Shown here: positions 1-64,000 of the stretch, piece after piece
Layout of the letters: every line of letters begins with the position of its first letter
Numbering within the stretch: the stretch's first letter is position 1
From: Eutreptiella sp. 'Long Island Sound 2002'
Lineage: Eukaryota > Euglenozoa > Euglenophyceae > Eutreptiales > Eutreptiaceae
NCBI GenBank assembly: GCA_964036045.1
Contig: OZ038384.1
Location: forward strand, 24,853,000-24,916,999
Direction: 5' to 3'
DNA: 64,000 bases
Notes under the pieces: model-generated
Seen by the model: the letters and a program-made list of their open reading frames with translations, nothing else
The model's database searches: none
What the model was told of the DNA's origin: nothing
Position numbers and translations under genes: made by a program

Positions 1-460
1 CCGATTTCGACATCGCGAAAAATTCAGATTAAAATTTCGAGTGCTTATTTAGAAAATTGCGGAAGCAACGAACCCTTTGCTGATGAAATCTGACCCTTCA
101 ACGGAGTATCCGCCAAAATATCTGGAAATAACAGTTAACCAATCGGTTAACGCAAGATCGCGAGCCAACTGACAGTCGCCGATACATTGACCATCAGAAC
201 GAAAGGCTGAAAAATTACGGAAACATTATGATAATAAAACCCTGTTGATTCCTGATATTCCGATATATAAATCTCCGCCGGCGGTGCCTCGGTACTGAAT
301 ATGGCCGCTCGTAGCCGGAATGGCCAAACCTATCACACTATCACATCGGGTTAGTTCAGGTGGATGGGAGAGTATGATATCAGCCAATGGCGGCTTGCCG
401 GCACAGAGATACACACCCCAAGTGACCCCAAGATGGCCACGGGGGTCCGAACCGGCTTCA
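1..460 (-). repeat. 3' LTR of copy A (partial)
   Basis: The LTR starts TGAAGCCGG on the minus strand at 460, directly after the polypurine tract, and repeats the sequence at 9590-10052. The rest lies outside the window, including the part that should hold the second spliced-leader copy. Confidence 0.9.
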
Positions 461-471
461 CCCCCCTTCTC
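461..471 (-). other. Polypurine tract of copy A
   Basis: GAGAAGGGGGG on the minus strand directly abuts the LTR start. The same tract stands at 21331-21341 in copy B. It is the expected primer for plus-strand DNA synthesis. Confidence 0.85.
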
Positions 472-853
472 AGGGCGTTGTTACCGCTCGGAAGTCATTA
501 AAGAGAGGACGGGAGGACCCCAATGGGCTTCGACCCCCCCCCCATGTCCCAAGGACACATGGAGGCCCCACACACGTCGTAGGCGTCCCCCACGCCCCAA
601 GGGAGGGGTGAGGACACTGATAACCGGTGCCCTACGCCATATCCGGTCTCCTCTTGATCTACAACATGGACCAAGGGGATCAAAGATAGAAAAACGTTGT
701 CGATCGATCTAAATACGTATACCACGATGAAATATATACGTGGAGATCGAGTGAAGGGGGTATATGGCCAATCAAGGCCGAAAAATCCCCGGATGAACGC
801 CCTCACCCGTCTCCTCAATCACAGAAACAAACAAAATGCCAAGGGGGGATCCA
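472..853 (-). other. Non-coding 3' region of copy A
   Basis: This is the stretch between the pol stop codon and the polypurine tract. It aligns with 20948-21330 of copy B. No conserved reading frame is seen. Confidence 0.6.
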
Positions 854-3487
854 TTACGGTGCTACAGCAGCAACCAAATGGACCAACACGTCCTTGACAT
901 CCAAAGAAATATTCTTTTTCTTTAGGTAGTCCATCCAGACCGTGGTGTACCTCGGCACAAAACTGCTCGGAGGCTCCCACGAGTCCCTTGATGCGGCGAA
1001 ACCCTTCCAACGGACTTTATAAAGCCTACCCCCAGGCGTCCCCGGGTCTGGCTTGTCAGCCAGGATCTTCTCGGCGGTGAAGTCGACGTCCTCACCCTCG
1101 TCGTCCGAGTCCACATCGCCAGCCGTGAACTCGAAGGTGACGGGACATCTGCTGGGGTCTGGTGCTCGGGGACGAAGCTGGGTATGGTCGCGGTCCAGGA
1201 TCTTGTTATCCCCCACACGAACCGCATATACATCCTGCCCGACCTTCCGCACGATTACCCCCGGCACATACCAAGATGCCTGCCGATGCCTGGACAGGAC
1301 ATCCTTGTGGTGCCGCTCCACCCACACGGTGTCTTGGAGAGCATACTTCTGGACTTTTCCCTGCTTGAAGTACTTGGCCCTCTTGTCATGCTCGTCCTGT
1401 AGTGCCTTGCACACCTTGGCCGCCGTGTCGTCCGCCTCAGCCATCATAGCATTCGCATCCCGGGCCACTTTGCCATGGTTCATCCACGGGAGAGTGCGTG
1501 ACACTCGATCTCGTAGGAACAGGATGCGATGGGGCGACAGTCCAGTGGGTCCCGGAAGGTCGTGATACGCTTGGAGCACTCTCCACAGCGAGTTATACCA
1601 GTTCCGGCCCGGTTCGTCAATGTGCAGCTGGCGGAACTTCTCGAACATCTGCCGCCCGGCCACCTCAGCACGGCCATTCGACCGGCTGTGGTACGCCACG
1701 GTCTTGGCATGCCGAGTCCCCATGTGCTTGCACATCGTCTTGAACCACGTCCCCACGAACTGACTGCGCCGATCGCTGCAGATGACAGCTGGGACATCAC
1801 AAATCGTCAGCCAATGCCTGATCATGGCATTAGCGACGGTCTTGGCCTGCAGCCCCACTCCATGCTTGTCCTTCTTGTCCTTCTTCTTGGAATTCTTGCC
1901 CGGGACTGCCACGATATACCCGCTGTGCCTGTCCACCGCCAGGATGACACAGTCGTAGGTCTCTCCGTCCACGGTGACCTCAGGCATGGCGAGCACATCC
2001 ATGGCCACGGACCGCATAGGGGCCTCCGGTATAGCCGTACACACTGGGTTGCCCGCTGTGGAGTGGTTAGGGCTCTTCGTGGCCCGACACACGGCACAGT
2101 CGCTGCAGTACCTATCCAGGATGGCGTAGTACCCCGGAGGGAACTTGAAACGCCATTCCAGGTCCTGCTGCATCTTGTCTCGGCCAGGGTGCATGAGCTG
2201 GGCGTTGTGCCAGTGGTCAATGAGCTCCTCCACTCGGTTCTCGGGCACCAGCAGCTTGTCCTTGAGGAACAGTTTGTCCCCATCATCGGTCAAGCCCTCA
2301 ATCCACTCGTCGTCCGACGGGGCGCTCACGGCATTCCAGTACTTGCTCCAGTGCTCGGATGCCGCGTAGTCATCCGACCAATCCTCTGTGAGCACCGACC
2401 TGACTAGCTCTACAGGGGCCACCATCCATTGCTCGAGGGTTTCCTCTCGAATAGCTTGGACGCGGGCACCCCGGAACTTGGCTAGGTCCGTACGGTTCGC
2501 CATCACCACAAAGCACTTGACCCCCTCTTGCTCCATGACCTTCTCCATCTCGATGATGCACTTGGCCTCCTCGGTCTCCTCGGCATCTCCATGGCTGGAT
2601 ATATCCATCCAAGCCTTGCCCGCGGGGTAGGCCCACCGACTGAGGCAATCTGCCACAGTGTTGTCCTTCCCCGGGACGTATACGACGCTGAGGTCGAACT
2701 TGGCGAACGTCTCGTGCCATCGGGCCCTCCTTGCCGCTGGTCCTGAGGGGATGTCGACATGCTCCTTGTGCCAGCTCTGTAGGGACTGGTGGTCCGTGCA
2801 AACCACCACCGGCTGCAGTCCGATGTGGCCAGACCACTTCCTGAGCGCACATACAATGGCGTATGTCTCCTTCTCCCTCGCGGTCCATGTTCGGCGTTGG
2901 CCCTCGGCCAGGATCCTGCTCCAAAACGCCACGGGAACATGAGTGCCGTCGTCCCGGACTTGCTCCAGGACTGCCCCCACGGCATAGTCCGAGGCGTCTG
3001 TCCGTAGCACGAATCCCTTGTCAGGGTCCACCAGGAACAGCCCCAACTGCCCCAGGAGTCGCTCCTTCAGGCTGTTGAACGCATCCTCAGCTTCAGGGGT
3101 CCAGGCAAGCTTCTTCTTGCTCCCCTTCCGACCATCAAACTTGCCCACCTGCAACATCTTGTGCAGCGGCCCCGACAGTTCTGCATACATCCGAACATAG
3201 CCCGAATAGTAATTGCAGAACCCCATGAAGGATCGGAGTTCGCTGATGGTCTGGGGCTTCTCCCAGTGGTGCAGGGATGCCAGTTTCCCAGGCATGGGAC
3301 GGCGTTGCCCGTGACCAACCACGTGACCCGCGAACTCCACTTCCTTCACGAAGAGTGAGGCTTTGGTGGGCTTGCACACCATGTTGTGCTTGTCCAACTC
3401 GCTGAGCACTCGGCGCAGATCCTTCTCATGCGCGTCGATGAGCTCGTCCTCAGTCATGTTCTCCGTGCCGGACCCGATGATGATGTC
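854..3487 (-). pseudogene. pol: pol of copy A, 3' part: RT end, RNase H, integrase, chromodomain
   Basis: This part resumes after a 1-nt deletion and follows copy B pol to the stop. In order it shows the end of RT (DIIIGSGTE and onward), RNase H (TDASDYAVGAVLEQ, then NTVADCLSRW), an HHCC integrase zinc site (HWHNAQLMHPG, CSDCAVC), the DDE integrase core and a C-terminal chromodomain (YKVRWKGF, then SWEP). In the core the second aspartate sits in CSDRRSQF, where B has CSDRGSQF. A chromodomain places the element in the chromovirus branch; in that branch it is thought to steer integration to marked chromatin. Because it is out of frame with the upstream RT, it cannot be made as part of the normal polyprotein. 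Confidence 0.9.
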
Positions 3488-5919
3488 TCCACGAAGGGGT
3501 CGGGACAGTCCCGGACAGGACCGAGTAGGTCCTCCATCATGCGCTGGAAAGCGGCGTTGCCATTCTTGGCGCCCATAGGCACCACTTTCCACTGCATGGG
3601 CCCCAGCGGCGTCGACATCGCTGTGCAGGGCCTGGAGTCCGGGTGTAGCGGCATCTGGTGATAACCGTGTTTCAGGTCCAACACCGTGAAAATCCGCTTT
3701 TTTTGTTGCTTTTGGAGGATGGAGTCGATCAGGGGAAGAGAGTACGAGTCGTGCTCGGTCTGCTCGTTCAAACCTCTGTAATCAACCACCAACCTCCACT
3801 CGCCCTTCTCCTTCTTGGGCACGATGAAGGCTGGGCTGGCCCACTCACTGTCGGAGGGTTTGATCCATCCCCGCTCAATGAACTCGGCCAACAGCTTCTT
3901 CATGACCTCGGCCCGATCCCCCTGAAGTTGGTACTCCCGATGACGATAGATCTTCGGGTTCGGCTTCAGCTTGATCTTCGCTGTACCAAACCTCCCACGA
4001 TCTGGAGGGTTCTTGTTGGCGACGCCACTGAATGGCCGCGGATAGGCATTGATCAGCCTCTCCTTCAGCTCGGCGACCTTCGGGTTCTCCTGGGCCTCTT
4101 CAGCCGCTTGCTTCGGTATCGATACAACCGACCGCACTGCGGTATAGGCCTCTTCTGGGTCCAAGTCCGACTTCTCCTCGTCCGATATGCCGTCTTCATC
4201 GTCGTGGGGCGCGCTTCCCACCGATAATCTTCGAAAATTTGCGGCCTCGGGCTGGTGCTCGTCGCTACCGGTTCCCACTGTTGGAAAACCCCACGTTGGT
4301 GGGTCCGACCCAACCGGACCATCGTATTGGTCCGCGATGTGATCCATGACCCTCGCCACGAACTCATCCTTCTCGTACTTGCCGGTGACCAACATCTTGT
4401 CATCCCACCAATGCGGAGATGTGACCATGGCCCGCCTCTTCTTGGCTGCCACACGGTCGTGCATCCCCATCCGCATGTAGTTGACGACGTCGTCGGTCTC
4501 GGCGTGGGACAGGACGTCAATGCCATCAATAGGCTGATCCGTCCCCTCCTTGGGCTCAAACATGACCTTCATGGGCACCGCCTCCAACCTACGGATGAAT
4601 GCTTCATCACCCGTGGGCTGGGCTTGCGCCCCATCCACCAGGAAAGCCTTGGTACCCCACGCTTGACCCGGGGAGGGCATTGATACACCCTTGGCGTCGA
4701 TGAACAACTCCTCCTCTGGCCCGAATGACATCTCGTTCAGGGTGATGGAGTCCAGCGTCGACTTGAGACCCTCCAGCGGACATGGGGTGGATCCTATGCC
4801 GGTTATGATCAGGATCCCCTTCGCCCTATCCGCGATGATCTTCTCCACCGTACGTCTGGTGTTATCCAGGGAGCCATGCCAATACATGGGCCCCCACTCC
4901 TTCAAACCCCAATGCCTATGCCAGGCTGAGTCTCCTCGATGCCAATGCCTCCTACACTTCCGCAGAAGTGGGGCATCCCGGGAGGCGAAGACGTCCGTCT
5001 CGGGCGCTTCGGCTCCTAGTGTCTGGATCATCCTGTCGTACACCTGTGGCGCCATTCCATATTCCGTGAGCTGAACTCCGCGGTCTCCTCTGGACTTGGC
5101 ACCCACAGCTTGCACCGCTCGGACGATCCAATCCTCTTCCTCAGCATTCCATTGGGATGATCCGCATGCATAGTCCGTGGACAACCATGTGAGGCACTCA
5201 TCATCCTCCCGGACCAGCGTTGCACGATGGGGAAGGGCTCCAATGGCGTTTGCCACCATGAAGTCATACCCCATGATCATATCCCAATCGGTAATGTCGG
5301 CCACATAGAAGTTCCCGGATAGAGTGCTTATCTTCGCCTGATCAGGGCGGTTCAAGCGCTCATGCTCCCAGAATTCCATACTGATGGTGGCCTCATGGGT
5401 GCCGCCACCCATAATCTCTCCGTTGGCGACCTTCAGGCGGACCGGTCTCTGGCTGGGCTGCAGGAGTTCCTCCTTGAACAACCCTCTCCGGACCAGGCTC
5501 ACTTGGGCACCCGTATCCACTAACACATCCACCACCTTCTCCTCTCGTCCGCACCGTACTCGCACTTTCAAGTGCAACTGCCGCTCGTCGCCATGAGGTG
5601 TATGGACGACTCTCACGGCATGCAACTCTAGCACGTCCGGGTGCATCAGGACTTCAAGGGTATGGTCACGGATGGTGTAGATCTTGGGTTGGTCCTGCCC
5701 GTCCACGGGGCTCTGCGTGGTCGCTCCTTCCTTCTTGCCATGTCCCGTACCCACATGTACTTCCCTTGGCAGGGCGCTCCAGGGGTTGGGAGTGGCGAAA
5801 CTCAGTGGTTTTGGCTCTTCCGGAGCCTTCTTCGGCACCCGATGTGCCTTCGCTTTGTCTGGGATTCCACTGATTTTCGGAGGAGAGACCTCCGAGGTCC
5901 CACTCCCGTGGGGGCTCCT
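3488..5919 (-). pseudogene. pol: pol of copy A, 5' part: protease, MTase-like region, RT
   Basis: Open in the same frame as gag directly after the gag UAG. No ATG lies at its head (the ATG seen in B is ATC here), so it would depend on readthrough. It holds an aspartic protease (VDTGAQVSLVR), then a Dam/DIRS-methyltransferase-like region at about 4750-5010, then the RT fingers and palm (WASPAFIVPKKEKGEW, VVDYRGLNEQT, HGYHQMPL). The frame breaks at 3487/3488: copy B reads TTC GTG GAT GAC (FVDD, the RT active site) and copy A lacks the T of GAT. The frameshift thus lies inside the catalytic box, and this copy cannot make active RT. Confidence 0.9.
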
Positions 5920-5922
5920 CTA
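5899..5922 (-). promoter_or_regulatory. gag UAG with downstream hairpin (readthrough signal, copy A)
   Basis: The gag stop codon TAG (5922-5920) is followed seven nt later by a stem CCCAC / GTGGG with a 4-nt loop. The sequence is identical in copy B. Pol continues in the same frame. This layout resembles gammaretroviral stop-codon readthrough; function is inferred. Confidence 0.55.
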
Positions 5923-8900
5923 GACTTGGCTTCCCGCAGCCCCTTCCGGCTGCGATCCGCCAGGACTTTGTCCACCACGTTGCTGGGCTTTGAGTTCCTC
6001 CAGCGTCCTCAACATGTCCTCAGCAACCTCCTCGATCGACCTCACTCGTCGGTCTTGGCCCGGTCCACCACCATAACCTCTTCCTCCGCCTTTTCCTTGG
6101 CCTTTGCCTTGGCCTTTTCCCCCGTCTCCGCCCTTCGCCTTCCAGTCGGAAATCCGCTGCTCCTTGGGCTTCTTCTCGGGGTGGGCTGCGAAGTAGGCCT
6201 TTTTGTCCGCCTCATACACCTTGCACTGACAGTGGTCATGTGCATGGTTGTTTCCCTTGCCATAACAGACCCAGCACCCGTCGTGCTGAGATCTGTACGC
6301 CCGGAACGAGAGCGGTGGGTTCCCGATCCTCCTTGGTCCTTCTCTGTTCTTCCTGGGTCCCACCTGGCTCCATCTGGACCGATCCTGCCCATGGTTCTTC
6401 ACGTTGTGCGCCACGAACGCGAAGAAATGGGCCTCCTCGTGATCCTCCCGGGACCAGTGGTCTTGGCCACTTCCACTACCATCCTCCGCAGAGTTGGCCG
6501 TGTCCTCCTGGATCTCCCGATGGTGACGGTCTTCTTGGTGGCCTCGTTGTCCATGACCATGTCGATCCTGCACGTGGGCCTCGTTCTTCGCATTGAGCTT
6601 CAACTCCACCGTGATGTACTTCACGATCTCGTCAAGGCTCATGCGGGCGAAGATGACTTGCATCCTCAGCGGCTCCCCGCGCCTCCACTCCACGTTGTTG
6701 AGGCGCAGCAACCTTTGCCCCATGGAGTCCCCGAATACCTCCACGTACACGGCGTTCTTCAGGCCCAACATCCCGTTGGGTTCGCCCAAGTTCCTCCTGA
6801 AGAACTCCATGATACCCGCATGGGTATCCTCCGCCGCCATAATCCTCACCGCCACCCGCTTTTTGGCGCGCTTCTTCTCCTCGTCCTCCACTCGCCTCTT
6901 CCAGTTCCCGGGGAGGACGTCCTTCAGGAGGTGGCGGATCTCGCTGGCCTCGTTCCAATCCTCCACCAGCTTGAGGCATCTGCGGTACTTCCGCAGATAC
7001 CGGTTCCACTCCCGGACCCGCAACTCACCGCGGTCCAGCGGCAGCGGAATGGACCACAGGTCCTCCAGCTTCTGGTTAGGAGCGTCCACCCGCTCCTCAT
7101 CCTCCAACCACTGGAGGCAGGCCTGCTCCGTACGGATCAATCCTTCCCGGATCTGATCCCGCAGCTCCTCCTTCAGGTCCTGCGCCAGCCGGTGTGGGAA
7201 TGCCCGGCATACCCACTTGTCCCGCGGCGCTCCCCGCATCTCGCCGACGACCTCCTCGGCGAAGTCCTCCCAATCCAGGATGAAGTCATCCAGGTTGGAG
7301 GGGTTGCCATCGTAGTAGGGGATTTTGATTCCCCTGAGGTCGTCAATCCTGATGGCGTCTCCGACGTCTCCAGCCACCACTCCACCGAGACGGATACCAC
7401 CTGTGGCCGGGGGGTGTGAGTACACTCCCCGTACATCCCTCTCCTCCATGGAGTGCGGTCCAGTTGGGCCTGAACCCATGGGGTTTGGAATGCGGGAAGG
7501 ATTTGCTCCATCGGCCGTCCATATCCCCGTATTGGGGTCCTTGGCCCACAGGTTTCCGCCTGGATGACCTCGACCATGTCCGTCGGCGCTTCCCATGGTT
7601 CGCCCCTGCATGGTCTGGTTCTGGATCACGTCTTCCGCATATACCACCATATTCGTCGTGATCGGTACATCCTGGGCGGCATGGGACATCTGCACTGTCA
7701 GGATCCTCGGATCCGTGGCTACGTGCCCTTCCCGCATGGACCCAGCCAGTGCCGTGTGTTCCCCGAGCATTGTTGATTCGCTGAACATGGGAACAAACGG
7801 CAGCGCACCCGGGTCAACACGCGGAGGCGTGTATGGTACCTCTGCAGGGCCGCCCATGGGTTTCTCCATGGCGCTCCTGAGGGTCTTAACCCGCTCCACC
7901 AGCTCTACCGCGGCCGGCTTTGCCGGGAGCTCCGGACCCGAGGTGAGGGGCTGTCGCTCCTCTAGCCTTTTCAGGCGTCCCGACATGTCTTCCACTAAGT
8001 GGAGGAGGCTGTCCACCACTTGTTGCTGCTTCTGCAGGGCCAGCTCCAGATTCTCCCGGTACCGGGCCTGATCTGCTCGCAGCTCCTCCATGTGGTTCTC
8101 CGCGGCCGACTGGTCGTCCAGGATCCCCGCGACGTCCTCCTCTAGAGCGTCCTTGGCGTTGTCCAGGCGGTCAAGGTGATGCACGATGGCGTCCATCCCC
8201 ATCTTCGGGTACTTGCCCATGAGGAAGGACACGTGCTCGCAGTGGCACGCAGCGTGCTTTCCGCCAGATGCAGCGCATCCCGCGGTTCCCGGCACCTCAG
8301 ACTCATCACCCATAGGCGTATCGCCTATGGCGTCCGTCTCTGGTCCCGTGTGCCGGGGCACAGGTGCCGTCCGGGCCCTGGCTGGCCTCTCCAAGCCCTC
8401 GGCGTCGTGCTGCAGGGCGGGCTCGGGGGCCGTATGCGCCCTGGCGATCGGCGCGGGCGTCTCCGGCTCCGAAGGTGGCTCGTAGGCCGTCCGATATCCC
8501 TCGGAGTGCCCCTCGGATTCCCACAGCCTGACCGGTCTGGGGTCCGTGTCCATAGCCCCGGCGTCCCTTGCCGCGGACTTGGGTGACCCGCGCTTCCGGT
8601 AGCGCCGGGCCTGTCCTCCACTGCTGCCTGAATGGCAGGCCTCATCAGAGTCCTCGGCGGCGGAGCGGAGGTTGCATGCCTTTCGGCAGCGACGCTCACA
8701 CATGAAGATCAGGTCCTCCATGTCACGTCCTCCTCTTCCCGAGTGTCGTTCTTCTCTTCGGGCTTCAACTTCCGGAGTTCGCCATGCTCTTGAACGTCTC
8801 GGTCCTTCTATGCCTCCAATCTCCGGCGTGGTCTCCACCGAATCCACAATACGCACCCGGGGCGTACTTGGGCAGGGCTCATAAGGGCCCAAGTCTCCGG

Positions 8901-9027
8901 GTCGGCGGTTGGTAGGGGCAGCAGGTAAGCCTCTGCTACCATAAAGAAGGTCCCTACCAGGACCGGCCCCCGCTGTGCCCCTTCCGCCTGTAACCCCTGC
9001 CGATTTGCTCCTGATCAACGATTGCAT
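5920..9027 (-). CDS. gag: Gag of copy A
   Basis: An intact 1,035-residue Gag starting at an ATG inside the 5' LTR (9027) and read through the primer-binding site. Features in order: a basic, disordered N-terminus with a Cys-containing segment (CERRCRKAC); a coiled coil (LDRLDNAKDALEEDVAG through QQQVVDSLLHLVEDMSGRLKRLEE); a capsid-like helical domain (YYDGNPSNLDDFILDWEDF onward); a Cys/His cluster (CWVCYGKGNNHAHDHC) in place of a classical CCHC knuckle; a Gly/Lys-rich tail (GKGQGKGQGKGGG). It should form the particle and bind element RNA. The next downstream ATG would lose the LTR-coded N-terminus, so the true start is uncertain. Copy B has the same frame with one nonsense codon. Confidence 0.85.
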   Translation of the reverse strand: MQSLIRSKSAGVTGGRGTAGAGPGRDLLYGSRGLPAAPTNRRPGDLGPYEPCPSTPRVRIVDSVETTPEIGGIEGPRRSRAWRTPEVEARREERHSGRGGRDMEDLIFMCERRCRKACNLRSAAEDSDEACHSGSSGGQARRYRKRGSPKSAARDAGAMDTDPRPVRLWESEGHSEGYRTAYEPPSEPETPAPIARAHTAPEPALQHDAEGLERPARARTAPVPRHTGPETDAIGDTPMGDESEVPGTAGCAASGGKHAACHCEHVSFLMGKYPKMGMDAIVHHLDRLDNAKDALEEDVAGILDDQSAAENHMEELRADQARYRENLELALQKQQQVVDSLLHLVEDMSGRLKRLEERQPLTSGPELPAKPAAVELVERVKTLRSAMEKPMGGPAEVPYTPPRVDPGALPFVPMFSESTMLGEHTALAGSMREGHVATDPRILTVQMSHAAQDVPITTNMVVYAEDVIQNQTMQGRTMGSADGHGRGHPGGNLWAKDPNTGIWTADGANPSRIPNPMGSGPTGPHSMEERDVRGVYSHPPATGGIRLGGVVAGDVGDAIRIDDLRGIKIPYYDGNPSNLDDFILDWEDFAEEVVGEMRGAPRDKWVCRAFPHRLAQDLKEELRDQIREGLIRTEQACLQWLEDEERVDAPNQKLEDLWSIPLPLDRGELRVREWNRYLRKYRRCLKLVEDWNEASEIRHLLKDVLPGNWKRRVEDEEKKRAKKRVAVRIMAAEDTHAGIMEFFRRNLGEPNGMLGLKNAVYVEVFGDSMGQRLLRLNNVEWRRGEPLRMQVIFARMSLDEIVKYITVELKLNAKNEAHVQDRHGHGQRGHQEDRHHREIQEDTANSAEDGSGSGQDHWSREDHEEAHFFAFVAHNVKNHGQDRSRWSQVGPRKNREGPRRIGNPPLSFRAYRSQHDGCWVCYGKGNNHAHDHCQCKVYEADKKAYFAAHPEKKPKEQRISDWKAKGGDGGKGQGKGQGKGGGRGYGGGPGQDRRVRSIEEVAEDMLRTLEELKAQQRGGQSPGGSQPEGAAGSQV
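8930..8941 (-). other. Primer-binding site, copy A
   Basis: TGGTAGCAGAGG abuts the 5' LTR on the minus strand. It is complementary to the 3' end expected for initiator tRNA-Met (CCTCTGCTACCA). The site is in frame with gag and codes for GSRG. Confidence 0.85.
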
Positions 9028-10052
9028 TGCTCAAAATCCAAGGTTCCAAATCCAAAAATATAGAAAATAAAATCCTCCTTCAACCCTGAATGGCAACCAG
9101 ATCCCACAAATACAGCAATAACCCAATTCACAATCCAAATCAGGCTGCGGGCTTTCGTTCAGCACATCGATGGTCTCACGATGGCGGGCATGTACAAGAA
9201 TTGCACCAAGGAAGAAAGCCCGAAAAAAAATAGACACTCAGAAAGTCACAATAAAATGTTCGGTTGCACGGTCCAAGAGTTATATATCACTTTATACCCT
9301 CTTGACCATTATCCCTTGCTATATCGGGCATGTGTACACACCAAAGGCGTTTGATGCTTCCTAAATTAAGTTGAGACCAAGGCGTATGCAACCCAACCTT
9401 CCTTATTCTCTTTCCTCACACTCGCGCGTAGATATGGTCCTTCAAAGTGGTCCCACGATTCACTGTTGTTTCCCTTATATCTCCAAGTCAAATGGGTGGC
9501 AAGTATAAGGGAAACCTGATTCGGGCACAGGGAAAGGAGTATGACCACTCAAAGAAGTCCAAATCAAGTGCGGCGATGTCGAAGTCGAAAATCCAATTTC
9601 GACATCGCGAAAAATTCAGAATAAAATTTCGAGTGCTTATTTAGAAAATTGCGGAAGCAACGAACCCTTTGCTGATGAAATCTGACCCTTCAACGGAGTA
9701 TCCGCCAAAATATCTGGAAATAACAGTTAACCAATCGGTTAACGCAAAATCTCGAGCCAACTGACAGTCGCCGATACATTGACCATCAGAACGAAAGGCT
9801 GAAAAATTACGGAAACATTATGATAATAAAACCCTGTTGATTCCTGATATTACGATATATAAGTCTCCGCTGGCGGTGCCTCGGTTCTGAATATGGCCGC
9901 TCAGAGCCGGAATGGCCAAACCTATCACAATGACACATCAGGTTAGGTCAGGTGGATGGGAGAGTATGATATCAGCCAATGGCGGCTTGCCGGCACATAG
10001 ATACACACCCCAAGTGACCCCAAGATGGCCACGGGGGTCCGAACCGGCTTCA
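8942..10052 (-). repeat. 5' LTR of copy A, SL-containing short form (1,111 bp)
   Basis: Runs from TGAAGCCGG at 10052 to the base before the primer-binding site. It aligns with the copy B LTR on both sides of one discontinuity: the 3' side begins GGCTTTCTTCC, exactly where B has its AG splice acceptor, and the other side joins at GACTTTC. Between them lies the spliced leader instead of about 1.26 kb of B sequence. Confidence 0.9.
9221..9246 (-). other. Spliced-leader sequence embedded in LTR
   Basis: A perfect 26-nt match, as I know it, to the Euglena SL, ending in eight T and CG, joined directly to GGCTTTCTTCC. In copy B that same sequence follows ...CCAATTTCAG. The junction is therefore exactly what trans-splicing at the B acceptor would give. 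Confidence 0.9.
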
Positions 10053-10483
10053 ATCCACTCTGTCTGCATGATTGTACCCCTAGGCTTATGCACAGCACCA
10101 AAGCCCTGCAGTCCTCTTTCATTGTTCTCTCCAAAAGGATTCGGGCCTGCTTTCCCCCCTCCGCCCTTCGTTATTATCACCGAGCAGTCCTTCACTACCC
10201 CAACAAATCAAAGAATCCCGGACAAAAAGTCTCAGTGTGAAGAGATGATGCGGATGGCCCAAGGGACTCTACGAAATGACAAAAATGCGATCTCTTCACA
10301 CTTGCCCAGTATTAGAGGTGGTTTTTCGGGCAAAGTCGTGACGGATGGCAATCCAAGCACCCTGCTCTGTCCAAATCTCTCTCAAATGACAAATGCTCAC
10401 ATCATGCAACAATGTAGCACACAATGTAATGTTGATTTCTTTGATTTAGTGCACATGAATGATCTTTCAGCCATTGCAATCAC
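10053..10483. other. Unique spacer between head-to-head copies A and B
   Basis: 431 bp of non-element DNA. One plus-strand frame (starting at 10053) is open throughout. If copy B and one target duplication are removed, it stays open into 23712-23930. The product is not recognised; it could be an interrupted host exon or chance. Confidence 0.5.
10480..10483. repeat. Target-site duplication of copy B, left
   Basis: TCAC (ATCAC if 5 bp) precedes the LTR and recurs at 23708-23711 after the 3' LTR. This confirms that the 2.37-kb direct repeats are true LTRs. Confidence 0.8.
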
Positions 10484-11289
10484 TGAAGCCGGTTCGGACC
10501 CCCGTGGCCATCTTGGGGTCACTTGGGGTGTGTATCTATGTGCCGGCAAGCCGCCATTGGCTGATATCATACTCTCCCGTCCACCTGAACTAACCCGATG
10601 TGATAGTGTGATAGGTTTGGCCATTCCGGCTCTGAGCGGCCATATTCAGTACCGAGGCGCCGCCAGCGGAGATTTATATATCGGAATATCAGGAATCAAC
10701 AGGGTTTTATTATCGTAATGTTTCCGTAATTTTTCAGCCTTTCGTTCTGATGGTCAATGTATCGGCGACCGTCAGTTGGCTCGCGATTTTGCGTTAACCG
10801 ATTGGTTAACTGTTATTTCCAGATATTTTGGCGGATACTCCGTTAAAGGGTCAGATTTCATCAGCAAAGGGTTCGTTGCTTCCGCAATTTTCTAAATAAG
10901 CACTCGAAATTTTAATCTGAATTTTTCGCGATGTTGAAATTGGATTTTCGACTTCGACATCGCCGCACTTGATTTGGTCGTCTTCGAGTGGTCATACTCT
11001 TTTCCCTATGCCCAAATCAGGTTTCCCTTATACTTGCCACCCATTTGACTTGGAGATATAAGGGAAACAAAAGTGAATCGTGGGACCACTTTGAAGGGCC
11101 ATATCTACGAGCGAGTGTGAGGAAAGAGAATAAGGAAAGTTGCGTTGCAAGCGCCTTGGTCTCAAGTTAATTTAGGAAGCATCAAACGCCTTTGGTGTGT
11201 ACACATGCCTGGTGTAGCAAGGAATAATGGTCAAGAGGGCATAAATTGATATATAACTCTTGGACCGTGCAACCGAATATTTTAATGCG

Positions 11290-11301
11290 ACTTTCGAGTG
11301 T
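11290..11301 (+). promoter_or_regulatory. SL-like string in LTR (possible strand-transfer site)
   Basis: ACTTTCGAGTGT equals the first 13 nt of the SL minus one T. It marks the upstream breakpoint at which copy A joins its SL. The second copy is at 22148-22159. The role is inferred. Confidence 0.55.
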
Positions 11302-12510
11302 ACCGCATGAGTGTTGGGGTTGCATAGATACTTTCCTTGGGTTCCTACGTATTTTTAACGTGAAGTTATGACCATGGAGGGACATGGCATATGGTGGTGG
11401 GAGCCACATTTTGAGGGTATCTGTTATATGCATGGTATATGTCTTGATATGCTCACACCCATGTTATATATCTTCGTGTGGCCGAAGAGATGGGGAGCCA
11501 TACGTGACAAGGGCTTTGCCCATGTCCCAATTGTGGAATTCAAAGCGCTAGACCAAGTCTACCGCGTATGTATTGCTCATGGTATGTTTGACAAAGAGAT
11601 CCATGGGTGCACTCCCATTTTCATGGGGCATGTAGATATTAGTGGCGAAGGTATCTCCATGCGCCCGATTGGGGATCCAAGTGGGGGAATTGTTCGCAAA
11701 TGGTTCCAATCATTTGTGTATTGAATCATGAGCGGATATCATGGGTGAGCATAGAGATATACTATCATGACAACTTTGTATTTGGTCATATTTTCATGTT
11801 TTTGACCTCAATTTTTGCTCATTTTTGCGTTTTGTGTACTTACCTGGTCAGCAAACAGCAAGAAGCCTATGGAGAGTCGAACCATGGTATGTTGTTCATA
11901 TGTTGGCATATGCTTTGGAGTTGAACACCACCATATGCCGGATCGCGTACTCCATTTGGCTTGGCGCACAAGAGATTACCAGAATTGGTCTCGAAAGCAT
12001 GGGCTGACTTGGGCAGTGCCTGGCGCCCATATCCGAAGGGGTTTCGAGGGTAAAGTGGGGATGTACATGGGCATTGGCCTTTGGTCTCTATCCTCCATGA
12101 ATACTAGACTTCTATTCCATGCATGCTTTGAGCCTTCGTATAAGTAGTAACTTCAATTTTGAGCATATATTTGATATATGGCCAATATGGTGTGAATTGG
12201 CAGTTTTTTGACATGTTATGAGTTCAAACTCATAGGTCATTTCTCTAAGCACATTCGACTCCAAGTCCAACCAAGGTTATGTCAGGGTAGGGCATGGTCC
12301 TGAGTGCCACTCTAGGCCATGACACGCCACCTCCCCTATTGGGCTAGGATTTAGAGGCTTGGGAGTGAACACATTTTTGGGGTTTATGTAATGACTTTTG
12401 ACGTGTGGCATTTAGCCATCTTATTTGATTGGGTTCAAGGCATCATGTTGGTGAGTCAAGGGAAGGTCTTGAGTCCAGGGAATGAGGGGTCTATGGCTGA
12501 GATTGTATAA

Positions 12511-12562
12511 GTTTCCATCTTTCCCCAACTTTGCTTTATTTGTGTTCATATGCCAATTTCAG
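12511..12562 (+). promoter_or_regulatory. SL trans-splice acceptor in LTR
   Basis: A pyrimidine-rich tract (GTTTCCATCTTTCCCC and onward) ending CCAATTTCAG, followed by GGCTTTCTTCC. Copy A shows the SL joined to this exact position. Splicing would leave a leader of about 200 nt before the gag ATG. Confidence 0.75.
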
Positions 12563-12763
12563 GGCTTTCTTCCTTGGTGCAATTCTTGTACATGCCCGCC
12601 ACCGTGAGACGACCGGTGTGCTGAACGGAAGCCCGCAGCCTGATTTGGATTGTGAATTGGGTTATTGCTATACTTGTGGGATCTGGTTGCTGTTCAGGGT
12701 TGAAGGAGGATTACATTTTCTATATTTTTGGATTTGGACCCTGGATTTTGAGGACTTTGAGAA

Positions 12764-15700
12764 ATGAAATCGTTGATCCGGAGCAAGTCAGCAGGGGTGA
12801 CAGGCGGAGGGGGCACAGCGGGGGCCGGTCCTGGTAGGGACCTTCTTTATGGTAGCAGAGGCTTACCTGCTGCCCCTACCAACCGCCGACCCGGGGACTT
12901 GGGCCCTTATGAGCCCTGCCCAAGTACGCCCCGGGTGCGTATTGTGGACTCGGTGGAGACCACGCCGGAGATTGGAGCCATAGAGGGACCGAGACGTTCA
13001 AGAGCATGGCGAACTCCGGAAGTTGAAGCCCGAAGAGAAGAACGACATTCGGGAAGAGGAGGACGTGACATGGAGGACCTGGTCTTCATGTGTGAGCGTC
13101 GCTGCCGAAAGGCATGCAACCTCCGCTCCGCCGCGGAGGACTCTGATGAGGCCTGCCATTCCGGCAGCAGTGGAGGACGGGCCCGGCGCTACCGGAAGCG
13201 CGGGTCACCCAAGTCCGCGGCACGGGACGCCGGGGCTATGGACACGGACCCCAGCCCGGTCAGGCTGTGGGAATCCGAGGGGCACTCTGAGGGCTATCGG
13301 ACGGCCTACGAGCCACCTTCGGAGCCGGAGATGTCCGCGCCGATCGCCAGGGCGCATATGGCCCCCGAGCCCGCCCTGAAGCACGACGCCGAGGGCTTGG
13401 AGAGGCCGGCCAGGGCCCGGACGGCACCTGTGCCCCGGCACACGGGACCAGAGACGGACGCCATAGGCGATACGCCCATGGGCGATGAGTCTGAGGTGCC
13501 GGGAACCGCGGGATGTGCTGAATCCGGCGGAAAGCACGCTGCGTGCCACTGCGAGCACGTGTCCTTCCTCATGGGCAAGTACCCGAAGATGGGGATGGAC
13601 GCCCTCGTGCATCGTCTTGACCGCCTGGACAACGCCAAGGACGGTCTAGAGGAGGACGTCGCGGGGATCCTGGATGACCAGTTGGCCGCGGAGAAAGACA
13701 TGGAGGAGCTGCGAGCGGAACGGGACCGGTACCGGGAGAATCTGGAGCTGGCCCTGGAGAAGCAGCAGCGAGTGGTGGACAGCCTCCTCCACCTGGTGGA
13801 GAACATGTCGGGACGCCTGAAAAGGCTAGAGGAGCTACAGCCCCTCGCCTCGGGTCCGGAGCTCCCGGCAAAGCCCGCCGCGGTAGAGCTGGTGGAGCGG
13901 GTTAAGACCCTCAGGAGCGCCATGGAGAAACCCATGGGCGGCCCTGCAGAGGCACCATACGCGCCTCCGCGTGTTGACCCGGGTGCGCTGCCGTTTGTTC
14001 CCATGTTCAGCGAATCCACAATGCTCAGGGAACACACGGCACCGGCTGGGTCCATGCGGGAAGGGCACGTAACCACGGATCCGAGGAGCCTGACGGTGCA
14101 GATGTCCCATGCCGCCCAGGATGTACCGATCACGACGAATATGGTAGTTTATGCGGAAGAGAAGATCGAGATCCAGAACCAGACCATGCAGGGGCGAACC
14201 ATGGGAAGCGCCGACGGACATGGTCGAGGCCATCCAAGCGGAAACCTGTGGGCGAAGGACCCCAATACGGGGATATGGACGGCCGATGGAGCAAATCCTT
14301 CCCGCATTCCAAACCCCATGGGTTCAGGCCCAACTGGACCGCACTCCACGGAGGAGAGGGATGTACGGGGAGTGTACTCACACCCCCCGGCCACAGGTGG
14401 TATCCGTCTCGGTGGAGTGGTGGCTGGAGACGTCGGAGACGCCATCAGGATTGACGACCTCAGGGGAATCAAAATCCCCTATTACGACGGGAACCCGTCC
14501 AACCTGGATGACTTCATCCTGGACTGGGAGGACTTCGCCGAGGAGGTCGTCGGCGAGATGCGGGGAGCGCCGCGGGATAAGTGGGTATGCCGGACATTCC
14601 CACACCGCCTGGCGCAGGACCTGAAGGAGGAGCTGCGGGATCAGATCCGGGAAGGACTGATCAGGACGGAGCAGGCCTGCCTCCAGTGGTTGGAGGACGA
14701 GGAGCGGGTGGACGCTCCGAATCAGAAGCTGGAGGACCTGTGGTCCATTCCACTGCCGCTGGATTGCGGTGAGTGGCGAGTCCGGGAGTGGAACCGGTAT
14801 CTGCGGAAGTACCGCTGATTCGTCAAGCTGGTGGAAGACTGGAACGAGGCCAGTGAGATCCGCCACTTGCTGAAGGACGTCCTCCCCGGCAACTGGAAGA
14901 GAAGAGTGGAGGACGAGGAGAAGAAGCGCGCCAAGAAGCGGGTGGCGGTGAGGATCATGGCGGCGGAGGATACCCATGCGGGTATCATGGAGTTCTTCAG
15001 GAGGAACCTGGGCGAGCCCAACCGGATGTTGGGCCTGAAGAACGCCGTGTACGTGGAGGTATTTGGGGACTCCATGGGGCAAAGGTTGCTGCGCCTCAAC
15101 AACGTGGAGTGGAGGCGCGGGGAGCCGCTGAGGATGCAAGTCATCTTCGCCCGCATGAGCCTTGACGAGATCGTGAAGTACATCACGGTGGAGTTAAAGC
15201 TCAATGCGAAGAACGAGGCCCACGTGCAGGATCGACATGGTCATGGACAACGAGGCCACCGAGAAGACCGCCATCATCGGGAGATCCAGGAGGACACGGC
15301 CAACTCCGCGGAGGATGGTAGTGGAAGTGGCCAAGACCACTGGACCGGGTCCCGGGAGGATCACGAGGAGGCCCATTTCTTCGCGTTTGTTGCGCACAAC
15401 GTGAAGAACCACGGGCAGGATCGGTCCAGATGGAGCCAGCTGGGACCCAAGAAGAGCAGAGAGCCAAGGAGGATCGGGAGCCCACCGCTCTCGTTCCGAG
15501 AGTACAGGTCTCAGCACGACGGGTGCTGGGTCTGTTATGGCAAGGGAAACAACCATGCACACGACCACCGTCAGTGCAAGGTGTATGAGGCGGACAAGAA
15601 GGCCTACTTCGCCGCCCACCCCGAGAAGAAGCCCAAGGAGCAGCGGATTTCCGATTGGAAGGCGAAGGGCGGAGACGGGGGAAAAGGCCAAGGTAAAGGC

Positions 15701-15880
15701 CAAGGAAAAGGCGGAGGAAGAGGCTATGATGGTGGACCTGGCCAAGACCGACGAGTGAGGTCGATCGAGGAGGTTGCTGAGGACATGTTGAGGACGTTGG
15801 AGGAACTCAAAGCCCAGCAACGTGGTGGACAAAGTCCTGGCGGATCGCAGCCGGAAGGGGCTGCGGGAAGCCAAGTCTAG
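12764..15880 (+). pseudogene. gag: Gag of copy B (one nonsense codon)
   Basis: Starts at an ATG 86 nt upstream of the LTR end and reads through the primer-binding site. It has the same domains as copy A Gag: basic Cys-containing N-terminus, coiled coil (about 13600-13850), capsid-like domain (from about 14460), Cys/His cluster (CWVCYGKGNNHAHDH, near 15525) and a Gly/Lys-rich tail. A UGA at 14816-14818 interrupts the capsid domain: A reads KYRRCLKLV where B reads KYR-stop-FVKLV. The frame is otherwise intact to the UAG at 15878. A truncated Gag without the nucleic-acid-binding tail is the expected product. Confidence 0.88.
12850..12861 (+). other. Primer-binding site, copy B
   Basis: TGGTAGCAGAGG, complementary to the initiator tRNA-Met 3' end, directly after the 5' LTR and inside the gag reading frame. 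Confidence 0.87.
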
Positions 15881-15901
15881 AGGAGCCCCCACGGGAGTGG
15901 G
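15878..15901 (+). promoter_or_regulatory. gag UAG with downstream hairpin (copy B)
   Basis: TAG, seven nt, then stem CCCAC (15888-15892) and GTGGG (15897-15901). Identical to copy A although the copies differ elsewhere. Pol is in frame and open directly after the stop. Confidence 0.55.
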
Positions 15902-18900
15902 ACCTTGGAGGTCTCTCCTCCGAAAATGAGTGGAATCCCTGAGAAAGCGAAGGCACATCGGGTGCCGAAGAAGGCTCCAGAAGAGCCAAAACCACTGAGT
16001 TTCGCCACTCCCAACCCCTGGAGCGCCCTGCCAAGGGAAGTACATGTGGGTACGGGACATGGCAAGAAGGAAGGAGCGACCACGGAGAGCCCCGTGGACG
16101 GGCAGGACCAACCCAAGATCCACACCATCCGTGACCATACCCTTGAAGTCCTGATGCACCCGGACGTGCTAGAGTTGCATGCCGTGAGAGTCGTCCATAC
16201 ACCTCATGGCGACGAGCGGCAGTTGCACTTGAAAGTGCGAGTACGGTGCGGACGAGAGGAGAAGGTGGTGGATGTGTTAGTGGATACGGGTGCCCAGGTG
16301 AGCCTGGTCCGGAGAGGGTTCTTCAAGGAGGAACTCCTGCAGCCCAGCCAGAGACCGGTCCGCCTGAAGGTCGCCAACGGAGAGATTATGGGTGGTGGCA
16401 CCCATGAGGCCACTATCAGTACCGAATTCTGGGAGCATGAGCGCTTGAACCGCCCTGATCAGGCGAAGAGAAGCACTCTATCCGGGAACTTCTATGTGGC
16501 CGACATTACCGATTGGGATATGATCATGGGGTATGACTTCATGGTGGCAAACGCCATTGGAGCCCTTCCCCATCGCGCAACGCTGGTTCGGGAGGATGAT
16601 GAATGCCTCACATGGCTGTCCACGGACTATGCATGCGGATCATCCCAATGGAATGCTGAGGAAGAGGATCGGATCGTCCAAGCGGTGCAAGCTGTGGGTG
16701 CCAAGTCCAGAGAAGACCGTGGAGTTCAGCTCACGGAGTATGGAATGGCGCCGCAGGTGTATACCAGGATGATCCAGACGCTGGGAGCCGAAGCGCCCGA
16801 GACGGACGTCTCTGCTTCCCGGGATGCCCCACTTCTGCGGAAGAGTAGGAGGCACTGGCATCGAGGAGATTCAGCCTGGCACCGGCATTGGGGTTAGAAG
16901 GAGTGGGGACCCATGTATTGGCATGGCTCCCTGGACAATACCAGACGTACGGTGGAGAAGATCATCGCGGATAGGGCGAAGGGGATCCTGGTCATAACCG
17001 GCATAGGATCCACCCCATGTCCGCTGGAGGGTCTCAAGTCGACGCTGGATTCCATCACCCTGAACGAGATGTCATTCGGGCCAGAGGAGGAGTTGTTCAT
17101 CGACGCCAAGGGTGTATCAATGCCCTCCCCGGGTCAAGCGTGGGGTACCAAGGCTTTCCTGGTGGATGGGGCGCAAGCCCAGCCCACGGGTGATGAAGCA
17201 TTCATCCGTAGGGTGGAGGCGGTGCCCATGAAGGTCATGTTTGAGCCCAAGGAGGGGACGGATCAGCCTATTGATGGCATTGACGTCCTGTCCCACGCCG
17301 AGATCGACGACGTCGTCAACTACATGCGGATGGGGATGCACGACCGTGTGGCAGCCAAGAAGAGGCGGGCCATGGTCACATCTCCGCATTGGTGGGACGA
17401 CAAGATGTTGGTCACCGGCAAGTACGAGAAGGATGAGTTCGTAGCGAGGGTCATGGATCACATCGCGGACCAATACGATGGTCCGGTTGGGTCGGACCCA
17501 CCAACGTGGGGTTTTCCAAGAGTGGGAACCGGTAGCGACGAGCACCAGCCCGAAGCCGCAAATTTTCGAAGATTATCGGTGGGAATCGCGACCCACGACG
17601 ATGAAGACGGCATATCGGACGAGGAGAAGTCGGACTTGGACCCAGAAGAGGCCTATACCGCAGTGCGGTCGGTTGTATCGATACCGAAGCAAGCGGCTGA
17701 AGAGGCCCAGGAGAACCCAAAGGTCGCCGAGCTGAAGGAGAGGCTGATCCATGCCTATCCGCGGCTATTCAGTGGCGTCGCCAACAAGAGCCCTCCAGAT
17801 CGTGGGAGGTTTGGTACAGCGAAGATCAAGCTGAAGCCGAACCCGAGGATCTATCGTCATCGGGAGTACCAACTTCAGGGCGATCGGGCCGAGGCCATGA
17901 AGAAGCTGTTGGCCGAGTTCATTGAGCGGGGATGGATCGAACCCTCCGACAGTGAATGGGCCAGCCCAGCCTTCATCGTGCCCAAGAAGGAGAAGGGCGA
18001 TTGGAGGTTGGTGGTTGATTACAGAGGTTTGAACGAGCAGACCGAGCACGACTCGTACTCGCTTCCCCTGATCGACTCCATCCTCCAAAAGCAACAGAAA
18101 AAGCGGATTTTCACGGTGTTAGACCTGAAACACGGTTATCACCAGATGCCGCTACACCCGGACTCCAGGCCCTGCACAGCGATGTCGACGCCGCTGGGGC
18201 CCATGCAGTGGAAAGTGGTGCCTATGGGCGCCAAGAATGGCAACGCCGCTTTCCAGCGCATGATGGAGGACCTACTCGGTCCTGTCCGGGACTGTGCCGA
18301 CCCCTTCGTGGATGACATCATCATCGGGTCCGGCACGGAGAACATGACTGAGGACGAGCTCATCGACGCGCATGAGAAGGATCTGCGCCGAGTGCTCAGC
18401 GAGTTGGACAAGCAGAACATGGTGTGCAAGCCCACCAAAGCCTCACTCTTCGTGAAGGAAGTGGAGTTCGCGGGTCACGTGGTTGGTCACGGGCAACGCC
18501 GTCCCATGCCTGGGAAACTGGCGTCCCTGCACCACTGGGAGAAGCCCCAGACCATCAGCGAACTCCGGTCCTTCATGGGGTTCTGCAACTACTATTCGGG
18601 CTATGTCCGGATGTATGCAGAACTGTCGGGGCCGCTGCACAAGATGCTGCAAGTCGGCAAGTTCGATGGCCGGAAGGGGAGCAAGAAGAAGCTTGCCTGG
18701 ACCCCTGAGGCTGAGGATGCGTTCAACAGCCTGAAGGAGCGACTCCTGGGGCAGTTGGGGCTATTCCTGGTGGACCCGGACAAGGGATTCGTGCTACGGA
18801 CAGACGCCTCGGACTATGCCGTGGGGGCAGTCCTGGAGCAAGTCCGGGACGACGGGACTCATGTTCCCGTGGCGTTTTGGAGCAGGATCCTGGCCGAGGG

Positions 18901-20947
18901 CCAACGCCGAACATGGACCGCGAGGGAGAAGGAGACATACGCCATTGTATGTGCGCTCAGGAAGTGGTCTGGCCACATCGGACTGCAGCCGGTGGTGGTT
19001 TGCACGGACCACCAGTCCCTACAGAGCTGGTACAGGGAGCATGTCGACACCCCCTCAGGACCAGCGGCTAGGAGGGCCCGATGGCACGAGACGTTCGCCA
19101 CGTTCGACCTCAGCGTCGTGTACGTCCCGGGGAAGGACAACACTGTGGCAGACTGCCTCAGTCGCTGGGCCTACCCCGCGGGCAAGGCGTGGATGGACAT
19201 ATCCAGCCATGGCGACGCCGAGGAGACCGAGGAGGCCAAGCGCATCATTGAGATGGAGAAGGCCATGGAGCAAGAGGGAGTCAAGTGTTTTGTGGTTATG
19301 GCAAACCGTACAGACCTGGCCAAGTTCCGGGGTGCCCGCGTCCAAGCTATTCGAGAGGAAACCGTCGAGCAATGGATGGTGGCCCCTGTAGAGCTAGTCA
19401 GGTCGGTGCTCACAGAGGACTGGTCGGATGACTACGCGGCATCCGAGCACTGGAGCAAGTACTGGAATGCCGTGAGCGCCCCGTCGGACGACGAATGGCC
19501 TGAGGGCTTGACCGAGGATGGGGACAAGTTGTTCCTCAAGGACAAGCTGCTGGTGCCCGAGAACCGAGTGGAGGAGCTCATTGACCACTGGCACAACGCC
19601 CAGCTCATGCACCCTGGCCGAGACAAGATGCAGCAGGACCTGGAATGGCGTTTCAAGTTCCCTCCGGGGTACTACGCCATCCTGGATAGGTACTGCAGCG
19701 ACTGTGCCGTGTGTCGGGCCACGAAGAGCCCCAACCACTCCACAGCGGGCAACCCGGTGTGTACGGCTATACCGGAGGCCCCTATGCGGTCCGTGGCCAT
19801 GGATGTATTCGCCATGCCTGAGGTCACCGTGGAAGGAGAGACCTACGACTGTGTCATCCTGGCGGTGGATAGGCACAGTGGGTATATCGTGGCGGTCCCT
19901 GGCAAGAAGTCCAAGAAGAAGGACAAGAAGGACAAGCATGGAGTGGGGCTGCAGGCCAAGACCGTCGCTAATGCCATGATCAGGCATTGGCTGACGATTT
20001 TCGATGTCCCAGCTGTCATCTGCAGCGATCGGGGCAGTCAATTCGTGGGGACGTGGTTCAAGACGATGTGCAAGCACATGGGAATTCGGCACGCCAAGAC
20101 CGTGGCATACCACAGCCGGTCGAATGGCCGGGCTGAGGTGGCCGGGCGGCAGATGTTCGAGAAGTTCCGCCAGCTGCACATCGACGAACCGGGCCGGAAT
20201 TGGTACAATTCGCTGTGGAGGGTACTCCAAGCGTATCACGACCTTCCGGGGCCCACTGGACTGTTGCCCCATCGCATCCTGTTCCTACGGGATCGAGTGT
20301 CACGCACTCTCCCGTGGTTGAACCATGGCAAAGTGGCCCGGGATGCGAACGCCATGATGGCTGAGGCGGACGACACGGCGGCCAAAGTGTGCAAGGCACT
20401 TCAGGACGAGCATGACAAGAGGGCAGAGTACTTCAAGCAAGGAAAAGTCCAGAAGTATGCTCTTCAAGACACCGTGTGGGTGGAGCGGCACCACAAGGAT
20501 GTCCTGTCCAGGCATCGGCAGGCATCTTGGTATGTGCCGGGGGTAATCGTGCGGAAGGTCGGGCAGGATGTGTATGCGGTTCGTGTGGGGGATAACAAGA
20601 TCCTGGACTGCGACCATACCCAGCTTCGTCCCCGAGCACCAGACCCCAGCGGACGTCCCGTCACCTTCGAATTCACGGCCGGCGATGTGGACTCGGACGA
20701 CGAGGGTGAGGACGACGACTTCACCGCTGAGAAGATCCTGGCGGACAAGCCGGACCCGGGGACGCCTGGGGGTAGGCTTTATAAAGTCCGTTGGAAAGGA
20801 TTCGCCGCATCCAGGGATTCGTGGGAACCTCCGAGCAGTTTCCTGCCGAGGTATACCACGGTATGGATGGACTACCTAAAGAAAAAGAATATTTCTTTGG
20901 ATGTCAAGGACGTGTTGGTCCATTTGGTTGCTGCTGTAGCACTGTAA
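15881..20947 (+). pseudogene. pol: pol of copy B: protease-MTase-like-RT-RNase H-integrase-chromodomain
   Basis: 1,688 codons in frame with gag. Protease DTGA at 16283. Methyltransferase-like region about 16795-17010, with DVSASRD and GPMYWHG where related elements keep DAFAN and INPPF. RT from about 17900, active site FVDD at 18305-18316. RNase H TDASDYAVG near 18800. Integrase zinc site near 19590-19710, then a DDE core with 35 residues between the SDRG aspartate (about 20028) and the RAE glutamate. Chromodomain about 20720-20890 (YKVRWKGF, SWEP). A UAG at 16895-16897 replaces the Leu codon of copy A (HWG-L-KEWG) inside the MTase-like region. Apart from that stop all catalytic motifs are intact, unlike copy A. 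Confidence 0.9.
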
Positions 20948-21341
20948 TGGATCCCTTCTTGGCATTTTGTTTGTTTCTGTGCTTGGGGAGACGGGTGAGG
21001 GCTTTCATCCGGGGATTTTTCGGCCTTGATTGGCCATATACCCCCTTCACTCGATCTCCACATATATATTTCATTGTGGTATACTTATTTAGGTCGACCG
21101 ACGACGTTTTTCTATCTTTGATCCCCTTGGTCCATGTTGTAGATCAAGAGGAGACCGGATATGGCGTAGGGCGCTGAGTATCAGTGTCCTCACCCCTCCC
21201 TTGGGGCGTGGGGGACGCCTACGACGTGTGTGGGGCCTCCATGTGTCCTTGGGACATGGGGGGGGGGGTTGGAGCCCATTGGGGTCCTCCCGTCCTCTCT
21301 TCAAGGACTTCCGAGCGGTAACAGCGCTCTGAGAAGGGGGG
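20948..21341 (+). other. 3' non-coding region and polypurine tract of copy B
   Basis: About 380 bp without a supported frame, ending in the polypurine tract GAGAAGGGGGG (21331-21341) that abuts the LTR. A run of nine or more G lies near 21260. Confidence 0.75.
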
Positions 21342-23707
21342 TGAAGCCGGTTCGGACCCCCGTGGCCATCTTGGGGTCACTTGGGGTGTGTATCTATGTG
21401 CCGGCAAGCCGCCATTGGCTGATATCATACTCTCCCGTCCACCTGAACTAACCCGATGTGATAGTGTGATAGGTTTGGCCATTCCGGCTACGAGCGGCCA
21501 TATTCAGTACCGAGGCGCCGCCAGCGGAGATTTATATATCGGAATATCAGGAATCAACAGGGTTTTATTATCGTAATGTTTCCGTAATTTTTCAGCCTTT
21601 CGTTCTGATGGTCAATGTATCGGCGACCGTCAGTTGGCTCGCGATTTTGCGTTAACCGATTGGTTAACTGTTATTTCCAGATATTTTGGCGGATACTCCG
21701 TTGAAGGGTCAGATTTCATCAGCAAAGGGTTCGTTGCTTCCGCAATTTTCTAAATAAGCACTCGAAATTTTAATCTGAATTTTTCGCGATGTCGAAATTG
21801 GATTTTCGACTTCGACATCGCCGCACTTGATTTGGTTGTCTTCGAGTGGTCATACTCTTTTCCCTATGCCCAAATCAGGTTTCCCTTATACTTGCCACCC
21901 ATTTGACTTGGAGATATAAGGGAAACAAAAGTGAATCGTGGGACCACTTTGAAGGGCCATATCTACGAGCGAGTGTGAGGAAAGAGAATAAGGAAAGTTG
22001 CGTTGCAAGCGCCTTGGTCTCAAGTTAATTTAGGAAGCATCAAACGCCTTTGGTGTGTACACATGCCCGGTGTAGCAAGGAATAATGGTCAAGAGGGTAT
22101 AAATTGATATATAACTCTTGGACCGTGCAACCGAATATTTTAATGCGACTTTCGAGTGTACCGCATGAGTGTTGGGGTTGCATAGATACTTTCCTTGGGT
22201 TCCTACGTATTTTTAACGTGAAGTTATGACCATGGAGGGACATGGCATATGGTGGTGGGAGCCACATTTTGAGGGTATGTGTTATATGCATGGTGTATGT
22301 CTTGATATGCTCACACCCATGTTATATATCTTCGTGTGGCCGAAGAGATGGGGAGCCATACGTGACAAGGGCTTTGCCCATGTCCCAATTGTGGAATTCA
22401 AAGCGCTAGACCAAGTCTACCGCGTATGTATTGCTCATGGTATGTTTGACAAAGAGATCCATGGGTGCACTCCCATTTTCATGGGGCATGTAGATATTAG
22501 TGGCGAAGGTATCTCCATGCGCCCGATTGGGGATCCAAGTGGGGGAATTGTTCGCAAATGGTTCCAATCATTTGTGTATTGAATCATGAGCGGATATCAT
22601 GGGTGAGCATAGAGATATACTATCATGACAACTTTGTATTTGGTCATATTTTCATGTTTTTGACCTCAATTTTTGCTCATTTTTGCGTTTTGTGTACTTA
22701 CCTGGTCAGCAAACAGCAAGAAGCCTATGGAGAGTCGAACCATGGTATGTTGTTCATATGTTGGCATATGCTTTGGAGTTGAACACCACCATATGCCGGA
22801 TCGCGTACTCCATTTGGCTTGGCGCACGAGAGATTACAAGAATTGGTCTCGAAAGCATGGGCTGACTTGGGCAGTGCGTGGCGCCCATATCCGAAGGGGT
22901 TTCGAGGGTAAAGTGGGGATGTACATGGGCATTGGCCTTTGGTCTCTATCCTCCATGAATACTAGACTTCTATTCCATGCATGCTTTGAGCCTTCGGATA
23001 AGTAGTAACTTCAATTTTGAGCATATATTTGATATATGGCCAATATGGTGTGAATTGGCAGTTTTTTGACATGTTATGAGTTCAAACTCATAGGTCATTT
23101 CTCTAAGCACATTCGACTCCAAGTCCAACCAAGGTTATGTCAGGGTAGGGCATGGTCCTGAGTGCCACTCTAGGCCATGACACGCCACCTCCCCTATTGG
23201 GCTAGGATTTAGAGGCTTGGGAGTGAACACATTTTTGGGGTTTATGTAATGACTTTTGACATGTGGCATTTAGCCATCTTATTTGATTGGGTTCAAGGCA
23301 TCATGTTGGTGAGTCAAGGGAAGGTCTTGAGTCCAGGGAATGAGGGGTCTATGGCTGTGATTGTATAAGTTTCCATCTTTCCCCAACTTTGCTTTATTTG
23401 TGTTCATATGCCAATTTCAGGGCTTTCGTCCTTGGTGCAATTCTTGTACATGCCCGCCACCGTGAGACGACCGGTGTGCTGAACGGAAGCCCGCAGCCTG
23501 ATTTGGATTGTGAATTGGGTTATTGCTATACTTGTGGGATCTGGTTGCTGTTCAGGGTTGAAGGAGGATTACATTTTCTATATTTTTGGATTTGGACCCT
23601 GGATTTTGAGGATTTTGAGAAATGCAATCGTTGATCCGGAGCAAGTCAGCAGGGGTGACAGGCGGAAGGGGCACAGCGGGGGCCGGTCCTGGTAGGGACC
23701 TTCTTTA
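21342..23707 (+). repeat. 3' LTR of copy B
   Basis: Collinear with 10484-12849 at a constant offset of 10,858 with no indel. The SL acceptor is repeated at 23420/23421. It is followed by the TCAC duplication. Confidence 0.93.
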
Positions 23708-23711
23708 TCAC
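23708..23711. repeat. Target-site duplication of copy B, right
   Basis: TCAC, matching 10480-10483. The preceding A could make it 5 bp. Confidence 0.8.
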
Positions 23712-24395
23712 ATGGGTAGTCCGTTTCGCCCCCCAAATTGCTTTTACTCCTAAAGGGTCCACCATTATCATAGAGTTCTCCCTTGTACCAAAGAAAAGAG
23801 TAGCAAACCATCATTTAGAGCTAGGGGTGGGCCCCCCGCAACACCACATTGGCTCCAGGTTAGGGTTAGGATCATTCCTCCTCACCCAAGCTCCTTGCAC
23901 TCGTCCCGGAGCTTGCCAGCAGTATTGCTACGATTGACATTGTTGCGCACCAACAAAGTGTTCACACCATGAAGCACAGCAACTTGTTGATTCACGCAAT
24001 GCCTCGACCGTACACGGATGCGGTTACGGTCAACGTGTTGGGATTCCATGGGTTCTTCATCAGCATACCCGTAAAGCATACCTGTAAATTTCGAAATCCA
24101 TCTTTACGGCCACCAAAATGCTAAGGATTTAGCATGAATCGATGTGCATTAAGATTCTCTACATAAATATGTGCACAGATCGTGCAGAAACCCGTATCGA
24201 CTTTATGTCTAGCTGGTGCTGTAGTGCCTTGCCTAAAATCGCGACACGGGGCTAAATCGCTATGCACTGAGCTGCGACCGTAGGGGGCGTTGTCGCACGG
24301 TGCGCGCACGGTGCGTGCACGGTGCGCGCACGGTTCAATGTTTTCGGGATGGTTTCCCAACTTGTACCCCGTCGAATGGCCCCCATGGAAACCAC
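23712..24395. other. Host DNA, no gene identified
   Basis: A 65-codon minus-strand frame (24079-23882) looks coding-like but matches nothing I know. At 24293-24336 there is a GC-rich array built on CGGTGCGCGCA, which recurs at 25500-25531. Confidence 0.4.
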
Positions 24396-24848
24396 GGGTT
24401 GCCATAATAATAAAAAAAAAACTCGGAGTGTCGAATACGCCGTATGATGGCGGCTGGTGGGTAACTGATGGCGGTTGGTGGGTAACCGATGGCGGTTGGT
24501 GTGTAACCGATGGCGGCTGGTGTGTAACGGATGGCGGTTGGTGGGTAACCGATGGCGGTTTGTAGGTAACCGATGGCGGTTGCTGGGTTACCGATGGCGG
24601 TTGGTGTGTAACCGATGGCGGTTGGTGTGTAACCGATGGCGGTTTGTGGGTAACCAATGGCAATTGGTGGGTAACCGATGGCGGTTGGCGTGTAACCGAT
24701 GGCGGTTGGTGGGTAATTGATAGTGGTTGGTGTGTAACCGATGGCGGTTGGTGGATAACCGATGGCGGTTGGTGGGTAGCCACCAGACGTTGGAGAGTGG
24801 CTGCCTTAGTAAAAAAAAAAAAAAGGCTGAGCATCCTTATGGCAACCC
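24396..24848. repeat. Inverted repeat flanking the minisatellite
   Basis: GGGTTGCCATAA at 24396-24407 and its perfect 12-bp reverse complement at 24837-24848. A-runs lie just inside both arms (24412-24421 and 24811-24824). The block may be a small mobile unit or an intron; neither is proven. Confidence 0.5.
24446..24781 (+). repeat. 21-bp minisatellite, 16 units
   Basis: Sixteen tandem units of GATGGCGGTTGGTGGGTAAC plus C, with scattered substitutions and constant 21-bp length. It is open on the minus strand as PPSVTHQ repeats, but constant length alone explains this. Confidence 0.9.
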
Positions 24849-24865
24849 CTGATAGAAACACACCA

Positions 24866-25060
24866 AAGGTCCTGATTTATGCACCTTGCTGTCCATACTG
24901 GCATACAAGAATTCTTCAATCTTTAGTCTGATGCTTGTCACAGGTTTCAGGGTCCTATATTCTGCACCCTGCAGCCCCTATTGGCGTACCGGGAATTTTT
25001 TTTTTATAATCGGATGCTTGTCACAGGTTCCAGGCTCCCAATTTCTGCACCTCGCATGCA
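24866..25060 (+). repeat. Degenerate direct repeat, about 90 bp
   Basis: Diverged copies of GATGCTTGTCACAGGTT, then CAGG-TCC, a TTCTGCACC motif and TTGGCGTAC-GGAATT. Confidence 0.5.
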
Positions 25061-25130
25061 TCTCCGTAATAAACCATGCACAGACGACAACACAAGCGAC
25101 AACAATGGTTGGGTTACGGGAATTTCAATT

Positions 25131-25490
25131 TCATCCGCCACAGCATTCTGGCTCCTGATCATCAATTCTAGAGACTTCAGCTTCCACTTCAGGTAATTGG
25201 GGCTCCAGCAAAACGTCCATCGGCGCCTCATGGTGCACAGGTTGGGGGGAATCGGGGCTCTCAGCAGTCACAATTGCAAACTCCAACCGCTCTTCGGGTG
25301 CATGCTCGCACAAGACCTCTTCACCACCCAATTCGTACCGAATAGAGACGCGGCGCGCGCCCCTTGAAGAAGGGTCAATGACAGTAGCCGACACCCTATC
25401 CCCGTTGGAGCGGTGGTAGTACACAAGCAGTCCGGCGACAAGCCACGGCAGCTCAGATTTAGGCGATGTGGATCTGCCGGACACAGAATA
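25131..25490 (-). CDS. Possible host exon, unidentified (SH3/Tudor-like?)
   Basis: A minus-strand frame containing LLVYYHRSNGDRVSATVI and VSIRYELGGEEVL, followed by an acidic tail. The pattern of an aromatic pair, a short charged turn and an alternating beta-like stretch resembles small SH3/Tudor-like domains of protist proteins. The upstream part of the frame runs into the left arm of the inverted repeat and is probably not coding. No start codon or splice sites could be fixed. It could be a real exon, a gene remnant or chance. Confidence 0.25.
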   Translation of the reverse strand, partial: YSVSGRSTSPKSELPWLVAGLLVYYHRSNGDRVSATVIDPSSRGARRVSIRYELGGEEVLCEHAPEERLEFAIVTAESPDSPQPVHHEAPMDVLLEPQLPEVEAEVSRIDDQEPECCGG

Positions 25491-25540
25491 AGCAAAAGGA
25501 CGCACCGTGCGCGCACGGTGCGCGCACGGTTCGGGCAACA

Positions 25541-25685
25541 CCCCCGTAGGGATATGGCTAAGCCGATACCGGCTCGTAGGCAGACACTGTGGATACGAGC
25601 ACGCGCGTCCAATTTCAGACCTGCAAATCCAAGCGGCGGCCAATAATTGCCGCCGACAACGACCAAACTGCCACATTGCATGCGG
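25541..25685 (+). repeat. Left arm of 145-bp inverted repeat
   Basis: Matches the reverse complement of 27142-27285 with about 15% mismatch by eye. A GC-rich CGCACGGTGCGCG array lies just outside. Confidence 0.75.
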
Positions 25686-27141
25686 TTGAGGTTTTGTATT
25701 GAGCAGTAAGTAGCTATCTATGTTGCAAGTACGTGCGTGAAAGGTCACGCACGTGATGAATAGTGGTCGCAGGCCCAACTGAAAAATTGTTGCATCAACA
25801 TTGGGTATTGGAAAGGACCTTTTTGATCATAGCAAATATGGAGCATTGGCTCAAATCACTCCTCGGTGACAAATGATGCTCTAGAAAAGCAGGATGAAGG
25901 TAGGCGAAAGCTGCCTCACTCTGCGACATCTAAAATTGCACGTCTGAAGACGTATGCAACCGAGCAAACGGTGGCGGAGACACGCGAGTGATTACGTGGG
26001 CTTTTCCCGTTTCAAAACCTTTGCATCTTGTGAAATGGGTTTCGAAGTAGGCAATTGTGGTGGTGTAGATAAAATTAGCATCGCCCATTTTTTGTCTTTG
26101 AAGCATCTTTCTTGGCATGGATGGCAACTTGATAACTCGACTTTGCATTCAGCCGCATTCTGCAACTCCGGCTTTCGTACATGTGCTCTGTCGCTTTCTG
26201 TATGGCACCTGTGTTGCGGTTTGTGAATCCAAGAGCCTCCGATAAAGCCAAGAAGACGCACCGATACTATCTTACACTATTGGGAATCGCATGATGTATT
26301 GGCATTGGCTTATGGGAATCTCCGAGGGTGATTCGCTCAAGGTAGCTTCTCCTACTGAACGCCAAATGTGGATACGTGAACGTCCAACACAGTAATTGTT
26401 GGTTGGTGAGGAAAGTGAGTTTATGTAGCAATCTAGCACGATCGGCCCGTTGATGCATGTACTTGCTGTGTGGTGTGGTGCTTTTTTGCTCCCCTTCGCT
26501 TCAACGTTGGAATGCACGGGACGTTTTCCAAGCCTTGCAACCTACTCTCATCAACGCTACCGGAAGTGCGTTTGTACGAGCAATGTCACGCTATTGCGCT
26601 TCGAAATGTTGTCTTCCAAAGTCGACACATTTGCACTCAGGGGGCAATCTTAGGCCAGTCATTCTGTGGTCATAAATGGAATGGGCGAGCACTTGTACGC
26701 AGGAAAGATGGCATTTGGCATCGGTTCGGCTTTGTGCAAGTTGTGGAAAGAAATTCATGTTTTTCGTTCAATCCACCATTCATACGACATTCTGACCCAT
26801 CAGCGACGTGAGTTGTATGCACACGAATCTACGCTGAAAATCGTGAGTGCCTCAGTGAATCCTCAGCGCACGGTGTTGGCGTTCACGGCGAAGAAATCAA
26901 AAGTGATTGGGGATCATTACGTTTTAAGTTGAGTATCAAAGTGGCAACTGCACGGAACACAAGATGCACGTTGGGGAAAGACTGTAGGATGAGTTTAGTC
27001 TATGAGCTTCAACAAGCTGCTGTATGTATGTATGTGAAAGCTTCTCAAACTTGTCAAGCATTCGACTTTACAGCATGTTTATGTTTTTTTACACCGAATA
27101 TTCGAACACAGTGATACAGGTTCCCTCCCCATCAGTCAAAT
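25686..27141. other. Interior of inverted-repeat pair, no transposase seen
   Basis: About 1.46 kb. The best frame is 26666-26932 on the plus strand (88 codons, including KIVSASVNPQRTVLAFTAK), which looks coding-like but cannot be named. No DDE-type or other transposase motif is seen. Confidence 0.35.
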
Positions 27142-27285
27142 CGCATCCAATTTGCCAGTTTGGTCGTCGTCGGCGGCAATTATCCGCCGCCGCTTGGATC
27201 TGCAGGTCTGAAATTTGACGCGCGTGCTCGTATCCACAGTATCTGCCTACGGGCCGGTATCTGCTTAGCCATATCCCCCCCGTAG
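27142..27285 (-). repeat. Right arm of 145-bp inverted repeat
   Basis: See 25541-25685. Outer ends read GGGATATGGCTAAGC-GATACCGG in both arms. This fits terminal inverted repeats of a non-autonomous DNA element, but no target duplication was found. Confidence 0.7.
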
Positions 27286-27922
27286 TGTGAGAAAAAATCC
27301 GAGTCGCCTGCACTGATTTATTAGTCGCGCGTGATTCGACAGGCTGAACTTACGGCTTGACGACTGAATTGACTGAGTCAACCCAACCCTGTCCCAAGAC
27401 GTCAAAATCTGAAGTTCAGGACATTCCGATTGCAATTTGAAACATCACAAGACCTTTTTCCACTGCATTATTGACATTTGGATACACAGCTGATGATGAA
27501 CACAATCCCAGGGAATGTCAGAGAATGCAAAAGTGCAAACAAATTAGCAAAAGTGATCATCTCGGCCTTTGATCCCGCACACTTCCTTGACAGGGGAGGT
27601 TGCAACGTGGACTGGAAAACTTGTTCTCTCCATTCGGTCACTTCACAAACTGGATTCAACTAGCTCAAAATATCAGTGCAAAAGGCAAGATCTCAGGTTA
27701 TGAGAATCCTTTCTGTGCAGCTTCAGGGTCAAACCACTCATGCATTCCTGCTGCATTGGCGTTGTCGTTCTGTGGTCTTGCCCCACGTCCAGCGAACGAA
27801 TGGTAGAACTGCACTTTTGAAACAAGTGGGCAAAATCCACGAACGTCTTTCCCCTTTCCCCAGCTTGGACTGGCGTGAGGTTTGGTTGTAATCTGGATTT
27901 TGTGTATGGTGGTTCTTGAGAT
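27286..27922. other. Upstream region of the taxilin-like gene
   Basis: No feature recognised. The last 12 nt (GTTCTTGAGATA before TGG) contain an AG that could serve as an SL acceptor just ahead of the ATG at 27923. Confidence 0.35.
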
Positions 27923-30900
27923 ATGGATCCTGTCATCACGGATTCTGACACTGAGGCGACCATTCGAGAGAGATACCAGCAAGAGGTTTGCACCTGTGCA
28001 CCCGCTATGCTCTAAGATTGTTGATATGAATTTAGCCTGCGCACCCGGCCTGCCCTCGTGCAATTCTTCCCATGTATATGCACAGTCTGCTTCGTATGCC
28101 CTGCTGCTGCTCACCCTCCTTGGCGGCTGCTTTTCCTCAATAGATTCAAACTTGCCGCAAGCTGGAGGGACAAGTTGTGTTGATAAAGAGGAAAGTTGAA
28201 CAGGCGCAGAAAGACAAAGATCATGGTGTGTCCGAAGGAGAAGTGAGTGCATGCTGCAACCTGGTGACGTTATTGGCCGGAAAACCGTGCCCTCGTGCTT
28301 TCTTGTAGCTGCAAATGCGTTGGTCCGGATCGAAAACGTGAAAAACAAACTGGAGGGTGTATGCAGACAACTGCAAAAGCAAAGCAAGGCCATTGAAGTA
28401 TGTTTCCTTCTGGCTCACTTGGACGCGCTTTCGCCCGTTTGCTCAACCCCTCACCCCCTCATTTTTCACCAAGCCGAACCCAATCGATTCACAGTCAAAA
28501 CGGAAAGGAAAGTGCTCGTGTTGCTCTTGAGTCCCAACACCCGGCCGAAAACAAAGTGCAGTGCTTTTGCTACCTCATTGATTCAACGAAGTCCCGCCTC
28601 TTGCAGTGTGCCAGCCGTTGGACAAATCCAACGGGGGTCCCTGTCTTGCGTCCTTGTAAGCAAACTCCCCGAAATGGTAGTCCACACAAAGCAGGGGGGC
28701 AGCAGCCCATTAAGGTCCACCGATTAAGGGGGGTGACAGTTTGGGGAACGAAGGTGGAATAACCTGCTCTCGACAAAACCAACATGTTTCTGGCAGCTTC
28801 CAATCAGCCTCTTTAGCTCAGTGGTAGAGCATTGCACTTGTAATGCAAGGGTCGGTGGTTCAAACCCGCCAAGGGGCTTACGCTGATGGGTTATGGCTAT
28901 TGCACTCATTGACGCGTGCGTGTGCGAGCAGAAACCATACGAAAGTCATATCGTGCACCGCAGCTTGCAAGACGGGAAGATAGTTTAGGGGCAGAACACC
29001 ACGTTGTGGCCGTGGATACCCGGGTTCGATTCCCGGTCTTCCCTTTTGTTCTTTCTTTGAGGTGCATTTTTTTTGCAACTGGACAGGTGGTCTGATATTT
29101 TGTCATTGCAGGATGAGAGCTTAGTCCGAGGTAGGTAGGTAGGTAGGTAGGTATCTTCGGGAGCTCGGGGTGCCTCCTTTGACCGAGCCAGGAAGGACCA
29201 ACGCAGCTATTTGACCACAAAATTCCATCAAACGCTCTTTGAGGTGCATTTTTTTGCATATGGACTGGTCGTCTGAATTTTGTCATTGCAGGATGAGAGC
29301 TTAGTCCGAGCCAGGGAGGACAAGGACCAACGCAGCGATTTGACCACAAAATTCCATCAAACGATTGAAGACATCACAAAGCGCATGGACGAGCACAATG
29401 GCGACAAAGATATGCTCTTGAAAGACAAACAGTTGTATGGGATCCGTTCAGACCTGCATGTAGAGATAGATGCCTGTGGTTGTTGGTTTCTGTTTGGTTC
29501 GTGCTTGGATCAACATGTAAGAACGGTGGTCGACGGGACGTGTTTGGGGCACAGCTGCACTGGGGTTCGAGGGGAAGGTCTAGGTACATCGCATCCGCGG
29601 AAGACGGGGGCTTTCCGCAGCAGCGGGATGGTTAAGAGACACACAGGACGGGCAGCCAGAGTGGATTGCATGGATTTTGTCAAATTTGTGCCAATGGGGG
29701 GCGCTACGAGACTGGATGGGTCAGGATGGGTGGAATCGCTGACGAGTGGGTGGAGGTTTCACAGAGCTGATGTGGCAAAACAATCAGAAACGAACACGCG
29801 CCGCCGGCTTCGTGCATGTGACGGTGCCGAGACGGTTTGTGGGTGTGCCATTCTGCGTTGCACCACATTTGTTCATGGGGAGCGTGCTCTGTTTCTGCAT
29901 GGGAGCTGTCTTTTGTGCACGATACTGGGTGCTCATCATTGTCTGTGGTTCCGTATTCATACTTGCTCGACTGTTTCGCGCAGATTGCACGATCGCATCA
30001 AAAATTTGGAGGAACAGCTGGAACTGAGGGACCAACACTACGCCCAGCAGATCAAAACAAAGGAGTTGCAGATGCAACTTATATCAACACGATTGAGACA
30101 ACAGACAGAAATCTTTGAACAAGATGAATTCAGGGTATTGCCGTCATGTTCGTGTCCTGACGTCACACAGTATTTCAATGTGTTTGCCTGCGTTGTGCAC
30201 GCGTCTGTTTGTTTGCGTTTACCTTCATCTGCAGGGGTTGGATTTTCAATTTTACTCAATGCCTGATGTAATGCAAAGAGACTCATGGCATGTCATGTCG
30301 TTTTTTTGCTTGTGTGCAGAGGAGCAAGTATCGCGAGAGATTGCTGCAACAATCTCAAGCTGAAGATCAGCTGCGACAGCAACTGCAAATGTATGGCGCC
30401 AAGTTCGAACAATTCCAAGAAACACTCCAAAACTCCAACAAGATGTTTGAGAATTTCCAGAGAGATTTGGGCAAGGTATCGCATGTTCCCCTGGCAAAAA
30501 TGGGCTAAGTAAAAATAGGAGCTGCAGGTCTGAATATGGTGCAACAAAAAAGTGCCGCCTTCAAGTTCAACTTTCTTTGGTGTCAATTGGTCAATTTCTC
30601 TCATTCCCTCTGGTCTGCATGCCAATCTCCCATGAAAATAGGATCCTCCTCATATCGTGTCAGCCAAAACTGCCTTGGGGTCTGAAACCTCGTCCATTTT
30701 AATTCAGATGATGGATCGTTCCAAGGCTCTACTGGCAGAAAACCGGTCGGTCAAGGTCAAAGCAGCCAAAGCAGAGAAGATGCTGAATGAAATGCAGGAT
30801 GAAGTATGTTGTCCATCTGCATGGGCAGCGTACTATTTCATTGTTGCTTGCACCGTTCGTCAGGGTGTCAGTAGCGTGTCAGTGTCATCTGTCCAACCGA

Positions 30901-31553
30901 AGTGCATGCGCAAAAATAAAGGCTCTCAATGTCCCTGCGGCCACTGGTTCTGTGCTGCAATGATGATCTTCCCGAATGATGCAGCCCAGCTTGCGTACCG
31001 GGGCAACCTGCATTGCATCGGTGAGCCAAGGGTTCAGTGACCTACCGCACAGGCCAGTGGTATCAAAGCCCTTCACCAGGTCCGAACCACCAGAACCGAA
31101 AGCTCGACGTGCCCAAGCAAAAGGGTTCGTCAAAAGATGCCAAAATTCCATCTAAAATTCTATAGTACCAATCCAAATGTGGCCACCAATAACATCTTCC
31201 GTGTTATCCATGGATGCAATCCATCCATCCATCTCCAACAATCATCAGGACAAGGTGCAGGACATCTCCGATCAATGCCGTGTGTTTCTCGGGCCTTGTT
31301 TGCCATTTTCCAAATCAGCTGTATTTCATCCTGGACCCCAATGGGACGCGCCACATCTGTATTCTGCTTGAGCATACGGAGTCGGGAGTTGGCATGCAGC
31401 GTTTGTCTGTCACAGGAATCTGACCGCAAGCAGAAGCTGAAACAAGCAGAAACACAGAACACAAAACTGAAGAATTTGGTGGCATTATTGCAGAAGGAGA
31501 TTGCAGGCCTTGAGGCGAGTCCTGCTGCTGAGCAGAATGAGCAGAGCTCCTAG
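27923..31553 (+). CDS. Taxilin-like coiled-coil protein, eight exons
   Basis: Exons: 27923-27985, 28144-28242, 28308-28397, 29292-29434, 29984-30134, 30320-30475, 30708-30803, 31416-31553; total 936 nt, 311 residues, all phases consistent. The protein is almost entirely coiled coil. It follows the taxilin order: KLEGVCRQLQKQ (taxilins have KLESLCRELQ), RIKNLEEQLELRDQ, then QLQMYGAKFEQFQETLQNSN, the best match. Taxilins bind syntaxins and other coiled-coil partners in vesicle traffic. Six introns are GT-AG. Intron 2 (28243-28307, 65 nt) cannot be cut as GT-AG without breaking frame, as in Euglena non-conventional or intermediate introns. Intron 3 holds two tRNA genes and a partial exon duplicate. 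It is the only well-supported host protein gene in the window. Confidence 0.75.
28807..28878 (+). tRNA. tRNA-Thr (UGU)
   Basis: A full cloverleaf of 72 nt: acceptor GCCTCTT / AAGGGGC with one G-T pair, D arm GCTCAGTGGTAGAGC, anticodon stem TTGCA / TGCAA with loop CTTGTAA (anticodon TGT), T arm GGTGG-TTCAAAC-CCGCC. No intron. It lies inside intron 3 of the taxilin-like gene, same strand. Confidence 0.93.
28974..29043 (+). tRNA. tRNA-His (GUG)
   Basis: Acceptor GGGAAGA / TCTTCCC, D arm GTTTAGGGGCAGAAC, anticodon stem CCACG / CGTGG with loop TTGTGGC (anticodon GTG), T arm CCGGG-TTCGATT-CCCGG. A TTTT pol III terminator follows at once (29044-29047). Also inside intron 3, same strand. Confidence 0.94.
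29053..29363 (+). repeat. Tandem duplication of intron end and exon 4 start
   Basis: Copy 1 (29053-29234) and copy 2 (29236-29363) both run from TTTGAGGTGCATTTTT through TGTCATTGCAG|GATGAGAGC to CCATCAAACG. Copy 2 is the start of the real exon 4. Copy 1 has a (GTAG)n-containing insertion of about 54 bp and a 6-nt loss. Confidence 0.85.
29131..29152 (+). repeat. (GTAG)n microsatellite
   Basis: Five GTAG units and GTAT, placed right after CCGAG in the decayed exon duplicate. It looks like a splice donor. Confidence 0.9.
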
Positions 31554-34500
31554 GCCCGTTGTTGTGTAGCCTGTGTTTTGTGTAGCCTGCAGGATTTGGC
31601 ATCCTATGGGCTTGTCGGCATAAATTTGTGTGCGTGGAGATGCATGTGCACAGGTTCGCTGTGTTGTTGGTCTAAATGCGTGACGAGAATCAGGTACAGC
31701 CCAGGGGGCTGAGGTACAGCCCACTGAAGCTGGACTCAAGTACAAAACAAATCGGTGTCTCTTGTGTTTTTCCCGATTCAGGCAGCCTGAAATTCTTCGA
31801 CCACTCGGTTTTGCATATGTCCCATTTGTGGGCCTGAGCAGAGGTGTGAGAAGGAAGGGCCAAACAGCAGTTGCTCATCCACTGTTTCTGACTTTTCCCC
31901 ACCTGGGTGTAGCGGAAGGCACAAGAAAATGGCTTCAGGCATCTGGTACAGTTCGCTCAGCAGCGATTGGGGATGGCTCTTCCTGTGAGTTTGGGGATGC
32001 CTGGGTTCGGGACCTGCCCTGTGAAGCAGAAGCTGGCTGGTATGACACGCCGACAGAGCAAGCGCCTGTGCAGTTTTTTCCCAGAGCAGCCCTGTGAAGT
32101 ATTCTTCCCGGATCCTGGGGCTGCATTGTGGCGGTCAGCGACGTCGCCGGCTGTACCATGAAGGGGCGACAGTATTTCATTGGAAGCCTGAACCCATAAG
32201 TAACAGTCCCTTACAACGGTACCGGAGTGACGAGAACACCTCCTACATCCTGGAAATGGACGCTGTGCGTTTGTGTTGGTCATGCAGCCGCATCCATTCA
32301 GGCCCTGTGCTGCTTTGAGTCACTTGTGGCACATTGCACTATGGCCACAAGGTGCATGCCTTTGGCCGCTGTACGCCAGGCTGTGTGCACTGGTACCCAG
32401 GGGACATGGCATATTCGATTCGGCAGGCAGATGTTGGGTTTGTTGTTGTACAGAATGCCAAAAAGAGGCATGTTGTGATTGTGCGTATATTAGCCGCGTA
32501 GGTCCCAGCAGGGATCTGGTTGGCCTACGGGACAGGGGGCTCGGATGAGGGGGGTTTAGTCACAGGCCTCAACGTTTTGGGCACCTATTATCATTTCCTG
32601 GAGCTTTTTGTGGATCTGGCTGGGTGGATGGGTAGGTGGGTCCTGCAAATGAACCCTCCCACAGCGAAGCACGTCCCTGGTCCCGAGACTGCAGATGATT
32701 GAAAATATAGAAAAATATCTGATCACTAGATGCAGTTTTTGACCCAGGCCCAAACTCAGCCTCCCCTTTTCGTGTGGTCCATGCGGTTGACTGGAAAGGG
32801 GGTGCCATCCTTGTTTCTGGAGTTCAGCGATGGGGACATCGGAAAGCGTTGCACTGCCCTTTTTCATTTTGCTGGCAGTGCCCAAAGGGCAAATCATGCA
32901 CCATCTTTCTGACATGTCACCATACCAAGTATCGCATAATTACCAAAACTACATGACATAATGCCGCTCTATCGCTGCCCACTCATGCCGCGTCGCGCCA
33001 CCAAAGGACCGACACCTGTCGTAGCTTTGAACGTCGTCACAGACAAAAACAGAAAGAGAGTGAAGGGTGGAGTGCTTTTATGAACGAAACAAGTCCTGAT
33101 TTGAACGCCACCCTGATGGCCGAAAACAACAGGAGCTGGATATCTGCTGAGGCCATCACTGCTCGACGGTGTAGTCAGGGCGCTGGGCAACATCGTCCAT
33201 GGCATCCGCCTGGAACGAGAACCAGAAGGTGCTGCCCTCGCCCGGCTCTGAGCAGCATCCAGTGCTACCCCCAATGCTGGGAGCCCCAGGCCCGTGCCCC
33301 TGTGATGGCGGATGATGCTATCGTCCACCTGGATATCGCCCACCACCCATAAGCCTCCGCACCCAACAAGAACCAGCGACCCAGTATGACAGGTAACAGG
33401 GCCGAATGGGGCCAGCCTGGGGCAACAGTTACCAGGGGCACGGAGGAAGCCGCACACTAGGCATTCGATGTACGCCACACTCCAACCTAGGCACGGTAAA
33501 GATGCACCTGCCACTAACCCACGTTGACCACGCCTTACGCCCTTTGCGGTGAACTTCAGAGCTTCGGAGCCGTACGTTGCGGTGAACTTCGGAGCTCAGG
33601 AGCCGGCAGGCTCGAGCATGCGCCAGTTCAGGGGTGAGGGAGTGGGTGGCCACACGGCGAGTGGGGTCAGGATTCTTTTTTGGGCGGAGGCGGGGTAAGC
33701 TATGAAGGCAAGTCCAGCTTTTGGGGGGATGAGCCTCTCACTGACCAAGAAACAACTGCACAAAGTGGACCGCCATTTAACAATGGTACCTAGACAAGTG
33801 ACCAGCATTGCCCGACACAGGCCGCTGTGGAGGGCTGCCAAAGTGTCCACAGCACAGCGCTGCAGGCTGATTCTGCGCGGCTCCTCTGCACTGCAGAATG
33901 ATCCCCATGATAAAGGCCGACGTTCGTTGCCTTGGGCCTACTGGTTTGATGTTGAGGGAACCAGGACAAGCACTGGCTGTAAGATGAGAGTTTGTCAATG
34001 GGGTGGGGGCTGCACTGTGACGGAGAGCAGCCCCAGCCCCATTTTGCCACTTGATGCTTTCAATTCGCCATTTTGAGTCACAATTTTCCGATTTTGGAGT
34101 CTCACAGCAGATTTGCGTGTTTGCTGCACCCGAGACGCTTTGTTGTGCAGGGTGCGTTTCTGTTTGGTCTGATGTGCAGTTTGAGGGAGGATATTTCTTC
34201 ATTTCTGTCACGTGGATTTGTGTGAAAAATCAAGGAGGGTCAATGTATGCGGCCTTGTGTACACATTGAGCAGTATGCATCCTCCATCGCCCATGCACAG
34301 CGCCGCATATCAGTGCGTAGGACTGTGCGTAGGACACTGCGTAGGACAGTGCGTGGGAATAACATTGTAAAGCTGCAATGCAGTACCCTCGCTCAGTTCA
34401 CTCTGTCACAGTTCAGGGCGTCTTGGTTGCTCCTGATCAAGATGTGGTATTTGCACATTTCTGCTTGAGAAAGATTTTGTCCACGAGCAACCACTGTGTG

Positions 34501-35171
34501 GCTTTGGCAACACCGCACGGTCACTGATTTTGGTGTTGGCTGCGTCAACAGGGCGGCGTGAGCTTGGCTGAGGCGTGAGCCTCACCTAAAGGATGGCACA
34601 GATCTGCTCCACTGAGGAGGATCCATAACTAGCAATAATTATCAAGCACATTCAGGGTTTATATGGCAAAGAAGATGGCACAGGAACAAAGTAGGCACCC
34701 AGAAAGTGACCATCCAGGAAGGACTCCATCTCCTGCACTGAGGGAACAATTTTTACGTCTTTGAGATATTTTGTTTTGAGGTCAGGGATTATACCCACAG
34801 ATTGGGGGCTTTCAAGAGCTCCCTTGTGGCTTCCAAGAGAGTTCAATCAAGACTGCAATTTGGGGATTCCCCACTTTGGTTGGCTCTCCAAAATGTTCAT
34901 GCTGCAGCTGGTTATGAAGAAAGCCATTGGCCTGGCACTACAGCTATAAACCTGTCAGCATGACTGCACAACCCATGGAACACATTGCCAAGGGTATATG
35001 TGGCTTGTGGTGGTTCTTTTGGGGCCATGTACAGATGTTATGCTGAAGAATTTTTCCTCATGGCCTGCAATGAGGGAAGGAGGGTAGTGAGATGCACAAG
35101 ACACTCCCTGTGTATGAGGGATGGCCAGACGGACAGAGAAAGTCGAGCATGGCTGGGCCCAAACGTTTTGG
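31554..35171. other. Intergenic host DNA, weak exon candidates
   Basis: No gene can be named. The best candidate is 32094-32264 joined to 32352-32501 on the plus strand through a GTGCGT...ACAAG intron. It gives ...SYILEMDA then VHAFGRCTPGC and ends at TAG; unidentified. A second coding-like frame is 34846-34652 on the minus strand (LDGHFLGAYFVPVPSSLPYK). A 12-bp tandem (TGCGTAGGACAG-like, three full units) lies at 34313-34348. Confidence 0.35.
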
Positions 35172-35187
35172 CAACTATCAAGAGCCT
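35172..35187. repeat. LINE target-site duplication, left
   Basis: CAACTATCAAGAGCCT, identical to 43644-43659. Confidence 0.93.
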
Positions 35188-35574
35188 TTTTTGCACTGAA
35201 CGGCGCCTTTTGTGGCTGGCCAGGCCGGGGAGAAAGGCTCTTGCGCGCCAAGCTTTTTTGGGGAGGGGCGGGAGCCCGAAATCAAGTTCAATCGCGGGCT
35301 GAGTGCCGCTGCACGTTGCTGTCCTCGTCTGCTTCATCTCAAAGAGACTTGGCAGCCCCGTTATAGACAACCGCAGGCCGGGGTCTCCGCTTGATACCCG
35401 AAGGCGGTGTGGTTGCGGATTGGGGGTTAGAGCATGACGGCTTGAGCACGGGGGGTGGCTTGGGGGAGGGATTCATTTGCAGAAGTGACTGGTGAGTGCC
35501 AGTGTGGTAGTACTGATTGATCGCGCCGCTAGGGCTGTCGAGGGTCGGCGTGAGAAAGTGTAAGTGTGGCTTTT

Positions 35575-38500
35575 TCAAAGAGATGACACGTTGGACGAGT
35601 GTGAGGACGATTGTGAGTTTGTACTCGCGGGGGAGGGGGGGGCTGGTGCGAAGTACCTTGTTATGCGAGGAGAAGGGGCGGAAATGGGGGCGGAGGCGGC
35701 GAGGGGGGGTGCTGGTCTAGGGGGGGGGGGGAGGTTGAACATGTCCCTGATTGTGAGCGGCCGTTTGGGGGGCGGAGGCTCTGGCTGGGGTTGACTTGCG
35801 GTACCGCGTTTCAGTGATAGAGGCCGGACGGGCCTTGGGGGTTGGCGGCCGTGTTTTCGAGTTTTGGTGTGTGCCGCAGGAGATGGGGGGCGGGGGCGTT
35901 TTGGGGGCTTGTGTGCAACTTTGTCCGGGAGGGGGGGGGGAGGGTGGTAGGCGGGGGGGGGGCGTTGTCGGGCGGTGTGCGACGTGCTGTAGGGCGACCA
36001 GGGGCGTCCCCATGAGTTGGGGCCCGTAGGGGGGGTGAGCGGGGCTGGGGGGGGGTGGTCTTTTAGCCATTCCAGCGTGCGGTATAGGGCGCTGAGGAGC
36101 AGGGGAACACGATCCTTCAGGGCGAGTTTTAAGTCGTGACAGTGTGCTGGTTTTCTTCGGCCGGAGGGGGGGGTCGTGAGTTCGGTGTACAGCGTCATGG
36201 GAACAAGCCCCCGGACGAAATTGCGTCTCTCCCCCACGTGTGTGGTCGCGGACCACCATTGGGACACCACCGTGGTGAAGGGGGGGCGCCAGCATTGAAT
36301 GTAGGATTGGACCAGGTGTTCGCACGTTGGGCAGTGTGAGACGAAAGAGATAACATCCATCGGGTGCGGGTCGGGGCAAGCGTGGCAATGGCGAGGGCGC
36401 AAGTCGTCGTGGAAAGCAAATGGCGCCATGTTGAAATTTCCGGAGGACCATTTGAAAGGGAGGCCTTTGAACCACGAAGTGTGATTGTAAAAATGGAAGC
36501 TGGACGGTGCGTGGATGTTTTCGTGTTTGTGGCGAGGGAGGAGATGCTTGATTGAGGTTGTAGTCAATTTGTGTATGACTGGGAGGGGGCCCCTGGATAT
36601 GCACCCTATCGGGGGGGGGGGAAGGAGGGAGGGGTCCCAGACCATCACGTGGGCGGCCCACTTTGAGTAAGCATCTGAGATTTCATTCCCCACGAACCCG
36701 GCGTGCCCCTTGATCCACCCCCAACCCTGGATCATCCCTGGGCGTAGGGAGGCCTGAATGGACTGGAGAGAGGATTCCCACGTGCCGGCTGGCGAGCGTG
36801 ATGGGAGGCCTGGGGGGGTGTTCGGAGAGAGAACAGTGATAACGTGGAGGTTGTCCCCTAGCACGGCGAAGGTGAGGTGCGGGTGAGATGCAAGGGCCCA
36901 CCGTAGGAACATAATAGCGGCCCAGAACTCCGATCCCTCTGATGACTGGTACGGGGACGTTTGGCACAGTACCCATCTGGAGCCATTTGGAAAAAACAGG
37001 GTGGCCGCCGATCCGTAGCCCAAGGCGCCCGCTGAGCCATCCAAGTACACCCATGTCGTGCCGGGGGACGATGCGAGGAGGAGGGCAAGGGCTGCTTCAC
37101 AACCCCATTCTTCGAGGTCGTCGGGGTCAAGGGAGTGAGGTTCATCTGGGAGCCGGTACAGCTCGCCATGCAGTGACGAGTCGAGTAGGACCCCGCCGTA
37201 TGGCCCGGGGGGGGGGTTGAGGATGTATTCTTGAGGGTGAAGAAGGGGGGGGGTGAGCAGTTCGTGGCGCCCCGCCAGTTGAGGGAGGACAGAAATGGCT
37301 GGGTTTTGAAAGGTGTATTCTTTCTCGTTGCGGCGGAGACCGGGGTTTTTGATGGTGTGGGTGGTGCCGTCCGAAAACTGGAGTGTGGCCGATTCTGAGT
37401 GCACTTCCGTGACTGTACCTAGGTGGAACCCCAGGTCCTGGGGCGTCCGTTTTAATCTGTTGCCGAACTTGCTGTATTGTGGTGCCGGCTTGGTGGCTAG
37501 GAACCGGACCTGGACTTTTTCTTTTGGGAGGAAAAGGGAGGGGGGGCAGGAGGCCCAGAGGCCGGTGCTGTGGTATCGGAAGCCTATGGCGTGGCATGCG
37601 TCCATGATGGTGTCTTGGATTGGGTTGCGTGTGGTGGAGAGCATTGCTTCGGAAAAAGATTCGTTTGTCGAGGCCGGGCCGTCTCCGTTGAGGTACCTTA
37701 TTGCGGTGTTTACCAGGGCCATGCAAATTGAAAAAGTGAAGTGGCGGAGTCCTAAGCCTCCCTGGTGGCGAGGGGTGTAGCGGGCCTTAGGGGAGACGAG
37801 GCGGGAGATCCTGTTGGCTCTGTCCGGGGAGGGGTCATGCGCAACATTTTGCCAGATCATGGCCTGAAGGGCCCCCAACTCGTTCAGGGCCAGGGGGTGT
37901 GCCATGAGGCGGTAGGAAAGAATAGGGATGAGTTGGACGTTTACCAAGAGAATGTATTCCGAAAGGGTGAGCTGGAGGGGTTGGAGGGTTGTGAAAAATG
38001 AGCGTATTTCCGACTTGGCCAATGCCAGTGTTTGTGCCTCATGGTTGGCGGTGAAGATGTATACCCCTAGGTATTTGTAGCAATTGTGTGGTTGCCCCGT
38101 CTTTTGGTTTGTTGTCGACAGGGGGGTGCCCGAGGGGGAGGTGAAGGTTCTGGGGGGAGCTGTTCCCATAGCGTGGATCTCGGTTTTGCTGAGGTTAAGG
38201 TCTAGACCCCACTCCCTGGCGACCGTGTCGAAGAAGTTTAAAACTTGCTGTATGCGGTCCCCATTCTCTGATCGATAGAGGAGGTCGTCAACAAAGGCGT
38301 GGCCCGATTCGTGTGGGGAGGGGGGTGCAGTGACGTGGGACGGCAAGGCGAAGAGGAGCACATTCAGGTAGAGGCAGAAAAGGATTGGTGACATGGGGCA
38401 TCCTTGCCGAACGCCTCTGGTTTGCAGGTGTGAGGAGTGGGTTTGACCTGACACCACTGGGAAGTCGCGAGGGGCACGGTACAAGGATTGAATGAGGTTT

Positions 38501-40488
38501 ACAAGGGGCGTAGGAAAGTTCAGGCGGGATAGAACTGTGAAGAGGGTGGTGTGGGGGACGGAGTTAAAAGCCTTATTGAAATCAATGTAGAGGCTGTAGC
38601 TACCGACCGATTCCCGAAACGTGGATAAGAGGTTGAAAATGTGGTCCTGGCATCTTCGGTTCGGAAGCCCGCCGAACTGGGTGGGGTGTATGATGGAATG
38701 TTCAATGGCCGTTGCCAGTAGCTCTCGGTTGGCGTGTGTTGCAATTATTTTGTAAACGCTGTTCAGCAAGGCTATAGGCCTGTAATTTACCGGGTTCATC
38801 ACGTCCCCTTTCTTAAAAAGCAAGATAATGTTGGCCTCGAGCCATTTCTCGGGCAACGGCCGGTGGAGGTAGTAGTTGCATACCTTCCAAATGAATTGTT
38901 GGATAGGGGGGGGGGAGACGTGCAAAGTGTAGTTGTTTGTGAAGTCCCGCCCCCCCGCCTTGTTGGGCTTGGACCTCTTAAGCGTGTTGCGTAACGATTC
39001 CCAGGTAATGTCAGGGAGGAGGCCGTGTTTTGTGGGTTCGGGGCAGGCGGGGGAGTGTGCGAGTAGGCGATCCACTAGAGTGTTCGGCGGTGCGTATTCG
39101 AGGCTGCCCCCCAGGGTGAGGAGTGTAGAAGAGAAAATAGAGCCCACTTCTTTGGGGGTGGAGACGAGCTGTGTGGTGCCCGGGCGCTTCAGCGTTATTT
39201 CACCTCGTTCCACGGGGTTGAGCGCCTCGTTGATGGTGCGTTTGATCCTAGTTTTCCTCACTAGGCACCGATGGATTTTGGTGGTTGCGGCCTTGTTCAC
39301 TTTGGTTTCCCACTCCTTGACGAGTTTGTTGAGCGTGTCCATGGAAGCGGGGTAGTTGGGATGGCTGGGGGGGGGCAGGGTTTGCAGGGACTCTTTGATT
39401 TTCTTTACCAGAGCCGAGGAGGTAGGGCGTGACGGCGTGGTGATACTGTGGTAGCTGGTCGCCACTTCCTCCAGCACGACGTCTGTGAAAAGCTCGATGT
39501 CCGCCGAGGACAAGGACTCAAAGCGGGGGAGGGTAGACTCGCACCACCGCGCCAGGGGGGCAAGGGAGTCATGGTGCTTGGAGCGTTCCCGCTCCGTCAG
39601 TTTTCGGAAAACTTTCCTCTTAGTTGTGGGAGCTTCGGTAAAAGGGTGAGGGGGGACTTGAGAGGTGTACGTGACTGGGTGGTGGTCTGACGTTTTGTCG
39701 TCGGTTTGGATGGTTGCAGAGGTGGGGGCAAAAAATTCCGAGGCCGCCGGGGAGAGCAAAATATGGTCAAGGCGGCTACTGCTTGCCCTGTACGGGGTGG
39801 GGTATCGGGAGAAGGACCGCTCGGTCGGGTGAAAGTGCCGAAAGGTATCGATGAGGCGCGGCGGGTCGCTCGTGATCTGTCTGCGAAGCCACGGCCATTC
39901 GTTGTCCGTTTGGAGGTTCGATCCGTCTAGTTCAGGGCACATTATGCAATTGGTGTCCCCACCGAGGACGTGGTTAGGATACTGATGCATGAGTGGCCGT
40001 AGGATGTTTTCAATTTTTGAGCGGTGGACGTCCGTGCTTGGGGCGTATACCGAGACCAGCAAGGTGGGCGGGGCCCCCGGGAGAGTGAGAACGGCTGCCG
40101 CCAGCATCCCTTCTGTATCTAGTCGGGGAAGGGGGGTAACGAAGCGGGAGAGCCGGGGGGAACAGACCAAGACGGAACCATGCTCGCCTCTGGAGTGTTT
40201 GTCTTGGCTGATATTCGAAACGATGGTGGCTTTAGTGCCCGAACCGTAGGCGTATACGTGGGGGAGGATGGGGGCGTGATTGATTTCTTGGAGGAAGAGG
40301 ATGTCGAAGTCGTTCTTGAGGTGTCGGAGAATTTGGCTGCTCACTATGGGTTTCTTCTGCAAGTTGTGGGATAGAAAACGCAGTTCTGAAGGGAGGGGTA
40401 TGGGGGGGCGGTGAGGCCGTTGGTAACCCTTCCGTAGGCGCGTTTTGGATCTCGGGGGGGGCGGGATAGGGGGGGGCTGGGGGGGCAC
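35575..40488 (-). CDS. LINE ORF2: endonuclease, reverse transcriptase, RNase H
   Basis: About 1,637 residues. AP-endonuclease motifs in order: SHNLQ, FLQEIN, VYAPS, GGDTN, SRLDHILLS, SDHHPVT. RT: LFKKGDVMNPVNYRPIALL, YIDFNKAFNSV, GVRQGCPMSP and the active site FVDD (38296-38285). RNase H: YLDGS, EFWAA, GDN, GHAGFVGNEISDAYSKWA, so all four acidic residues are present. A Cys-rich site follows (CHACPDPH, HCPTC), then a basic Pro-rich tail ending near RITRYFAP. The frame is open upstream to about 40620 (LDDELTSAGIPADQIQHFL) but has no ATG ahead of the endonuclease; the first ATG would remove its N-terminus. Translation start is therefore unexplained. The product should nick the target and prime cDNA synthesis on it. 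Confidence 0.92.
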   Translation of the reverse strand: MPPQPPPIPPPPRSKTRLRKGYQRPHRPPIPLPSELRFLSHNLQKKPIVSSQILRHLKNDFDILFLQEINHAPILPHVYAYGSGTKATIVSNISQDKHSRGEHGSVLVCSPRLSRFVTPLPRLDTEGMLAAAVLTLPGAPPTLLVSVYAPSTDVHRSKIENILRPLMHQYPNHVLGGDTNCIMCPELDGSNLQTDNEWPWLRRQITSDPPRLIDTFRHFHPTERSFSRYPTPYRASSSRLDHILLSPAASEFFAPTSATIQTDDKTSDHHPVTYTSQVPPHPFTEAPTTKRKVFRKLTERERSKHHDSLAPLARWCESTLPRFESLSSADIELFTDVVLEEVATSYHSITTPSRPTSSALVKKIKESLQTLPPPSHPNYPASMDTLNKLVKEWETKVNKAATTKIHRCLVRKTRIKRTINEALNPVERGEITLKRPGTTQLVSTPKEVGSIFSSTLLTLGGSLEYAPPNTLVDRLLAHSPACPEPTKHGLLPDITWESLRNTLKRSKPNKAGGRDFTNNYTLHVSPPPIQQFIWKVCNYYLHRPLPEKWLEANIILLFKKGDVMNPVNYRPIALLNSVYKIIATHANRELLATAIEHSIIHPTQFGGLPNRRCQDHIFNLLSTFRESVGSYSLYIDFNKAFNSVPHTTLFTVLSRLNFPTPLVNLIQSLYRAPRDFPVVSGQTHSSHLQTRGVRQGCPMSPILFCLYLNVLLFALPSHVTAPPSPHESGHAFVDDLLYRSENGDRIQQVLNFFDTVAREWGLDLNLSKTEIHAMGTAPPRTFTSPSGTPLSTTNQKTGQPHNCYKYLGVYIFTANHEAQTLALAKSEIRSFFTTLQPLQLTLSEYILLVNVQLIPILSYRLMAHPLALNELGALQAMIWQNVAHDPSPDRANRISRLVSPKARYTPRHQGGLGLRHFTFSICMALVNTAIRYLNGDGPASTNESFSEAMLSTTRNPIQDTIMDACHAIGFRYHSTGLWASCPPSLFLPKEKVQVRFLATKPAPQYSKFGNRLKRTPQDLGFHLGTVTEVHSESATLQFSDGTTHTIKNPGLRRNEKEYTFQNPAISVLPQLAGRHELLTPPLLHPQEYILNPPPGPYGGVLLDSSLHGELYRLPDEPHSLDPDDLEEWGCEAALALLLASSPGTTWVYLDGSAGALGYGSAATLFFPNGSRWVLCQTSPYQSSEGSEFWAAIMFLRWALASHPHLTFAVLGDNLHVITVLSPNTPPGLPSRSPAGTWESSLQSIQASLRPGMIQGWGWIKGHAGFVGNEISDAYSKWAAHVMVWDPSLLPPPPIGCISRGPLPVIHKLTTTSIKHLLPRHKHENIHAPSSFHFYNHTSWFKGLPFKWSSGNFNMAPFAFHDDLRPRHCHACPDPHPMDVISFVSHCPTCEHLVQSYIQCWRPPFTTVVSQWWSATTHVGERRNFVRGLVPMTLYTELTTPPSGRRKPAHCHDLKLALKDRVPLLLSALYRTLEWLKDHPPPAPLTPPTGPNSWGRPWSPYSTSHTARQRPPPAYHPPPPLPDKVAHKPPKRPRPPSPAAHTKTRKHGRQPPRPVRPLSLKRGTASQPQPEPPPPKRPLTIRDMFNLPPPPRPAPPLAASAPISAPSPRITRYFAPAPPSPASTNSQSSSHSSNVSSL

Positions 40489-40705
40489 TGGGGAGCCGGG
40501 TTGGCTGGGCTGGCTAAGGCAAAGAAAGTGCTGAATTTGGTCGGCCGGTATCCCGGCCGAGGTGAGCTCGTCGTCTAGCCCCTTGCCTGTGATGGTGGAA
40601 GCCGTGACTGGGCCGGTGGTTCACTGAATCTTGGCCCTTTTGTGTTCAGGTAGAGGGGGCTGGACAGTGCAGGAGGCGGGTACCCGGCCCTCTGGCTTTC
40701 GTGGG

Positions 40706-43417
40706 TTAGCTTGCCTGTGGTATGTGTCGGAGGATTAGAGCGAGGCGAGGGACGGTACGAGGGACGGTTAGCCCAAACACTTCGTCTTCTCTCCGTCGAG
40801 GTATACCGTGGTGCCACTCATGGCGTGCGGCCCCCGTGAGGACCAGGAGAGAGCGGGCAAACAGGCGGATGCGAAAGGAGTCCCCGTTGGAGGGGTTCTT
40901 AAAGAACATTGTGGTGTCCGATTGGGAACCAAAAATGGACACTGGGTCGCCTAGCAAGGGGTCGTCCCCGTGGTAGCCGATGCCCTCTCCCGGGAGATAC
41001 ATTGTGCCCGTGATTTGGTTGGGAGGAGGGTGTGAGAGGCCTAGCCGCTCCAGCGCGGCATTGTAGGTTTGGAGGATGGAGGAAAACTCTTCCGGGATGG
41101 GGGACGTGGCGGCGACTTTGCTCGGGCCGAGGTATGCGTGGCCGAAGTGTTGGACTGAGCGCCCGTGGTACTTCTCCCACGTGTTGTCGTGGAGAATCTT
41201 TTTTACCGTTTCCTCTTGGCTTTCGGAGAATACGTCGCGGACGTAATAAAAACCAGCGGGGAGGCGGGGGTCGATTTGAATATCCGAGGCGGGGGTGGGG
41301 GCACTGTGGTCGGGGGGTAGGAGGGTGGTCGCCTCGCCTCCTAGTGGAGCAAGCAGCGGGACGCTGGTCTCGGACATCTCTTCGATGCGGCTTGGTCCCG
41401 GCGTTGGCGTAGCGGCGCCGGCGTCCTCCGGTGCCGCGTTCCACTCGCTGATGCGCTCAGTCAGCCCCGTAGCAGGCCTTTCACGAAGGGCGGTGACAAG
41501 TTGGGACACGAAGGCCGTGGACCCCAAGGCGGCTCCCGCTTGGAGGCGCTGCACTATGGGTTGCTCGTGCTCGGCCACATCCGGGTCTTGAGCGGGGAGG
41601 ATCTTCTCGAGGGCGATGAGGTTGCGGTGTAGTGGGGCAAAGGCAGCGTCTCCATATTTGAAATCATGCGCTAGCAGCGCGGATTCCCCCTTTTCGTAGA
41701 CCACGAGGTAGGCTTGTTGGTGTTCGTAGGGAGGCCGCGTGGGCTCGAACGACACGTACGGGCCAAGAAACCCCGCTTGGACGCGCAAGTCGAGAGCGTG
41801 CGCCGATCTTGGGGCCACTAGGAGCACGGCGGTCTTCGGGGCCTTAGATGAGTCGTATGAGGGCGGGGCCGGCGTCGCGTGGGCTCGCTCGGGGGCGCCC
41901 GAAGGCGCGGACCTCGCGTTGCCGCCGGATCGTGACGAGAACCGCACTAATTGCCCATCTATGCCATGAAAGAGGACAATGCCGCATGAGTGGAAGAAGC
42001 GGATAGCTAACGTTTGGACACCGGTCTTCATGACGTCGCACGGCGCGTGAGTGGTGTCAATCGCCACGACCAAGGAATCTTTAGACCGGAACATCGCTCC
42101 TAGGGGCGGTGAGGCGCCCCGTCCACCGGGCAGGTTGGCGATCATCATGGTGAGCATTTCCGGAGCTTGTAGGTCTTTGTTTCTTTCCTTTCGGTCCCTA
42201 GCGATCACGGCTCGATACACTTCGGTAGTCGGCAAAGCGTGCATGTCCATTGCAAGGAGTTCTCCGGTGAGGAATTGGGCGCACTCTCGGACCTTAAACA
42301 TGAGCTCGTCGGCGAAGCGAGATGGGAGTTCCCAATCAAACCGGTAGTAGGCCCAATGCGGGCTCTCGGAAGGGACTATGTGGCCAAACGGGTAGTAGGC
42401 ATTTTTGGTGTTCACCGATACGTTTGCTAGCGCGGGGACAAACATTTCGTTCATTAACTTCATGAAAGCACGGGCGTCTCCAATTTTGCGTTGCCTTGGT
42501 TTAGTTTTATCTCTCTCTTCCGGCGGCGAAGGCTCAATGTGATCAAGGAATTCTATGCTCACCTCAAAACGTAGTGTTTTGTGCAACCGGAGGTCTCGCA
42601 CCGTTGGATGGGCGTGCTTGGCGGCGAAGCGGAAAGGTTCAAACTTAAAATTGATGTCTTCATATCGGCACCCGTCAAAGGAAGAGGTGTTTAGGAGCAA
42701 GGCAACATACGGCATCGTTTGATGGCCGCTCGTGCGGAACTCGTAGGAGTCTTTGCCGTCCCTTTTGACCTTGTAGGCGTCCCGGAGTTGCGCCCCGTGC
42801 ATACATATCACGCTAGAAATGTACGGAAGAAGAGGAAAAAGGGCGGAAGTTGAGCCTAGCATGCGAAAGGTGGCGGCAACCACTTGAGCGTCCCACGCCG
42901 GAATAACGAACCATCCTTTGAGGTCTTTGTTCTCTTCTTTGGCTTTATCTAGCACGGTTCTTAATTGTTTAGCCCACGGGGTGGCGGTGGGTGGAGACTC
43001 CTTGGCTTCGGCTTGGGAATAGTCCAACTCATACGGCTTTAGGTAGAAACGCTTGTGCTTGAACAAAAGCTTTTCGAGCTCGTTGTAGTTATTGTGCGCA
43101 ACGGAAGAGACCCTACCTCGATCTAGAATTTCCGTGGAGTTGCTCCCAACGAAGGCGGATTGAATATCGGTGCCTTCCACATCCAGGTAAAACTCGGAGT
43201 AGTCTTGTAGTCGGCGGTAGACTTCGGGAACGAAAATGCGTTGGCGTGTGTCAAATATTTTGCCCTCAATGGCTTCAAGTTGGCGTGACGGAAAGCGTGT
43301 TTGCAACGGCGAATTTGAGGCTTGGTGTTTTTGAAAGAGGTGTGACGGAGAATAGTTGAATAGCGTTGAAAGGCCATCATCGGCGGCTTTGGAGCTTCCA
43401 AATAGGGTGAAATTCAT
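40706..43417 (-). CDS. LINE ORF1 with C-terminal AlkB-like 2OG-Fe(II) dioxygenase domain
   Basis: 903 residues from the ATG at 43417; the frame is open upstream to 43561 without ATG. The first 700 or so residues are not recognised; a Pro/Ala-rich linker follows (about 41290-41480). Residues about 710-903 match the AlkB fold in order: GFYYVRDVFSE, VQHFGHAY, MYLPGEGIGYHGDD, FFKNPSNGDSFRIRL, SLLVLTGAARHEWHHGI, RLALILR. Iron ligands are H816, D818 and H870; the 2-oxoglutarate/substrate arginines are R891 and R897. The pattern is closest to ALKBH8. Family members remove alkyl groups from nucleic acids, so a role in repairing or demethylating element RNA is plausible but inferred. No stop or frameshift. 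The usual RRM or CCHC motifs of ORF1 proteins are not seen. Confidence 0.85.
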   Translation of the reverse strand: MNFTLFGSSKAADDGLSTLFNYSPSHLFQKHQASNSPLQTRFPSRQLEAIEGKIFDTRQRIFVPEVYRRLQDYSEFYLDVEGTDIQSAFVGSNSTEILDRGRVSSVAHNNYNELEKLLFKHKRFYLKPYELDYSQAEAKESPPTATPWAKQLRTVLDKAKEENKDLKGWFVIPAWDAQVVAATFRMLGSTSALFPLLPYISSVICMHGAQLRDAYKVKRDGKDSYEFRTSGHQTMPYVALLLNTSSFDGCRYEDINFKFEPFRFAAKHAHPTVRDLRLHKTLRFEVSIEFLDHIEPSPPEERDKTKPRQRKIGDARAFMKLMNEMFVPALANVSVNTKNAYYPFGHIVPSESPHWAYYRFDWELPSRFADELMFKVRECAQFLTGELLAMDMHALPTTEVYRAVIARDRKERNKDLQAPEMLTMMIANLPGGRGASPPLGAMFRSKDSLVVAIDTTHAPCDVMKTGVQTLAIRFFHSCGIVLFHGIDGQLVRFSSRSGGNARSAPSGAPERAHATPAPPSYDSSKAPKTAVLLVAPRSAHALDLRVQAGFLGPYVSFEPTRPPYEHQQAYLVVYEKGESALLAHDFKYGDAAFAPLHRNLIALEKILPAQDPDVAEHEQPIVQRLQAGAALGSTAFVSQLVTALRERPATGLTERISEWNAAPEDAGAATPTPGPSRIEEMSETSVPLLAPLGGEATTLLPPDHSAPTPASDIQIDPRLPAGFYYVRDVFSESQEETVKKILHDNTWEKYHGRSVQHFGHAYLGPSKVAATSPIPEEFSSILQTYNAALERLGLSHPPPNQITGTMYLPGEGIGYHGDDPLLGDPVSIFGSQSDTTMFFKNPSNGDSFRIRLFARSLLVLTGAARHEWHHGIPRRREDEVFGLTVPRTVPRLALILRHIPQAS

Positions 43418-43612
43418 GGTGTTTTCGGGATGAACGAAAAGGTGGCTTGGCGTCAATTGAAAGATTGCGAGCGTGGATTTGAACTCGGGAATTGAGATGA
43501 TGATTTGAAAACTGCGGGAAAGGCTCCAGAACTTGAACAGCCCAGGATTTTCTCCAATCACCGAATAGCCTGGACTACTGGTGGATCCATCAACAAAATG
43601 CTGAGGGTCAAT

Positions 43613-43638
43613 CGAAAAAAAATAGACACTCAGAAAGT
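43613..43638 (-). other. Spliced-leader sequence at LINE 5' end
   Basis: The same 26 nt as 9221-9246, followed by ATTGACC and preceded by TTGAC and the target duplication. With the preceding GAC it forms a hairpin GACACT-TTCTG-AGTGTC. The ORF1 ATG lies 195 nt downstream. Confidence 0.92.
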
Positions 43639-43643
43639 GTCAA

Positions 43644-43659
43644 CAACTATCAAGAGCCT
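43644..43659. repeat. LINE target-site duplication, right
   Basis: CAACTATCAAGAGCCT, identical to 35172-35187. Confidence 0.93.
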
Positions 43660-44435
43660 ACTGCATATTTGCTTTTTGGCCTGCTGTCTTTTTGCTCTAT
43701 GGCTCCCAGCTATCCGGATGGGGCCTCTCGTCTGCGCACAGCACAGCATCAAGAGAGTGTTGCGCCTGACCATGCTGCTCAATGCCATTGGTGAGATTAA
43801 AGACATGCATTACTGGCAGGGCTGTAAAGGAACAGGGGGGTGCAACTGGAAATTCGGATGGAGATTAGCTGGGAATGATAATTAAGCCATTCCAACCCCA
43901 TTCTCGCTGGTGGTTCATGGGTGCTCAGTTCTCCCCCCCACTGCTTGAAATCACTTCGAACAGAGGTTGTTTGATCAAGTGCTGGTGCACGCGGTGAATA
44001 CCTGGGTGAATTTTTTTTGACATGTGAAAAATTTTATTTTAGATGTGGTAAAATTTAAGAAAAGTGTGAAAAGTTAAGTCAAATCAGGTAAGGGAAATAA
44101 GTCAAAACGGCTAAGAATTGAGCACAACCATCCGAAAAAAGGATTCCGCATGTTAAACAAAAGGTTCTTTTCTAAAAAATCAGATTCCAACAAAACCAAA
44201 AAAATAAAAAGAAGCCATTTACATGTCGAAAATTCATATTTTCTTTTAGATGGCTATTTAAAAAGTGATGTTTCGGTAAAATTAAAAGAGCGCAAGGCCG
44301 GGTGTGGGAAGGCGAGGCACAAATGCAGCTCTTAAGGTCACCCCATTAGATTATCATCCACATTTTTTAGCCGACCCTGAAAAATAAGGCACAAAGCGAA
44401 GAATGTGAACAAGACCGCCTAATGCCACAATGTAG
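43660..44435. other. Host DNA between LINE and element C
   Basis: AT-rich from about 44000. Joining the LINE flanks gives a short open frame with a hydrophobic stretch (LLHICFLACCLFALWLPAI); no gene could be assigned. Confidence 0.4.
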
Positions 44436-44915
44436 TGTAACCGCTGCATAGTGGTTGATCTTTCTTGTGATTGCGAAGCCTGTAGCCTTGATGCCCCAGG
44501 GGTCGTAACGCCCGACACTGCCCCTGATATCTCCTAACCCAACTGACCCTCTTCAGACCCATATCGGGCCTCTTGGAGCGACATATGCGAAGCACTTGTA
44601 AGTCCTTTGAACTCCATGGTGAGATATGAAGAGTACGAAAACCCGGTCTACAAAAATGGAGCAGACATAGAATCTCAATGCGCATTCATCGCAATTAATG
44701 ACACATCGTGAAATCATTCGAAATAATTTAAATCAATCCGATTGGGAAATCACGAAAGACAAATGCGACTCGACGCGCGCTCACAGGCGACATCTGGCGG
44801 CGTACGGAAAACATGAAACAGAACGGAAAATTTACTGCACTAATGTACATCTGAGAATCATTGAAATTCTGATCACATCAGTGTATAATTGAGTGCTGTC
44901 ACTGCTGCCGTTACA
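44436..44915 (-). repeat. 3' LTR of element C
   Basis: Bounded by the polypurine tract on one side and by the inverted ends TGTAAC / GTTACA. The partner LTR is not in the window, so the outer edge is inferred from these ends. Confidence 0.65.
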
Positions 44916-46261
44916 CTCCCCCTCTGAAAACATACGCCAGTATGTCAGGCTGGGTCAAGTGAAGTGAACGAAACGGCGAAAGTGACCAAAAACCGACTAA
45001 TCTAAGGCAAAATGTGTGAAATTGAGCTGAATTGAGCAAAATTGTCCTGAGATCTGTGCTTCGCGATGGCCATCGACTTGAATGAAAAGCATAGGTACCT
45101 TAGGGCACACAGAAAAAGCTTCGTTCAAGCTCGAAAATTCGAAAATTGAAAGTCTGAGTGAAGAATGTACATGATGATCCATGATCCATGATTCATGATG
45201 AAATCAGGATCTGACATCCCACTGCCAGAAAACAGAAAACGAGCGTCGCCATGTCGTCGAGCGTCAAAAAAATAGGGTATCCCTTCATGGAGTCCAAGAT
45301 ATGTGAAACTTGCTGGTGTCATTTGCAGTCATGAGACCAGATGCCAGATTATGGTACAAAATGTGCCTGAATTGGGACCAAAATCAGTGAATCGCCCACG
45401 GACTGAGGGCGGCGAAGTTCACAGCAAGCCAAAATAGGTCCAATTCAATGTCGATAGACACTGTGTGTTGTGCTGAACGGAAATCCAATTCTCATTCATA
45501 GCCAATCCAGGTCAAATCCTCAGGATGATGATGATCCCCATGATGGAAATCCAATCATTTAAAGTAATGATAGCCAAGAAAACGCAGTGAGTGGCGACCA
45601 CACTGTCAGTATTGTTCCCAGGGCTTCATGTTTAATCCAGTATGAGCCAGAAGGGGTAATTGACTCGTTATAGTCCCAGAATGTATAAGCATCCAATGCT
45701 TGGTACTGGGAATTTGCCAAAATTGAGCTGATTCTGAGGGGGATTCCAACACAATCCACAGATGAACAGCGAGTCGACACAAGTAAGAACACCATCGTCG
45801 TCACTTGGTCTATATAAGCCCTTTGACAGTGGTCGTTTGGAAGAGAAACCAACTGTCTCAATGTAAGAGCTGATGGAAATCACATTCTGAGCAGATCCGT
45901 CAAACACATGAAATGGATCAGACTCAGTCATGTGTTAGAATCTCTGTAATGAGCACGAACTCGAACGAGTCCTTCCCAAGGCGAGTAGAGGGGCCCAGCC
46001 GACAGCAAAAGGCGATAGTGTCGTCGTGGTTGAGGATAAAGGCCTCTCGGAACTTCCGATTGGAATTATCTGAGATGAAGCACATGATTCACATGATGGC
46101 CATGATGAGAATGATGGATGGAATGACCAGGATGACCCCAGAATGTCCCATCATCTGTCCATCGAACCACACAGACGATGCGTCAGGACTGTTTTGTCCC
46201 CATGCCAAGGGTATATGTCGACCGTAAACCTTTTCGAAAGTTTCGGCGACCCAAATTCTGA
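44916..46261 (-). other. Polypurine tract and 3' non-coding region of element C
   Basis: The tract TCAGAGGGGGAG is at 44927-44916. The remaining 1.33 kb to the pol stop has no supported frame and is ATGATG-rich around 46060-46130. Confidence 0.6.
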
Positions 46262-49200
46262 TCAGATCTTGTCAGGGATGGATGATGCCACGATTGGAGC
46301 TTCTTCTTGTGCTTGTAAGTCTTCCTTGGTGACACAATCCTTGATCAGCGAGAGCTCTTTGTCAATCTCAGGGTGTTTCTTCAGGAACTTGATGAAAGTA
46401 TCCGTACACCCATGGATAAAGCTTGAAGCTGGCTCCCATTTGTCTTCTTCTGGACCGAATCCTTTCCATCTGCACAGAAAGTACCACTTGCCTCGAGCAT
46501 TCTTCTTGTACTCAAGAATCTTCTCCAACTCGAAACTGCTTGTGACCATCTTCCTGTCGCTTAGGTACTTCGAAGTCCAATAGAGAGGCTTGAACCTTCC
46601 TTTGGGGCAGGGTACTTCGGCCTTCAAACGATCTCGATGTACTTCTTGATGCCTGCCTGGCTCAATCTCAATGTTGAATGTAGTCTCACTTAGTTGACTT
46701 TTGACTTGGAATGGGCCATCCCACAAAGGTAACAATTTGCTGTCGTCCTTCAGGGTCTCGTCTGACTTACGAAGCCAAACTTGCTGGCCTTTCTCGAAGG
46801 GTTTTCCTTGCGTTCTTGACTTATTTTTGAAATTCAACGAATCTGCTTGACTTTCCACTTTGGCTTTGATCCACTTGGACTCTAGATCCTTGATCTTCTC
46901 AAACCATTGCGAGGCGTCGTAGCACTGCCTTGGATGATACATCACTGGTCCTGGACCCATCTTCTCACGACCAAAAACCAGCTCATTCGGACTTAATCCA
47001 GTGTAATTCTTGGTGCGATGGTATCTTCTCAAGACACAGTAAATTGTCTCCAACCAATTGTAGTCTTTTTCAGTCGCCAGGAATTTTCTCAGAATGGAGA
47101 TAAGAATCCTTCCAGCGCGTTCAGCAGGGAGAGCTCGATGGTCGTAGACTCGGGCACGAAGGTGATGAACTCCCAATAGGGCACACATGTTCTCCCACCA
47201 AGTCCCAATGAACTCTTTCCCACTGTCCGTCAGAATTTCACTGGGAACATCCCAGTTACTCATCCACTGACTTGCAGTCCACTTGGCAGCCATTTCAAAG
47301 GTGAGATGCTTCGTGTTGCAAGGGAGGACTTGGATGTAGCCACTGTGGCGGTCTTGAATTAACAAAACCCCATCGATAGGCTTCCTCGTGTAGAGACATT
47401 CCTCTTGGATTTGTCCCAACTCAAAGACATCCGGCGTCACCTTGTCGAACAACCTCTCAGGAATTGGTAATCCCTTCAGTAGTCCTTTTGCCTTTTGATT
47501 CTTAGGGATGGTCCCCTGACATTGCTTGCATCCTTTGGCAACTCGTTCACAGGCACCCTTGAGGTCCCTTGTGTACACTCTGTGGCGTAGCTCCTGTTCC
47601 AGCACACGAGAATGTGTGTGGGCTGTCTCATTCCGATGCCAATGTTTGACATATTGGTCAATCAGACAATCAGGAACACAAATCCGTCCTTGCCAAAATA
47701 ACTTGTCGCCTTGGATTTTGAAATCAGACGTCTCTTCAGAGTCGTAAGGCTTGTGCCCTTTCAACTTGTGGTATACAGACCCAAAGAACCTGTCCTCCTT
47801 GTACATCTTCGTCCAATCCACATATAGGAAGGAAGTTTCCTTGTCCTTTTGTTGTGGAGGGAGCGTGGATTTCGCTTTGGATCTCGTCAGAGGAAACACC
47901 TTCAGGAGTGGCAGCGACAACTCAGAGTCAGAGTTAACTCCTGCAGTCTGATCTGCCTTGGTAATCTCCTTGCATCTGACCAAATCCACCTTCATCTGAT
48001 TTTTAATCGAACATTGGAGACAATGTTTCTTGATCAGTGCTTGTTCCTCCTTGTCGAACTCGATCACTTCAGCTTTATCCGTCGCTGTCCCATGAAAACT
48101 CACTTCGGAGTAAGCCTCTGAGGCTGGGTAGGGCCAGCGACTCAGGGCGTCCGCCACTGTATTGTAGCGACCCGGAATGTAAGTCACATGGAGGTCAAAT
48201 CTGCCGAGAGTTTCATGCCAACGGCCTCTTCTCCCAGCTGGTCCACCAGGGGTATCCACATGTTCTGTCCTCCAGCTCTCCAGTGACTTGTGGTCAGTCA
48301 GTACCTCAACGCGGTGGCCCAAGATCCAACCTTCATAACGCCGTAAGGCACAAAGGATTGCGTAGGCTTCTTGTTCCCTTGGACTCCAATTTCGCTGCCT
48401 TGTTGTAAGCTTGCGAGACCAGAAAGCCAGAGGATGATGGTGACCTTCGTCATCGACTTGTTCGATCGTAGCACCCATGGCGTAACGACTGGCGTCTGTA
48501 CGAATATAAAAAGGTCTCCCTTCCAACCACGGAGTCTTTAATGTAACCACATTTGCCAGTGCTTCCTTGAGACCAGTAAAAGCCTCTTCACATTCTGGCG
48601 TCCACTTGAGCTTGACTTGAGATCCCTTCTTTCCTTCTATTTTGCAAACCTTCAGTAACTCTGTCAATGGACCAGAGAACTTGGCGTAGAGAGGAAGGAA
48701 CTCGTGGTAGTAATTGCAGCAGCCTAAAAAGGCACGAAGCTGCGTGATGGTTTTAGGCCTTTCCCATAGCCGCAGGGCAGCTGTTTTTCCTGGGGCTGGT
48801 CTTCTTGTCCCATCTTCCAAAACAGAGCCACAAAATTCCACACTCTGGAGGAACATCTTGCCCTTCTTGGGTCCACACACGGTCTTCTCTTGTCGAAGGA
48901 CTTCGAGAACTTTTCGAACTTGTTCTTCGTGCAACTTCAGGCACTCATCAAAGTTGTTTCCCAACGGCGTGGCAATCAGAAGGTCGTCAATGTAGATGGA
49001 GCAAAATTCTTGTAAATCCAGATCTTTGTGCTTCTGAAATAAAATAGTCTCCATCATCTTCTGGAACATCGACGGCGCATTCTTCAGACCCATCGGCAGT
49101 ACAGTCCACTGGACAGTGCCACAGGGCGTGCACATTGCCGTCAAATGCCTGTCCTCCTTTCGAAGGGGCATCTGATGAAAGCCATGGCGCAAATCCAACA

Positions 49201-51136
49201 CAGTAAAGAGCTTGCCTTTGGCTCTCGCTGCGATCTCCTTCTCAATTAAAGGAAGACGATGCGCGTCTGGTACTGTGGCGGCGTTCAGGGCTCTGTAATC
49301 CACCACTAGACGCCAAGCATCTATGCTGGATTGGTCAGCAGGTGGGGGTTTTGGCACAGTAAATGGTGCTGAACACCACTCAGAACTCATGCAGCCCTCC
49401 AACCAACCGAACTCATAGAGATTGCGCTCAATAATCTTTCGCAGGGCATCTGCTTTGGTGCCGTGGAGATAGAATGGACGTTGTTTGTGCACCTTTGAGC
49501 CTTCGATTATGTCAATCTTGGCTTCCCCATTTTCACATCGAATTGGGGGGTTTTTCCACAACTTCCCACTCAGCACGTCATCTTGATAATCTTCGAACAC
49601 TGCGTCCCTTCTTGCAGATATCTTGTCTCCGTGGACCTGATTCCCACATTTAATCACCGACATTATGTCCACCAATTTGCGAATTGTTGGTCGTGGTCTC
49701 ATATTCTTGGCCACTTCATTCCAAACTTCTTCGTCGCATTGCTGGCGGATGAAGCTCACCTGAGCTCGCTCCTCCGTGGGATCCCACCAATGAAAGGGGT
49801 CCACGAATGTCTTGAAGGGATGGTCGGACGAATTCAGCTTCATTCCTGTTAATTCAGGCGAGATTCTTGGAGATTTGTCATCATTCTTGCTTTAAATCTT
49901 GACTTTTTTGGCTTGATTCTTGTCTGATGGGGACGAATTGTAATGGATGGAGGCGTTCTCTTGAGGGACGCCGATTGTCCTTCCCTCCTTCCGCGACGAT
50001 ACGTCAGGATTCCGCTCTCGATCGTCTTCATCCACTCCAATTTCGTCGATTCTTGAGGATTGTGAGATGACCTCTTCTGTTCCCATTTCACTGCCATCTT
50101 GCCAATAATCTCCCAGATTCCCGTCAACTAAGCACGCCAACGTGCTCCACGAACGCTGTGGCAAAGGCTTGCCATTGTCTTCGCAATACAGCTTCACGCC
50201 CTTGTGAGGTAGCTCGACAATGTCGATTGAAATGTCCATAATGTCCTTGAACCACTCTTGTCTTGGCCAATTGGGGACAATTAAAATCGCCTTTGCGCCG
50301 GATTGCTTCAGCTTCTGCACCACAGGAGGAAAAACGTCGAAGGGCGGATTGATCCAAAGAGGTTCAGACCAGTCCTCACTCCACGCATCGTCGTAGAACT
50401 TCGGAAATCTTTTATTCTTTTTGTTTGCAAAGGCATCAACTTCAGGACGAAAATTGTGGTTCTTTTCGAAATAATCCACCAGAATGTCCCGCCATTTGTC
50501 GACTACACGATAGCAAACTGACTTCCACTTCTTGCTGTTCAACGAATCCACCTTTCCTTCGTCGAAATCTTCTTGATTCCCTGTCCATTCCTGCCCATCT
50601 TGCTGAAAATGCAGCTTGTTTCTCTCCTTGAATTGGTGGATACTCTTGGTATATGGGTGCAGATAATACAGTTCGGACGGGTCGTTGGTCGACGGATCTT
50701 GGAGGAAGCACGTCCTGTGTCCCATGGGCGACACACGGTGAGCGTGAAGCCAGGGTTGACCCAAGAATAGATCATACTTTATGCTGGCTTCATAGAATTT
50801 TCCAGCAAACCACTCCTCAGTGACCGTCTCTTCCACACTCCAGACTGATTGTTTCACCAATCTGACCGCCAATTCTGCTTCTCTGTCGCCACCGTCAAGG
50901 CGATGTCCGCTGACTCCCTCCAGCTGGACAGGGGTGGAGGACATCTTCGTCTCATCCTCCTGCAGAAAGCCTTTCCTCACCAGATTGACCTCTGAACCAT
51001 TGTCAATCAGACATCTGGCAAGTTTAACCTTACCATCCGTCGATCTGACCTGGATCCAGCAGACAAACTGGCGCTGCTTGCCTCGCCGGACAGCGCTGAG
51101 GACCCAGGCAGGGTACAGGAGGCCGGAGGAGCGCGC
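46262..51136 (-). pseudogene. pol: pol of element C: protease end, MTase-like, RT, RNase H, integrase, chromodomain
   Basis: One frame from 51136 to the stop at 46262, broken by a single TAA at 49894-49892. Protease IDNGSEVNLV (DNG, not DTG). MTase-like domain about 50445-50180: VDAFANKKNKRF, LWINPPFDVFPPVVQKLK, AILIVPNWPRQEWF. RT: WCSAPFTVPKPPP, VVDYRALNAAT, HGFHQMPL, YIDD. RNase H: RTDASRYAMGATIEQ, NTVADALSRW. Integrase: HHCC site and DDE core (QDRHSGY, TDSGKEF, PAERAGR; 34 residues between the last two acids by my count), GPF module, chromodomain (FLCRWKGFGPEEDKWEP). The TAA falls between the MTase-like domain and RT, so RT and integrase would not be made without readthrough. Confidence 0.9.
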
Positions 51137-51666
51137 TGTAAGTGCGGCTAACCCCCATCTGCTCAGATTTTCACTGATCTGCCCCAGATTGGCTACATTT
51201 TGGTCATTTTCTCTGTTTCGGCGGAATCGCCGCCCCGCAGCTCAGTCTCAGGATCAGACCTATCTATTTCTGATGTGCCGGATCTGATTCCGCGGTCCAT
51301 TCATCGTAAATCCGCCGCGTTCCGATCATTTACCCGGAATCGCCATTTGCCGCTGACGCGCGTGCGCGAGCCAGATCGGCCAAATATTTTTTCATATATA
51401 TATATAAATCTTTTCAGACAGATATGGACACTCAGATGTACTTAGGATAATCCGCATCAATTTTCTTCATAGACTGGGATTTTTTGCTGGATAACAATCA
51501 GCATGGATCTTGCTTCCGTTGTTGCCACTCTCGCCTCCGTTGGTGTCCGTGTATCTGGTTCTGCCCCCAACAGCAGCGTTCAGGTCGACTCCTCGCGTGC
51601 CTGCCCCCCCGGTCTTGCCGGCCCTGAGCCCTCCGGCACCACTCACGACCTAGGGCAGCACTTTCA
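51137..51666 (+). repeat. 5' LTR of element D (530 bp)
   Basis: Starts TGTAAGTGCGG, where element C coding ends, and finishes CTTTCA just before the primer-binding site. It holds a long TATA box (TATATATATATAAAT, 51395-51409), a probable SL acceptor at 51501 and the gag ATG at 51503. Boundaries rest on these landmarks; the second LTR is missing. Confidence 0.8.
51473..51501 (+). promoter_or_regulatory. Probable SL acceptor in LTR of element D
   Basis: A T-rich run ends in ATAACAATCAG, one nt before the gag ATG (AG|C ATG). Position relative to gag matches the role of the copy B acceptor. Confidence 0.5.
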
Positions 51667-54532
51667 TGGTAGCAGAGGCTACCTGAATGTTGCTTCACAG
51701 CCCTTCAGTCCACAGCCCGCTCCCCAGTACGGCCCCGTAGACCCCGCCGCTTCTGGAGAAGTAACGATTACGCTGCCATGGTGCTGCGCGAACGAGGCCT
51801 TGAGAGGAATGCCTTGCGCAAGCCCAAGCTGCCCAAGAAGGGCGCACATCAGCAGCTGTGGAGACCCAGATTACCATAATCCCAGTCGAAATTGGCCATC
51901 GAGCAGCTGGAATCCGCCGGCCTACGACGATGGCAACGCTCCGGTGGAGTTTACGGACCTGGCAGGTACCAACCTTCCTTACGGAGGTCCAACATTCGAG
52001 ACCATTGACGCCGATCTGAACGACATTGAGATGGGTGGTCCAGGTGAGGTACCTAGCTATAATCGACCAGCCTCTTGGGCACACTGGGGCGACCATTTGT
52101 CCCCAGAAGTGACCCGTAACCTTGAGGCCCTTGAGGCCCTTTGTCTCTTGGCCACGTCTAAGCTGATCGAACAAGAAAGAATCACCTCTGATTTTTTAAC
52201 GGAATATTTTTTCCTCCTTCAGGACGAAATTAATACCAGGATGTGGGGGCGTTCTCAAGAAGATGACTCTTTTGCCATTTTTTTGCAGATCTGGGAGGCA
52301 AGCCCCTTCCCGAAGGAGAAGGGCTGCGCACCTGTTCCCGGGCCCTCCGCCCCTCATCCCCCTGTTTCCATCCGCGACGATCTAGCCGCCGCGGTTGAGG
52401 AAAGAATTTTAGAGGCCGCCAGGCAGGCAAGCCTGGAAATCAGGGCTGAAGGAGCTCCCCAAGTGGACTCCTGGCTGCGGACCACCGAGATCAGCGGTCC
52501 GACAGCCTGCTCAGGCCCTTCAGGACACGGCATGTACTGTCCTGCCGACTGCTCCTGCAGATTCCAGCGAGATGCTGAGCTCCAATTGCTCAAAGATCAA
52601 ATGCACCTCGTCATTCAAACGCTGGGAATAAAAGATCTTTTCAAGACGCACATGCGGTCTGAGGGCGCCTCATCGGTGGCACAAGCAACAGAGCCATCGG
52701 AGGAGGCGACAGAAATTTTTTCAATTGCTCCTTCGGTGGACTCCAGGACCACCGATGCAAGGATCAGCAGGACCAAGCTAAAGGAAAGGGTTAAAATCTC
52801 ACGTTCTGAGAGTAGGACGGCGAAGGCTAGGACTGAGGCTCAGAATGCCAAGCGAACTGCCTCCCGTACTGCCCCTCCTGCTGCTGATGCTAATACCTTA
52901 GCCCAGCTGTTGCTCGCCCAGACCCTCGCCGGAGCTGGTGTGGCGAATGATGCCGCCAAGGTGTCTGCCATTACGGCCGGTGTTGGGCTGGATTCGCTTC
53001 TTAATCCTACTTCCTTGCGACTTCGTCAGGTTGCCAAGCAACCGAAGTATAATGGGAACCCCCGACGTTGGCCTCAGTTCCAACGGGAATTTAAATTGTG
53101 GGTTAAGACTCAAAAACTCCAAGATGATCAGTTCCTGATGGCCCTCTTGGATTGCCTTGAGGGAGCGCCGGCCAACACTTGGCTCAGGACTTGGAGTGAT
53201 CGCGAGGATACAAGTTCCCCCCTTACCTTTGATGAGGTGTGGGAACAGTTGGAGGTACGTGGATCCCGGCTGCCAGAGGACCATTACCACCAAATGTTGA
53301 AGAATTTTCCTTCATTCTCGCGATTAATTTTGCACGAAGTGCAAGACAAAAAACAGCGCTTCTGGAATTTAGTGGAAGAAGCTGAACACTCAGGCGAAAA
53401 ATTTTCTAGTGCCGAGCTGAAAAGTCTGATTTTTGACAAGATCCCCTCAGAAACTGCCGCCACCCTTCGGAACAAACAGTCCGAAGAAAAGGTCAAGACC
53501 TGGTGGGCGGAGGTGGAAGGCTTCGATGCCTCCGCCAATAAATTTTCAGTTCGGGAAGCACTTCAAAAGTGTTCCCCCACGTCGTTTTCCAAGGTGAAAT
53601 TCACTGAAAACACGTGGAAAATCAAATTTCATGAACATGAGGTTCGGGACTTGTTTGTCCAAGTCCTCAACAGGGGAGTAAGCTTCCATGGCCAACGCCT
53701 GAGGGCCAAAAACTGGGTGTTCTCGTACACCCCGAAGGAACTCTGGGAAGAGGTTGAGCGGCTCGCCGACGCCGCCAACCAGAATTTCCATGAGGGTCTT
53801 GGGGGAAACAAGAATACCCAGCAAAACACCCAAAATGGGGCCCAAAAGGGCAACAAAAAGGTGAATGACACCCGGAATGTTCAGCAGCACTGTAGCATCT
53901 GCCTTCTTTTAGGTTCTACGAACCGAGCTATGACGCATTCTACTGATAATCACCGATGGTCTGCTTACGATCACAAGGTGATTGGTGAAAATATCAGTAA
54001 TTCGCAGAATTCAGACAGGAATGACAGACAGGTGCACGGTGGGAAGGCTGGAAAAGGGAATCCGACCCCCTCTGGTGGAAACAAAAATACTGGAGGCCCT
54101 GGCGGGTCCCAAGGCACAGGAAATCGGACTCCATCCGGCTCCGGTGGGCAGCCGAACGGCCAGAAAAATCCCAATAGCAACGCCGGAGGCGGAAATCGAA
54201 ATCCAGGCCAAACCCCTCAATCCGGTGCAAACAAGGGAAATGCTCCAGGATTCCAGGGTAATGGTAAGGGAAATCCTTCGGGAACCCCTTTCTCTGGTAA
54301 GGGCAGAGGGCGTGAAGGTGGAGGTCCATCATCCGGCGGCCGTGGCCGTGGACGTGGAAAGGGCAACCATCGTGTGGATCAGGTCTCAGGTGCAGATCAG
54401 GTGCCCGATGCGGATCGAGATTACGTTGAAAATGCCTTGAATCCAGCAGATGATCCGCTCCAAGATGAGTGGGTCGACGAATCAGGGTGTGTCCACAATG
54501 TTAACGCAGCCACTGGAGGTCAGACCGCCTAG
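51503..54532 (+). CDS. gag: Gag of element D
   Basis: A 1,009-residue intact Gag beginning in the LTR and reading through the primer-binding site (HFHGSRGYLN). It has a Cys-containing N-terminal region (CCANEALRGMPCASPSCPRR), a helical middle, a basic Ser/Arg/Lys-rich segment (KERVKISRSESRTAKARTE), a capsid-like domain (KYNGNPRRWPQFQREFKLW onward), a Cys/His cluster (HCSICLLLGSTNRAMTHSTDNH) and a long Gly/Asn-rich tail with a Gly/Arg patch (GRGRGRGKG). Overall layout matches Gag of A and B although sequence similarity is low. The frame ends at UAG 54530, with pol open in the same frame. Confidence 0.85.
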   Translation: MDLASVVATLASVGVRVSGSAPNSSVQVDSSRACPPGLAGPEPSGTTHDLGQHFHGSRGYLNVASQPFSPQPAPQYGPVDPAASGEVTITLPWCCANEALRGMPCASPSCPRRAHISSCGDPDYHNPSRNWPSSSWNPPAYDDGNAPVEFTDLAGTNLPYGGPTFETIDADLNDIEMGGPGEVPSYNRPASWAHWGDHLSPEVTRNLEALEALCLLATSKLIEQERITSDFLTEYFFLLQDEINTRMWGRSQEDDSFAIFLQIWEASPFPKEKGCAPVPGPSAPHPPVSIRDDLAAAVEERILEAARQASLEIRAEGAPQVDSWLRTTEISGPTACSGPSGHGMYCPADCSCRFQRDAELQLLKDQMHLVIQTLGIKDLFKTHMRSEGASSVAQATEPSEEATEIFSIAPSVDSRTTDARISRTKLKERVKISRSESRTAKARTEAQNAKRTASRTAPPAADANTLAQLLLAQTLAGAGVANDAAKVSAITAGVGLDSLLNPTSLRLRQVAKQPKYNGNPRRWPQFQREFKLWVKTQKLQDDQFLMALLDCLEGAPANTWLRTWSDREDTSSPLTFDEVWEQLEVRGSRLPEDHYHQMLKNFPSFSRLILHEVQDKKQRFWNLVEEAEHSGEKFSSAELKSLIFDKIPSETAATLRNKQSEEKVKTWWAEVEGFDASANKFSVREALQKCSPTSFSKVKFTENTWKIKFHEHEVRDLFVQVLNRGVSFHGQRLRAKNWVFSYTPKELWEEVERLADAANQNFHEGLGGNKNTQQNTQNGAQKGNKKVNDTRNVQQHCSICLLLGSTNRAMTHSTDNHRWSAYDHKVIGENISNSQNSDRNDRQVHGGKAGKGNPTPSGGNKNTGGPGGSQGTGNRTPSGSGGQPNGQKNPNSNAGGGNRNPGQTPQSGANKGNAPGFQGNGKGNPSGTPFSGKGRGREGGGPSSGGRGRGRGKGNHRVDQVSGADQVPDADRDYVENALNPADDPLQDEWVDESGCVHNVNAATGGQTA
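51667..51678 (+). other. Primer-binding site, element D
   Basis: TGGTAGCAGAGG, as in copies A and B (initiator tRNA-Met), and likewise read in the frame that gives GSRG. Confidence 0.85.
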
Positions 54533-54558
54533 GGGAGCCACGAAAATCGCCCCTCCCC
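54530..54558 (+). promoter_or_regulatory. gag UAG with hairpin (element D)
   Basis: The G of UAG starts GGGGAG (54532-54537), which pairs perfectly with CTCCCC (54553-54558) across a 15-nt loop. Pol is in frame after the stop. Confidence 0.5.
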
Positions 54559-57500
54559 AGGCGATTTCAGGCATGATCCCCAGATTCCTTCGCGACCACT
54601 ACTTGATGTAGGGTCGCTTGTCTCCTCTCCCCTGGATCCGGCAGCGGATCCTTCTGTTGTAGTGGACGAGGTTGGTGTACAGTCCAAGCACAGGGCCCGT
54701 CAGTTTGTCACAAAGCTGTGGGTCTCTGATTGCAAGGGCAATTTCCACCTCGCCACTTGTTTGTGTGACAATGGATCGGAGGTAAATCTCCAATCCAATT
54801 CTTTCTTACCCGACGACTGCGTGTTTGATTCGCCTCATCCTGTTACCCTCGAGGGAGTTTCTGGACATTCTCTCGCAGGTGGGCAACGCGGTTGTTATAT
54901 ATCAACTCATTTGGTCGCTCAAGACCTTTGGGAAGAAGGTAATGTGGAGGAAGTTATCCTTAAGGATGACTACTTCTATCGTGCCGACATAAAGTATGAC
55001 CTTTACTTGGGCCATCCTTGGCTCCGCAAGAACAGGGTAGCCCCCGTAGGTCATCGGCGTTGTTTTTTGCTGGAGTCAGGTCCCTTGGAGCGTCCTGAAT
55101 TTCGTTTTTTGCACGCAGGGTTTAAAAGTGCAGAAGAATTTTTGAAGCAAAAGGTTACACCAAAGTTTGGCGAAGATGTCACCATTGCAGAGGTGAATGG
55201 GAGTGCCGCTTACTCCCGAGAGTTAGAATGTCTTCGTAGGGACTCCCAGCCACGACGCCCTTCGCGCTGGCACTCTTCATCCTACAGAGTTGTCGACAAA
55301 TGGCGCGATACAATTTGTGAATATTTTTATGAACACCATTCCTTTTGGCCACAGTATGATGCCTTTGCTAACCGCGAGAACAAGCGCTTTGACAAGCACT
55401 TTCGCGACGCTTGGACCCATAAATGGGACAAGAAGTTATGGATTAATCCTCCGTTTCACTTAATCCAGCAGGTCATCCACAAAATCAAGCAAGATAAAAC
55501 CCAGGCGATTTTAGTTGTGCCCTTGTGGGATGACAAGCCTTGGTTTCAGGAATTACAAGACATTTGTGTAGATTACATGGAACTTCCCAGGAAGATTAAG
55601 CCGTATGCCAGGGACGACACAGGTCCCCTGCCACAGCCGCCCTGGAGTTCGCTTGCATTCCTGGTGGATGGAAAGCTTTCTGACTCTGATTCTGCCGATT
55701 CTAGTACTGATTCCTGTGTTGGGTCTGAATCTGAGGTTGAGCGTGGTACTGATGATGAATCTATTTTTTCTGATTTTTGTCCGTCAGATGCCCAAGGTGA
55801 TCCAACGTCAAATGGATCCGCCTCGTCTCCCTCTTCCCCAATACGATCTACATCCAAAAGAATCTACGGCGCACGGACGACAAAAAAATTTTCTTCGCGC
55901 CGCAAATTCAGAGTTTTTGATGAAAAACCCCGTGTGGAAGCTTTCATAGATCCTTTCGAGGAGCTGGATCACGAAGAGAATCTCTGGAATGTCGACACTC
56001 GACCCACCTATCTTCAAGAGGCAGTTGATACGGACCTTTTTAGGGACATCCGTAAGAAGATTCTTCCTGCCAAGGCCGAAGAAATCGCCAAAGTTTTTTC
56101 CACAGTAATTCCTGGCGATCAGGTGGACACTGAGTTGTGTTCCAAGAAAAGAGACAAGATTTTTGAGGAACGGAAGGACACAACCCTTTCGGGGAAGTTG
56201 ATCAAAGACCCCCCTGTCCGTGGGCAGTTCGGTGAAGCCTTCATCGAGCTTCGTGAAGGGTACAAGGCGAAGAAACAGCGTCCTTATGAGAACCATGGAC
56301 AGAAACATGAGATACTCAGAAAAATAATCGAGAGAAATCTCAGGGAATTTGGTTGGCTTGAGGGTTGCATGACCAGCGAGTGGTGCTGTGCACCCTTCAC
56401 AGTCCCGAAGCCGCCGCCTGCAGACCAGAACACTATTGATGGTTGGCGAATGGTTGTTGATTTTCGCAACCTCAACGCCGAAACCAAGGCGGATTCACAC
56501 CCCCTGCCCCTCATTGAGGAGGAAATCGCCAAGAGGGCAAGAGGTCGTTTGTTTTCTGTGCTGGATCTCCGTCACAGCTTTCACCAAATGCCGTTGAGGA
56601 AGGACAGCCGACCTCTCACCTGTATGTGCACGCCATGTGGCCCAGTCCAGTGGACGGTCATGCCCATGGGCCTGAAGAATGCCCCTTAGTTTTTTCAAAG
56701 AATGATGGAGGATGTGCTTTTTACAGCTCACCCTGAGCTTCGTGCCTTCGTGAGTGTGTACATAGATGACATAATCATCGCGACAGAGGGGGAGGGACTA
56801 ACCGAAGCCGAGCTGGTGGCCCTACATGAAAAGCAGCTGAACCAGGTTTTGGACATTCTTGATGCCAATCAGCTGATTTGTGGGCTGAAGAAGGGAAAAC
56901 TATTTTTAAAATCAGTCGAATTTTGTGGTTCTCTCCTTGAGAATGGCACCCGACGACCCAGTCCAGGGAAGCTCGTCGCTATTCAGAAGTAGAAGCGCCC
57001 TGAGACGATCACGGAATTGAGAGGATTCCTGGGTTGTTGCAATTTTTACCACACTTTTGTGCTGAATTATGCCAAATTTGCTGCCCCCCTCACTGAATTA
57101 TTGAAGGTAGGGAGAGATGCGGGCAAGGCAGGTTGAAAGGTTCGTGTCAAGTGGACTGACGAGTGCGAGGAGGCCTTCCATCACTTGAAGGCGGCCCTCT
57201 GCGAAGTCGCCACGTTGCATGTGCCGAAATTTGACCGACCCTTCTACATAAGAACCGACGCTTCTAGGTACGCGATCGGAGCTGTCCTTGAACAGGTTGA
57301 TGAAGCCACAGGTGATCATTACCCTCTTGCATTTTGGTCTCGGAAGCTAGCTCCACGCCAGATGCAATGGTCACCGCGTGAGCAAGAGACTTATGCCATA
57401 ATTTGCGCTCTGAAGAAGTACCAATCGTGGGTTGGCACCAATCGAGTCGAGGTCCTGACGGATCATCGATCTCTGGAGTATTGGGCCACCGAACACATTG

Positions 57501-57870
57501 ATACTGTCGCGAGCCCAGCTGGTCGACGGGCCAGATGGCATGAATTTCTCAGTTTGTTTGACCTCCATGTGTCGTATTTGCCTGGAAAACACAACACGGT
57601 AGCGGATGCTCTGAGCCGATGGGCTTACCCCGCTTCAGAGGGGCTGCAAAGTACCAACATCCATGGTACGGAGCAGGACCGCCACGTCGTAATCGAGTGG
57701 GATCAAGAAGAAAAAAAGCTCATTCGACGTGAATGCATGCAATGCGCTGTTAAACAGCATGCATTACCGTGCCATGACATGACCGCCTTCTCAGATCCGG
57801 CGCATGCTCATGAAATCATCACCAAATCACTGAAAGTCGTGGAGAAAGTCACCGATCCCTCCTCAGGGAG
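54533..57870 (+). pseudogene. pol: pol of element D: protease, MTase-like, RT, RNase H (truncated)
   Basis: Open after the gag UAG. Protease CDNGSEVNLQS near 54767. MTase-like domain about 55350-55580: YDAFANRENKRF, LWINPPFHLIQQVIHKIK, AILVVPLWDDKPWF. RT: WCCAPFTVPKPPP, VVDFRNLNAET, HSFHQMPL, active site YIDD near 56763. RNase H: RTDASRYAIGAVLEQ, NTVADALSRW. Nonsense codons: UAG 56687, UAG 56990 and UGA 57134, all in the one frame and without a frameshift. The coding sequence stops making sense at about 57870, where element E begins. Integrase and chromodomain are lost from view. Confidence 0.88.
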
Positions 57871-58062
57871 TGTTATGGCTTCGAACAGCAGCAGCGCAAC
57901 AGCGCAGCGCAACAGCGCAACAGCGCGCAAATCGCAAGTCGCAGTCGCAATCGCGCTGACAGTCTGTGAATAATAAAGAAGCATCGAATGCCAACTGTGA
58001 ATGAGCGCTGTAAGATACTTCGATCTTGAACAGGGTTTATGTCTTCGAGATTGTGTTATTAT
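57871..58062 (+). repeat. 5' LTR of element E (boundaries approximate)
   Basis: Starts TGTTATGG where element D coding is lost and ends before the primer-binding site. It contains a CAGCGCAA-rich low-complexity block and AATAAA at 57972-57977. The partner LTR is outside the window and no matching end repeat was found. Confidence 0.55.
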
Positions 58063-58075
58063 TGGTGCCCCGTCT
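58063..58075 (+). other. Primer-binding site, element E
   Basis: TGGTGCCCCGTCT follows the LTR. It begins TGG as expected for pairing with a tRNA CCA end. The tRNA is not the initiator tRNA-Met used by A, B and D; it resembles tRNA-Asp complements but is not assigned. Confidence 0.55.
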
Positions 58076-58270
58076 AAAGATCCTGCGAGGTTTGTCGATT
58101 GGGATTTTGGATTTCGGATTTTGAGAAACAAAGAGGCACAGGAGTGCAGTCGAGTTCCCAAGAAACAAACCACAACAAGTGGTAGCCAGCTAGGTGGCGG
58201 GGAGGATCAATCTTCGAGATCAATCCTTGACGCCGCAACGCCGTCAACTTGATTTGGACTTCGATCTACA

Positions 58271-59938
58271 ATGGAGCGGCCCTTCGACGACGCAGCTATG
58301 CTGCATTTCATCAGAGACAGTTTGTTTCGAAGTGATTCACCCTTGCATCACGAATTTTCGACCTCGTTAGAGAAGTTCATCGCAGAGCGCATCGCTAGTC
58401 GAGAAAGCGAGTGGTTTCCATCTCTCTCTCGTGATCTTCACAGCTGTTCGCAGAAGCTTGCGGATACTCAAGCCAAAGTTATCGAATTGGAACAACGCGT
58501 CGATGTGTTGCAGGCAACAGCAGCAAGTGCTACCGCAGCAACTGAACAACGCGTCGATGCATTGCAGGCGACAGCAGCAAGTGCTACAGCAGCAACTGGC
58601 CAGCGCATCGATACCTTGCAGTCCTCGACGGAAAATGCAACTCAAGCTGCTGCAAATGAGCTTCGACGCGTAGAGCTTGAATTGTCGCAATGTTACGCCC
58701 TTCTTAACGAATTTGTACGAACTTCGAGTCCACCACCTCCGAACAACATCCAGTTTCCGCAACCACAACAACAACAGTTTCCGCAACCACCGTCTTCTTC
58801 GAATTCGAACCAACCTCACCCTCCACAACAACCACTCCCACAGCGGCCTACCTTCGAACTACTACCCCAGTTCGTAGTTCAACGTGCTCCTTCGCAGGAG
58901 ATTTTGGGACGCCGCGTCGAGCGCCTGAACAAACTGGTCAAGAGGTTCACGGGTAAACCTGGATGCGGGGAATTTCGAACATGGAAAGAAGATCTATTAC
59001 GAGCCTTCACTCTGTCGGACATCACCTCACCCGTCGATCAGGCAGCAACGATGTCATTCCTCCTCGATGGTGATGCCGCTGAGTACTATCATAGCCTGAC
59101 GAAAGTTGTACAGGACGACTGGTTCGAGCTCATGCGTGTGTTAGGCCAGCGTTTCGACTGCATATCCCATGAGCCAGTGTATTTGTCGAGAATGTTGAGC
59201 TTGAAAGAGAGCGAGTTTCCCCGACATGCAGATTACGTTCGAGAATTTCGTACATGCGTTATCAAGTCGAAGGTCAACACGAATGAACTCCAGATGGGTT
59301 ACCTCGTCAACTCTCGATTCGTTGAAGGGTTGTTGAATGACGCTGTGCGTCGGCAATACATCGTTGAGGTCCGTTCGAGATGGCGTTCTAATAATTCATT
59401 TGGATTCGATACCTTGGTAGAGACCATCGCGGAAGCCTACATTGCGGCTGGGTATCAACTGGAAGAAGTACAGAACGCATCGAGAACGACATCAGATCAC
59501 ACCCTGGGTCCTGCAGTGTCGAGACCCCTGCCTATGATGGTCCCACCTACTTCGACTTCCACGTTTCCATCGAACCCTATGCCAACGCCACACGTCACAT
59601 CGATGCCGACCCCAGCTGCGGCGCCCACGGCTTTGGCCGTGGCAGAGCCGATGAATCTCGATGTAATTGCCAAACTTCGAGAAGAGCTACATGCCTACAT
59701 TGGTGAACGGTTCGGACGTCAACATGGCGGACGCCAAGATGGTCGAGAAAGCAGACGTTGCTACAACTGTGGCGAACAAGGACACTTGGCACGCGACTGT
59801 CCAAAAGGTCGACCGCCATCCCGAGGACGAGAACGCCGGGAATCACGGTCAAACACGCCGAAACGAGACCAAAGTCGAGATAGCAAGGGACGGTTTCGAT
59901 CCCGCTCCAAGAGCAGAGACAGGCCTACAACGGCCTAG
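58271..59938 (+). CDS. gag: Gag of element E
   Basis: 555 residues. It opens with a coiled coil containing imperfect 18-residue repeats (RVDVLQATAASATAATEQ, then RVDALQATAASATAATGQ, then RIDTLQSSTENATQ) coded by 54-bp repeats. A Gln/Pro-rich linker follows, then a Retrotrans_gag-type capsid domain (GEFRTWKEDLLRAFTLSD through FVEGLLNDAVRRQYI), a Pro/Thr linker and one classical zinc knuckle CYNCGEQGHLARDC (CX2CX4HX4C), with a basic Arg/Ser tail. It should assemble the particle and package RNA. The frame is intact; pol overlaps its 3' end in another frame. Confidence 0.92.
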   Translation: MERPFDDAAMLHFIRDSLFRSDSPLHHEFSTSLEKFIAERIASRESEWFPSLSRDLHSCSQKLADTQAKVIELEQRVDVLQATAASATAATEQRVDALQATAASATAATGQRIDTLQSSTENATQAAANELRRVELELSQCYALLNEFVRTSSPPPPNNIQFPQPQQQQFPQPPSSSNSNQPHPPQQPLPQRPTFELLPQFVVQRAPSQEILGRRVERLNKLVKRFTGKPGCGEFRTWKEDLLRAFTLSDITSPVDQAATMSFLLDGDAAEYYHSLTKVVQDDWFELMRVLGQRFDCISHEPVYLSRMLSLKESEFPRHADYVREFRTCVIKSKVNTNELQMGYLVNSRFVEGLLNDAVRRQYIVEVRSRWRSNNSFGFDTLVETIAEAYIAAGYQLEEVQNASRTTSDHTLGPAVSRPLPMMVPPTSTSTFPSNPMPTPHVTSMPTPAAAPTALAVAEPMNLDVIAKLREELHAYIGERFGRQHGGRQDGRESRRCYNCGEQGHLARDCPKGRPPSRGRERRESRSNTPKRDQSRDSKGRFRSRSKSRDRPTTA

Positions 59939-62900
59939 AAAACAATTTCGAAGACCTGGTGGCGGACGTCCTCGAGAAGAGCTGAAGACCACCACCAGCA
60001 CCAATAAACCCGAAACGAATTCGACGCTTGGAAGTGTCACTGTTGAAGGAACCGAACCTGAGCATGCGTCTCTGTTCACGGTTCGAGGGCGCATTTGCGC
60101 ATGTCGAGAAGACTCCTTCGACTCCAGCGTGGAACTGTTGGTCGACTGTGGAGCGACTAGTGACTTTATGTCGATGCAAACGGCAAAGAGGGCGCGACTT
60201 CCCCTCTATAAACTGAGAAACCCTGGACATGTCTTGACAGCAGGAGGTGTCCAAGTCGAAGTACGGTACTACACGCGAGCTTACGTTCGAGTTGGAGAGC
60301 TTGTATTTCGTCACCACTTCAAGGTCTTGGAGATTTTGCCGGATGTAGTGCTTGGACTACCATGGCTTCGAAGCTACAATCCAACTGTTAACTGGAAGGA
60401 GCGATACGCCGACATCCAACATGGTTCGATTTCGTACCGGTTGTCTTTTGGCGAATCACGACATTCCACCCGGCTACAGTTTCAAGCAGCTTCAAAGCTG
60501 GACCTTCTTTCGATACTGTCATCCAGTTCCTCGAAAGCGAGTCCGGTTGGGAATCCTACCCCACATGCCAACGAACACCCTGACCTACACTCGTCGACAC
60601 ACGTTCAGCGCAGTACTGACACGTACGATGAGTCCGAAACGGAAGATGGTATCACCGATGAGGAGTGCAGCGATATGGAGATTGAGTACATTTCGTTGCC
60701 GAAACTCAAAAGAGAGATCCGTCGATCTGATCTCACGGGAGATCAAGTATTTCTGTGTTGCATGCCTCGACCAGCAGTGCCGGTCGACGAAATGTATAAG
60801 ATGCAAGCCAGCGATGACAATGATGACGGGCTTGACCCTGCTCGACGCAAACTACCGAGTCGAGTACACAAGTGGGCGGACCTCTACGACCGGGAGAAAG
60901 CGGAATATGGAGACCTACCTCCGCATCGACCTGGAAGAGACCATCGAATACGCCTCGATTCGGAAGAAAATCCACCGTGGGTACACCCTTACAAAATGGG
61001 TCCGAGCCAACTAGATGAACTTCGACGACAATTGGACAAGTTGCATCGATCTGGTCGCATCAGACCATCCTCGAGTCCATACGGAGCGGGTTGCCTACTG
61101 GTGAAGAAAGCGAATGGTAAATGGCGTATGTGCGTCGACTACCGAGCGTTGAATACACGAACTGTACGAGATCGATATCCTTTACCATCGATCCAATCCA
61201 TCTTGAGTACATTGGGGGGTTCCACCGTATTCTCAAAGATTGACCTTGTTAGTGGGTTCCACCAGATCCGAATTCAAGACGAAGATATCGAGAAAACCGC
61301 CTTCAACACACAATTTGGCGCCTTCGAGTGGGTTGTTATGCCCTTTGGCCTCTGCAATGCACCATCGACGTTCCAACGCGTCGTGAATGATGTCCTGCGA
61401 GACCACTTGGGGATTTTTGTATGGGTGTACATTGACGACATCCTCGTCTTCTCGAAGGATGCGGACGAACACCAACGACACCTCGACCTGGTACATGACC
61501 TACTCCGTGAGCACCAGCTCTTCCCCTGCATCGATAAATCCACATTCTTTCAGAGTCGAGTGCCCTTCTGCGGATACATCATCGACCAAGATGGAGTACA
61601 CATGGACCCCGAAAAGATCAAGGTCATTCGAGGTTGGCCTCCACCAACTACGGTTCATGAAGTTCGACAGTTCATTGGATTGTGTGGATTTTACCAGCAG
61701 TTTGTCGAAGGGTTCCAAGCTGTCGCAGCCCCTCTGACTGCAATGTTTAAGGCAGACTTCGAGTGGGAATGGACGGCCGTCCACCACGCTTCCTTCGACA
61801 AGCTGAAGCAGGCGATGATCAGCGCGACACATCTCAGTGCTATCGACCCCCGACAGCCGTATCACCTGTACACAGATGCTTCGAAAGACTGCGTGGGTGC
61901 TACGCTGGCGCAACGATGTGCGCATGGGAAGTACAAGGGACATCTTCGACCTATTGCCTTCATGTCGCGGAAAATGCAGCCTGCCGAAACTCGATACCCG
62001 ATTCGAGAACAGGAGTTGTTGGCCATCGTATTAGCCTTGAAACAATGGTTTCACCTACTTCGAGGACCGCAGCAGGTGCACGTGCACACTGACCACGAAA
62101 GTCTTCGATATCTCAAGACCTGTCCTCGACCGCTGACACCACGGCAAGCACGATGGTCCCAATTCCTCGAGGAATACAACCTGACGTTGTGGTACGTGCC
62201 GGGCCTCGAGAACCCTGCGGCAGATGCCTGCTCTCGTTTAACTTCGCGGCAGTTGATGGAGATCGAAAATGCTACACGTACACGGGCTTTCGCAATTCCC
62301 CTGGTCGAAGACTGGGCTTCACTGGAAGGAGAACCTGTCGATGAGTTCCTACATGTACTTGAAGACACATACTCTCATGACGAGGTGTGGCCCCAGCCGT
62401 ACGACCACCTGTACGTTTCACTACGAAGCGGACGCTCCGTGGGGAAGGAACTTGACGCAGATGAGCTAGCGGAACCAGCCCTCCAATTCTACAGCGAACC
62501 CGCCGTCGAGCCGGAGGACCTGGAGCCGCGACCGTCGAGCGCGACAACTGCCGAGCCGGAGGACCTGGGACTGGATCCAGCACCATCGGACGAGATCATG
62601 GCTGAGAATTCACACCAACCAAACATGCATCTCGATGAGGCTGGCAATGAGCCAGACACGTCTATTGACACCGACGACTTCCCCGATGTAAGCATGGATC
62701 GCCCCCTTCGAGTCACCTTTGGCAATGAACTTCGATACGCACCGACCATGGCGGAACTGATTCGCTGTCGACGTCACCGTGACGGCACGTTGCAATCGGT
62801 TCCCTTGCCGAAAGTTGGGCCGAACACGCCGTACCCTTCGAGTCTCAAGGGTACACACCGCCGAGTACATCGACATTATCAGTGCAAAGACTTGACTTCG

Positions 62901-64000
62901 ACAGCTGTGTGGGCGGCAGCCTATCGGGAGGACCCCCGGACGAAACACATCTACGAAGTAGCAATTCGAAGCCCTGCGGCACGACACCAGCTTCGAGATG
63001 CCAAGTTGTCGTTCGATGATGGGAAATTCTTCCATTTGTCGATGATGGGCAAACGTGTGCTTGTTCCCCGAACGCTGGTTACGTCGATTGTGGCTATGTA
63101 TCACGAGTCGGAGTTCTATGGCCACTCAGGAGTCCTTCGAACCATGGCCCTGATTAAGCGCGACTATGTGTGTTCACACCTACGACACTATGTCGAGCGA
63201 TACATACTAAGTTGCGATGTCTGTCAAGCGGCGAAATCAAGACGAGTCGACACCGCCAGAGTCCCAAGACCCTTGCCGGTGCCCGACACCAAATGGCACA
63301 GCGTGTCCGTCGATTGGGTTTCGGGATTGCCGCCGACCACAAGGGGCCATGATGCCATCATGACTGTAGTCGACCGATTCTCCAAGCGTGGAATGTTCAT
63401 CCCTTGTCGCAAGGATATGACAGCCGACGACCTCATCTATGTGTTCCTACGTGAGGTTATTCGATTGAAAGGATGCCCTCGACAAATTGTTTCTGACCGA
63501 GACAAGCTGTTCGAGTCTCAGGCGTGGAAGGAGTTGGCCCAGCGCTTCAAGATTGAGATGCATCAAACAGTGGCCAACCGCCCTCGAGGCAATGGCCTGG
63601 CGGAGCGCAGTAATCAGTCCATCCTCCAGCTTCTGCGTACACACGGCATCTTCGGCAACAACGAGTGGGATGTCGACCTCCTATTCGCCGAAATCCAGTT
63701 CAACAACCTGACATCCAATAGTCTTCGACTATCCCCGTTCGAGATAGATGAAGGACGAACACCCCTTTTTCCATTGGATTTTCCCCGAATGACTTCTCAT
63801 GCACATGAACCATCGACGGTGAATGATTACATGCAACGAGCGGAACGTACCTTCGATTCTGTGCGTGCAATGCTTGCCGAGGAACGTCGACGCCAGATGC
63901 ATGTGGTCCTGCAAATGGACCGACACGTTCGAGTGCCTGAAGTCGGTGAACGATGGTGGGTGTTGGTGCCTGAATATCGACATAAAGGGAAACTCGATGT
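59655..64000 (+). CDS. pol: Pol of element E: protease, RT, RNase H, integrase (partial)
   Basis: An open frame from 59655 to the window end with no stop, in the +1 frame relative to gag and overlapping it by about 280 nt. First in-frame ATG at 59724. Protease LLVDCGATSDFMS near 60140 (DCG). RT: VKKANGKWRMCVDYRALN, FSKIDLVSGFHQIRI, FGLCNAPSTFQR, YIDD at 61428. RNase H: YTDASKDCVGATLAQR, HTDHESLRYL, NPAADACSR. A long acidic linker follows (about 62280-62750). Integrase: HHCC site (GHSGVLRTM, CDVCQAAK), DDE core with SVDWV, VVDRFSK, VSDRDKLF and LAERSNQS, 35 residues between the last two acids. No chromodomain before the window ends. It is the only pol here with no visible break. Confidence 0.9.

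Follow-up and report, generated by a model that had tools for sequence, protein, structure and literature searches.

In dinoflagellates, spliced leader (SL) recycling and SL retrogenes have been described following the model of Slamovits and Keeling, in which a trans-spliced RNA is reverse-transcribed and gives rise to a genomic copy with SL letters at its 5′ end; the products treated in the passages cited here are cellular genes, and the SL is located at their outer 5′ end (PMC3229502; PMC12014239). For flatworms, 597 discarded SL-like loci were tied to mobile elements, mainly LTR elements and LINEs, which are also the element types concerned here; the respective passage, however, deals with partial leaders and gives no junctions, mechanism, landing site, or comparison of copies with and without the outron (PMC12582326). 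In Caenorhabditis elegans, the Ty3/gypsy element Cer1 offers an example of an SL acceptor in an LTR element, its spliced 2.4-kb mRNA being found with and without SL1, whereas its 8-kb gag-pol RNA is not trans-spliced and an SL in the LTR is not described in the cited part of that study (PMC3315495). Comparable in another respect is HIV-1, in which spliced transcripts of an LTR element are packaged along with the genomic RNA and are reverse-transcribed; since splicing is downstream there, the 5′ R is kept, whereas trans-splicing as considered here removes R (excerpt of PMC1868081).

The locus analyzed in this study lies in a stretch of 64,000 nt from Eutreptiella sp. 'Long Island Sound 2002' (contig OZ038384.1; hereafter the window). 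In contrast to the dinoflagellate retrogenes, its SL is not found at an outer 5′ end but inside the LTRs of a retrotransposon, at U3 position 806 and between U3 and U5 in both regenerated LTRs, which requires LTR strand transfer. A description of an SL inside a regenerated LTR did not turn up in searches of open-licence literature, which is a weak negative.

Two related elements, with and without the outron

The window contains two related Ty3/gypsy elements, copy A and copy B, arranged head to head (Table 1). Both display reverse transcriptase, RNase H and integrase in gypsy order together with a C-terminal chromodomain, as expected of a chromovirus, an assignment made by domain search. In the pol frame of copy B, Pfam places RVT_1 at 361-528, RNase H at 601-736, integrase at 886-1071 (with the core rve scoring below the curated cutoff) and Chromo at 1275-1312; copy A contains the same domains split across two frames, and the gag frames of both copies matched 0 Pfam families. 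The LTRs read TGAAGCC...CTTCTTTA, with the initiator-tRNA-Met-like primer binding site TGGTAGCAGAGG after the 5′ LTR and the polypurine tract AGAAGGGGGG before the 3′ LTR. Target duplications of 4 bp are present in each case, namely GGAT for copy A (10053-10056 reads ATCC on the plus strand and matches the 3′ flank read in locus L031), TCAC for copy B (10480-10483 and 23708-23711), and CATT for a nearby single LTR, called C. With 26 LTR-to-LTR differences in 1111 nt, as compared to 19 in 2366 nt for copy B, copy A looks like the older insertion; LTR C differs from the copy B LTR at 202 of 2345 positions. Judging from these sequences, the copies belong to a large Ty3/gypsy family with long LTRs, in which U3 is followed by an outron of 1.27 kb with a splice acceptor at its end. 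In both copies, an in-frame stop divides gag from pol at a matching position (A, 5920-5922, minus strand; B, 15878-15880, plus strand), resembling that of elements which use stop readthrough. A tandem array with a 21-nt period (24383-24844) adjoins the 3′ end of copy B.

Table 1. Positions of the two elements, their LTR parts and an SL-bearing LINE within the window.
Feature	Position	Strand	Basis or detail
Copy A 3′ LTR, portion within the window (U3 only)	1..460	minus	remainder including the SL at C7:24852349-24852999
Copy A gag and pol frames, interrupted	857..9030	minus	ORFs; Pfam RVT_1, RNase H, integrase, chromodomain in the pol frames
Copy A primer binding site TGGTAGCAGAGG, adjoining the 5′ LTR	8930..8941	minus	sequence
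Copy A 5′ LTR, SL-type, 1111 nt	8942..10052	minus	U3 9247-10052; SL 9221-9246; exon part 8942-9220
Copy B 5′ LTR, outron-type, 2366 nt	10484..12849	plus	LTR alignment
Copy B SL-like R start ACTTTCGAGTGT (SL nt 1-13 minus one nt); proposed type-1 landing site	11290..11301	plus	
Copy B outron, from the inferred R start to the acceptor CAG (12560-12562)	11290..12562	plus	absent from A by alignment
Copy B 5′ LTR exon part GGCTTTCTTCC..., with gag start codon	12563..12849	plus	
Proposed type-2 landing site GGCTTTCT	within 12563..12849	plus	exon part of the copy B 5′ LTR
Copy B gag and pol frames, interrupted	12761..20944	plus	ORFs; Pfam
Copy B 3′ LTR, outron-type	21342..23707	plus	SL-like R start 22148-22159; acceptor CAG 23418-23420
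LINE whose outer 5′ end is a perfect SL, the second of the window (43613-43638)	35188-43638	minus	SL search

The first-pass annotation had reported the 26-nt SL ACTTTCTGAGTGTCTATTTTTTTTCG in the LTR of copy A, and this could be confirmed as an exact match (26/26). A chance match is ruled out by shuffled windows, which contained a mean of 0.00 matches at up to three mismatches, and a mismatch to the real leader is ruled out as well, as the 26-mer is identical to the Euglena gracilis SL as printed in the cited part of PMC6242988. On the strand of copy A, ...TTTTATTGTG stands directly before the SL and GGCTTTCTTCCTTGG directly after it. The same downstream sequence starts at 12563 in copy B, where it follows CCAATTTCAG with its terminal CAG, as had been stated; the reported absence of the stretch upstream of this acceptor from copy A also held, whereas its start, given as 11297, was placed by alignment at 11290 (1273 nt up to 12562). 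Outron and acceptor are the same in the 3′ LTR of copy B as in its 5′ LTR. In copy A, the full SL is joined precisely at the exon start used by the copy B acceptor and the outron is missing, as in a retrocopy of a trans-spliced RNA; at the other loci described below, the 3′ join is fixed by the search pattern. Cis-splicing of the 1.27-kb stretch is ruled out, as the SL letters TGTCTATTTTTTTTCG of copy A are absent from copy B at that place. The 3′ LTR of copy A, which extends beyond the window, was read in locus L031 and contains the SL (26/26) with an identical join (C7:24852628-24852653), ruling out an SL confined to one LTR. Since both LTRs carry the SL and the flanks repeat GGAT, the SL was in place before integration.

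The SL of copy A is not followed by the intron part of an SL RNA (GTATATACTCG in several genes), and the SL RNA genes L001-L008 differ from the copy A LTR on both sides of the SL. An origin of the copy B promoter from an SL RNA gene was rejected by eye, the bases upstream of the SL RNA genes being unlike the U3 end of copy B.

A second perfect SL in the window, which the first-pass annotation had missed, is located at the 5′ end of a LINE that has a short A tail and is flanked by 16-nt target duplications (35172-35187 and 43644-43659); 5 additional nt are found next to the SL. The start sequence of this LINE follows the SL in 16 of 51 SL occurrences (50 loci, the first listed on C1 and thus not random), so that insertions of this kind seem commonly to begin with an SL. 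The first frame of the LINE (40706-43561, minus strand) contains, just above the Pfam cutoff, a 2OG-Fe(II) oxygenase domain at 819-926, which is presumably AlkB-like. Further LTR-type pol frames are located at 46262-49843 (minus strand, with a chromodomain) and 59667-63998 (plus strand), the two SLs of the window being elsewhere, and adjacent tRNA-Thr and tRNA-His genes are found at 28806-29044 (plus strand). Tandem leaders, reminiscent of the relict leaders of dinoflagellates, were observed in loci L010 and L046. A C directly precedes the SL in each of the 8 SL RNA genes and in 38 of the 42 other occurrences (L001-L051 without L031, with L013 omitted from the second count). The Eutreptiella SL is printed as 28 nt, ACACUUUCUGAG..., in the cited part of PMC3621762, and the real leader of E. 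gracilis may extend 1-2 nt further upstream than the 26-mer in print.

Leader joins across the genome

Genome-wide, the SL followed by GGCTTTCTTCCTTGG (41-mer) was found at 43 places with up to three mismatches, the reversed pattern yielding 0. At the same threshold, the acceptor form (29-mer) matched 7459 places and the outron-type R start (39-mer) 8057 places (controls 0 each); the ratio of SL-type to acceptor-type of about 0.5% is rough, as the pattern lengths differ, and counts in large families may be lower bounds. The 41-mer requires the exon directly after the SL and leaves the 5′ side free, so that other 3′ joins fall outside the count of 43. The SL alone, with up to two mismatches, matched 6409 places in the whole genome, including SL RNA genes and retrocopies (reversed control 0), and the SL pattern had 0 matches each in a set of viral contigs and a set of genome contigs, which possibly do not include the genome of the window.

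Regarding the proposed check of how many family copies are SL-type and whether one or both LTRs are concerned, 22 of the 43 places form 11 tight pairs at LTR-to-LTR distance, the remaining 21 standing outside such pairs. Eleven SL insertions are flanked on either side by matching 4-bp duplications, namely copy A, eight further insertions of what is called type 1 below (L064/L052, L055/L054, L056/L070, L057/L074, L059/L060, L065/L080, L053/L066, and L076/L078), and two of type 2. The spacing of L053/L066 and L076/L078 is wider (22.8 and 60.3 kb), presumably because other insertions lie between their LTRs. The flanks of the single LTR L063 match as well, L067 and L068 have a 3′ flank in common, and the 3′ flank of L079 is that of L070, of whose place L079 may be a second copy. 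Given this identity and the 21 places outside tight pairs, the 43 places are not all independent. Thirty of them were read as loci (L052-L081); of the other 13, the 3′ LTR of copy A was read in L031 and the 5′ LTR of the copy on C16 in its upstream part only (L103).

Two main classes of joins were observed. In type 1, which accounts for 27 of the 30 loci read, the SL directly follows the end of U3, i.e., it is located at the U3/R border and replaces the 1.27-kb outron. This join is found at LTR position 806 in 24 of 25 full-LTR loci and at 794 in the remaining one. The U3 ends themselves vary and are A-like (TTTTATTGTG), B-like (TTTTAATGCG), TTTTTTTGCG or, in L053, C-like (CTTGATATTATG); A-like and B-like ends are also found in outron-type copies, and the outron-type LTR C shows the C-like end. 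In type 2 (3 of 30 loci) the outron is kept and the sequence reads CCAATTTCAGG/GCTTTCTGAGTGTC...TTCG/GGCTTTC, that is, GG of the exon, SL nt 2-26, and the exon. The type-2 junction occurs at exactly 4 genomic places (control 0), which correspond to 2 copies, on C6 and C16, with the target duplications GCGC and CTGA. As their sequences (L072/L075) differ at 108 of 1510 positions between a point inside the outron and the end of the LTR, these copies may represent two captures. A further join was found by the SL-only search in a related LTR, L013 (C1:5630893), where the SL is joined about 447 nt into U3, after GATTTTTTCAG; no SL-like landing site matching this join was seen by eye in copy B, and it fits neither of the two main classes.

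The position of the type-1 join coincides exactly with an SL-like sequence of the parent form, ACTTTC-GAGTGT, which corresponds to nt 1-13 of the SL ACTTTCTGAGTGT with one deletion. The 12-mer ACTTTCGAGTGT is part of the 39-nt stretch counted above; among 20 sampled outron-type copies, 18 have it unchanged and the other two carry one substitution each. Comparison of copy B with LTR C revealed 24 differences in the 60 nt upstream of the R start and 8 in the 60 nt beginning with the preceding G (Fisher p = 0.0017), and such a step in divergence is expected of a U3/R border. No difference was observed in GACTTTCGAGTGTA, the 12-mer together with its flanking G and A thus being intact (14/14) in the diverged LTR C. 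Within the window, SL nt 1-13 are matched within one edit only by the two SLs and the two R starts of copy B. As 1.4e-6 such matches are expected per position, or about 0.003 per 2366-nt LTR, the SL likeness of the R start is probably not due to chance.

Proposed strand transfer on a trans-spliced template and its alternatives

The suggestion of the first-pass annotation that a trans-spliced element RNA was reverse-transcribed and that the SL entered the LTR in this way is supported by an SL which starts at its nt 1, by the exact join to the exon, by the agreement of both LTRs, and by the recurrence at other loci. In our view, the sequences are best explained by strong-stop cDNA which was synthesized on trans-spliced RNA and jumped to the 3′ LTR via similarity to the 5′ end of the SL, and we regard this as very probable. 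From the genomic sequence we infer the R start, the poly(A) site and the trans-splicing of the family RNA. According to this reconstruction, the RNA of the family would sometimes be trans-spliced, as the joins suggest, its outron being swapped for the SL, and such an SL-tagged RNA would serve as template for a minus-strand strong-stop DNA ending in the complement of the SL. The first strand transfer to the 3′ LTR would then take place by pairing via the 5′ end of the SL. Landing at the R start ACTTTCGAGTGT would yield the order U3-SL-exon, as found in copy A and most loci read, and landing at the exon start GGCTTTCT would yield U3-outron-GG-SL(2-26)-exon (parent GGCTTTCTTCC compared to ACTTTCTGAG). 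In the latter case, extension from the paired CTTTCT would leave the parental GG in place and remove the first A of the SL, and the type-2 junctions indeed retain GG and are missing SL nt 1, as a CTTTCT-guided transfer predicts. The completed DNA would integrate normally, with the SL in both LTRs.

The type-2 landing site implies an RNA 3′ end beyond the acceptor and hence an R which would span the outron and part of the exon. With such an R, a transfer taking place before the cDNA reaches the SL would restore the outron and leave no trace, and trans-spliced RNA may be used as template more often than the captures show. The joins further suggest that the first strand transfer can proceed on imperfect similarity over about 12 nt.

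A DNA-level event, either gene conversion or insertion, could also have brought the SL into the LTRs, with an SL RNA gene or SL-tagged retrocopy as its source, and possible donors would be plentiful, as the 6409 SL matches of all kinds illustrate. Nevertheless, we consider such an event extremely unlikely, since in copy A the leader stops precisely where the exon begins and it is exactly the outron that is missing, since both LTRs agree and are accompanied by target duplications, and since the free 5′ side in the 30 loci consists of U3 or outron without any SL RNA gene flank; an SL followed by intron or retrocopy letters is a form that the 41-mer could not detect. The reverse order of events, with an ancestral SL form and outron-type LTRs arising by a later insertion of 1.27 kb into the SL, would account for the SL-like 12-mer at which outron-type LTRs start, as it could be the remnant of an SL. 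Such an insertion would, however, have had to place a CAG acceptor right at the border of the exon while removing the remainder of the SL, and the outron-type copies are diverse (as seen between C and B) as well as far commoner, which makes this scenario very improbable.

It is also conceivable that SL-type copies sustain themselves, with a promoter starting at the DNA-encoded SL, which would serve as R, and with spread independent of trans-splicing. The first-pass annotation had seen copy A as such a derived form, in which the SL acts as terminal repeat. The presence of the SL in both LTRs of integrated copies and SL-type LTR pairs differing by as little as 13 of 1117 nt would fit a self-sustaining lineage, as would some groupings, namely L062 with L063 in a tree of the last 178 nt of U3 (99/93) and L057/L074 and L059/L060 (1.0 each) in an 806-nt U3 tree with only three outron-type rows; some SL-type elements may thus have moved. 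On the other hand, SL-type places are rare (43 vs. 7459 of acceptor type) and do not cluster in the 178-nt tree. This tree comprised 16 SL-type rows from the 30 loci (with the second LTRs of pairs excluded, along with L067, L077, L079 and all three type-2 loci) and 24 outron-type rows, of which 20 were hand-picked from the first 100 listed of 7459 and the others were B5, C, L102 and L103, the last two being the U3 parts of the two type-2 copies, labelled outron-type. It required 13 label changes compared to a mean of 12.8 after shuffling (338 of 500 shuffles were as low), well-supported branches forcing at least 6, and a single clade of SL-type rows was rejected (p-AU 3e-68, and 5e-5 without five diverged rows, four SL-type and C). 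Intermolecular strand transfer could, however, scatter U3 types, so that the label-change test alone does not count captures; high intra-family recombination has been reported in the cited part of PMC5668417.

As the jump can swap U3 from one RNA to another, the exon was compared as well, and several exon haplotypes were found among the SL-type copies. The haplotype of copy A (up to two mismatches) occurs at 646 places, and among the 100 listed, only the two LTRs of copy A itself are SL-type; 22 of 23 close pairs among these 100 show outron-type spacing, judged by distance alone. L067/L068 have the first part of this haplotype in common with copy A, and not its end. Given these outron-type relatives among the listed places, copy A is best seen as the product of one capture, the source being an outron-type subfamily that is common. 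Furthermore, with the acceptor gone from copy A, its transcripts would not be trans-spliced there, and the match between RNA 5′ end and 3′ LTR that had been proposed for it is already approximated by the parent form via ACTTTCGAGTGT at the R start. The view of copy A as a derived form using the SL as R was therefore not upheld, and we consider a self-sustaining SL lineage unlikely. SL-type copies rather look like mostly single captures from the outron-type family than like a lineage of their own. The capture of the SL happened more than once; provided that L013 is a capture, the three different joins (at the R start, at the exon start, and in L013) imply at least three such events, and their number is likely to be higher.

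A leader look-alike at the start of R

The 12-nt look-alike of the SL at the R start could be an adaptation to a trans-splicing host, as an RNA with its R replaced by the SL would still find the 3′ LTR. We put this forward only tentatively, and it appears rather doubtful to us; the 12-mer may alternatively be what is left of an old SL capture, or else a start-site motif that is shared. According to the cited part of PMC11170887, the start sites of outrons in E. gracilis are unknown, and the R start points to a likely transcription start and thereby to the length of an outron (1273 nt in copy B). The LTR of copy A was apparently rebuilt from a trans-spliced template, with the point of strand transfer still readable in the DNA. 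If the adaptation were real, the family would be able to reverse-transcribe trans-spliced as well as unspliced RNA, and the SL captures in its LTRs would be the visible by-product. A question that arises is whether leader look-alikes evolve in the retroelements of hosts with trans-splicing.
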